Virus record (IMG/VR): IMGVR_UViG_3300047564_004306
Span: 1 to 34,598 of that record
Length of the DNA stretch: 34,598 nucleotides
Strand: one strand, 5' to 3'
From: a virus
Every line of letters begins with the position of its first letter. The first letter of the stretch is position 1. The position numbers and the translations under genes were made by a program. Positions 1 through 34,598 of the stretch are shown here, piece by piece. The notes beneath the pieces are model-generated. The model ran no database searches, was not told the origin of the DNA, and saw nothing but the letters and a program-made list of their open reading frames with translations.

Positions 1-3000
1 AAATCACTGATAGTTCATCTGTTTCAAATAATTCTACAGTAGTTGATGTTCTTGATGAGAAAAGGTTTTCAATTAGAGGTCAAGGTCAACTAAATTCTAA
101 TCTATCATACACCATTAGTAGGTACATTACAAAACCAAATTCTTCTCTATATCCTCAACTAAATGTAAATACTGCAAACGTTCAGAATGTTTATACAAAC
201 TACTCTGATGAAGTATTGGTCGCATCTCCATCTATACCATTTTACTATGATCAACTTCTAAATCCATATGATAAAAAAGTTACTTTTTCGGGAAGTTTTA
301 GTGGTGAAGTTCTGCAAATAACTTCAGGACTTGATCATGGATTTTATACTGGAGATAAAGTTTATTACTCTCCAGGTAAAGTAGTAACCACTGATTTAAA
401 TGATGATCTAAATCCAGTGACAGTAGAAGTTATTAGTAAGTTTCCTGAACTAGTTGAAGGTTTATATTATGTTAAAAGAATTGATGCTACTAGAATCAGT
501 TTAGCAAAAAGTCCTTCAAACATTGCTGATAATAATTTCATTTCAGTTTCTGGACCAGTAACTTCAAACACATTATCATACTATGATTTTGCAAATAAGA
601 GTTTGCAACCTCAGAATATTTTAAGAAAAGTAATTGATCCAGTTAATAAGAGTGGTAATTATGAGACAAATCCTGGAAAAATTGGTATTCTTGTTAATGG
701 AGTAGAAATCTTAAATTATAAGTCTGCAGAAACTATTTTCTATGGTCAGATTGATAATCTAGATGTATCTTCAAGAGGAAGTGGATATGATGTTTTAAAT
801 CCTCCTAGTTTGGATATATCCGACTCTCAAGGTATTGGAGCAACAGGTATTTGTGCAGTAAACGGTTCTCTACAAAGAATACAGATAATTGATCCTGGTT
901 TTGACTATGTAAATAAACCATTTGTCACTGTTACTGGAGGAAATGGTAAAAATGCTTCAGCAGAAATCAATATGGCCTCTGTTGAGCATAATTCTTTCTT
1001 CAACGCAGAATCATCCTCAACTAATGTAAATCTATTTACTGATACGATTGGATTTGCTACTTATCATAGGTTTAGAGATTATGAAAGAGTCATTTATCTA
1101 ACAGATGGTCAAAAAGGGATTGCTGGTCTAACCACTGAAGCGTCTTATTATGTTTCGATAATTGATGGATTCAATGTAAAACTTCATGAAAAAGAAAGTG
1201 AAGCAATATCTGGAATCAATACAGTCAATCTTAATGATTATGGAACAGGTGTTCATAGATTTAAAGCAGCAGTTAGAAAAGAAATCATTTCTGATATTAT
1301 CATAACTAATGCTGGTGAAGGTTATCAAAATAAGCAGAGAAGTGTATCCGTTTCTGGAATTAACACTGCATTAAGCACAATTAATATTGAATCTCATGGA
1401 TATTTGACAGGTGAAGAACTAGTATATTCAACTAATGGTACTGTAGTTGGTGGATTAAACACCACTTCTCAGTATATTGTCAAAAAAATTGATGAAAACT
1501 CCTTTAAATTGGCACCTGTTGGACTTGGAACAACAGCAAAAGCATATTATCTTGATACTGAACAGTTTATAACTTTCAATTCTACTGGTTCAGGCACACA
1601 TTCATTCAATTATACACCTATAACTGTAAACATAACCGGAAATATTGGTGTATCTACTCTTTCTGGTCAAGATTTTTCTGCAAAAATTCAACCAATCTTT
1701 AGAGGAAGCATTGATTCTGTCTATTTGACAACAAAAGGATCAAATTATGGTTCTGAAGAAGTTATTAACTACAATAGACAACCTATTTTTAACTTAAGAA
1801 GTGGAACTGGCGCAGAATTAATTACCATAGTTAATAATCAAGGAAAAATTGCTGAAGTATTAGTTGCAAAACCTGGTTCTGGTTACAATAGTCCTCCAGA
1901 TTTATTAATCAATGGAAAAGGTAGTTATGCAAAACTAACACCTATTGTTGAAAATGGTCAATTAGTAGAAGTTAAAGTAATAAATGGTGGAATTGGATAT
2001 GAAGATGGAACTACAATAGATGTTATTCCTGCTGGACAAAACTGTAGATTATTTGCAAATATTCAAAAGTGGACTGTCAACCTATTCCAGAAGTATTTCA
2101 ATATACTTGGGAGTGATGATGGTGTTGTTACATTGTCAGACAGAGATTCTTATGGATTGCAATATTGCCATCTTTATGCACCGAGAAAACTGAGACAATC
2201 ACTGTATGCAAAATCCCAAAATGGTGATAATGTAATAGATGACTTAACTCTATATGGAATTACAGACCTTAGAGAAGTAAATAATCAAGAAGTTTCTTCA
2301 ACGTATCACTCACCTATAATTGGTTGGTCATATGATGGCAATCCAATTTATGGTCCATATGGATTCTCAACTCCAACAGGTGGGACTGCAAAAGCAATGC
2401 TATCTGGTTATGAGTTGGTTTCTAAGGCAAACAGACCTTCTCTAACTTATTTCCCACAAGGTTTCTTCAATGAAGATTATGAATTCAAGGGAAATGGTGA
2501 CTTGGATCCGCACAATGGTAGATTCTGCGTAACTCCAGATTTTCCAAATGGAGTTTATGCATATTTCTCAACCATTAGTTCTGGTTCAGTAGATACTGAT
2601 GGTCCTTTTAGAGGATATAAGAGACCATCTTATCCATATTTTATTGGAACAAGTTTTTATTCACAACCAAATAGTTTTAATTTCAGTAAAGAATCTAATC
2701 AAGATGAATATAAGTTTGACGACTTTAAGTGGTTTAGAAGCACTCTGAACTATGCTCTGAAGAGTTCAAATAGCTCTTATAATTACATCTTCAATCCAGA
2801 TAAAGTTAAAAATCAAACAATAAACGTAAACTATGCATCAAGAGGAAAAGTAGAAACTATCGGAATTTTAACTGGTGGTACAAACTACAATGTTAATGAT
2901 AGATTAATATTTGATAATTCTGGAACTGGTGGGTTAAATGCTGCAGCAAAGGTAGAAAAAGTTTTTAGCAAAGATGTAACTAATGTAAGTGCATCAACAA

Positions 3001-6000
3001 CCTCTTTCTCCTCAGTAGAATTTGCAACTTTAGATGGTTCAGGTCAAATCATAGGATTTACCACCGCTCCACACAGACTCAAGAACCTTGAACTAGTAAA
3101 TGTATCTGGACTAAACACATACTTCTCAAAAATAGAAGGAACTTATAACATTGGAGTTCGTACAGATAACTTTATCACCACTCTGGGAATATCAACAATT
3201 GGTGTAACTGGACTTACTACCTATTTCTATTTGTCAGGAATTCTAGAGTTTCCTTATATTAAAGAAAATGACATTCTTGGAATTGGAACTCAAGAAAAAG
3301 TAAAAGTTCTCAATGTAGATTCTGCTTCTGGAAGAATTAGAGTCCTAAGAGAGTATGATTCAACGGTAAGTTCTGCGTATACAGCAACTACACCACTTTA
3401 TGAAGATCCTAGAAAGTTCAGAATTAATACTGGATTCAAAACAGATTATGCATATTCAGTAAATAGAGAGATTTATTTCAATCCTCAAGAATCTGTAGGT
3501 ATTGGAACTAGTGCATCTGTAGGTGTTGGGACTATTGCGGTATTTTCACTTCCAGGTGTTGGTGTTACTCAGGTATTTGTTCCTTATCAATCAATTTATC
3601 TACCAAATCATCAATTAAGAACTGGTGAAAAAGTAAGTTACTCAACAAATGGTGGATCTGAGATTCTTGTATTTGATGGTATTTCTTCTTTCTCTTTACC
3701 ACAGACACAAGACCTTTATGTTGCAAATATTTCAAATAATTTTATAGGTGTTTCTACCGTTAAAATTGGTCTTGGAAGCACAGGTTTTGTTGGAGTAGGA
3801 ACAACAAACTCGGTTGGACTTCTATTCTTTAAAAATTTTGGTACTGGGGATCATCATAGTTTCACTACAAGAAAAGAATCTATTGTTGGCGAAATCTCTA
3901 AAAATATTGTAATAGTTGCAACAGCATCAACACATGGTCTCTCAGTTGGAGACACTATTGACATGGTTTCTGTACCAAAAGACACTGAAACTATTGTAGT
4001 GAAATATAATGACAATAGTAGAAGAGTTGTATTTAAACCTCAATCATTCTTGGCGATTAATGTTGATACTAGTGAAGACACAATTTACATAGAAAATCAT
4101 GGTTTCAAAAATGGTGATAAAGTTGTTTATACTTCAGCATCTCCTTCAGGTGGTTTAATCAATGAAGGAATTTATTACATTTTATACTATACAAAAGATA
4201 AGGTACGTCTGTGTTCTACAGATTATGATCTAAATTTAAATGTTCCAAACTATGTCAATATAACCAGTGCTTCTAATGGAACTTTATCTTTAATTAACCC
4301 TCAACTTGACATATACAGAAATAAAGTAGTAACATTTGATCTTTCCGATTCTTCTCTATCTTATTTGAGCGGACCTACTTTGTATTCTGCTTTTGATCTC
4401 AATTTCTACAAAGATGCAGATTATAAGTATGAATTTGAAGGAACTGGAACGTCTAAGAATTTTGAAGTTATTAGAAGTGGTAGAGTTGGTATTGATACAA
4501 CTGCTAGAGTTTCAATATTACTGAATGATAATGTTCCTGATAATTTCTTCTACAGATTAGAAAATGTAAATGAAGATTTTATTGGAGACGTTAAGAAAGA
4601 GATAATTGTAGATACTGAAGTTTATAATCATAATCAAATTAATCTGATCTCCAGCAAATATACTGGATCTCATAGAGTTACTGGTATTGGAACAACAAAT
4701 ACATTTACTTTTGATTTATCTGATTATCCAGAGGTAGATTCATATAATCAAACAACTTCAAATCTTTACTATGAAACCAATTCTTCTACTGCTTATGGTG
4801 CAGTATCTAGAGTTAATATCATTAATGGTGGTTACAATTATGAATTTACTCCAGGAATTAGTACAGTAATTAGTAATCATGGATCTGGTGCCATTTTTGA
4901 AGTACAAAGTAATTCAATAGGAAATATTGTTAAAAATGAAATAGAGAATATTGGATTTGATTATCCAACTGATCTAACACTAAGTCCATCTCTAAATCTT
5001 CCAGAGATACTTCAGATTGAACCACTGTCTTCATTCGTTGATATTACTATTCTTTCTGCAGGTAAGAATTACTTGACTCCTCCTGGACTTGTTGTAATTG
5101 ATGGATTTACTAAAAAAGTTGTTGATGATGTAGATCTTAGATATGAAATTGGGGCAACAAAAGTTAGAATTGTTAAGAATACTTATGGAATGTACAATAC
5201 AACTCCAACAATTATTCCTATCAACAATTCTAATGGAGTAGGTATCAATACAATATCCTACAATTCAACAACCAAAGATGTAATTGTTGGTTTTAATACA
5301 GGATTTAGTGACGTATTTCCATTCTCAGTTGGTGATAAAGTATTAATTGAAAATACAAGTGTTGGTGTAGGTTCAACTGCAAAAGGATATAATTCATCTT
5401 CTTACGATTATAGATTATTCACTGTTACTGCAATAAATCCTGCTCTAGGAGGAAATACTGGATCTATAACTTATAATCTATCCGATTATCTATTTGCAGG
5501 TGAGTTTCCTGGTGTTCCCGATCTTACTGTTTCTACTGGTAGAGTGGTTAATAGCAAGGATTTTCCAGTTTTTGATATAAAACTTAAAAAGAATGATTTC
5601 TTTGTTGGAGAAACTGTTATTTCTCAATCAGGAATTGGTATCGTAGAAAGTTGGAACAATAAAATTGAATATCTTAAAGTTTCAACTGACAGTGATTTGT
5701 TTATTGGAGATATCTTAACGGGACAATCTTCAAATACTAGAGGTATTATCAAGAGAAAAATTGAATTTGACTCATATATTAAATTAGGTCCGACTTCAAA
5801 AGTCAATAAAGGATGGATTTATGATACTGGATTCCTCAATAATAATGTACAGAGAATAGCAGATAATAATTACTACCAATACTTCTCATACTCTCTCAAA
5901 TCCAGAGTTCCTCTTGAAACCTGGAACGATTCTGTTAAATCATTGAATCACACTTCAGGATTCTTGAAATTCTCTGACTTAATGATTGAAAATCAAGATG

Positions 6001-9000
6001 GTGATAGAAATTCTGCAAATGTTTTTGCTGAAGATAGTATTGCAGATGTTGTTGTTGATGTAATTGGAAGTGGAGATTTGAATTGCATTTATACATTTGA
6101 TCTTGCAACTGAAAGGACCACAAGAATTGGAACAGGATTAGTTTCTGATGAAATTATTCTTCAAAATAGAGTTTTAACTGATTATTTTGAATCAGTAGGA
6201 AATAGAGTTCTTATTATTGATGACATAAGTGACCAATTCAATAGTAACCCTAGATCTACAAGATTTAGCACGATTGATCAGTTTGAGTTGGCGTCAGCAA
6301 GAACTAAAAAATACTTTACTTATGTACGAGATAAGAGATTTACTGCTGAAAGACAAATTTTAATTGTTTCTCTTCTTCATGATAATGTAAATGGTTATTT
6401 GAATCAATATGGAAGAGTTGAAACTTATGTAGATTTAGGATCTTTTGACTTCAGTATTAGTGGTTCTCTAGGTCAACTCAATTTTTATCCAATTAAGTTC
6501 TCTGTCAATGATTATGATATTTCATATATTTCTCATGATCTAAAGAGTAACATTGTTGGAATTGGTCAAAGTGATCTTGGCAGTATTGTAAACCTAAAAT
6601 CTAGCCAAACTACAATTCCTACTGGTTCTTCTTCAGCATCCAATATAGTTTCTATTGCCAATACTTACAGATCTGCAAAGGTTCTAGTTGAAATTGGTGC
6701 TACTGATGGTTCTTATTATGAATTTGATGAAATTAACCTTCTTCAAGACGGTACTAATGTTGATATTGTTGATTATGGTCAGTTAACTGATCATACCATC
6801 ACTAATTCTTATGGTATTCCTGGACTGGGAACTTATATTCCATATATTGATGGATCAAGTGTAAAAATAGATTTCAAACCAGATTCTGCTCTTGGTATTG
6901 GCGTCACTATTAATACTCTAGCAATTTCTATTGCTAGTTCCACGTCTTCTTCGGTTGGAATAGGAACAGAAGAACTTATTACTGGTTATATAAGTTCTGG
7001 AATTGCATCTATTTCTGCATCTGGTTCTCCAGTAGAAAATATAATTACCGAATATCCAAATAATCATTCTTGTGCTTACTATATTGTAAGCGTTGAAGAC
7101 ACTACAAATCAAAGATATCAAATGTCTGAGGTTCTTGTAGTTGATGATGGTGTAGATGTATCAATAACTGAATATGGAATTATTCAAACACATTCCTCTC
7201 TCGGATCTGTTGGTGCTGCTGTCAGCACAAATGGAACACAATTAACATTTACTCCAGAACCTGGTATTGATGTTCAAGTAAGAGTTTTTCAAAATGCACT
7301 AAGTTTTGAAAAGGTAGGTATAAATCAAAATTCTATTAACTTTGATAATGCAGAAATTACTAGCAATTTTGGAAATTATGAAGGGACTGATAGATCAGTT
7401 AGAAGAAGTTTTGATCTTACTCATAGACAGAATCCAATTTTCTTAAGATATTTTGATGGAAGTGATTCTAACATTGTTAGTACTGGTTCAAATAGTATCA
7501 CAATACCAGATCACTATTTTGTAACTGGTGAAGAAGTTAGGTATTCTTATGCTGGTGCTGGAACAACACAGGCAATTGGTATAGCACAAACAGTTGTTAC
7601 TGGTATTGGAACTACAGATAAGTTACCACAAACTGTTTATGTTGTAAAATTAAACGAAAGCACCATTCAACTGGCTGGAAGTGCTGCAGATGCGCTCAGA
7701 GGAAATCCATCTATTTTTGATATTACATCTGTTGGTATTGGAACTTCTCATTCGTTTACTGCAACTAATCAGAATGCAAAAAATATTATTGCAATTGACA
7801 ATTATTTCCAATCACCTATTGTGGGTTCTTCAGTAACAACAACTCTAGCAAAAGATGCTTCAACTGTTGATAATCGTCTTACTTTCTCAGGAATAACTTC
7901 TTTCTTTGGTGGTAATTTGATACAAATTAATAATGAGATTATGAGAATCAATACAGTTGGTATTGGAAGCACTAATGTAATTCTTGTTGATAGACCTTGG
8001 ATGGGAACTGGTTTATCAACACACTCTGCAGGAGATCTTATTCGTATCATTGAAGGTAACTACAATATTATTGAGAATACAATTCACTTTGCAGAGGCAC
8101 CTTATGGTCCAACTCCAATAGGTTCTACAACAAATCCGCCAAATGATAGAGATTGGACAGGAATAACAACTCATTCTACTTTCCAAGGTAGAACTTTCTT
8201 GAGAAGTGGTGTACCCAATACTGCACAAGAAACTTATGAATCAAACTATATCTTTGATGGAATTTCAAATCAGTTCACAGGAATTGGTAAGACATTCACT
8301 CTCACTGCAAACAATCAAAATATAACAGGTTTCTCTACAAACAATGCAGTTATACTTATCAATGGCGTATTCCAAGGACCTCAAGGAGCACAAGCAGAAC
8401 TTGAAGATTATACTTTAGTTGAAAGTGCAGGTATCTCTAGCATTAGATTCACTGGAACTGCATCTTCTGTTGGGTATGATGTCAATAATGCAAATATTCC
8501 TGTTGGTGGCATAATTGTTTCTGTTGGATCAAGTAATGGATTTGGACTACAACCACTGGTTTCTGCTGGTGGTACTGCTATTGTTTCTGCTGGAGGAACT
8601 ATTTCATCAATTAGCATTGGTAACAGTGGTTCTGGTTACAGAATAGGAATTCAAACCGTTGTTAATGTTGGAGTTCAGACTTCAAGCACAGGAACTCCAA
8701 ATATTGAATTCATTGGAACTGCATCAGTAAGTAATGGTCACATTATTGGAGTTACTATAACAAATCCAGGATCTGGATATACTTCATCAAACCCCCCATT
8801 AGTTGTATTTGATGATCCACTCTCATATACCAACATTCCACTAATTTATAGCTCTTCTTCATTCCAAGGAATAGGAACTGAAGCAAAGATTGATGTTACC
8901 GTTGGACAGGGATCAAGTGTAATTGATTTCACTATTAAGAACACTGGATATGGATATGGTCAAGGGGAAATTTTAACTGTTGAAATTGGTGGTAATACAG

Positions 9001-10688
9001 GAATTCCTACTGATACTTCAAAACCATACTCACAGTTCCAGGTTACGATTGATAAAACCTATAACGATTTCTTCTCTGGTTGGGTTCTTGGTCAACTTGA
9101 AGTTCTTGATAGTTTTGAAGAATTATTTGATGGAGTAACGAAGAAGTTCCCACTCAAACTTAGTGGTGGTTTAGTTACTATTCGTGCTGCAAAAGGTTCA
9201 AATATTGATGTTAAATCAACACTTCTAATATTCCTCAATGATATTCTACAAAAACCAGGTGAAGCATATTATTTTGAAGGTGGAAGTGTAGTTGAGTTCA
9301 GTGAAGCACCAAAATCTGGTGATGTAGTTAAAGTTCTATTTTATAAGGGTAGTGGTGATATTGATGTTGTCTTTAGAGATGTTCTTGAAACAATCAAAGT
9401 TGGTGACGAATTAACTCTGAACTATGAACCAGGATTTGGTCAAGGTTTTGGACTTCAACAAGAAGAAAGAGTCGTTACTGGCATCAATACAACTGATTCA
9501 CTTCAAACAAATCCTTACTCTGGTCCTGGAATTACTACTGATGATACTTTACTAAGACCTATTAAGTGGTGTAAGCAAACTTCTGATAAAATTATTAATG
9601 GAAGAATTGTCGGTAAGGATAGAATTCAGTATGAACCTCTCATCAATCCATCTTCTTATCTGATCAGTGCTGTTGGTGTAGGATCAACAACAATTTACGT
9701 TGATAATATCAAACCATTCTTTGATGCACAGAATGAGAGCCCACTGCTAACCTTCCAAAATCAAGTTACATTCATTTCACAAGATTCTCTTGTTGCAGCA
9801 TCTGGAACGGCAATTGTTTCTTCTGCTGGTTCAGTAACTTCTATTGATATTACTGAGGGTGGTTATGGTTATTCATCTGCACCTGCAATAACAATTGAGA
9901 ATCCTGTTGGACTTGCTGTTTCTTATAGAGCAACTGCAACATCTGCAATTGTTGATGGTGTTGTTGATTCCATCTCAGTAACTTCTGTTGGTAGTGGATA
10001 TACACCCACAAATCCACCAGCAGTTCTTATTGAACCACCAACACTAGTAAAAGAAACTGTTAATACCGTTGTATATTCTGGCGATTCTGGTGTTATTGTT
10101 GGGGTTGGAACAACAACTCTTGAAACAATATTTGATCTGTTTATTCCTACAAATTCATTCTTAAGAGATAATACTCTTGTCGGTTCTGCAATTACTGTAA
10201 GTGGAATTTCTACAGGTGACTTCTTCATTATCTACAATTCTAATGTAGGAAGTGCTTTTACATCCATCAATTCTCTTAGCAACTCAAATCAAGTTATTGG
10301 TGTTGGAACTCAATTCTTAGATAATGTCTATCAGGTTTATTCTGCACAAGACGTTCTGGTAAACATTATTGGAGTTGGAACAACTGCAGTAAGAAGAGTT
10401 TATGTAAGAAGTGGTATTAGTACTGTTGATTTCAGTTCTACAACAATTACATTTGATTCTACAGTTTATGACTTCAGTTCTATTGGAATTGGTACTGGTG
10501 TTGGAACATTCTTAGGAATTTCTACTTCTAATTATTATGGAAACTTTAGTTGGGGTAAAGTCATACTTTCCGAACCTCTAGAGAATGGTCCATTTAATTC
10601 ATACACTCTAAGAGGTATTGGTGGCATTTCAACTTCAGCATTTGTGAATAGAACTGCACCTCTTAAATACATCAACTACACCAGTTAA
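1..10688 (+). CDS. Giant virion structural protein with YHYH domain (5' partial)
   Basis: The reading frame is open from the first full codon at base 3, so the gene starts left of the window; the TTG at 216 is not a real start. At least 3561 residues are visible. Bases about 2290-2570 carry a YHYH-type domain: GWSYDGNPIYGPYGF, then DLDPHNGRF and TPDFPNGVYAYF. The rest is beta-rich, with at least fifteen G-(I/V/L)-G-(T/S) motifs, many GSGY-x-PP repeats (for example near 780, 1870, 8625, 8770, 9860 and 9990), a tandem domain duplication at about 6650-7312, and a domain with FLNDILQKPG near 9230. No signal peptide or catalytic motif is evident. It lies just before the LamG gene and gp8, the slot of T4 gene 7, which suggests a baseplate-periphery or fibre protein. 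That role is inferred from position and composition; the YHYH assignment is firmer. Confidence 0.85.
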   Translation, partial: ITDSSSVSNNSTVVDVLDEKRFSIRGQGQLNSNLSYTISRYITKPNSSLYPQLNVNTANVQNVYTNYSDEVLVASPSIPFYYDQLLNPYDKKVTFSGSFSGEVLQITSGLDHGFYTGDKVYYSPGKVVTTDLNDDLNPVTVEVISKFPELVEGLYYVKRIDATRISLAKSPSNIADNNFISVSGPVTSNTLSYYDFANKSLQPQNILRKVIDPVNKSGNYETNPGKIGILVNGVEILNYKSAETIFYGQIDNLDVSSRGSGYDVLNPPSLDISDSQGIGATGICAVNGSLQRIQIIDPGFDYVNKPFVTVTGGNGKNASAEINMASVEHNSFFNAESSSTNVNLFTDTIGFATYHRFRDYERVIYLTDGQKGIAGLTTEASYYVSIIDGFNVKLHEKESEAISGINTVNLNDYGTGVHRFKAAVRKEIISDIIITNAGEGYQNKQRSVSVSGINTALSTINIESHGYLTGEELVYSTNGTVVGGLNTTSQYIVKKIDENSFKLAPVGLGTTAKAYYLDTEQFITFNSTGSGTHSFNYTPITVNITGNIGVSTLSGQDFSAKIQPIFRGSIDSVYLTTKGSNYGSEEVINYNRQPIFNLRSGTGAELITIVNNQGKIAEVLVAKPGSGYNSPPDLLINGKGSYAKLTPIVENGQLVEVKVINGGIGYEDGTTIDVIPAGQNCRLFANIQKWTVNLFQKYFNILGSDDGVVTLSDRDSYGLQYCHLYAPRKLRQSLYAKSQNGDNVIDDLTLYGITDLREVNNQEVSSTYHSPIIGWSYDGNPIYGPYGFSTPTGGTAKAMLSGYELVSKANRPSLTYFPQGFFNEDYEFKGNGDLDPHNGRFCVTPDFPNGVYAYFSTISSGSVDTDGPFRGYKRPSYPYFIGTSFYSQPNSFNFSKESNQDEYKFDDFKWFRSTLNYALKSSNSSYNYIFNPDKVKNQTINVNYASRGKVETIGILTGGTNYNVNDRLIFDNSGTGGLNAAAKVEKVFSKDVTNVSASTTSFSSVEFATLDGSGQIIGFTTAPHRLKNLELVNVSGLNTYFSKIEGTYNIGVRTDNFITTLGISTIGVTGLTTYFYLSGILEFPYIKENDILGIGTQEKVKVLNVDSASGRIRVLREYDSTVSSAYTATTPLYEDPRKFRINTGFKTDYAYSVNREIYFNPQESVGIGTSASVGVGTIAVFSLPGVGVTQVFVPYQSIYLPNHQLRTGEKVSYSTNGGSEILVFDGISSFSLPQTQDLYVANISNNFIGVSTVKIGLGSTGFVGVGTTNSVGLLFFKNFGTGDHHSFTTRKESIVGEISKNIVIVATASTHGLSVGDTIDMVSVPKDTETIVVKYNDNSRRVVFKPQSFLAINVDTSEDTIYIENHGFKNGDKVVYTSASPSGGLINEGIYYILYYTKDKVRLCSTDYDLNLNVPNYVNITSASNGTLSLINPQLDIYRNKVVTFDLSDSSLSYLSGPTLYSAFDLNFYKDADYKYEFEGTGTSKNFEVIRSGRVGIDTTARVSILLNDNVPDNFFYRLENVNEDFIGDVKKEIIVDTEVYNHNQINLISSKYTGSHRVTGIGTTNTFTFDLSDYPEVDSYNQTTSNLYYETNSSTAYGAVSRVNIINGGYNYEFTPGISTVISNHGSGAIFEVQSNSIGNIVKNEIENIGFDYPTDLTLSPSLNLPEILQIEPLSSFVDITILSAGKNYLTPPGLVVIDGFTKKVVDDVDLRYEIGATKVRIVKNTYGMYNTTPTIIPINNSNGVGINTISYNSTTKDVIVGFNTGFSDVFPFSVGDKVLIENTSVGVGSTAKGYNSSSYDYRLFTVTAINPALGGNTGSITYNLSDYLFAGEFPGVPDLTVSTGRVVNSKDFPVFDIKLKKNDFFVGETVISQSGIGIVESWNNKIEYLKVSTDSDLFIGDILTGQSSNTRGIIKRKIEFDSYIKLGPTSKVNKGWIYDTGFLNNNVQRIADNNYYQYFSYSLKSRVPLETWNDSVKSLNHTSGFLKFSDLMIENQDGDRNSANVFAEDSIADVVVDVIGSGDLNCIYTFDLATERTTRIGTGLVSDEIILQNRVLTDYFESVGNRVLIIDDISDQFNSNPRSTRFSTIDQFELASARTKKYFTYVRDKRFTAERQILIVSLLHDNVNGYLNQYGRVETYVDLGSFDFSISGSLGQLNFYPIKFSVNDYDISYISHDLKSNIVGIGQSDLGSIVNLKSSQTTIPTGSSSASNIVSIANTYRSAKVLVEIGATDGSYYEFDEINLLQDGTNVDIVDYGQLTDHTITNSYGIPGLGTYIPYIDGSSVKIDFKPDSALGIGVTINTLAISIASSTSSSVGIGTEELITGYISSGIASISASGSPVENIITEYPNNHSCAYYIVSVEDTTNQRYQMSEVLVVDDGVDVSITEYGIIQTHSSLGSVGAAVSTNGTQLTFTPEPGIDVQVRVFQNALSFEKVGINQNSINFDNAEITSNFGNYEGTDRSVRRSFDLTHRQNPIFLRYFDGSDSNIVSTGSNSITIPDHYFVTGEEVRYSYAGAGTTQAIGIAQTVVTGIGTTDKLPQTVYVVKLNESTIQLAGSAADALRGNPSIFDITSVGIGTSHSFTATNQNAKNIIAIDNYFQSPIVGSSVTTTLAKDASTVDNRLTFSGITSFFGGNLIQINNEIMRINTVGIGSTNVILVDRPWMGTGLSTHSAGDLIRIIEGNYNIIENTIHFAEAPYGPTPIGSTTNPPNDRDWTGITTHSTFQGRTFLRSGVPNTAQETYESNYIFDGISNQFTGIGKTFTLTANNQNITGFSTNNAVILINGVFQGPQGAQAELEDYTLVESAGISSIRFTGTASSVGYDVNNANIPVGGIIVSVGSSNGFGLQPLVSAGGTAIVSAGGTISSISIGNSGSGYRIGIQTVVNVGVQTSSTGTPNIEFIGTASVSNGHIIGVTITNPGSGYTSSNPPLVVFDDPLSYTNIPLIYSSSSFQGIGTEAKIDVTVGQGSSVIDFTIKNTGYGYGQGEILTVEIGGNTGIPTDTSKPYSQFQVTIDKTYNDFFSGWVLGQLEVLDSFEELFDGVTKKFPLKLSGGLVTIRAAKGSNIDVKSTLLIFLNDILQKPGEAYYFEGGSVVEFSEAPKSGDVVKVLFYKGSGDIDVVFRDVLETIKVGDELTLNYEPGFGQGFGLQQEERVVTGINTTDSLQTNPYSGPGITTDDTLLRPIKWCKQTSDKIINGRIVGKDRIQYEPLINPSSYLISAVGVGSTTIYVDNIKPFFDAQNESPLLTFQNQVTFISQDSLVAASGTAIVSSAGSVTSIDITEGGYGYSSAPAITIENPVGLAVSYRATATSAIVDGVVDSISVTSVGSGYTPTNPPAVLIEPPTLVKETVNTVVYSGDSGVIVGVGTTTLETIFDLFIPTNSFLRDNTLVGSAITVSGISTGDFFIIYNSNVGSAFTSINSLSNSNQVIGVGTQFLDNVYQVYSAQDVLVNIIGVGTTAVRRVYVRSGISTVDFSSTTITFDSTVYDFSSIGIGTGVGTFLGISTSNYYGNFSWGKVILSEPLENGPFNSYTLRGIGGISTSAFVNRTAPLKYINYTS
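6650..7312 (+). repeat. Tandem duplicated beta domain inside the giant protein
   Basis: Two successive segments share one layout at protein level. Copy 1 (about 6650-6935) has the order EFDEINLLQDGTNVDIVDYG, then SVKIDFKPDSALGIGV and INTLAISI. Copy 2 (about 7060-7312) has QMSEVLVVDDGVDVSITEYG, then QLTFTPEPGIDVQVRV and FQNALSF. The similarity is clear in protein but weak in DNA, so the duplication is old. It may be a repeated stalk or decoration domain; the function is not known. Confidence 0.55.
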
Positions 10689-10689
10689 T

Positions 10690-10697
10690 AATAAATA
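10690..10697 (+). promoter_or_regulatory. Putative T4-type late promoter upstream of the LamG gene
   Basis: AATAAATA fits the NATAAATA late-promoter core of T4-like cyanophages. It lies in the 28-base gap right after the stop codon of the giant protein, 19 bases before the next ATG. The motif is short in AT-rich DNA, so the call rests mainly on its recurrence in the gaps of this window. Confidence 0.5.
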
Positions 10698-10716
10698 AAA
10701 GAAACCGTAAGTTACG

Positions 10717-12987
10717 ATGTCAAGAGTAGCGATAAACACCGGTTCTGTTGCAAACGATGGAACTGGTACTAGTTTAAGAATTGCTGGTGGTATAATTAAT
10801 AATAACTTTAGTGAAATATACAGTCAGTTTGGAGATGGTACTAATTTAACACCAACTTGGAATAAATCTTCTGCAGGTATTAATACAACTTCTAGTGTCG
10901 GAATTGGAACTACAAATCCAAGATTTGCATTAGAAGTTGGGTCAGTTGGTGCATCTGGAACTTCACTATGGGTTAATGGTAACGCTAGAGTTACTGGTAT
11001 TTTAACTGTTGGTTCATCTTCAATTGTATTAGATGGTAATGCAAATAAAATTCTAGTTGGATCTGGAATTTCGTTTGATGGAAATACTGGAATTATTAGC
11101 GCAACTGCTTTCTATGCTGGTGGTTCACTTATAACTGGTGGTGGCAGCGGAGGAGGTCTTAACTACTGGGGCAGCAGTTCTTCAGGTATCAGCACGACTG
11201 CAAATGTTGCTATTGGTACAGTAACTCCTACATCAAAACTAACTGTTGTTGGCAACTCTTTATTCTCAGGTATTGCAACTTTCAGAAATAATTTAACTCT
11301 TGCAAATTTAACTTCATCATCAAATACTTTAAGATTTGGAAGTAACTCTTATATAGATCAGAGTAACTCTGATGTAGTTACTTTTCAAATAACCTCTGGA
11401 ACTGATGGATCTGGAACAGATTCAAGTTTTGTTTTCAGAACAACAGAACCTGGAGTTTTTCCAATTCCAGATCAATCATATGATGCATTTAGAGTTTATA
11501 GTGGCGGAAACTATTGGAATAGATTAGTTAGAGTATATACAAACTTCCATGCAGATAATAATGCATTCGTTGGTGGAGATTTGCAGGTTGGAGCAGCCAG
11601 CACTCTTATTGGAGCAGGAAGCACACTTGGATCATTTAAGGTTGGTGCTGGTGGAACAGTCATTACCACAACTTCTGCTGGATTGGTTGGTATAGGAACC
11701 ACAAATCCAACAAGTACTCTTACAGTTGGTGGCGGAATACAGTTAGCACAAAACAATCCAACAATTATAGGAACCTCTGGAACAGTAGGTGAAATCAAAC
11801 GAATTGGTGGTGCTCCATTCTTCTATGATGGAAGTGCTTGGAGAGAGTTTGTTCTTTCAAGTGGAACACCAGTTTCAGTTCCTGCAGATACCGAATGGGA
11901 TAATGTTGTTTTCAGAGCAACTTTTGATACTGACTTCACTGATGCAAAGTTTGGAGCAACACCAGTTTATGTAAGTTCTGGTTCTACTATTGTAGGTGCC
12001 GCAGTTACGATTGGAACAGGTGCCTTTAGAAACGATGGTGCTGTTGGTTCTGGTGTTTCTTATACTTATAGAAGTGATTATGACTTTACTGGTTCCTGGA
12101 CTATTGAGTTTTGGATGTATGTAGATTCTAATCCTGTTTATAGTAATCCATTATCTCCATTGTCTTTGGTTTCTATGAATTCAACCACTGGTATTGGTAC
12201 TAGTGGAAATTGGACTCTTGCTATGTGGGAAGATGGATTTTCGAACAAATATATTTCTTGGTATAACCAAAATAATTCAGCTTACAAAAATGGAACTGCA
12301 TTATACAATATAGCAGGTTCTGGTTGGAATAGTGTAATTCTTGATAAGTGGAATCACTTTGCATTTGTTAGAGAGAGTGGTAATGGATCTATACATTGTT
12401 ATGTTAATGGTATTGAGCAATCTTTAACCGTTAGTAGCACTGTAATTGACAATGATATTCTTGATATAACTGGTAATGGATTGCATTTTGGTGGTGATAC
12501 CACCTTTACAGTTGGAGTTACAACTTTTAATGCAACCAGTTCTGCTGATGTAATTTTCGATGATGTAAGAATTTCTGCTGGTGTTGGAACTGCTGGACAA
12601 AGATATAACTCTATTGGAATTACAACTTACGCAACCTTCACTCCACCTGCAACTGCTCTTCCAACTACTGGAACACTTTCATCTTATGTTCAACCACCAG
12701 GAGATAAGTATGGTGAAATTGTCTTAGGTGGATCACCAACCTGGAGAGGAACCTCTGGTATTACTGTATCTCAACAATCCAGTGGCAATTATCGTGTAAG
12801 TTTTGCAAGTACATATACAAATGCAAATGATTACTTTGTATTGACTCAACCAATGGATCAAGGTTTTGCTTCATATGTTGGAGTTGCAAGATCCACTACT
12901 CACGTTGACTTTGCAATAAACAGAGAGAGTGACAACTCTGCTGTGAATACTGGATCACTTTCAGTCCAGATTAAAAATCATATTTAA
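10717..12987 (+). CDS. Fibre-like virion protein with LamG/concanavalin-like domain
   Basis: This protein has 756 residues. Residues 2-36 contain NDGTGTSLRIAGGIINNNF-SEIY, the NDGTG-LR-A-INxNFxE(I/L)Y signature common at the N-terminus of phage tail fibre and virion proteins. Two SVGIGTTNP-type motifs (about residues 63 and 328) with following LEVG/LTVG are the fibre repeat often seen in tailspike and fibre stalks; no S74 chaperone domain follows. Residues about 393-645 look like a LamG/concanavalin A-like beta-sandwich (WTIEFWMYVD, WNHFAFVRESG, VNGIEQS, FDDVRIS). The last 70 residues form a separate small domain ending in a beta strand. It probably binds a surface glycan or other receptor, or decorates the baseplate; this is inferred. 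A late-promoter motif sits just upstream, and the ribosome site is weak. Confidence 0.8.
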   Translation: MSRVAINTGSVANDGTGTSLRIAGGIINNNFSEIYSQFGDGTNLTPTWNKSSAGINTTSSVGIGTTNPRFALEVGSVGASGTSLWVNGNARVTGILTVGSSSIVLDGNANKILVGSGISFDGNTGIISATAFYAGGSLITGGGSGGGLNYWGSSSSGISTTANVAIGTVTPTSKLTVVGNSLFSGIATFRNNLTLANLTSSSNTLRFGSNSYIDQSNSDVVTFQITSGTDGSGTDSSFVFRTTEPGVFPIPDQSYDAFRVYSGGNYWNRLVRVYTNFHADNNAFVGGDLQVGAASTLIGAGSTLGSFKVGAGGTVITTTSAGLVGIGTTNPTSTLTVGGGIQLAQNNPTIIGTSGTVGEIKRIGGAPFFYDGSAWREFVLSSGTPVSVPADTEWDNVVFRATFDTDFTDAKFGATPVYVSSGSTIVGAAVTIGTGAFRNDGAVGSGVSYTYRSDYDFTGSWTIEFWMYVDSNPVYSNPLSPLSLVSMNSTTGIGTSGNWTLAMWEDGFSNKYISWYNQNNSAYKNGTALYNIAGSGWNSVILDKWNHFAFVRESGNGSIHCYVNGIEQSLTVSSTVIDNDILDITGNGLHFGGDTTFTVGVTTFNATSSADVIFDDVRISAGVGTAGQRYNSIGITTYATFTPPATALPTTGTLSSYVQPPGDKYGEIVLGGSPTWRGTSGITVSQQSSGNYRVSFASTYTNANDYFVLTQPMDQGFASYVGVARSTTHVDFAINRESDNSAVNTGSLSVQIKNHI

Positions 12988-12993
12988 AACAAC

Positions 12994-13001
12994 AATAAAT
13001 A
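12994..13001 (+). promoter_or_regulatory. Putative T4-type late promoter upstream of gp8
   Basis: AATAAATA lies in the 31-base gap after the stop of the LamG gene, 17 bases before the gp8 ATG. It matches the NATAAATA core and has the same placement as the other candidates. No good Shine-Dalgarno sequence is seen before this ATG. Confidence 0.5.
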
Positions 13002-13018
13002 GATAAAAACTCCGTCAA

Positions 13019-14587
13019 ATGGCCGCAATAATTACTGACCAACTTCGTATATTAAATGCAAAAAACTTTATATCAGGAGTTGCTTCAACCAGTAACTCCT
13101 ACTATTCATTTGTTGGACTTCCTAATCCTACCGATTATAACGCTGATTGGAATACAAGCCCACCATCACCAGTGGATAATTTTAATCAGGAGAATAATCA
13201 TTGGGATACGATGATTGCATTGAAAAAAATATCAAAAACTGATGTAAGACAGGTTATTAGAAAAATTACGTGGACTTCTGGTGTTACTTATGACATGTAT
13301 CGTCATGATATAAGTGCCACTAATCCATCACAACCATCAAACGCGGTAGATTTATATTCAGCGAATTATTACGTACTTAATAGCGACTATAGAGTTTATA
13401 TTTGTCTTCAGAATGGAACATCTCCAGAAAATCCATCAGGAAGACCATCTCTTGATGAACCAACTTTCACTGATCTAGAACCAAGAGAAGCAGGAACAAG
13501 TGGTGATGGATATATCTGGAAATATCTTTATACAATCAGTCCAAGTGACATTGTAAAATTTGACTCTACAAATTATATGCCAGTTCCTCCTGATTGGGAA
13601 ACCAGTTCAAGAGAAGCAGCAGTCAGAAATAATGCGGCAACAAGTGGACAACTAAAGATTGTAACGATTACAAACAGAGGTGTTGGTCTAGGAACTGCAA
13701 ATAGAACCTATACAAGAGTTCCAATTAGAGGTGATGGTTCTGGTGCAGAAGCAACAGTCGTTATTAACAATGATTCAAAGGTAGAAAGTGTAACTGTTTC
13801 TAATGGTGGTTCTGGTTATACTTTTGGAACTTTAGATCTTGTTGGAGGCAATGTACCAACTGGAACAACCTCACCAGTTTTCAATGTTATTATTCCACCT
13901 CAAGGTGGTCATGGAGCAGATGTTTATAAAGAGTTAGGTGCGTACAATGTACTCCTATACTCAAGAATTGAAAATGACTCAGAAAATCCTGACTTTATCA
14001 CTGGTAACCAAATTGCAAGAGTTGGTATAGTAGAAAGTCCTTTAAGTTATGACTCTGATAGCATTTTAACTCTTGATAAAGCAAGTGCTGTTTATGCTCT
14101 TAAACTCACTGGAATTGGTTATAGTTCTGTCGTCTTTAATGCTGATACTCAAATTACACAAACAATTGGTGTTGGATCTACTGCTTTTGGTAGAGTTATT
14201 TCATATGACCAAAGTACAGGAGTTCTAAAGTATTGGCAAGATAGATTCCATTGTGGTTTCAATACCAATGGAACTCAAAATCCTTCACCGACTTTTGGAT
14301 TTACAATGCACAGATTTACATCTGACATTGGTAGTGGAGGATCTTTTAATATTTTAGGTGGAAGTGCAACTCTTGCAATTCAAACTACATTTGGAAGTTC
14401 AAGCAATCCAGGTATTAGTACCATAATAAATAGTAGGACATACTACTTGGGTCAACAATTTATTAAAGGTGTGTCTCAACCAGAAGTCCAAAAGTATTCT
14501 GGAAACATCATTTACGTTGACAACAGACCATCAATTACTCGGTCAACAAACCAAAAAGAAGATATCAAAGTTATTTTGCAATTCTAA
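13019..14587 (+). CDS. gp8: Baseplate wedge protein gp8
   Basis: The protein has 522 residues, against 334 in T4 gp8. The family is recognised from conserved blocks: an N-terminal region with NNHWDTMIALKKI, the central GDGYIWKYLYTI and MPVPPDW (T4 has GDGYVWEYLFEI and VPWP), and the C-terminus IYVDNRPSI with QKEDIKVILQF, which lines up with T4 YMENRPPI and TEEINILFTF. In T4, gp8 is a dimer in the baseplate wedge that contacts gp10 and gp7. The extra length lies largely between about residues 210 and 300, where a GSGYTFGTLDL repeat of the type found in the giant protein appears. The next gene starts 6 bases after the stop, so the two are probably co-transcribed. Confidence 0.93.
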   Translation: MAAIITDQLRILNAKNFISGVASTSNSYYSFVGLPNPTDYNADWNTSPPSPVDNFNQENNHWDTMIALKKISKTDVRQVIRKITWTSGVTYDMYRHDISATNPSQPSNAVDLYSANYYVLNSDYRVYICLQNGTSPENPSGRPSLDEPTFTDLEPREAGTSGDGYIWKYLYTISPSDIVKFDSTNYMPVPPDWETSSREAAVRNNAATSGQLKIVTITNRGVGLGTANRTYTRVPIRGDGSGAEATVVINNDSKVESVTVSNGGSGYTFGTLDLVGGNVPTGTTSPVFNVIIPPQGGHGADVYKELGAYNVLLYSRIENDSENPDFITGNQIARVGIVESPLSYDSDSILTLDKASAVYALKLTGIGYSSVVFNADTQITQTIGVGSTAFGRVISYDQSTGVLKYWQDRFHCGFNTNGTQNPSPTFGFTMHRFTSDIGSGGSFNILGGSATLAIQTTFGSSSNPGISTIINSRTYYLGQQFIKGVSQPEVQKYSGNIIYVDNRPSITRSTNQKEDIKVILQF

Positions 14588-14593
14588 GGAATT

Positions 14594-17500
14594 ATGTCTC
14601 AAGAAACCAACCTCAACGTAGCTCCATACTTTGACGACTACAATGAACCTGTAATTGGTGGTAAAGATAATAACTATTACAAAGTTCTCTTTAAACCTGG
14701 ATATCCTGTCCAGGCAAGAGAGCTAACGACTTTACAATCAATTTTACAAAACCAAGTTGAGCAATTTGGAAATCACTTCTTCAAAGAAGGTGCAAAAGTA
14801 ATTCCAGGTAACTTAACTTACATTCAAAATTATTATGCAGTACAAGTTGAGAGTAACTTCTTAGGTATTCCTGTATCATTATATCTTGATAATTTAGTAG
14901 GTCTACAAATTAGAGGTGAAAATTCTGGTGTTGTTGCAATTATCAGAAAAGTAATTACGTCAGAAGAGTCAGAAAGAGGAAATATTACACTTTACATTGA
15001 TTATTATCAATCAAATCAAAATAATCTTTCAACAAGAGATTTTGAAGATGGTGAAAATTTAATCACTGATTCAAACATTGCTTTTGGTAGTACTTTTATT
15101 TCTGCAGGAGAAGGATTTGCAAGGACGATTGCTTCTAATTCTACTGCGATTGGTTCTGCGTTTGCTCTAGGTGCTGGTGTTTATTTCATCAGAGGTTACT
15201 TAGTTGATGTTACAGATGACACTCTGATTCTGGATCAATATACAAATACTCCAAGTTATAGAGTAGGTTTTGATGTTATTGAGGAAATTATATCAGCGGA
15301 CGTTGATCCTAATCTAAATGATAATGCAAATGGTTTTAATAACTTTGCAGCACCTGGAGCAGATAGATTAAAGATAACAGCACAACTATCAAAAAAACCA
15401 ATAGATTCGTTTGATTATCCAAACTTCATTGAACTTGCAAACGTAAAAGATGGTGTTCTTAGAAAAATTAATAAGAATACTGAATATAATCTTTTAGCAG
15501 ATGAATTTGCAAGAAGAACCTTTGACGAATCAGGTGACTATTACATCAAGTCATTCACTACTTTCTGTAGAGATAGTTTAAATAATGGGAAAGGAAATAA
15601 TGGAATTTATTTAGAAAATCAACAAACTTCCTCTGGTGTTGCTCCATCAGAAGATCTGATGGTTTATAAAATTAGTCCAGGTAAAGCATATATTAGAGGA
15701 TATGAAGTAGAAACTATTTCTCCAGTTTTACTTGATGCACCAAAACCAAGAACAACTAATCTGATTCAGAATCAAGCAGTTAACTTTAGTTTTGGTTCTT
15801 CTTTAACTTTAAACAGATCTTCAGGTGCTCCATCTATTGGCATTAATACGTCTACAACTATTAGTTTAAGAAGTGAAAGGGTTGGTTTAAGTTCATATGC
15901 TCCTGCAGGAAAAGAAATTGGAGTTGCAAGAGTTTATGATTTTGCTCTAGAATCTGGTTCTTATGAACTAGAAAATCAAAATATTAATAGGTGGGATATT
16001 TCTTTATTTGATGTTCAAACATATGGTGATCTAACACTCAACCAACCTATCACGCTAAGCACTCCAACTTATATTAGGGGCGACTCTAGCGGTGCTACTG
16101 CCTTCTTAAAGAACAATGTATCTGTTGGAACTGCTCTAACAGTTTATCAAATTTCAGGAAACTTTATTAATGGAGAAAAACTAGTATTTGATAGCACAAC
16201 TGATACTAGAGTTAGTATTGGTTTTACAAATTATGGAATTTCTGAAGTAAAATCACTATATGCAAATGTAGGGTCATCAAAAACTTTCTCTGCTGATACT
16301 CTACAATCAGTTTCTTCATTAATCGGTAATGGCAATGCTTCTATCTCTGGTTTTTCTGCCGGAGTTGCAACAGTAACAAGTCCAACAGTTGCTTTTCCTG
16401 GAATTGTTACTACAGGAAATCTAATTCAATATACAAGACCTAATCTAACAGTCAAATCATTTGCAAAGGTTAATAAAGTTCTAACAAATTCCATCATTAT
16501 CAGTGGCGTTACAACAGTAACTGGAGTTTGTGATGGAGGAATTTCTAGTACAACAATTGATGTAAATGATCTTTCAGTTCTCTATACTCGTGCTCAGACG
16601 ACTCAAAATAATGAGAGATTATTTGCTCCTCTTCCAAAAGTAAATATTGAATCAGTAGATTTATCAAATTCTTCTTTAGTAATTAGAAGAGAATTTGATG
16701 TTACCATTACCAATAACTCTACAAATACATTAACTTCTGGAACTGACCAAGTATTTTTACCATTTGATGAGGAAAGATACGTTCTTTCAAGATCGGATGG
16801 AACTCTAGAAATTCTAACAGAGGATAAATTCCAACTTACCAATGGTTCTACAGAATTAGTCATCAATGGTCTAGGTTCTAATGATGTTGGAGCAAAACTC
16901 ATTGCTACCTTGAGAAAAGAATCTGTTACTTCAAAAACTAAGAGGAAGTCATTTGTTGACTCTTTAATTGTAAACAAATCAAAGTATAACTATTCTGGAA
17001 CTGGATCAACTACCAAAAATGATGGATTGCTTTATGGATCATATCCATTTGGTGCTAGAGTTCAGGACGAAAAAATTTCTTTAAATGTTCCTGATGTAAT
17101 CAAAATTCATGGAATTTATGAGTCCAATGATACTTCAGATCCCGTTCTACCAAATTTAACTGTAGGATCACTAGATGGACCTACAGCAAAAACTGATGAT
17201 TTAATTTTAGGTGAAGAGTTTGTAGGAACTGTCAGTGGGGCAAGAGGTATCTATTCTGAGCAATTAAATAGCAGCAGAATATCTTTTGTATATCTAAATC
17301 AAAATGTTTTCCAAGAGGGAGAAGTAGTTGAATTTCTGGAATCTGGTGTAAATGGAATTGCATTCACACTAAATCAAGGAAGTAAAAATATTACGGGTGA
17401 TTTCAATTTCTATAATGGACAAACTCTCACCCATTATGATTATAGTTACATTCAAAGAAAGCAAAATATAAAAGAACCAACAAGAAAAATAAAAGTTGTT

Positions 17501-20500
17501 TATGCTAGAGGATATTATGAAACCTCTGATACTGGAGATGTAACTACTGCAAGTTCTTATGATGGATTTAACTATGGAACAGAAATCCAGTCTGTAAATG
17601 AATTTAGAAACACTGATATATTAGATGCCAGACCTAGAGTTAGCAACTTTGTAGTTTCTTCTGGATCAAGATCACCATTTGAATTTGATGGGAGATCATT
17701 TACTGGAGGAAATCATAGTACAAGTTATGTTTTAGCGTCGGATGAATCCGAAACACTATCATTTACTTATTATCTACCAAGAATTGATAGGATTTATTTA
17801 ACAAAAGAAGGAATATTCCAATTAAAAGTTGGAGAAGCTGCAGATAATCCAAAACTTCCAGAAGAAGTTTCAAATGGATTAAACATTGCAAATATTGCAT
17901 TACCACCATATCTTTATGATGTAAAGGACGCTGAAGTAACTTTTGTTGACCATAAGAGATATCAAATGAGTGATATCTTTAGATTAGAAAATAGAATCAA
18001 AAATCTTGAGTATTACACCAGTTTGTCTCTTCTTGAGAATAACACAGCAAACCTGTTTATTTCCGATTCTGTAGGACTTAACAGATTCAAGTCAGGATTT
18101 TTAATTGATAATTTCTCATCTGTAGGTGTTCAAGATAATACAGTAGGTGTAAAGAACAGTTTAGATCTACAAAATGGACATCTAAGACCATCTCACTATA
18201 CAACTACATTAAATCTTGAACTTGGATCAGATGCAATTGCTGGTATTGGTACAACTACAAATGCAAGTCAAGATAAAAATTATTTGAGCAATATACTTGG
18301 AACTAATATCAGAAAATCAGGAAGTGTTCTAAGTTTAGATTATGAAGATGTTCTTTGGGTAGAGCAACCTTTTGCAACAAGAATTGAAAACGTAACTCCT
18401 TATCTCGTAAAAACTTGGGAAGGATCTATTGAACTTGAACCAACTGTTGATGTTTGGATTGATGTAAATCGTCTTGAACTCAGAGACGTTAGAATGGAAG
18501 GTTCATTCCTTGGCGTTGCTGAAGCATTAAGAGCGGAAGTTACCGACCAAGCAGATGGATCAAGACTAGGTGTAAGTCCAATTATTTGGAATTCTTGGGA
18601 AACCAATAATATTCGTCAGGATCTTGGACTCACTTTAAGTGCAAGTATGTCTTCATCCTCTAGCACTACTAATGCTGGTGGTGGTAGACAAAATGTAGCA
18701 ACAACAACAAGTATTAATATTGGAGGAAGTGTAAGTTTAACAACGAACTTAGACCAAGCAAGAACTGGTGTTCAGCATACTGTAAGAGAGCAAATTGACA
18801 CAGAATCTCTTGGAGATAGAATTGTAAGCAGAAATATTATTCAATTTATGCGTTCCAGAAACATTCAGTTTACTGGTAGACGCTTAAAACCAAATACTCA
18901 GGTATATGGATTCTTTGATAGTGTTGACGTTAACAATTTCTGTACTCCAAAACTACTTGAAGTCGCAATGAATTCCGGAACTTTCCAAGTTGGTGAGAAT
19001 ATTATTGGTGTTATGCCAACAGCAGAGATTGTTGACGGTTTTGATCAAAGCACACTTCCTTATATTTCTTTCCGTCTTGCTGTTTCAAATCATAAGTATG
19101 GTCCATACGATAATCCTACCGATTTCTATGTTCAGAATCCATACGACAGAGGAAATAATATCCCCGCAAATTATTCTTCAACTAGTACAATATTAAATAT
19201 TGATACTTTTAGTTTATCAAATGAAAGACAACCTGAATTCTGGGGTTGGGCAAGAACTGGAATGATCTTGAGAGGTCAGAGTAGTGGTGCAGTTGCAATA
19301 GTTTCTAATCTTAGATTAGTAACTGATAACATTGGAACAGTGATTGGTTCTTATCTTGTTCCTGATGGTAATATTCCAGGTAATCCAGCATTTGAAACTG
19401 GTAGAACTGTCTTTAGATTAACAAATAGTTCTACTAATACCAGAATTGGTGGTGTTGTAACAACATCTGCTGAAGAGATCTTCTATTCTCAAGGTGATAT
19501 TGATAATACTCAAGAGGTTACACTTTCACTTAGAAATGCAAGGGTAGAGCATGAAGATTTTGAGCAGACCAGAACCTTAACTGCATCATCTGTAGCAACA
19601 GCAAATGCAGGAGCAACTACATCATCTTCAACTCAGATTCAATCTCAAGTTATAAACAACATTACCAATGTAACGAATGTAACTGAAAATATAACCAATA
19701 TAACAAATGTAACTGAAAACATTGTACAAGAACAAGAAAGACGAGATCCACTTGCACAATCATTCTATGTTGATGATGCCACTGGAATTTTTGTTACTAA
19801 ATTAAACATATATTTTAGAACTAAAGATCCAGTACTACCAGTATATTGTCAACTTAGAGAAATTAAAGTTGGTCTTCCAACCTTAAAAATACTTCCATTC
19901 TCTGAAGTTGAAATCGCTCCAGATCAAGTTAATGTATCTGAAGATGCATCGGTTCCTACAACAATTGAATTTGATTCACCAATTTATTTGAATGGACAAA
20001 CTGAATATGCGATTGTTCTTCTATCCGACTCTACAGAATATACTGCTTGGATTTCTAGATTGGGAGAACCAGATGTAACTTCTGCTGCAAATGAAGCAGG
20101 TCAAATTCTTGTTTCTGCTCAGCCAATTCTTGGATCACTCTTTAAATCACAGAATGCTTCAAGTTGGGATGCAAGTCAGTATGAGGATCTTAAGTTCCAA
20201 CTCTTTAGAGCAAGTTTCACTTCAAGTGGTTCAGTTCAGTTCTTTAATCCAACTTTACCAACAACAGGTATTGATGTATTAAGAAAAGATCCATTTGATA
20301 TAGATTCTAAGACAATTAGAATTGGAATTGGCACAACAGTACAAGATCCAAACCTCACCAACGGTAATACCATTATTCAATTGCAATCAAATGCAACTGG
20401 TATTCTAGTTGGAACTGCGGGAACAATATCTGGACTATCAATTACTAATTCTGGTATTGGTTATACTCCAAGTGCTGGTGCAGTTACATATAACAATTTA

Positions 20501-22195
20501 AATCTATCAAATATTACTGGAACTGGTAGAAATGGAACTGCAAATATCACAATATCTGGTGGTGTCGCAGTTGCTGCTACAGTTGCAAATGGTGGAACAG
20601 GTTATTCTGTAGGTGACTTACTAACAGTTTCTTCTATTGGTATATCTTCTGTTGGTAGAAATCTAAGATTGAGTGTATCTAGTCTAAGTGGAGTAAATGA
20701 ACTAATCATAGATGATGTTCAGGGTGACTTTGTTGTTGGTGCAGGTTATACTCTTACTTATATAAACAACTCTGGAGTTACTACAACTCTTAACAGTGCA
20801 TATAGTGGCAATGTAGTAATAACTGGTGCAGTTGAAGAAATTTATGATGGATTGCACTTTAAAGTAAATCAGAGAAATCATGGTATGCACTCTGATGTCA
20901 ATAAAGTAACAATTATTGAGGCAAAATCTGATGTACTGCCAACTACATTATCTGTGAATTATTCTGCATCTTCAACCTCAAGTATTTCTGTTGCAAGCAC
21001 TACAAACTTCACAACCTTTGAAAATGTAAGTGTCGCAAGCACTAATCCTGGTTATGTTCTCATTGGAGATGAAATTATTCAATATACTGGCGTATCTGGA
21101 AATGATTTGACTGGTATTACTAGAGAAATTAATGGAACAAAAGCATTTACACACTCTACAGGTAATCTGGTTTACAAGTATGAACTCAATGGAGTATCTC
21201 TACTTAGAATTAACAAAACACATGATTTAAGTGATGCAAATATTACTGATCAGATTGGTTTAGATTATTACTATCTAAAAGCAGATATGTCGTCTGGAAC
21301 AAACACAACTGATAGAACTGGTTCTGGTTCTCTTCCAAAACTATTCTTTAATGAGTCTAAGAAAACTGGTGGTTCTAATGTATCTGCAACTTATAATGTT
21401 CCATTTGAACTGATTACGCCATCAATTCAAACAATTAGTCCTAAGTTTACGACTATTTCATCTTCTGTAAGAACTATCAGTGGTCAAAGTATTGATGGAT
21501 CAGAAACTCCTTATCTTGATAAGGGATTCCAACCAATAACATTGAATAATACAAATTATTTTGATTCTCCAAGAATTATTGCATCTCAAGTCAACGAAGA
21601 TACAAGATTAACTAATCTGCCAGGAAGAAAGTCATTTACTCTTAATATGAATTTACTGAGTGTTGATGAAAGATTATCTCCATGCATTGACCTGACAAAA
21701 ACTAATATTATTTTCACATCAAATAGAGTAAACCAACCAGTTACAAACTATATCACTGATAGAAGAGTAAATGGTGTTGAGAACGATCCAAATGCATTCT
21801 ATTACGTTTCAAAACCAATTACATTACAAAGTTCTGCATCTTCGATTAAAGTTCTACTGACCGGTGCTATTAATGAGCAGAATGACATTAGAGCATTCTA
21901 CTCAATACAAAATGATGTGGGTGAAAGTCCAATATTTACAGCGTTCCCTGGTTATGCAAACATTTCTTCTGGAGTAGTAGTAGATCCTTCACTCAATGAT
22001 GGATCACCTGATACACTTATTCTAAAGAATTCATTCTATGATTATGTGCCAACACCAAGGTCATTTAAAGAGTATGAATTTACAATTGATAATTTACCAT
22101 CATTTAAGGTCTTTAGAGTAAAACTTATAATGACATCTACGAATCAGGCGATTGTTCCTGTAATACAAGATCTTAGAGTTATTGCACTTGCTTGA
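14594..22195 (+). CDS. DUF4815-type baseplate/tail fibre protein
   Basis: The protein has 2533 residues. The N-terminus (residues 8-75) has the DUF4815 pattern APYFDDY, FKPGYPVQARELTTLQSIL, NQVEQFGNHFFKEG. A Thr/Asn/Val-rich short coiled coil lies at about residues 1688-1712, followed by RRDPLAQSFYV and a beta domain with GQTEYAIVLLSDS, a block common in large T4-like marine phage proteins. GSGY-like repeats occur near bases 20440-20640, and an EIIQYTG...ITR...HSTGNLV module at about 20953-21195. It fills the slot of T4 genes 9-12 and wac, so it is probably the main peripheral baseplate or fibre-attachment protein; that role is inferred. The start has AGGA only three bases upstream, but the N-terminal domain supports it. 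Confidence 0.85.
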   Translation: MSQETNLNVAPYFDDYNEPVIGGKDNNYYKVLFKPGYPVQARELTTLQSILQNQVEQFGNHFFKEGAKVIPGNLTYIQNYYAVQVESNFLGIPVSLYLDNLVGLQIRGENSGVVAIIRKVITSEESERGNITLYIDYYQSNQNNLSTRDFEDGENLITDSNIAFGSTFISAGEGFARTIASNSTAIGSAFALGAGVYFIRGYLVDVTDDTLILDQYTNTPSYRVGFDVIEEIISADVDPNLNDNANGFNNFAAPGADRLKITAQLSKKPIDSFDYPNFIELANVKDGVLRKINKNTEYNLLADEFARRTFDESGDYYIKSFTTFCRDSLNNGKGNNGIYLENQQTSSGVAPSEDLMVYKISPGKAYIRGYEVETISPVLLDAPKPRTTNLIQNQAVNFSFGSSLTLNRSSGAPSIGINTSTTISLRSERVGLSSYAPAGKEIGVARVYDFALESGSYELENQNINRWDISLFDVQTYGDLTLNQPITLSTPTYIRGDSSGATAFLKNNVSVGTALTVYQISGNFINGEKLVFDSTTDTRVSIGFTNYGISEVKSLYANVGSSKTFSADTLQSVSSLIGNGNASISGFSAGVATVTSPTVAFPGIVTTGNLIQYTRPNLTVKSFAKVNKVLTNSIIISGVTTVTGVCDGGISSTTIDVNDLSVLYTRAQTTQNNERLFAPLPKVNIESVDLSNSSLVIRREFDVTITNNSTNTLTSGTDQVFLPFDEERYVLSRSDGTLEILTEDKFQLTNGSTELVINGLGSNDVGAKLIATLRKESVTSKTKRKSFVDSLIVNKSKYNYSGTGSTTKNDGLLYGSYPFGARVQDEKISLNVPDVIKIHGIYESNDTSDPVLPNLTVGSLDGPTAKTDDLILGEEFVGTVSGARGIYSEQLNSSRISFVYLNQNVFQEGEVVEFLESGVNGIAFTLNQGSKNITGDFNFYNGQTLTHYDYSYIQRKQNIKEPTRKIKVVYARGYYETSDTGDVTTASSYDGFNYGTEIQSVNEFRNTDILDARPRVSNFVVSSGSRSPFEFDGRSFTGGNHSTSYVLASDESETLSFTYYLPRIDRIYLTKEGIFQLKVGEAADNPKLPEEVSNGLNIANIALPPYLYDVKDAEVTFVDHKRYQMSDIFRLENRIKNLEYYTSLSLLENNTANLFISDSVGLNRFKSGFLIDNFSSVGVQDNTVGVKNSLDLQNGHLRPSHYTTTLNLELGSDAIAGIGTTTNASQDKNYLSNILGTNIRKSGSVLSLDYEDVLWVEQPFATRIENVTPYLVKTWEGSIELEPTVDVWIDVNRLELRDVRMEGSFLGVAEALRAEVTDQADGSRLGVSPIIWNSWETNNIRQDLGLTLSASMSSSSSTTNAGGGRQNVATTTSINIGGSVSLTTNLDQARTGVQHTVREQIDTESLGDRIVSRNIIQFMRSRNIQFTGRRLKPNTQVYGFFDSVDVNNFCTPKLLEVAMNSGTFQVGENIIGVMPTAEIVDGFDQSTLPYISFRLAVSNHKYGPYDNPTDFYVQNPYDRGNNIPANYSSTSTILNIDTFSLSNERQPEFWGWARTGMILRGQSSGAVAIVSNLRLVTDNIGTVIGSYLVPDGNIPGNPAFETGRTVFRLTNSSTNTRIGGVVTTSAEEIFYSQGDIDNTQEVTLSLRNARVEHEDFEQTRTLTASSVATANAGATTSSSTQIQSQVINNITNVTNVTENITNITNVTENIVQEQERRDPLAQSFYVDDATGIFVTKLNIYFRTKDPVLPVYCQLREIKVGLPTLKILPFSEVEIAPDQVNVSEDASVPTTIEFDSPIYLNGQTEYAIVLLSDSTEYTAWISRLGEPDVTSAANEAGQILVSAQPILGSLFKSQNASSWDASQYEDLKFQLFRASFTSSGSVQFFNPTLPTTGIDVLRKDPFDIDSKTIRIGIGTTVQDPNLTNGNTIIQLQSNATGILVGTAGTISGLSITNSGIGYTPSAGAVTYNNLNLSNITGTGRNGTANITISGGVAVAATVANGGTGYSVGDLLTVSSIGISSVGRNLRLSVSSLSGVNELIIDDVQGDFVVGAGYTLTYINNSGVTTTLNSAYSGNVVITGAVEEIYDGLHFKVNQRNHGMHSDVNKVTIIEAKSDVLPTTLSVNYSASSTSSISVASTTNFTTFENVSVASTNPGYVLIGDEIIQYTGVSGNDLTGITREINGTKAFTHSTGNLVYKYELNGVSLLRINKTHDLSDANITDQIGLDYYYLKADMSSGTNTTDRTGSGSLPKLFFNESKKTGGSNVSATYNVPFELITPSIQTISPKFTTISSSVRTISGQSIDGSETPYLDKGFQPITLNNTNYFDSPRIIASQVNEDTRLTNLPGRKSFTLNMNLLSVDERLSPCIDLTKTNIIFTSNRVNQPVTNYITDRRVNGVENDPNAFYYVSKPITLQSSASSIKVLLTGAINEQNDIRAFYSIQNDVGESPIFTAFPGYANISSGVVVDPSLNDGSPDTLILKNSFYDYVPTPRSFKEYEFTIDNLPSFKVFRVKLIMTSTNQAIVPVIQDLRVIALA
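19666..19719 (+). repeat. 30-base-period repeat encoding an Asn/Thr coiled-coil stalk
   Basis: A 24-base unit starting CAATGTAACGAATGTAACTG at 19666 recurs at 19696 with two changes. It encodes NVTNVTEN followed by NITNVTEN. Together with flanking residues, Ile and Val fall at spacings of 3, 3, 3, 4, 3, 3 and 4, as expected of a short polar trimeric coiled coil in a phage fibre. The fold is inferred from the spacing. Confidence 0.55.
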
Positions 22196-22208
22196 GGTTA
22201 AAAAAAAA

Positions 22209-22433
22209 ATGAGTTTAATACCAGTTGAAGGTGATAATTATCTTTTTAGAGATGTAAGCACCAATGCTATTGTGAACACAAATCAATCTGAATATGCAAA
22301 TTATCTTGCACGTAAAAAAGTTCAAGAAAAAGAAAAAAATAGAATTGATTGTATGGAAAGAGATCTCAACTCTATCAAGGGTGACTTAAATGAGATCAAA
22401 ACATTACTTAGGAGTTTATCTCATGGATCCTGA
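22209..22433 (+). CDS. Small protein with C-terminal coiled coil, unknown function
   Basis: The protein has 74 residues. I chose the ATG at 22209 because GAGG at 22194-22197 lies 11 bases upstream, although the frame is open further left to 22182. A run of ten A (22200-22209) fills the space between this site and the start codon. The N-terminal half is polar (NYLFRDVSTNAIVNTNQSEY); the C-terminal half, from about residue 30, is charged and heptad-like (RIDCMERDLNSIKGDLNEIK), suggesting a short coiled coil. I do not recognise the family. Its place between the DUF4815 gene and gp13, with the same orientation and tight spacing, suggests a minor virion or assembly protein. Confidence 0.75.
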   Translation: MSLIPVEGDNYLFRDVSTNAIVNTNQSEYANYLARKKVQEKEKNRIDCMERDLNSIKGDLNEIKTLLRSLSHGS

Positions 22434-22608
22434 TAAAATTCAGTTGGAAAATTTATCTAAAAACTTTGAATATGCAAAAGCATCTATAGAAATAGATTCT
22501 ATAGATGATGTAGATGACTTGAGAAATATTGCCAAATCATATATGAAACTTTACATGAAACAACAAGAGGTTTTATCAGAACTCCTTTCTTCAACAAATC
22601 ATAAATAA
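22423..22608 (+). CDS. Small acidic helical protein, unknown function
   Basis: The protein has 61 residues and starts at the ATG at 22423. That start overlaps the end of the preceding gene by 11 bases and has GGAG at 22411-22414, eight bases upstream. An upstream in-frame ATG at 22390 has no such site. The sequence is rich in Asp, Glu, Lys and Leu (IEIDSIDDVDDLRNIAKSYM), probably all helical, and has no cysteine or membrane segment. The stop codon overlaps a late-promoter motif for gp13. The family is not recognised. Overlap with its neighbour suggests translational coupling. Confidence 0.72.
   Translation: MDPDKIQLENLSKNFEYAKASIEIDSIDDVDDLRNIAKSYMKLYMKQQEVLSELLSSTNHK
22600..22607 (+). promoter_or_regulatory. 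Putative T4-type late promoter upstream of gp13
   Basis: CATAAATA overlaps the end of the preceding small gene. It is followed by AGAGG (22614-22618) and the gp13 ATG at 22629, 21 bases after the motif. Its position at the start of the neck gene block fits a late promoter. Confidence 0.55.
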
Positions 22609-22628
22609 TTTTTAGAGGTAGTAAATAA

Positions 22629-23477
22629 ATGGCGCAACCTTCTTCTAGGCAAGAGTTAATAGATTATTGTAAAAGAAAACTGGGGGCGCCAGTTTTGGAG
22701 ATCAACGTTGCTGATGAGCAAATAGAAGATCTTGTAGATGATGCTATTCAGTTTTTCCAAGAAAGACACTTTGATGGTGTTTCTCAAATGTTCTTGAAGT
22801 ATCAAATAACTCAAGATGACATTGATAGAGGAAGAGCACCTAATGGACAGGATCCTGTTGCAGGAATAGTTACCAGCACTGCAACAGCAAATATTGCAGG
22901 ATCAAATGTAACTTTTAACTATAAAGAAAATAGTAATTACTTACAGGTTCCACCATCAATAATTGGTGTTACCAAAGTTTTCCACTTTGATGGAACAAAC
23001 ACTGTTACAAATAATATGTTCAGTGTTAAATATCAATTATTTTTGAATGATATTTACTATTGGGGATCTACTGAACTTTTAACCTATGCGATGGTTAAAA
23101 CATATCTTGAAGATATGGATTTTCTTTTGACCACTCAAAAGCAAATTCGCTTCAATCAGAGAATGGATAGATTATATCTAGATATTGATTGGGGAAGTGT
23201 CAATGTTAATGACTACTTGGTAATTGACTGTTATAGAACTTTAGATCCAAATGACTTTACAAGAGTTTGGAATGACTCTTTCTTAAAACCATATTTGACA
23301 TCACTCATTAAGAGACAATGGGGACAAAACTTAATTAAGTTCCAAGGAGTTAAACTTCCTGGAGGTGTAGAACTTAATGGCAGACAAATCTATGATGATG
23401 CACAAAGAGAAATTGATGCGATCATGGAAAAAATGTCCAATACTTATGAACTTCCACCACTAGACATGATAGGATGA
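22629..23477 (+). CDS. gp13: Neck protein gp13
   Basis: The protein has 282 residues, near the 309 of T4 gp13. The N-terminal block ELIDYCKRKLGAPV, EINVADEQIEDLVDDAI and QERHFDGV is typical of gp13 in T4-like marine phages, and the C-terminus carries GRQIYDDAQREIDAIMEKM. In T4, gp13 forms a complex with gp14 that closes the filled head and accepts the tail. AGAGG 10 bases upstream supports the start. The next gene, gp14, begins four bases after the stop, as expected for partners made together. No inserted repeat is seen, unlike in gp14. Confidence 0.9.
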   Translation: MAQPSSRQELIDYCKRKLGAPVLEINVADEQIEDLVDDAIQFFQERHFDGVSQMFLKYQITQDDIDRGRAPNGQDPVAGIVTSTATANIAGSNVTFNYKENSNYLQVPPSIIGVTKVFHFDGTNTVTNNMFSVKYQLFLNDIYYWGSTELLTYAMVKTYLEDMDFLLTTQKQIRFNQRMDRLYLDIDWGSVNVNDYLVIDCYRTLDPNDFTRVWNDSFLKPYLTSLIKRQWGQNLIKFQGVKLPGGVELNGRQIYDDAQREIDAIMEKMSNTYELPPLDMIG

Positions 23478-23481
23478 TGTC

Positions 23482-24858
23482 ATGCTTAATCCGTTTTTTC
23501 AACAAGGTTCAAGAGAAGAGCAAAGTTTAATTCAAGATCTCATCAACGAACAGTTGAGAATGTATGGTGTTGAAATATATTATCTCCCTAGACAATATGT
23601 AACAGAAAAGTCAATTATAAAAGAGGTAATTGAATCTAAATTTGAAAACGCATATCCTATTGAGGCATATGTGGACACATATGAAGGATATAATGGATTA
23701 GGAACTTTAATGTCAAAATTTGGTATCCAAGAAATGGATGACCTTATTTTGACAATATCAAAAGAAAGATTTGAAGAATATATAACACCATTAATAAAAA
23801 ATATTGCCGATATCAAACTTTCAACAAGACCAAAGGAAGGTGATTTAGTCTATTTTCCTTTAGGTGATAGATTATTTGAAATCAAATATGTTGAGCACGA
23901 AAAACCATTTTATCAACTTCAAAAAAATTACGTTTATCAACTGACTTGTGAACTCTTTAGATATGAAGACGAAGTTATTGATACTAATGTAGATGAAATT
24001 GATGATAATATTGTAGAACAAGGATATATCCAAACTCTTACAATGGTTGGAACTTCATCTACTGCTACAGCATTAACTGGAATTGTTAATGGTGGCGTTA
24101 GAAGAATCACTCTAACAAATAGAGGAGGTGGATATACTTCTTTACCAAGAGTCGCAATATCATCTGCTCCAAGTGGTGGTTTGACTGCGACTGGTATCGC
24201 AACAATGATATCTGGTTTGATTGATTGTAATGGAGTTACGTCAGATAAAATTCAAGGTGTTGAACTAACTAATCCAGGTTATGGTTATACGGTTGCTCCT
24301 GGAGTTAGTTTCATTGGTGGTGGAGGTGTTGGTGCTGCTGCGACAACTGAAATTGCTAACGGTATGATTGGTATTATTACTGTAACAAGTGGAGGATCTG
24401 GATATACTTCACCACCACTTGTTACAATTAGTTCTCCAGGAATTGGAACAACAGCAAGAGCAGTATCTCTAATCAATGCAGCGGGAATTGTTACTTCAAT
24501 TAGAGTTGTAGACGCTGGAGTTGGATATACTGTTGCACCTACAATTACTATTGGTTCACCAAATGTTGGAAGTGTAGGAACTTATATCTTTAATGAAGTT
24601 GTTACTGGATCTATAAGTAGCACTACTGCAAGAGTTAAATCTTGGAGTTCTGTCACAAATGTATTGGAAGTATCTATAATCTCTGGTTCATTTGTTGCAG
24701 GTGAAACAATTGTAGGTGCTGCAAGTAGTGCTAGTAGACAACTTAGAATTATAAACACTGATGATATCAATGATCCTTATGCACAAAATGAGGAGATTGA
24801 ATTAGAAGCGGATCAAATTATTGATTTTAACGAAACAAATCCGTTTGGAATGCCATAA
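23482..24858 (+). CDS. gp14: Neck protein gp14 with inserted beta repeats
   Basis: The protein has 458 residues, against 256 in T4. The N-terminal core matches gp14: GVEIYYLPRQYV (T4 GVECYYLPREYV), EGDLVYFPLGDRLFEI (T4 EGDLIYFPMDNSLFEI) and KPFYQLQKN. The C-terminus ends in an acidic tail with NPFG. Between about residues 190 and 400 is an insertion absent from T4 gp14, containing four repeats of the form VxxITLTNRGGGYTSLPRVAI (bases about 24090-24570). The same GGY-x-PP repeat occurs in the giant protein, gp8 and the DUF4815 protein. gp14 acts with gp13 at the portal exit to complete the head; the insert probably projects from the neck. AGGA at 23471-23474 supports the start. Confidence 0.9.
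   Translation: MLNPFFQQGSREEQSLIQDLINEQLRMYGVEIYYLPRQYVTEKSIIKEVIESKFENAYPIEAYVDTYEGYNGLGTLMSKFGIQEMDDLILTISKERFEEYITPLIKNIADIKLSTRPKEGDLVYFPLGDRLFEIKYVEHEKPFYQLQKNYVYQLTCELFRYEDEVIDTNVDEIDDNIVEQGYIQTLTMVGTSSTATALTGIVNGGVRRITLTNRGGGYTSLPRVAISSAPSGGLTATGIATMISGLIDCNGVTSDKIQGVELTNPGYGYTVAPGVSFIGGGGVGAAATTEIANGMIGIITVTSGGSGYTSPPLVTISSPGIGTTARAVSLINAAGIVTSIRVVDAGVGYTVAPTITIGSPNVGSVGTYIFNEVVTGSISSTTARVKSWSSVTNVLEVSIISGSFVAGETIVGAASSASRQLRIINTDDINDPYAQNEEIELEADQIIDFNETNPFGMP
24090..24570 (+). repeat. Four GGY-x-PP beta repeats inserted in gp14
   Basis: Four protein-level repeats carry GGGYTSLPRV, GYGYTVAPGV, GSGYTSPPLV and GVGYTVAPTI, each preceded by an alternating hydrophobic strand and each followed by a strand ending in Ser/Gly-rich residues. 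Spacing is about 40-55 residues. DNA identity among copies is low. Confidence 0.7.
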
Positions 24859-24866
24859 TATAAATA
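24859..24866 (+). promoter_or_regulatory. Putative T4-type late promoter upstream of gp15
   Basis: TATAAATA is the exact T4 late-promoter core. It begins right after the gp14 stop codon, 40 bases before the gp15 ATG, in one of the few real gaps of the window. Confidence 0.62.
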
Positions 24867-24906
24867 GATCTAACGATTTTGTTAAGTACTTTACAAAAAT
24901 TTTAAC

Positions 24907-25920
24907 ATGTTTGAGTATTTTTACCACGAAATATTGAGAAGAACCATTGTTTCTTTTGGTTCTCTCTTCAATAATATTTCAATTAAGCACACAAATAACT
25001 CTGATGAAGTTGTCAGTGTCATCAAAGTTCCGCTTGCTTATGGTCCTACTCAAAAGTTCTTAGCAAGATTAGAGCAATCTCCAGATCTCAACAAACCTGT
25101 TCAAATGAATCTTCCAAGGATGTCATTTGAATTTATTGGTTTGAATTATGATTCTGGAAGAAAAGTAACACAAACTCAAACATTTATAACATCAACTACA
25201 TCAAATAAAAGTCAGGAAAAAAAGGCATACATGCCAGTTCCTTATAATATGCAATTTGAACTTAGTATTATGACTAAGTTGAATGACGATATGCTTCAAA
25301 TTGTTGAACAAATTTTACCATATTTTCAACCGTCATATAATATGACGGTTAATTTGCTTGAAGAAATTGGTGAAAAAAGAGATATACCTGTGGTTCTTGA
25401 TAGTATCACTATGAGTGATGACTATGAGGGTGATTTTAGTACTAGAAGAGCACTTATTTACACATTAAGATTTACAGCAAAGACATATCTATTTGGTCCT
25501 GTTCTATCTGCCTCTTCGGATATCATCAAAAAAGTTTCTGTTGGATTTATCGCTGCTTCTTCATCAGGTGCAGATTCAAAGGCAGGATCAAGAGATCTTA
25601 CTTACTCAGTAGAACCAAGAGCAATTAAAAACTATACTGGAACTGTAACCACAAGTTTGGTTAATGACATTGGACTATCTGAAACTGAAATAACAGTCGC
25701 TGATGCATCCTCAATTCTAGAAAATACTTACATTGTTATTGATAATGAGGAAATGTATGTTGATTCTAAATCAGGAAATGTTCTTACTGTAATTAGAGGA
25801 TCTGACCAAACTATTGCATCTAACCATGTGTCTGGTGCAGATGTTAAGAAGATTACAACTGAAGATAACCAACTGATTGAAGTTGGTGATGATTTTGGAT
25901 TTGATGGCGGGTTCTCATGA
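24907..25920 (+). CDS. gp15: Tail sheath stabiliser and completion protein gp15
   Basis: The protein has 337 residues, against 272 in T4. It opens with MFEYFYHEILRRTIVSFGSL (T4 MFGYFYNSSFRRYATLMGDL) and carries LSIMTKLNDDMLQIVEQIL and PYFQPSYN, nearly identical to T4 FTRYEDDMFQIVEQILPYFQP. In T4, gp15 caps the finished tail as a hexamer and binds the neck. Residues about 244-318 form an extension not evident in T4 gp15: EITVADASS, YIVIDNEEMYV, LTVIRG, NHVSGADV. A similar module occurs in the DUF4815 protein and the giant protein. The stop overlaps the next start (ATGA at 25917). Confidence 0.92.
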   Translation: MFEYFYHEILRRTIVSFGSLFNNISIKHTNNSDEVVSVIKVPLAYGPTQKFLARLEQSPDLNKPVQMNLPRMSFEFIGLNYDSGRKVTQTQTFITSTTSNKSQEKKAYMPVPYNMQFELSIMTKLNDDMLQIVEQILPYFQPSYNMTVNLLEEIGEKRDIPVVLDSITMSDDYEGDFSTRRALIYTLRFTAKTYLFGPVLSASSDIIKKVSVGFIAASSSGADSKAGSRDLTYSVEPRAIKNYTGTVTTSLVNDIGLSETEITVADASSILENTYIVIDNEEMYVDSKSGNVLTVIRGSDQTIASNHVSGADVKKITTEDNQLIEVGDDFGFDGGFS

Positions 25921-26348
25921 AGATGACAAAAAAATTTGATGACCTAAATGAAACTTTTAATGTTTCTGGCGAAATAGTAGAAACAAAAGTAGAAAGTGTA
26001 GATAAAATTGAAAAAGTTTCATCCTCCATTGAAGATGTAAAAAAAGATTATGAATACACAAGAGGAAATCTTTATTCTCTGATTGAAAAAGGTCAAGAAG
26101 CAATCAATGGTATTCTTGAGTTGGCACAAGAAAGTGAAATGCCTAGAGCATATGAAGTTGCTGGACAATTAATTAAAAATGTAGCAGATGCAACTGATAA
26201 ACTTATGGATCTTCAGAAAAAACTGAAAGATCTTGACGAAGACAAGAGTATAAAAGGTCCAACTAATGTTACTAATGCACTATTTGTAGGATCTACTGCA
26301 GAACTAGCAAAACTTCTTAAAAAGCAGTCAACTGATGAAAACGTTTAA
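25917..26348 (+). CDS. gp16: Small terminase subunit gp16
   Basis: The protein has 143 residues, against 164 in T4 gp16. The middle is a helical, coiled-coil-like region (DYEYTRGNLYSLIEKGQEAI, PRAYEVAGQLIKNVADATDK, LMDLQKKLKDLDED), followed by TNVTNALFVGSTAELAKLL, which corresponds to T4 QNATVFMGSPTDLMDEI. The small terminase binds DNA and regulates the motor gp17. The start at 25917 overlaps the gp15 stop as ATGA; a second ATG at 25923 is a possible alternative. In T4 the gene lies directly before gene 17, but here four genes lie between. Its last 14 bases overlap the next small gene. Confidence 0.88.
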   Translation: MKMTKKFDDLNETFNVSGEIVETKVESVDKIEKVSSSIEDVKKDYEYTRGNLYSLIEKGQEAINGILELAQESEMPRAYEVAGQLIKNVADATDKLMDLQKKLKDLDEDKSIKGPTNVTNALFVGSTAELAKLLKKQSTDENV

Positions 26349-26490
26349 ACAATTTCAAGAAGAGTGGAGTAATAAATATAAAAAGAGTATTGATTGCTCA
26401 AATCCAAAAGGATTTTCTCAACGCGCTCATTGTGCGGCAAGAAAGAAAAGAGCAAAAGGTGAAGAAACTAAATCCAAACCAGTTGAATGA
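26335..26490 (+). CDS. 51-residue basic Cys-containing protein with CTS-like N-terminus
   Basis: The frame from ATG 26335 to TGA 26488-26490 encodes 51 residues. It overlaps the gp16 end by 14 bases and the next gene by four (ATGA). The first residues, MKTFKQFQEEW, resemble the T4 internal-protein targeting sequence MKTYQEFIAE, but the Ile/Leu expected three residues before the cut is Gln here. The rest, DCSNPKGFSQRAHCAARKKR, is a short basic two-Cys module of a type found in marine phage proteins; the following gene is built of similar modules. No strong ribosome site is seen, so translation may depend on coupling. The function is unknown; a head-packaged or DNA-binding peptide is a guess. 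Confidence 0.6.
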   Translation: MKTFKQFQEEWSNKYKKSIDCSNPKGFSQRAHCAARKKRAKGEETKSKPVE

Positions 26491-28418
26491 AGAATCCAAA
26501 GTTCTCACACAAAACACCACATCTAAAAGGGAAACAACATCAGTTAGATCCCAATTTAGATCTTAAACAATTAGTTCATCATGCAGCGGTTCAATACGTT
26601 GATCGTGATGCTGATGGTGATGTGGATGTTTATGATAATCCCAAGAAAAGGACACCTGACGAAAATCCAGTAGATATTAATGTTGGTACTGGATCTAGAA
26701 AACTTCTTGCTAAGCAAAAAGGAGAACTTAAGCATACTAGAACTGGTATGGCATATGAGGATCTTCGCAAATGGTTTGGAACTGGTGGAGAAGGTGGTGT
26801 TGATGGTGGAGGATGGGATAGATATAATTCCGAAGGGGAGAGAATTGGCAAATGTGCTCGTGAACCAGGAGAAGCAAAACCAAAATGCTTATCAAAAGAA
26901 AAAGCAGCAGAAATGTCTAAGGATGAAATTGCTGCAGCAGTAAGAAGAAAAAGAGAAAAAGATCCAGTAGCAGATCGTCCAGGAAAAGGAGGAAAACCAA
27001 AAATGGTATCCAATAAAATAGAAGAGCAATCCAGTGAAGAAAGATATTGTCCAATGTGCAGAAAGAGAGAAAAGAGAATGGATTGTTCTTACGGACCTGC
27101 TATGTGGGATGCAGTAACAATTGGTGGAATCAAAGAATCCAAAAAACCAGAACCAGATCATGAGCACTCAATGGCAAGATCTGAACTTGCAACTATTGAG
27201 AAAGCAGTTAAACGCCTTAAGTCAAAAATGAAAGGTGAGGGAAATATTGAAGCATGGGTACAATCAAAGATTACTAAAGCAGCAGATTATATTGATGCGG
27301 CAGCAGATTATATTGATAGTGGAGAACATAATGTTCAAGGATCAATGGACGAAGCAAAAGATCCTTGTTGGAAAGGATATAAGCAAGAGGGTCTGAAAAA
27401 GAAAGGAACCAGAATGGTTCCTAATTGTGTTCCTGTAGAATCAGTAAGTTTTGAAATTGGTTCTGATCATAGAAGTGCTCAAAAACAAGCAAAGATTAGA
27501 AATCTTGCAAAATCAACAACTAATTCTGGAGAAAAGGAAGCAGCAAAAAGTAAATTAAAAGGTCCATCTTTACCTTTATCTGATGAATATATAATGGAAA
27601 AAAATGTTCCTACGAATCCAAAACTTTGGGCAAAATGGAAGGCAAAGGCAAAAGCAAAATTTGATGTCTATCCTTCTGCATATGCAAATGGTTGGGCAGC
27701 AAAAGGATATAAATCTGAAGGTGGTGGTTGGAAGTCAGTATCAGAGGAAACAATTGAAGATTTAAACGGAAATTCTTTCGTTGAAGTCATTGATTTAATC
27801 AAACCAGATCCAATTGTTTCTGAGGAAAATGGAAAAGTATGTGAGGTTTGTGGAAAGTCTCCATGCGAATGCTCACCAAGAAGACCGATGGGTGGCAGTT
27901 CAGCAAAACCTGGTCTAGATAAAAATTATGTAAAACCAATGGGCGAGTCAGTGAGAATACCAGCAAAAACTGGAAATATTATTCTTGTCACTCTGACATG
28001 GAGAGGAAAGTACTATATGATGAAATTATTCTTTCCACAAACAACCAAACCAAGTCGTCAAGAAGTTCAGGATCAAATTTCAAAGGTTTATCCGGGATCT
28101 AAAGTTCAATCATTTTATATTTCAGACATTAAACCAGGTGAACAGTTTCTTCAGGTAGAAGATTGGCAAAAAGTTAATCGCCAAGACAAGACTGATGGAT
28201 TAAGTCAGAAAGCAGTTAATGCTTATCGCAGAGAAAATCCAGGGTCAAAACTTCAAACTGCAGTCACTGAAAAGAATCCAGAGGGAAAGAGAGCTGCACG
28301 CCGTAAGTCCTTCTGTTCTAGAATGAGTGGTATGAAAAAGAGACTAACTTCTTCAGAAACTGCTAGAGATCCAGATTCAAGAATCAACAAAGCTCTTCGT
28401 CGTTGGAACTGTAACTAA
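26487..28418 (+). CDS. Mosaic protein of short cationic modules, unknown function
   Basis: The protein has 643 residues and starts by ATGA overlap with the 51-residue gene. In order it shows an EF-hand or dockerin-like loop at residues 39-50 (DRDADGDVDVYD); a GGGWDRYNSEGERIGKC and KPKCLSKEKAAEMSKDEI block (about 108-150); CxxC at C188-C191; a helical segment with ITKAADYIDAAADYIDSGE (about 259-282); CWKGYKQEG-VPNCVP (about 294-317); KFDVYPSAYANGWAAKGYK (about 390-410); a Cys cluster at C452, C455, C460 and C462; a beta domain at about 500-555 shared with the next gene; and a C-terminal KRAARRKSFCSRMSGMKK to RRWNC block. Such modules recur in marine phage proteins of unknown role. Its place between the terminase genes suggests a head or packaging link, which is inferred. 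No membrane segment is seen. Confidence 0.75.
   Translation: MKNPKFSHKTPHLKGKQHQLDPNLDLKQLVHHAAVQYVDRDADGDVDVYDNPKKRTPDENPVDINVGTGSRKLLAKQKGELKHTRTGMAYEDLRKWFGTGGEGGVDGGGWDRYNSEGERIGKCAREPGEAKPKCLSKEKAAEMSKDEIAAAVRRKREKDPVADRPGKGGKPKMVSNKIEEQSSEERYCPMCRKREKRMDCSYGPAMWDAVTIGGIKESKKPEPDHEHSMARSELATIEKAVKRLKSKMKGEGNIEAWVQSKITKAADYIDAAADYIDSGEHNVQGSMDEAKDPCWKGYKQEGLKKKGTRMVPNCVPVESVSFEIGSDHRSAQKQAKIRNLAKSTTNSGEKEAAKSKLKGPSLPLSDEYIMEKNVPTNPKLWAKWKAKAKAKFDVYPSAYANGWAAKGYKSEGGGWKSVSEETIEDLNGNSFVEVIDLIKPDPIVSEENGKVCEVCGKSPCECSPRRPMGGSSAKPGLDKNYVKPMGESVRIPAKTGNIILVTLTWRGKYYMMKLFFPQTTKPSRQEVQDQISKVYPGSKVQSFYISDIKPGEQFLQVEDWQKVNRQDKTDGLSQKAVNAYRRENPGSKLQTAVTEKNPEGKRAARRKSFCSRMSGMKKRLTSSETARDPDSRINKALRRWNCN
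26601..26636 (+). other. EF-hand or dockerin-like calcium loop
   Basis: Residues 39-50 of the mosaic protein read DRDADGDVDVYD, with acidic residues at loop positions 1, 3, 5, 9 and 12, Gly at 6 and Val at 8. This fits a calcium-binding loop, with Asp rather than Glu in the last position. Calcium binding is inferred. Confidence 0.5.
27279..27317 (+). repeat. 21-base-period tandem repeat in the mosaic protein
   Basis: The 18 bases GCAGCAGATTATATTGAT occur at 27279-27296 and again at 27300-27317, separated by GCG. They encode AADYIDA-AADYID, extending a helix by one heptad. Exact DNA identity suggests a recent duplication. Confidence 0.8.
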
Positions 28419-28419
28419 A

Positions 28420-28734
28420 ATGAAATCATTTAAAGAATTCCTGTCAGAAAGTGTAAATATTGCAGGAGATTTCAATGGAAATCTTTATATGAATGGTTCA
28501 AATTCTCAACCAGAACCTGTTGGAGAATCTTTTTTTGCTGATGTGGTTTGGGAAGGAAAAATTTATCGTATGGAAGTTGAAGGTAGTATGATGTCAAAAA
28601 CTGAACTTGCAGAAGAACTCCAAAGTGAGTATCCAGGTGCGATAGTTCACAACATTTATCCTTCAACAAATCAAGTATCCAGAGTTAAAAACGTAAAAAG
28701 ATATCAACCAGAAAGATTATCGTGGAGTGATTGA
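28420..28734 (+). CDS. 104-residue protein with capsid-targeting-like N-terminus
   Basis: The first ten residues, MKSFKEFLSE, match the pattern of the T4 capsid-targeting sequence MKTYQEFIAE of internal head proteins. The L-S-E then Ser fits the (I/L)xE cleavage rule of prohead protease gp21. Residues about 36-90 (VVWEGKIYRMEVEG, ELAEELQSEYPGAIVHNIY) form a small alpha/beta domain that is also found near the C-terminus of the preceding gene. The gene starts one base after that gene's stop and lacks a strong ribosome site, suggesting coupling. I infer a protein carried inside the head and perhaps injected; this has not been shown. Such starts are fairly common in marine T4-like phages, so the targeting role needs testing. 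Confidence 0.72.
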   Translation: MKSFKEFLSESVNIAGDFNGNLYMNGSNSQPEPVGESFFADVVWEGKIYRMEVEGSMMSKTELAEELQSEYPGAIVHNIYPSTNQVSRVKNVKRYQPERLSWSD

Positions 28735-28737
28735 TTA

Positions 28738-30015
28738 ATGGCACAGTGGAATAAAAATGAGCAGGATTTTCTAAATCAAGAGAGAAGTCTCTTTGAGGTC
28801 TTTAATATTGCAGATCACTGGGGAAACCAGACGGACTGGAGACCTCAATTCACCAACAACAATCGTCTCAAAGTTGCTCCTTTCCAAACAGTATTCTTTA
28901 ATACTTTCCAGTATGGTAAAGAGACTGATGTATGGGATGAAAGAATAGTTGGAGTTGGAACCGCAATTCACAATGCAGCATCAAGTAATGTGATTATGCA
29001 AGTTGGATCTACTGCTGGTAGCAAAATTGTTCGTCAAACCAAGAATGTGATGAGATACATTCCTGGTAGAGGTGCAACACTCGCATTCGCAATTCGTCTT
29101 ACTACACCACAGGTAGGTATTCGCAGAAGATTTGGATTGTTTGATGAAAACAACGGTGTTTATTTTGAGGATGATGGTGGAACATATTCTTATGTACTAC
29201 GTAGTAGTGTAACTGGAATTGTTACAGAAACCAGAGTATACAGAGACGATTGGAATGGTGAGAAGTTTGATGGAAATGGTTGGACTGGAGTAACTGCAGA
29301 TCCAACAAAACAACAAATGATTTCCATTAACTATGAATGGTATGGTGCTGGCATTGTGCAATTTGCTTGGTTGATGAAGAATGAGACTGTTGCATCTCAT
29401 ACTTTTGAGAACTCAAATACCAATCCAGGAGTGTGGTGTTCTACTCCATTCTTACCAATTAGACTTGAGATTGAAAATGTAACTGGTGTTGCAGGAAATC
29501 ATTACCTATACCAGGGTTCTAATTCTCTTATTCAGGAAGGAGAACCAGAAAAACTTGGAACTCTTTTGAGTATATCCAATCCCATCACAGGGACAACGAT
29601 GTCAGTGTCAAATACATTCTACCCAATTATAAGTCTTCGTCTAAAGTCGAATAACCTAACTGGTGTAATGCTTTTGAGATCATTACAGGCAGCAACCAAT
29701 GATAATACGAATGTGTATTGGAAACTTCTACAAAATGCAACATTGACTGGAGGAACTTGGGTGGACCATCCAGATCCAAACTCCTTTATGCAATACAATA
29801 TAACTCAAACAGCAGTATCTGGTGGAAGCGATCTTTTGAGTGGTTTTGTGATTGGTGGTAGTGGTGGGACTCTAGTTGATCTTGATGTTAGAGCAGCACT
29901 TCAGTTAGGTAGAAGTGGTATTGGAACAATCAGTGATACTTATACTCTTGCTTGTGCAAGTCCTAATAGTAACAAAGCAGCACTTGCAGTTCTGAACTGG
30001 ATTGAGCAGAGGTAA
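28738..30015 (+). CDS. Probable virion structural protein
   Basis: The protein has 425 residues and lies tightly between the cassette and gp17. It begins with a polar segment (WNKNEQDFLNQERSLFEVF), then LKVAPFQTVFFNTFQYGKET, a block with IVRQTKNVMRYIPGRG, and a beta region with RFGLFDENNGVYFEDDGG and YEWYGAGIVQFAW. Similar proteins occur in large phages as virion or tail-associated proteins of unknown role; I recall the pattern but cannot name a defined family. The C-terminal part has Gly/Ser/Thr-rich strands (FVIGGSGGTLVDL). There are no signal peptide or catalytic motifs. GGAG at 28723-28726 precedes the start. Its place beside the terminase gene says little about location in the virion. 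Confidence 0.75.
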   Translation: MAQWNKNEQDFLNQERSLFEVFNIADHWGNQTDWRPQFTNNNRLKVAPFQTVFFNTFQYGKETDVWDERIVGVGTAIHNAASSNVIMQVGSTAGSKIVRQTKNVMRYIPGRGATLAFAIRLTTPQVGIRRRFGLFDENNGVYFEDDGGTYSYVLRSSVTGIVTETRVYRDDWNGEKFDGNGWTGVTADPTKQQMISINYEWYGAGIVQFAWLMKNETVASHTFENSNTNPGVWCSTPFLPIRLEIENVTGVAGNHYLYQGSNSLIQEGEPEKLGTLLSISNPITGTTMSVSNTFYPIISLRLKSNNLTGVMLLRSLQAATNDNTNVYWKLLQNATLTGGTWVDHPDPNSFMQYNITQTAVSGGSDLLSGFVIGGSGGTLVDLDVRAALQLGRSGIGTISDTYTLACASPNSNKAALAVLNWIEQR

Positions 30016-30020
30016 TTTTT

Positions 30021-31664
30021 ATGAGTGATGTATATCTTGGTAATCCTTTACTGAAAAAAGCAAATACTCCAATTGAATTTACTCAAGAGCAAATTGAGGA
30101 ATTTATTAAGTGTAAAGATGATCCTGTTTATTTTGCAAACAACTATGTAAAGATTGTTACTCTTGATCATGGTCTTCAAACTTTTAAACCTTATCACTTC
30201 CAGGAAAAGTTAATTAACAATTTCCACAATCATAGATTTAATATCTGTAAGATGCCTCGCCAGACAGGTAAATCTACGACTGTAGTATCTTTTCTACTAC
30301 ACTTTGCAGTGTTTAATGACAATGTAAACATTGGTATTCTTGCAAACAAAGCAGCAACTGCTAGAGAACTATTAGACAGATTGCAAACAGCATATGAAAA
30401 TCTACCAAAGTGGATGCAACAGGGAATCATCTCCTGGAACAAAGGCTCTCTTGAACTTGAGAATGGAAGTAAGATCCTGGCTGCTTCTACTTCTGCTTCT
30501 GCGGTTCGTGGTATGTCATTCAATATCTTATTTTTGGACGAATTTGCGTTCGTTCCAAATCATATCGCAGATTCGTTCTTTGCATCAGTATATCCAACAA
30601 TTACTTCAGGTAAAAACACAAAAGTAATTATTGTATCCACACCACATGGTATGAATCATTTCTACCGCATGTGGCATGACGCAGAAAAGGGTAAAAATGA
30701 ATACGTTTATACAGATGTTCATTGGTCTGAAGTTCCTGGAAGAGATGAGGAATGGAAGAAGCAAACGATTGCAAACACTTCAGAACAACAATTCAAGGTT
30801 GAGTTTGAATGCGAATTCTTAGGATCTGTTGATACTCTAATTGCACCATCTAAACTCAGAAACCTCGTCTATGACCATCCTAAGACCCGCAGCGCAGGTT
30901 TAGATGTTTATGTGGATCCAGTAGAGAATCACGATTACTTGATCACTGTAGACGTTGCTAGAGGTGTTGGAAACGATTACTCTGCTTTCACTGTTGTAGA
31001 CATAACTCAGTTTCCTCATAGAGTTGTTGCAAAGTATAGAAATAATGAAATCAAACCTATGCTTTTTCCAAGTATCATTGATGAAGTAGGTAGAAGTTAT
31101 AATGACGCATACATTTTATGCGAAGTAAATGATGTTGGAGACCAAGTAGCAAGTATTCTTCAGTATGACCTAGAATATAAGAACCTCCTCATGTGTTCAA
31201 TGAGAGGTAGAGCAGGTCAAATTGTTGGACAAGGATTTTCTGGAAAGAAAACTCAACTTGGAGTTAAGATGTCCAAAACTGTTAAAAAAGTTGGATGTCT
31301 CAATCTCAAGACAATGATTGAGGAAGATAAGTTATATTTAAATGACTATGAGATCATTTCAGAGTTAACAACTTTTATTCAAAAACACAATTCTTTTGAA
31401 GCAGAAGAAGGTTGTAATGATGACCTTGCAATGTGTCTAGTAATTTATGCATGGTTAGTTGCACAGGACTATTTCAAAGAACTTACTGACCAAGATGTAA
31501 GAAAAAGATTATATGAAGAACAAAAGAATCAGATAGAACAAGATATGGCACCTTTTGGATTTATATCTGATGGATTGGATGGAAATAGTTTTGTTGATGC
31601 TGAAGGTGATAGATGGTTTACCGATGAATATGGTGATAGGTCATATATGTGGGAGTATATGTAA
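30021..31664 (+). CDS. gp17: Large terminase subunit gp17 (ATPase and nuclease)
   Basis: The protein has 547 residues, against 610 in T4; it lacks about 80 N-terminal residues. The ATPase has Walker A MPRQTGKSTT (K84), Walker B ILFLDEFAF (D173, E174) and a coupling STPHG (206-210). K84 and D173 are each 82 less than T4 K166 and D255, so spacing is kept. The nuclease has D311 in LITVDVARG, E368 in LCEVNDVG, and D467/D468 in NDDLAMCL, matching the T4 triad D401, E458 and D542. It pumps DNA into the prohead and cuts concatemers, with gp16 as regulator. AGAGG overlapping the previous stop supports the start. The stop overlaps the next ATG. All key residues are present. Confidence 0.97.
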   Translation: MSDVYLGNPLLKKANTPIEFTQEQIEEFIKCKDDPVYFANNYVKIVTLDHGLQTFKPYHFQEKLINNFHNHRFNICKMPRQTGKSTTVVSFLLHFAVFNDNVNIGILANKAATARELLDRLQTAYENLPKWMQQGIISWNKGSLELENGSKILAASTSASAVRGMSFNILFLDEFAFVPNHIADSFFASVYPTITSGKNTKVIIVSTPHGMNHFYRMWHDAEKGKNEYVYTDVHWSEVPGRDEEWKKQTIANTSEQQFKVEFECEFLGSVDTLIAPSKLRNLVYDHPKTRSAGLDVYVDPVENHDYLITVDVARGVGNDYSAFTVVDITQFPHRVVAKYRNNEIKPMLFPSIIDEVGRSYNDAYILCEVNDVGDQVASILQYDLEYKNLLMCSMRGRAGQIVGQGFSGKKTQLGVKMSKTVKKVGCLNLKTMIEEDKLYLNDYEIISELTTFIQKHNSFEAEEGCNDDLAMCLVIYAWLVAQDYFKELTDQDVRKRLYEEQKNQIEQDMAPFGFISDGLDGNSFVDAEGDRWFTDEYGDRSYMWEYM

Positions 31665-31894
31665 TGGATCTAGATAAGCAAATAAAATTAAGTCATTTAT
31701 TGCTTACAGATAGAAAATGTAGATCTTGTGGAGAAGTTAAAAATTTAATTGATAGTTTTTACAGAACTCATAAAGAAAGAGGTCCCGTTGCATCATCATA
31801 TGCGTATGAGTGCAAAGAATGTTCAATAAAAAGAGTTGTCACTAATAGAATGATTTCAAGAGTTTTTGATAGATGGGAATATCCTGACTGGTAA
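31664..31894 (+). CDS. Small zinc-ribbon protein
   Basis: The protein has 76 residues. The start at 31664 shares an A with the gp17 stop (TAATG), and GGGAG at 31651-31655 lies eight bases upstream; an in-frame ATG at 31649 lies inside gp17 and is less likely. Four cysteines as CRSC (19, 22) and CKEC (50, 53), with KNLIDSFYRTHKERG between, resemble the zinc ribbon found before HNH or endonuclease VII domains (CxxCG-xxK-xxxFY...CKxC). No His-Asn catalytic motif follows, so it is a lone ribbon. It may bind DNA or assist packaging, or be the remnant of a nuclease gene; this is inferred. Confidence 0.75.
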   Translation: MDLDKQIKLSHLLLTDRKCRSCGEVKNLIDSFYRTHKERGPVASSYAYECKECSIKRVVTNRMISRVFDRWEYPDW

Positions 31895-31935
31895 AGATGT
31901 TCACGTCATGTTTTCCTTTTGAAAAGTAATTTTTT

Positions 31936-31943
31936 AATAAATA
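31936..31943 (+). promoter_or_regulatory. Putative T4-type late promoter upstream of gp18
   Basis: AATAAATA lies in the longest gap of the window (83 bases), 34 bases before the gp18 ATG and its GGAG ribosome site. Its placement before the highly expressed sheath gene supports the call. Confidence 0.6.
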
Positions 31944-31977
31944 TTTTTTAGATAAACTGAGATTTACGGAGAAAAAC

Positions 31978-34179
31978 ATGGCGACTCCTCAATTATCTCC
32001 TGGAGTACTTACTAGGGAAGTTGATTTAACTGTTGGGAGAGCTGATAACGTATTAGATAACATTGGTGCAATTGCGGGACCTTTTGCAATTGGTCCTGTG
32101 GAGCAAGCAATTGACATCACAACAGAGCAAGAATTAATTAACACTTTTGGAAAACCAATTTCAACCGATGCTCAGTATGAGTATTGGATGACAGCATCAT
32201 CATTCCTTTCATATGGTGGTGTTCTTAAAGTTGCTAGAGTTGATGGTACAACTCTAAACAATGCAAATGCTGCTGTTGGATATGCAGCAACAACGAATGC
32301 AAAAATTAAGAACTACGACAACTATAACAACACCTGGTCTGGTGAAGGTGTTCAGTTTGTATATGCTGCAAAGAATCCAGGTTCATGGGCAAACAACCTT
32401 AAGGTTTGCTTTATTGATGACTTCGCAGATCAAAGAATCGGTATTAATACAACTAACTTAAGCAATCTTGGTGCTCAGGTAGGTTATGGTATTACATCTG
32501 CAATTACAAGCACTGCAATTGCAGGAGTAGGAACCACAACTTCTTTCACTGGTTATCTGAAAGGTATCATCACCGGTGTTTCAACAGATACTACCAACGG
32601 AAGCAGCACTATTGATGTTAAGATCGTTTCTAGAGTTTCTTCTGCTGGAACAGAAACTGCAATAACTTACTCCGAAGGTAACTCAGTTGCTTCATTTGAG
32701 CAAACTGACACTCTATACTTTGTTAACAACTCAGGAATTAATACTGGTCTTTCCGCAAGTGGTGGAGCTGCAGCAGGTCAAGTTCTTGACTGGTACGATC
32801 AACAAACTCTTGGTCTTACAAATTCAGTCATTTACTGGAAGTCAATTGCACCAAAACCAATAACCAATGCATACTCTATTGCTAGAAATGGTAAAAACGA
32901 TGCAATGCACATTGCTATCGTGGATGACAATGGATCAGTAACTGGAATTCAGGGTAATCTTCTTGAAAAGCACGTAAGTGTTTCAAAGGCACTTGACTCA
33001 ATTTCTCAAATAAATTCTCCACAAAGAATCTGGTACAAGAATTATCTTGCAGATTTCTCACAATATCTGTATGCTGGTTATAATCCTTCTCAAGCAGGGG
33101 ATGCATATAATAGAACATCACCTGTTGCGACTGGTTTCTCTACTTCATATACAAAATATACAACTGGTCAAGGTCTATGGGGACAAAATGCACAAGGAGT
33201 TGCATTTAGTGCATTAGGTAATGTAACTTATACCTTAAGCGCAGGTGTTGATTACTCTGCTGCTGGCGGAATGCAAGCAGATCTAGGTTCAATTTCTACA
33301 GCATATGATTTGTTTGCAAATAAGGACGAAATCCAAGTTGATTATCTCTTAAATGGTCCTGGTCTCCTTCAAGAGTCAGAATCTCAAGCAAAAGCAAACA
33401 AATTGATTGCTGTTGCAGAAAGCAGAAAGGACTGTGTTGCGGTAATTTCTCCACATAGAGCAGGTATTGTAGATATTACTAATACTGATACACAAACTGA
33501 TAACGTAATTAGATTCTTCTCACCAATTACGTCTTCTTCTTATGCAATCTTTGATAGTGGTTATAAGTACACTTATGATCGCTTCAATAATACATTCAGA
33601 TATATTCCTTGCAACGGTGATATTGCTGGTCTTATGACTAGAACAAATATTACTGGATTCCCTTGGTTCTCACCTGCAGGACAGCAAAGAGGGGTACTGA
33701 ATAATGCAATTAAACTTGCATACAACCCATCCAGAGCACAGAGAGACGTTCTATACACTGCAAGAGTGAACTCAATTGTCAATCAACCTGGCATTGGTGT
33801 TCTTCTATTCGGTGATAAGACTGCACTTTCTTATCCATCAGCATTTGATAGAATCAACGTTCGTAGATTGTTCTTGACTGTTGAGCAAGCACTTGAAAGA
33901 TCTGCTCAAGCACAACTATTTGAACTGAATGATCAAACAACAAGATCAAACTTCGTTAATATTGTTGAACCATACCTACGTGATGTTCAAGCAAAGAGAG
34001 GTATTTACGATTTCATCGTTATTTGCGATGAGTCAAACAATACTCCAGATGTGATTGATAATAATGAATTCAGAGCTGACATCTTCCTGAAACCAACCAA
34101 GTCAATTAACTATATCACTCTAACATTCGTTGCCACTAGAACGGGTGTAAGTTTTGAAGAAGTGGCTGGATCAGTTTAA
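31978..34179 (+). CDS. gp18: Contractile tail sheath protein gp18
   Basis: The protein has 733 residues, against 659 in T4. The N-terminus LSPGVLTREVDLTV and the C-terminal conserved block (NVRRLFLTVEQALERSAQAQ, TTRSNFVNIVEPYLRDVQAK, IVICDESNNTPDVIDNN, KSINYITLTFVAT) are typical of T4-like tail sheaths. The C-terminal block forms the core that slides during contraction. Part of the extra length lies near residues 155-270, in the region that forms outward-facing domains in T4; it contains GVGTTTSF and NNSGINTG like the fibre proteins. GGAG at 31968-31971 lies six bases before the start, and a late-promoter motif is upstream. In the mature virion it surrounds the gp19 tube and is capped by gp15. 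Confidence 0.96.
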   Translation: MATPQLSPGVLTREVDLTVGRADNVLDNIGAIAGPFAIGPVEQAIDITTEQELINTFGKPISTDAQYEYWMTASSFLSYGGVLKVARVDGTTLNNANAAVGYAATTNAKIKNYDNYNNTWSGEGVQFVYAAKNPGSWANNLKVCFIDDFADQRIGINTTNLSNLGAQVGYGITSAITSTAIAGVGTTTSFTGYLKGIITGVSTDTTNGSSTIDVKIVSRVSSAGTETAITYSEGNSVASFEQTDTLYFVNNSGINTGLSASGGAAAGQVLDWYDQQTLGLTNSVIYWKSIAPKPITNAYSIARNGKNDAMHIAIVDDNGSVTGIQGNLLEKHVSVSKALDSISQINSPQRIWYKNYLADFSQYLYAGYNPSQAGDAYNRTSPVATGFSTSYTKYTTGQGLWGQNAQGVAFSALGNVTYTLSAGVDYSAAGGMQADLGSISTAYDLFANKDEIQVDYLLNGPGLLQESESQAKANKLIAVAESRKDCVAVISPHRAGIVDITNTDTQTDNVIRFFSPITSSSYAIFDSGYKYTYDRFNNTFRYIPCNGDIAGLMTRTNITGFPWFSPAGQQRGVLNNAIKLAYNPSRAQRDVLYTARVNSIVNQPGIGVLLFGDKTALSYPSAFDRINVRRLFLTVEQALERSAQAQLFELNDQTTRSNFVNIVEPYLRDVQAKRGIYDFIVICDESNNTPDVIDNNEFRADIFLKPTKSINYITLTFVATRTGVSFEEVAGSV

Positions 34180-34200
34180 TCTAACCTAAATTAATTACAG

Positions 34201-34207
34201 AAGGAGG
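34201..34207 (+). promoter_or_regulatory. Strong ribosome binding site of gp19
   Basis: AAGGAGG, eight bases before the gp19 ATG, is the strongest Shine-Dalgarno sequence in the window. It fits the high copy number of the tube protein. Confidence 0.8.
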
Positions 34208-34215
34208 AACTCAAA

Positions 34216-34598
34216 ATGTCCACTCTCAGAACAATCACCGCTTTTAAATCAAAACTTGCTGGAGGTGGCGCAAGACCAAACCTATTTGAAGTTGAAATTC
34301 CATCATTCCCTGTTGCTGCAGGTGGAAATGTTTGGAGAACTGGTGATAACCAGGAAGCAGATTTATTCAAGTTCATGTGCAAAGCTGCACAACTTCCAGC
34401 ATCAAATATTGCACCTATTGAAGTTCCATTCAGAGGTCGTACATTAAAAGTTGCTGGAGACAGAACCTTTGATGTTTGGACCGTTACCATCATCAACGAT
34501 GAAAACTTCTTGATTAGAAATGCTTTTGAAGCATGGATGCAAGGAATCAGTAAGAACAGCAACAACACTGGTGCAACTCAACCAGGTGAGTACATGAC
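34216..34598 (+). CDS. gp19: Tail tube protein gp19 (3' partial)
   Basis: The first 127 codons are visible; the gene runs off the right edge (T4 gp19 has 163 residues). Conserved blocks are ARPNLFEVEI (T4 ARPNLFQVEI), FKFMCKAAQLPAS (T4 FTFQCKATALPAG) and LKVAGDRTFDVWTVTIINDE (T4 INVAGDRTFDDWTVTVMNDE). gp19 hexamers stack to form the inner tube through which DNA passes. A strong AAGGAGG site supports the start. No clear late-promoter motif lies in the 36-base gap, so it is probably read through from gp18. Confidence 0.96.
   Translation, partial: MSTLRTITAFKSKLAGGGARPNLFEVEIPSFPVAAGGNVWRTGDNQEADLFKFMCKAAQLPASNIAPIEVPFRGRTLKVAGDRTFDVWTVTIINDENFLIRNAFEAWMQGISKNSNNTGATQPGEYM

Follow-up and report, generated by a model that had tools for sequence, protein, structure and literature searches.

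Our analysis suggests that the four genes between the terminase genes of this phage (g1 to g4) encode accessory late virion proteins and that one product, g3, is prohead cargo with a T4-type capsid-targeting sequence (CTS), a reading that we favour with some reserve. The window, which is the whole 34,598-nucleotide stretch analysed (IMG/VR record IMGVR_UViG_3300047564_004306), carries all of these genes on the + strand. They are flanked by gp16, the terminase small subunit (25917 to 26348, 143 aa; PF11053, 1.8e-07; phrog_445, 2.9e-56), and gp17, the large subunit (30021 to 31664, 547 aa; PF03237, PF17289; phrog_2), so that both terminase identities are backed by Pfam and PHROGs. The initial annotation had described four tightly overlapping genes, and the ORF coordinates bear this out: g1 (26335 to 26490, 51 aa) overlaps gp16 by 14 bases and shares an ATGA with g2 (26487 to 28418, 643 aa), and spacers of 1, 3 and 5 bases follow between g2 and g3 (28420 to 28734, 104 aa), g3 and g4 (28738 to 30015, 425 aa), and g4 and gp17. 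Its description of three products as small or modular basic proteins holds, as to charge, for g1 (net charge +8) and g2 (+32) and fails for g3 (−5, pI 4.9) and g4 (−5), which are acidic. Searches of PADLOC and NCBIfam up to E 0.01 assigned none of the four proteins to a defence or counter-defence family.

The cassette appears to be expressed together with the packaging motor, as proposed earlier from the tight spacing. A motif scan found a late-promoter motif 40 nt upstream of gp15 (24860 to 24866) and the following one 34 nt upstream of gp18 (31937 to 31943); the only other motif between these two is an ATAAATA inside g1 (26372 to 26378), 108 nt upstream of g2, which may be coding sequence only. 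Late transcription of the cassette likely starts at the motif at 24860. Among the 13 IMG/VR loci having g1, the stop codon of g1 and the start codon of g2 overlap by 4 or 1 nt in all but one (12 loci). In one locus g1 is only 42 aa long and g2 starts 24 nt later.

Mutagenesis of the T4 internal protein IPIII assigned CTS residues 4 and 7 to targeting and residues 8 and 10 to processing (accessible text of PMC9026906). The first ten codons of g3 (28420 to 28449) read MKSFKEFLSE and have suitable residues at all four positions, with a predicted cut after E10 and a predicted mature start at S11. T4 IPII and IPIII begin with MKTYQEFIAEA and IPI with MKTFKEF. Residues M1, K2, S3, F4, F7, E10 and S11 were invariant in 19 of 19 aligned g3 sequences, and position 8 was I or L, or M in a single sequence. 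Residues 1 to 14 were disordered in the AF2 model. The initial annotation had noticed CTS-like N-termini on two products, and their frequency is indeed above chance: across 80 IMG/VR loci (913,228 bases), a loose CTS pattern starts 36 coding-strand ORFs (20 g3, 13 g1 and 3 others) and 1 ORF on the opposite strand. Within the literature searched, an N-terminal targeting signal on this cassette is new.

The second product with such a start, g1, has F4 and F7 in 14 of the 14 g1-type N-termini listed. The processing half of the signal is missing; position 8 is Q or R and position 10 is E (7/14), D (6/14) or S (1/14), so that g1 (codons 1 to 10, 26335 to 26364) retains two of the four functional positions, both for targeting. 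The rest of the protein contains a KYKKSIDC...AHC module and had no match in Pfam or PHROGs up to E 1 or in NCBIfam or PADLOC up to E 0.01. With docking residues and no cut site, g1 would be loaded and left uncut, and its translational coupling to g2 suggests a partnership in which g1 might accompany g2 or help to load it.

The long basic protein g2 is a string of small modules in the order SHKTP-RDWF-YCPLC-MARS-KCWP-NPKLW-G3LIKE-DUF6321. Its inner g3-like module (about aa 492 to 547; 27960 to 28127; phrog_1742, the family of g3, E 0.01) is present in 48 of 49 g2-type proteins, and the terminal DUF6321 domain (aa 566 to 640; 28182 to 28406; PF19846, 8.5e-15) scores 55.6 bits against a gathering cut-off of 28.5. 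In Pfam, DUF5872 (PF19197) reached 20 bits, below its gathering score of 27.5, and no solved structure matched g2 by sequence up to E 0.1. T4-GC119, the family to which g2 belongs by its DUF6321 domain, bears the label 'similar to Synechococcus phage S-SM1 protein' in the records of P-SSM2, P-SSM4, Syn33, S-SM2 and P-HM2; several structural proteins bear the same label there, a hint and no more.

Nine [ILVM]xE motifs in g2 (27024 to 28271; P1 Glu at 180, 217, 289, 371, 420, 446, 453, 487 and 595) are candidate prohead-protease sites. Using 15 module seeds picked by eye, we found the motif in 91 of the 107 representative linkers, against 58.2 ± 4.3 after shuffling (0 of 2000 as high), and the reversed motif in 64 of the same 107, a count reached by 236 of 2000 shuffles; in the redundant set the reversed motif was raised too (284 versus 196.6). 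In 166 of 255 linkers, the end of the last motif lies 0 to 3 residues from the start of the following module. The enrichment, direction-specific once redundancy is removed, and this placement suggest that the motifs are possibly sites of cleavage. We give about even chances to the alternative that they are no more than flexible acidic linkers or relics of fused genes, with g2 acting as one long basic protein such as a DNA-condensing core protein. Of 385 g2-linker motifs, 236 have V or M at P3, and these residues dominate the position, whereas T4 gp21 prefers L or I at P3, according to the portion of PMC9026906 consulted. The stricter [IL]xE occurs in 49 of the 107 linkers, against 37.4 ± 4.0 after shuffling (1 of 2000 as high). 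The variants [ILVM]xD and [ILVM]xxE are mildly raised too (reached by 10 and 15 of 2000 shuffles), and the gap protein ORF137 in S-CREM2 virions was identified by 4 peptides (4.1% coverage) in a table that maps no cut.

The largest product of the cassette after g2 is of another kind. Over its full length g4 matches the virion protein family phrog_1645 (2.6e-178), and its homologue S-SZBM1_190 (66% identity) was found in virions in a published proteome. The model of g4 (pLDDT 76.8) contains a predicted concanavalin A-like jelly roll of the GH16 type (aa 49 to 267; 28882 to 29538; Z 18.7 to 3d6e_B, rmsd 2.4, 171 residues aligned). By sequence, the g4 profile matched no solved structure up to E 0.1 and the protein alone gave one chance match at E 1.7. 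The catalytic motif, which we take to be E[ILVF]Dx(1,2)E, occurred in 0 of 27 g4-family proteins. The consulted part of a paper on the archaeal tailed virus HFTV1 does not state which part of the virion a g4-like protein forms. With its lectin-like predicted fold and no CTS, g4 is unlikely to be cargo and may instead lie on the virion surface. The idea of four effectors was therefore rejected for g4, and the claim of head-packaged products is retained for the targeting of g3 and probably g1, as judged from their CTS residues.

Because g3 often travels with g4, g3 might instead help to assemble g4, as a small partner or chaperone, without remaining in the virion; the N-terminal helix of g3 would then dock on a structural protein and resemble a CTS for that reason. 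The two genes co-occur either in the gap (both in 2 of 28 loci) or some 5 kb beyond gp17 (downstream g3 in 11 and downstream g4 in 10 of the 17 loci that contain both terminase genes and extend more than 6.5 kb past gp17), and the g3 homologue S-SZBM1_191 is absent from the 30-protein S-SZBM1 virion list that includes S-SZBM1_190. Similarly, the g3 homologue in the S-SCSM1 record has no virion label; gp029 and gp031 carry one. However, gp031 (249 aa), the gene product after g3 in S-SCSM1, has no BLAST match to g4, mass spectrometry easily misses small proteins such as g3, and the same N-terminus occurs on enzymes encoded elsewhere in the genome. We regard the partner role as a minority possibility, perhaps one chance among several, and prefer prohead cargo for g3.

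The mature parts behind the CTS had no sequence match to a known family. The g3 profile matched only RPA among solved structures (E 0.07 to 0.1), which we read as chance. Foldseek gave a weak match to 4lk0_M (E 0.1; T7 Gp2/RNAP epsilon YkzG comparison), with Z 4.3 and rmsd 2.5 over 49 residues, on a par with an unrelated Cas9 chain (Z 4.5); assignments to T7 Gp2, phi29 p6, YkzG and the Cas9 chain were rejected as too weak. T4 IPI was absent among the fold matches listed. Accessible sections of PMC9026906 characterise the T4 internal proteins as basic, a property that acidic g3 lacks, and this acidity counts against the internal-protein reading.

The CTS pattern, which we altered in three steps, was also searched genome-wide and gave 30 matches in 18 phage records versus 1 for a reversed-pattern control. 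With four positions it had three matches in T4, namely ipII, ipIII and gene 61.1. Fourteen cyanophage records (13 named and one from IMG/VR) gave 22 matches: 9 NMNAT, 6 g3, 1 DUF6321 protein, 1 SAM hydrolase and 5 others, so that NMNAT/cytidylyltransferase and SAM hydrolase were picked out independently by the pattern. NMNAT matched in 9 of the 14 records; in two others it carries Leu4, and in another it is out of register by one residue. It had no match in S-PM2, which lacks any match, or in P-HM2. Among IMG/VR homologues, all close relatives of one query, the NMNAT N-terminus has K2, F7, L8 and E10 in 47 of 47, A11 in 44 and F or Y at position 4 in 41 (two of 49 loci were omitted, as their match lacks the start). 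The DUF6321 protein S-SZBM1_192 begins with MKTFKQYITEA; S-CREM2 ORF136 has Gln2 and fits only one interim form of the pattern. That the CTS resemblance arose by chance from a short motif is very improbable given the excess over the reversed-pattern and opposite-strand controls and the invariant positions in the g3 and NMNAT families.

Published virion proteomes of relatives bear on packaging. NMNAT/cytidylyltransferase was found in purified particles in the S-SM1, S-SCSM1, S-CREM2 and S-SZBM1 studies, and SAM hydrolase in one study. Tagged proteins in S-CREM2 virions are ORF6 (19 peptides), ORF154 (3) and ORF136 (8), and the S-SCSM1 NMNAT and S-SM1 T4-GC190 were detected in the virions of their own phages. 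Across the four phages that have virion proteomes, 5 of the 8 tagged proteins had been found in particles, where 1.47 would be expected; the crude, non-independent P of 0.007 is only indicative because three of the five are NMNAT and the pattern was altered stepwise. Some gap products are present as well (S-CREM2 ORF136 and ORF137; S-SZBM1_190 and _195), which agrees with the suggestion of virion proteins for part of the cassette; S-SZBM1_192 and _194 are absent from the S-SZBM1 list. S-PM2 was dropped as a source of virion evidence, since three small genes of other kinds occupy its gap.

In T4, gene 16 is directly followed by gene 17, and gp16 and gp17 overlap in the related vibriophage nt-1; for cyanophages, Millard reportedly described in 2009 a hyperplastic region from gp15 to gp18. 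The initial annotation had treated the filled gap as unusual, but gene order shows it to be ordinary for cyanophages. A g2-type gene lies in the gap of 28 of the 28 IMG/VR loci with both terminase genes (80 loci kept), one of them assigned by a weak 26% match only, and the interval is a published hot-spot (PMC3037559, parts available), so we dropped the idea of novelty by position. T4-GC119 genes also occupy the gaps of S-SM1, Syn33 and P-HM2. With its genes inserted between gp16 and gp17, the cassette can on balance be placed as a resident part of the gp15-gp18 variable region that encodes accessory virion proteins. Alternatively, the interval might be an ordinary hot-spot of unrelated accessory genes, and detection in virions a carry-over of abundant late proteins. 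Other cyanophages have added petE, PTOX, gnd and zwf, the gap of HTVC008M contains genes for a 2OG oxygenase and a tryptophan halogenase, T4-GC119 is named as a member of a mobile carbon-metabolism cassette in the sections of PMC3037559 consulted, and two proteome author groups did not exclude carry-over. We consider this improbable, as the g2-type gene is constant and the tag is concentrated on proteins that have been detected in the particles of several phages.

In the cargo reading, g3 residues 1 to 10 would dock on the prohead core, a gp21-type prohead protease would cut after Glu10, and the mature 94-residue protein would be kept in the head and might exit with the DNA. Probably g2 enters the prohead with g1 and g3 and may be cut between its modules. 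The tag on NMNAT/cytidylyltransferase, SAM hydrolase and a DUF6321 protein is apparently a general cyanophage loading signal. More tentatively, T4-like cyanophages may use this ten-residue tag to load NMNAT (for NAD synthesis), SAM hydrolase, g3 and basic DUF6321 proteins, which the prohead protease would free, also cutting g2 into small basic modules; g2 would then be a head polyprotein born of module shuffling. Injected with the DNA, the set could ready the cyanobacterial cell before expression of any phage gene. A T4-type tag would provide a mechanism for the puzzling published detection of NMNAT and SAM hydrolase in virions and, if true, would mean that takeover of the main marine primary producers by their viruses also involves a set of injected enzymes. 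What has been classed as a hot-spot of hypothetical genes would become predicted head cargo with named cut sites, and CTS scanning may reveal head cargo in T4-like phages at large.

The cassette shares place and variable content with the hyperplastic region gp15-gp18, whose accounts, in the parts available (Sullivan 2010; Clokie 2010), emphasise metabolic genes and contain neither the g1-g4 set nor a targeting signal. For the T4-GC119/DUF6321 families (PF19846, phrog_727), whose DUF6321 domain ends g2, the present analysis describes the modular make-up and linker motif. The predicted fold of g4 is shared with concanavalin A-like and GH16 jelly rolls, and g4 differs in having no GH16 catalytic motif. 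Cyanophage NMNAT/cytidylyltransferase (T4-GC190) has the N-terminal tag in common with g3 and, unlike g3, is an enzyme encoded elsewhere in the genome, outside the window. Compared with the T4 internal proteins, g1 is likewise basic but lacks the cut site, and g3 is acidic and sited inside the terminase genes. Nevertheless, g3 shares with IPI, IPII and IPIII the aromatic residues 4 and 7, L, I or M at position 8, Glu10, a small residue 11 and a small separate gene, and homologues of the T4 protease gp21 are annotated in relatives (S-PM2p109 and SSM1_131).

The four genes between gp16 (25917-26348; PF11053, phrog_445) and gp17 (30021-31664; PF03237 and PF17289, phrog_2) lie in a window of 34,598 bases, an IMG/VR virus sequence whose affiliation with T4-like cyanophages follows from gene neighbours and database matches; its best-matching named relatives are Synechococcus phages, several of them Kyanoviridae. 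They are g1 (26335-26490, 51 aa, net charge +8), g2 (26487-28418, 643 aa, +32), g3 (28420-28734, 104 aa, -5) and g4 (28738-30015, 425 aa, -5). The overlaps and gaps reported in the initial annotation had the same values on re-checking, and its description of three of the products as basic holds for g1 and g2 only, g3 and g4 being acidic. The g1/g2 stop/start overlap recurs in 12 of 13 IMG/VR loci with g1 (4 nt in eight, 1 nt in four); the exception is L010, where g2 starts 24 nt later and g1 is reduced to 42 aa. The cyanophage late-promoter core ATAAATA, in print as NATAAATA (PMC2984593), occurs seven times in the window, always on the coding strand and below the mean of 14.5 expected by chance for both strands, but for five of the copies an ORF begins 17-40 nt downstream. 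Copies at 24860 and 31937 precede gp15 and gp18, the sole copy between them (26372) lies within g1, and as the simplest reading we infer a single late transcript gp15-gp16-g1-g2-g3-g4-gp17. An 81-aa ORF with a GTG start (31649-31894) overlaps the end of gp17, and the relatives' gene at this position is annotated as endonuclease VII. The gp14-like neck protein (23482-24858, 458 aa) has stretches of 67-150 residues that match a giant ORF (3-10688) and the ORFs at 13019-14587 and 14594-22195.

Sullivan et al. 2010 list the gp16-gp17 interval as a hot-spot, with credit to Millard 2009, and count T4-GC119, the DUF6321 (PF19846) family that includes g2, among the hypothetical genes of a mobile cassette for carbon metabolism (PMC3037559), and Clokie et al. 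2010 describe g15-g18 as hypervariable, with 4 to 14 inserted genes at a cyanophage-unique position (PMC2984593). A cassette wedged between the terminase genes is thus no novelty. A gp17 search of IMG/VR gave 28 loci with both terminase genes among the best 80, with gaps of 690-5690 bp (median 1998). All 28 gaps contain a g2-type gene (the match in L083 is weak, with 26% identity), 10 contain g1, 2 contain g3 and 2 contain g4. Among the same 80 loci, g3 lies downstream of gp17 in 11 and g4 in 10 of the 17 with both terminase genes and more than 6.5 kb there; in the 74 where 150 nt or more precede gp17, its immediate 5' neighbour is g2-type in 53, g4 in 16 and neither in 5. Hence, the cassette consists of g1-g2 plus a movable g3-g4 pair. 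The gaps of S-SM1 and S-RIM2 additionally hold petE and carbon-metabolism genes, that of HTVC008M two oxidative enzymes and that of S-PM2 three small genes; in P-SSM2 a T4-GC119 gene lies ahead of gp16. The basic gap protein S-SZBM1_194 (L113:2254-4377, 707 aa, net +65) has an internal stretch, ITYREFIAEG, which is like a capsid-targeting sequence (CTS) and resembles the fusion of a tagged gene.

The CTS of the T4 internal protein IPIII comprises ten residues; in amber-suppressor tests residues 4 and 7 affected targeting and residues 8 and 10 processing, Asp10 blocked processing and left targeting intact, and gp21 cleavage follows L/I-x-E (PMC9026906). IPII and IPIII start with MKTYQEFIAEA and IPI with MKTFKEF. 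Judged from its sequence, the g3 start, MKSFKEFLSES, agrees with every published T4 CTS residue rule tested, and M1, K2, S3, F4, F7, E10 and S11 are invariant in 19 aligned sequences. The g1 start, MKTFKQFQEEW, has the targeting residues, which together bears out the earlier suggestion of CTS-like N-termini. In 14 g1 sequences position 8 is Q or R and position 10 is E in seven, D in six and S in one, from which we predict that g1 should be targeted and not cut.

The AlphaFold2 model of g3 (mean pLDDT 71.8) has no confident structure at residues 1-14 and a confident beta-beta-alpha-beta domain at 37-103 (28528-28728) that weakly resembles YkzG, an RNA polymerase subunit, as well as T7 Gp2 and phi29 p6 (Foldseek E no better than 0.1, Z at most 4.3); binding of polymerase after delivery from the head can be imagined for g3, although nothing supports it. 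The product of g4 belongs to phrog_1645, 'virion structural protein' (E 2.6e-178). In its model (pLDDT 76.8) residues 1-46 are disordered and 49-267 form a concanavalin A-like jelly roll (Z 18.7, rmsd 2.4, 171 residues aligned to a beta-glucanase). Its structural neighbours include S-TIM5 virion proteins as well as proteins from giant viruses and from tailed viruses of haloarchaea. The GH16 catalytic motif was found in none of 27 g4 relatives, and g4 is likely a glycan-binding virion protein.

In the best 80 IMG/VR loci a loose CTS pattern matched 36 times on the coding strand (20 g3, 13 g1, 3 other) and once on the opposite strand, and a strict one 21 times versus 0. The pattern was revised in steps, and three whole-record forms were searched against a reversed-pattern control. 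The first gave 19 matches versus 4 in eight records; its six T4 matches were ipI, ipII, ipIII, the start of gene 61.1 and two unassigned. Requiring the cut site and Lys or Gln at position 2 gave 13 versus 0 in eight records, matching ipII, ipIII and 61.1 in T4, only _191 (g3) and _192 in S-SZBM1, only ORF136 in S-CREM2 and only g3 in Sf-CH5. With Lys at 2 and position 3 free, 18 records gave 30 matches versus 1. Of these records, 14 come from cyanophages (13 named, plus the IMG/VR record G001) and account for 22 matches: nine NMNAT/cytidylyltransferase (T4-GC190), six g3, one DUF6321 protein (S-SZBM1_192, MKTFKQYITEA), one SAM hydrolase and five other. The remaining eight were in T4 (3), Vibrio phage nt-1 (4) and HTVC008M (1, a 30-residue frame); S-PM2 and Sinorhizobium phage phiM12 had no match to this third pattern. 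The T4 gene 61.1 product (L111:367-531, minus strand; 54 aa) starts with MKTFKEFIKED, which fits the CTS pattern, aligns at 57% with the g3 N-terminus across 21 residues and is possibly an unrecognised head cargo. Tagged proteins of other kinds were a 357-aa product of DSL-LC02 (L115, 75987-76016, minus strand; net +38, MKTYREFVAEA) and PSSM2_115 of P-SSM2 (L192, 100269; 86 aa, net +10, MKSFKQFLEEA), which adjoins a virion structural gene.

The tag of g3 thus also appears, as a sequence match, on cyanophage virion enzymes whose presence in virions had no explanation, which takes the idea beyond the initial annotation. In S-SCSM1, the second match falls on gp281 (L130:1020-2249), an NMNAT gene whose product is labelled a virion protein. 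In 47 IMG/VR homologues, all close relatives of this single query (49 loci; two without a start left out), K2, F7, L8 and E10 are present in 47, A11 in 44 and F/Y4 in 41 (L in six). The tag of NMNAT can be written as MK[SN]FxxFLxE|A, and the third pattern matched NMNAT in 9 of the 14 cyanophage records; S-CREM2 ORF154 (L131:309-1169) starts with MKNFSSFLTEA, P-SSM4 with MKKFSAFLKEA, Sf-CH5 and G001 have Leu4 (MKSLFQFL[SN]EA), and S-SZBM1_140 is shorter by one residue (MRFRQFIIEA). The S-PM2 start differs, and P-HM2 gave no NMNAT match to the pattern. The S-CREM2 SAM hydrolase ORF6 (L207:138-1382, minus strand) starts with MKDFDSFLEEF and fits the pattern.

Table 3 of PMC10665884 lists ORF6 and ORF154 as detected in S-CREM2 virions, along with two products of the gap, ORF136 (8 peptides) and the DUF6321 protein ORF137 (4 peptides). 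T4-GC190 was detected in S-SM1 virions (PMC3037559). The S-SCSM1 record labels the g2-type gp029 and gp031 as virion proteins and gives the g3-type gp030 no such label (proteome PMC9602691). The 30 virion proteins of S-SZBM1 in Table 1 of PMC9146016 include the g4-type _190 (3 peptides) and the gap ORF _195 (2 peptides), and _191 (g3), _192, _193 and _194 are absent from that table. Pooling second- and third-pattern matches in four phages with virion proteomes, 5 of 8 tagged proteins were detected versus 1.47 expected from the detected share per genome, with P about 0.007 being only indicative because one family gives three of the five detections and the pattern was altered in steps. A T4-type CTS would explain the repeated detection of NMNAT/cytidylyltransferase in virions. 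Among the freely available journal papers listed in the literature search, we found no account of capsid targeting in cyanophages, the one paper that pairs the two subjects naming cyanophages only in the title of a reference; DUF6321 is mentioned in no paper of the set searched.

Proteins of g2 type with 380 aa or more were collected from four named phages, IMG/VR loci and the window; the 49 non-redundant ones among these 54 combine 15 module families in many orders, with g3-like modules in 48, DUF6321 in 46 and RDWF in 45, and all have a positive net charge (+13 to +66). The order in the window is SHKTP-RDWF-YCPLC-MARS-KCWP-NPKLW-G3LIKE-DUF6321; among 30 members scanned with Pfam, 8 also have DUF5661 and 5 have DUF192. 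The motif [ILVM]xE has a density of 4.72 per 100 residues in linkers versus 0.60 in modules. It is present in 255 of 310 linkers of the redundant set (shuffles 134.2 +/- 7.3), its last copy 0-3 residues ahead of the next module in 166 of the 255; there the forward motif occurs 385 times versus 197.3 and the reversed motif is also raised, less so (284 versus 196.6). After removal of similar linkers, it remains in 91 of 107 (shuffles 58.2 +/- 4.3, reached by 0 of 2000) and the reversed motif is not enriched (64 versus 58.3, 236 of 2000). In this reduced set strict [IL]xE is found in 49 versus 37.4 (1 of 2000 shuffles), and [ILVM]xD and [ILVM]xxE are slightly elevated. The linker motifs look like sites for the prohead protease, but V or M occupies P3 in 236 of the 385, whereas T4 gp21 prefers L/I, so that cleavage of g2 linkers by the prohead protease is a prediction; at such sites in S-PM2 gp22 and the gp23 N-terminus, L/I mostly occurs, as judged by eye.

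Follow-up and report, generated by a model that had tools for sequence, protein, structure and literature searches.

An ORF of 104 codons in a T4-like cyanophage fragment begins with ten residues, MKSFKEFLSE, that most probably (we put it at roughly three in four) represent a capsid targeting sequence (CTS) of the T4 type, which would be removed by a gp21-type prohead protease. This function is the most likely one because the tag is not expected by chance, its functional residues are kept, its cleavage box matches that of the capsid proteins, the same tag is carried by virion proteins of other cyanophages, and it is spread over many families in IMG/VR. The CTS itself is already known from T4, and the present ORF would add a cyanophage case; although a review had suggested that T4-like phages use the CTS generally, no paper applying it to cyanophages was found in the literature searched. 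The more interesting result would be that many enzymes carried in cyanophage virions bear a single T4-type label, which we did not find stated in that literature.

The tagged ORF, its neighbours and its family

The analysed stretch (34.6 kb, 34,598 bp; here the window) comes from a virus record and shows the late-gene order of T4-like cyanophages. The tagged ORF (28420–28734, plus strand, 104 aa) starts with the ATG at 28420, its stop ends at 28734, and its N-terminus reads MKSFKEFLSESVNIAGDFNGN (MKSFKEFLSE, then Ser). It is located in the gp16–gp17 head block, where a gp13-like to gp16-like block is followed by a DUF6321 protein, the ORF, a virion structural protein, and terminase and sheath genes; neighbours were named from homologues in S-SRM01, S-CAM9, S-SKS1 and others, and from PHROGs. 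The DUF6321 protein (26487–28418, plus strand, 643 aa) ends one base before the ATG at 28420, and its counterpart at the equivalent position in S-SCSM1 is annotated as a virion protein. The downstream gene (28738–30015, plus strand) encodes the virion structural protein (phrog_1645, head and packaging), whose counterpart at the equivalent position in S-SZBM1 was detected in virions. The ORF itself belongs to phrog_1742, of unknown function in PHROGs, and no Pfam family was found for it. Its family was identified by tblastn in 135 phage records, every one a cyanophage; orthologues were found only in T4-like cyanophages, with many more in IMG/VR.

The T4 sequence MKTYQEFIAE, read directly from ipII (at 65718) and ipIII (at 66415) of T4, was aligned with codons 1–10 of the ORF (28420–28449, plus strand). 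M, K, E, F and E are identical at positions 1, 2, 6, 7 and 10, and the remaining pairs are S/T, F/Y, K/Q, L/I and S/A, so the position-by-position match claimed by the sequence-only reading was borne out. In T4, residues 4 and 7 mainly drive targeting, and residues 8 and 10 processing (PMC9026906). The ATG and the motif were kept in all 86 orthologues checked, and among 62 distinct orthologues position 4 was always F or Y, position 7 always F and position 10 always E, with L (44), I (17) or M (1) at position 8 and variable residues at positions 5 and 6. Since residues 11–23 are as conserved as the tag, conservation within the family does not by itself single out the tag, and it was rejected as a proof of targeting. 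In one orthologue (L283), MKNFKEFINESKAETLSE is followed by the predicted cut and then SVNIAGDF; here a tag, MKNFKEFINE, is combined with a second box, LSE/SVNI, at the old junction, as if the targeting tag and the cutting site were separable.

The mature protein would have 94 residues, as the sequence-only reading had calculated for a cut after E10, with a predicted mass of 10.6 kDa and an acidic pI of 4.77. The first 34 residues were predicted to be disordered by AlphaFold2, which placed a beta-beta-alpha-beta domain at residues 37–81 (28528–28662, plus strand; pLDDT about 83–88 over residues 41–80). This domain is strongly conserved, and it contains a second invariant L-x-E, L63-A64-E65, inside the predicted helix. 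A paralogue of the same small domain is present in the upstream DUF6321 protein at residues about 488–547 (27948–28127). Fold search of a viral library returned the protein's own family and DUF6321 virion proteins, while the best PDB matches were T7 Gp2 (Z 5.0, 49 residues, 2.1 Å) and phi29 p6 (Z 4.3). We drew no function from these likenesses because small folds that are common often give Z values of this size; should the protein be an injected effector, the weak likeness to Gp2, as a lead, would make RNA polymerase a conceivable target.

The motif and its cleavage box in related phages

To set the chance level, MK.[FYW]..F..E was searched at Met codons followed by at least 40 open codons, with the expectation taken from shuffled N-termini. 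Two matches were found in the window, against 0.005 expected. T4 gave three matches (0.04 expected), only IPII, IPIII and gp61.1, the last of which (L103:1467–1631, corresponding to T4 18966–19130) is annotated as hypothetical and starts with MKTFKEFIKE. Six of the seven cyanophages scanned had one to four matches each, including S-SRM01 (4 against 0.04 expected) and S-CAM9 (3 against 0.035), and S-PM2 had none (0.03 expected). A looser motif was not clearly above chance and was dropped.

A second tag-like ORF in the window (26335–26490, plus strand), absent from the sequence-only reading, encodes a basic 51-aa protein that starts with MKTFKQFQEEW. In its tag, MKTFKQFQEE, F4 and F7 are present, and it has no L/I-x-E box because position 8 is Q; judging from these residues, the protein may be targeted yet uncut. 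The tag is kept in close relatives and is absent from the same module in others.

For the ORF at 28420–28734, the predicted cleavage junction is Glu10/Ser11 (28447–28452, plus strand), following the L-x-E rule of gp21-type prohead proteases and the capsid boxes of relatives. The contig stops short of gp20–gp23, the region of the protease and the capsid protein, and the search for (I/L)xE sites in capsid proteins, suggested by the sequence-only reading, was run on relatives, where the box was found. With cyanophage cut positions inferred from T4, in which the capsid propeptide ends in SFLTE/AEIGG, the propeptide of the S-SKS1 capsid protein ends in EFLSE/APTN, the same five residues that precede Ser11 in the ORF. 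The corresponding ends are RSFLSE/ASPTN in S-SRM01, SFLAE/APTN in S-SCSM1 and GILTE/AAPT in S-SZBM1. Peptidase_S77 (gp21 family, PF03420) was above the cut-off in 9 of 9 records searched, among them all eight cyanophage relatives examined. Two further ORFs (L205:3268–3621 and L300:7825–8541) start with MKSFKEFIKE followed by APTNS/TPTNS, like a mature capsid start, and the former also has GPVAGFD; in both, the tag is joined to a capsid-protein-like segment.

Tagged proteins in virions and in IMG/VR

We then applied a wider rule, [KR]x0-1[FYLW]xxF[ILMV]xE at any start codon, to cyanophages with virion proteomes. Four proteins matched in the S-CREM2 genome (a SAM hydrolase, gp13, an APH-like kinase and a cytidylyltransferase), and all four are in its virion proteome of 52 proteins (PMC10665884); the overlap (hypergeometric p = 0.003, 219 genes) is only indicative, because one of these N-termini was already known when the rule was broadened. 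Two matches each were found in S-SCSM1 and S-SZBM1: a virion-detected protein, NMNAT in the former and the cytidylyltransferase in the latter, and the orthologue of our ORF, which was detected in neither. No tail or baseplate protein was among the wider-rule matches at annotated genes of these three phages. The S-SM1 cytidylyltransferase, which is present in virions (PMC3037559), starts with MKKFSAFLNEA. The tagged, virion-detected kinase, SAM hydrolase, cytidylyltransferase and NMNAT are encoded at L187:10579–12846, L187:3837–5081, L189:20609–21469, L101:38820–40049 and L363:18257–19420. It is likely that T4-type tags explain the virion presence of these cyanophage enzymes. The authors of the cyanophage virion proteomes had been unable to say whether NMNAT and kinases were carried or were contaminants; a shared T4-type tag offers a directly testable mechanism and argues against contamination.

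The Cas9-like virion protein of S-CREM2 (L187:7704–10313) has an internal version of the tag, RFASFMAE/A, at residues 18–25. In S-SKS1 (HQ633071.1, 72006–73234), the cytidylyltransferase gene is split, with the tag and the N-terminus in one frame and the rest in another, which is either a frameshift or a sequencing error.

The orthologues of our ORF were missing from two virion proteomes. S-SCSM1_30 is annotated as hypothetical and is not among the S-SCSM1 virion proteins, both its neighbours being marked as such; these marks (about 48 proteins in the record versus 45 in the paper) are near the MS list and not identical to it. Likewise, S-SZBM1_191 is not in the S-SZBM1 virion list of 30 proteins, which includes an 87-aa protein. 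Proteins of 61–93 aa were listed in the proteomes lacking the orthologues, and several fully tryptic peptides are predicted from the mature sequence of S-SZBM1_191. Either few copies of the protein are therefore present in virions or it disappears during maturation, and the amount of the mature 94-residue form in finished virions may be low or nil. Thus, the sequence-only reading of a T4-like CTS with a gp21-type box gained strong support from orthologue conservation, MS-detected tagged cargo, capsid boxes and the protease of relatives, whereas its processed protein inside the finished head, still plausible, so far meets some contrary evidence. No tag was found on SSZBM1_195, a small protein that is abundant in virions and encoded in a similar place.

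A scan of IMG/VR DNA with MKxFx(E/Q)F(I/L/M/F)xE gave at least 120 stretches; they are a non-random sample and therefore show breadth and specificity, not frequency. Among the matches listed, 116 ORFs reached a length of 40 aa or more and 108 of them had the motif at the first ATG, and 115 of 120 loci also encoded T4- or cyanophage-like proteins. After removal of 12 residues, the tagged ORFs among these matches formed 47 clusters, about 47 unrelated families, including nucleotidyltransferase, HAD hydrolase, GNAT, methyltransferase, HNH and DUF6267; at position 3, left free in the search, about 38 of the 47 had T or S, and A was enriched directly after the tag glutamate. A control pattern, with F7 replaced by G, gave 38 stretches in the whole IMG/VR collection, with the first ATG used in 3 of 33 and T4-like loci in 7 of 38. 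One tagged protein of 138 aa (L246:3736–4149), with no Pfam match, has a YHGT motif recalling ADP-ribosyltransferases.

Possible role of the tag and known systems

In the proposed mechanism, F4 and F7 would bind the protein to the scaffold core of the prohead during head assembly, so that it would be built into the prohead, and a gp21-family protease would then cut after L-S-E10 to leave the 94-residue mature protein. This protein would either remain in a few copies in the head and be delivered with the DNA, or be largely lost during maturation. We infer targeting, cleavage and delivery for this protein, and the tag, which is also carried by enzymes found inside related phage particles, probably marks virion-carried cargo.

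It is possible, though clearly the less favoured outcome, that the tag targets the prohead core and that the protein serves there in the core or in assembly, being destroyed or leaving in maturation, with no delivery to the host. Most of T4 gp22, gp67 and gp68 is lost in this way. The absence of the orthologues from two virion proteomes and the position of the gene among packaging and head genes fit such a role, and the invariant L63-A64-E65 could permit further cutting; this site, however, lies in a predicted helix, the strong conservation of the domain would be odd for merely discarded material, and other tagged proteins stay in virions. An unlikely explanation is that the segment is a docking helix for another partner, such as a host factor or a part of the tail or baseplate, and that its likeness to the T4 CTS comes only from both being short amphipathic segments. 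The motif is indeed short, its proposed packaging role in cyanophages is read from sequence, and the neighbours include neck and tail-completion functions. Yet the wider rule picked out no tail or baseplate protein at annotated genes of S-CREM2, S-SCSM1 and S-SZBM1, the tagged virion proteins of known function are enzymes, T4 IPII and IPIII are likewise picked up by the motif search, and the capsid protein has an identical cleavage box. It is very improbable that the N-terminus reflects chance or shared ancestry alone, as a conserved part of the protein with no targeting role. The equal conservation of residues 11–23 would agree with this, but the tag's occurrence at first ATGs on about 47 otherwise unrelated families of T4-like phages, among the matches listed, and the loss of both first-ATG use and T4-like context in the F7-to-G control, argue against it.

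Beyond this single ORF, we consider it somewhat better than an even chance that M-K-(S/T)-F-x-(E/Q)-F-(I/L/M)-x-E serves aquatic T4-like phages in general as a cargo label, by which dozens of unrelated proteins would be loaded into the head for injection, with the protein described here as one such effector. If this is true, the cargo would comprise NMNAT, kinase, SAM hydrolase, HAD hydrolase, acetyltransferase, methyltransferase, HNH nuclease and unknowns, and effectors would therefore be predictable from sequence. With the tag as a search pattern, candidates for injected proteins can be listed from the genome of any T4-like phage.

The closest known systems are T4 IPII and IPIII, which share with our protein its small size, a ten-residue N-terminal tag with an aromatic residue at 4, F7, I/L at 8 and E10, and a gp21-family protease, seen for our ORF in relatives. 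Unlike them, the mature part is unrelated in sequence and acidic rather than basic, the gene is located between gp16 and gp17 and not near e/ipIII, and the orthologues were missed in two virion proteomes; the CTS proteins described for T-evens are basic. The cyanophage virion NMNAT and cytidylyltransferase (T4-GC190) carry the same tag (MKSFLQFLKEA, MKKFSAFLNEA, MRFRQFIIEA) in the same phage family, whereas they are large, repeatedly detected in virions, and show no similarity to our protein past the tag. T4 IPI has a longer propeptide, described as similar to the IPIII tag, so that tag and cleavage site can lie apart, as in the orthologue with the second box; unlike IPI, no anti-restriction function is suggested for our protein. 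In P1, the N-terminal region of DarB directs a reporter into the head (PMC9024508), and the N-terminal targeting is alike, although the phage is unrelated and no shared sequence was shown.
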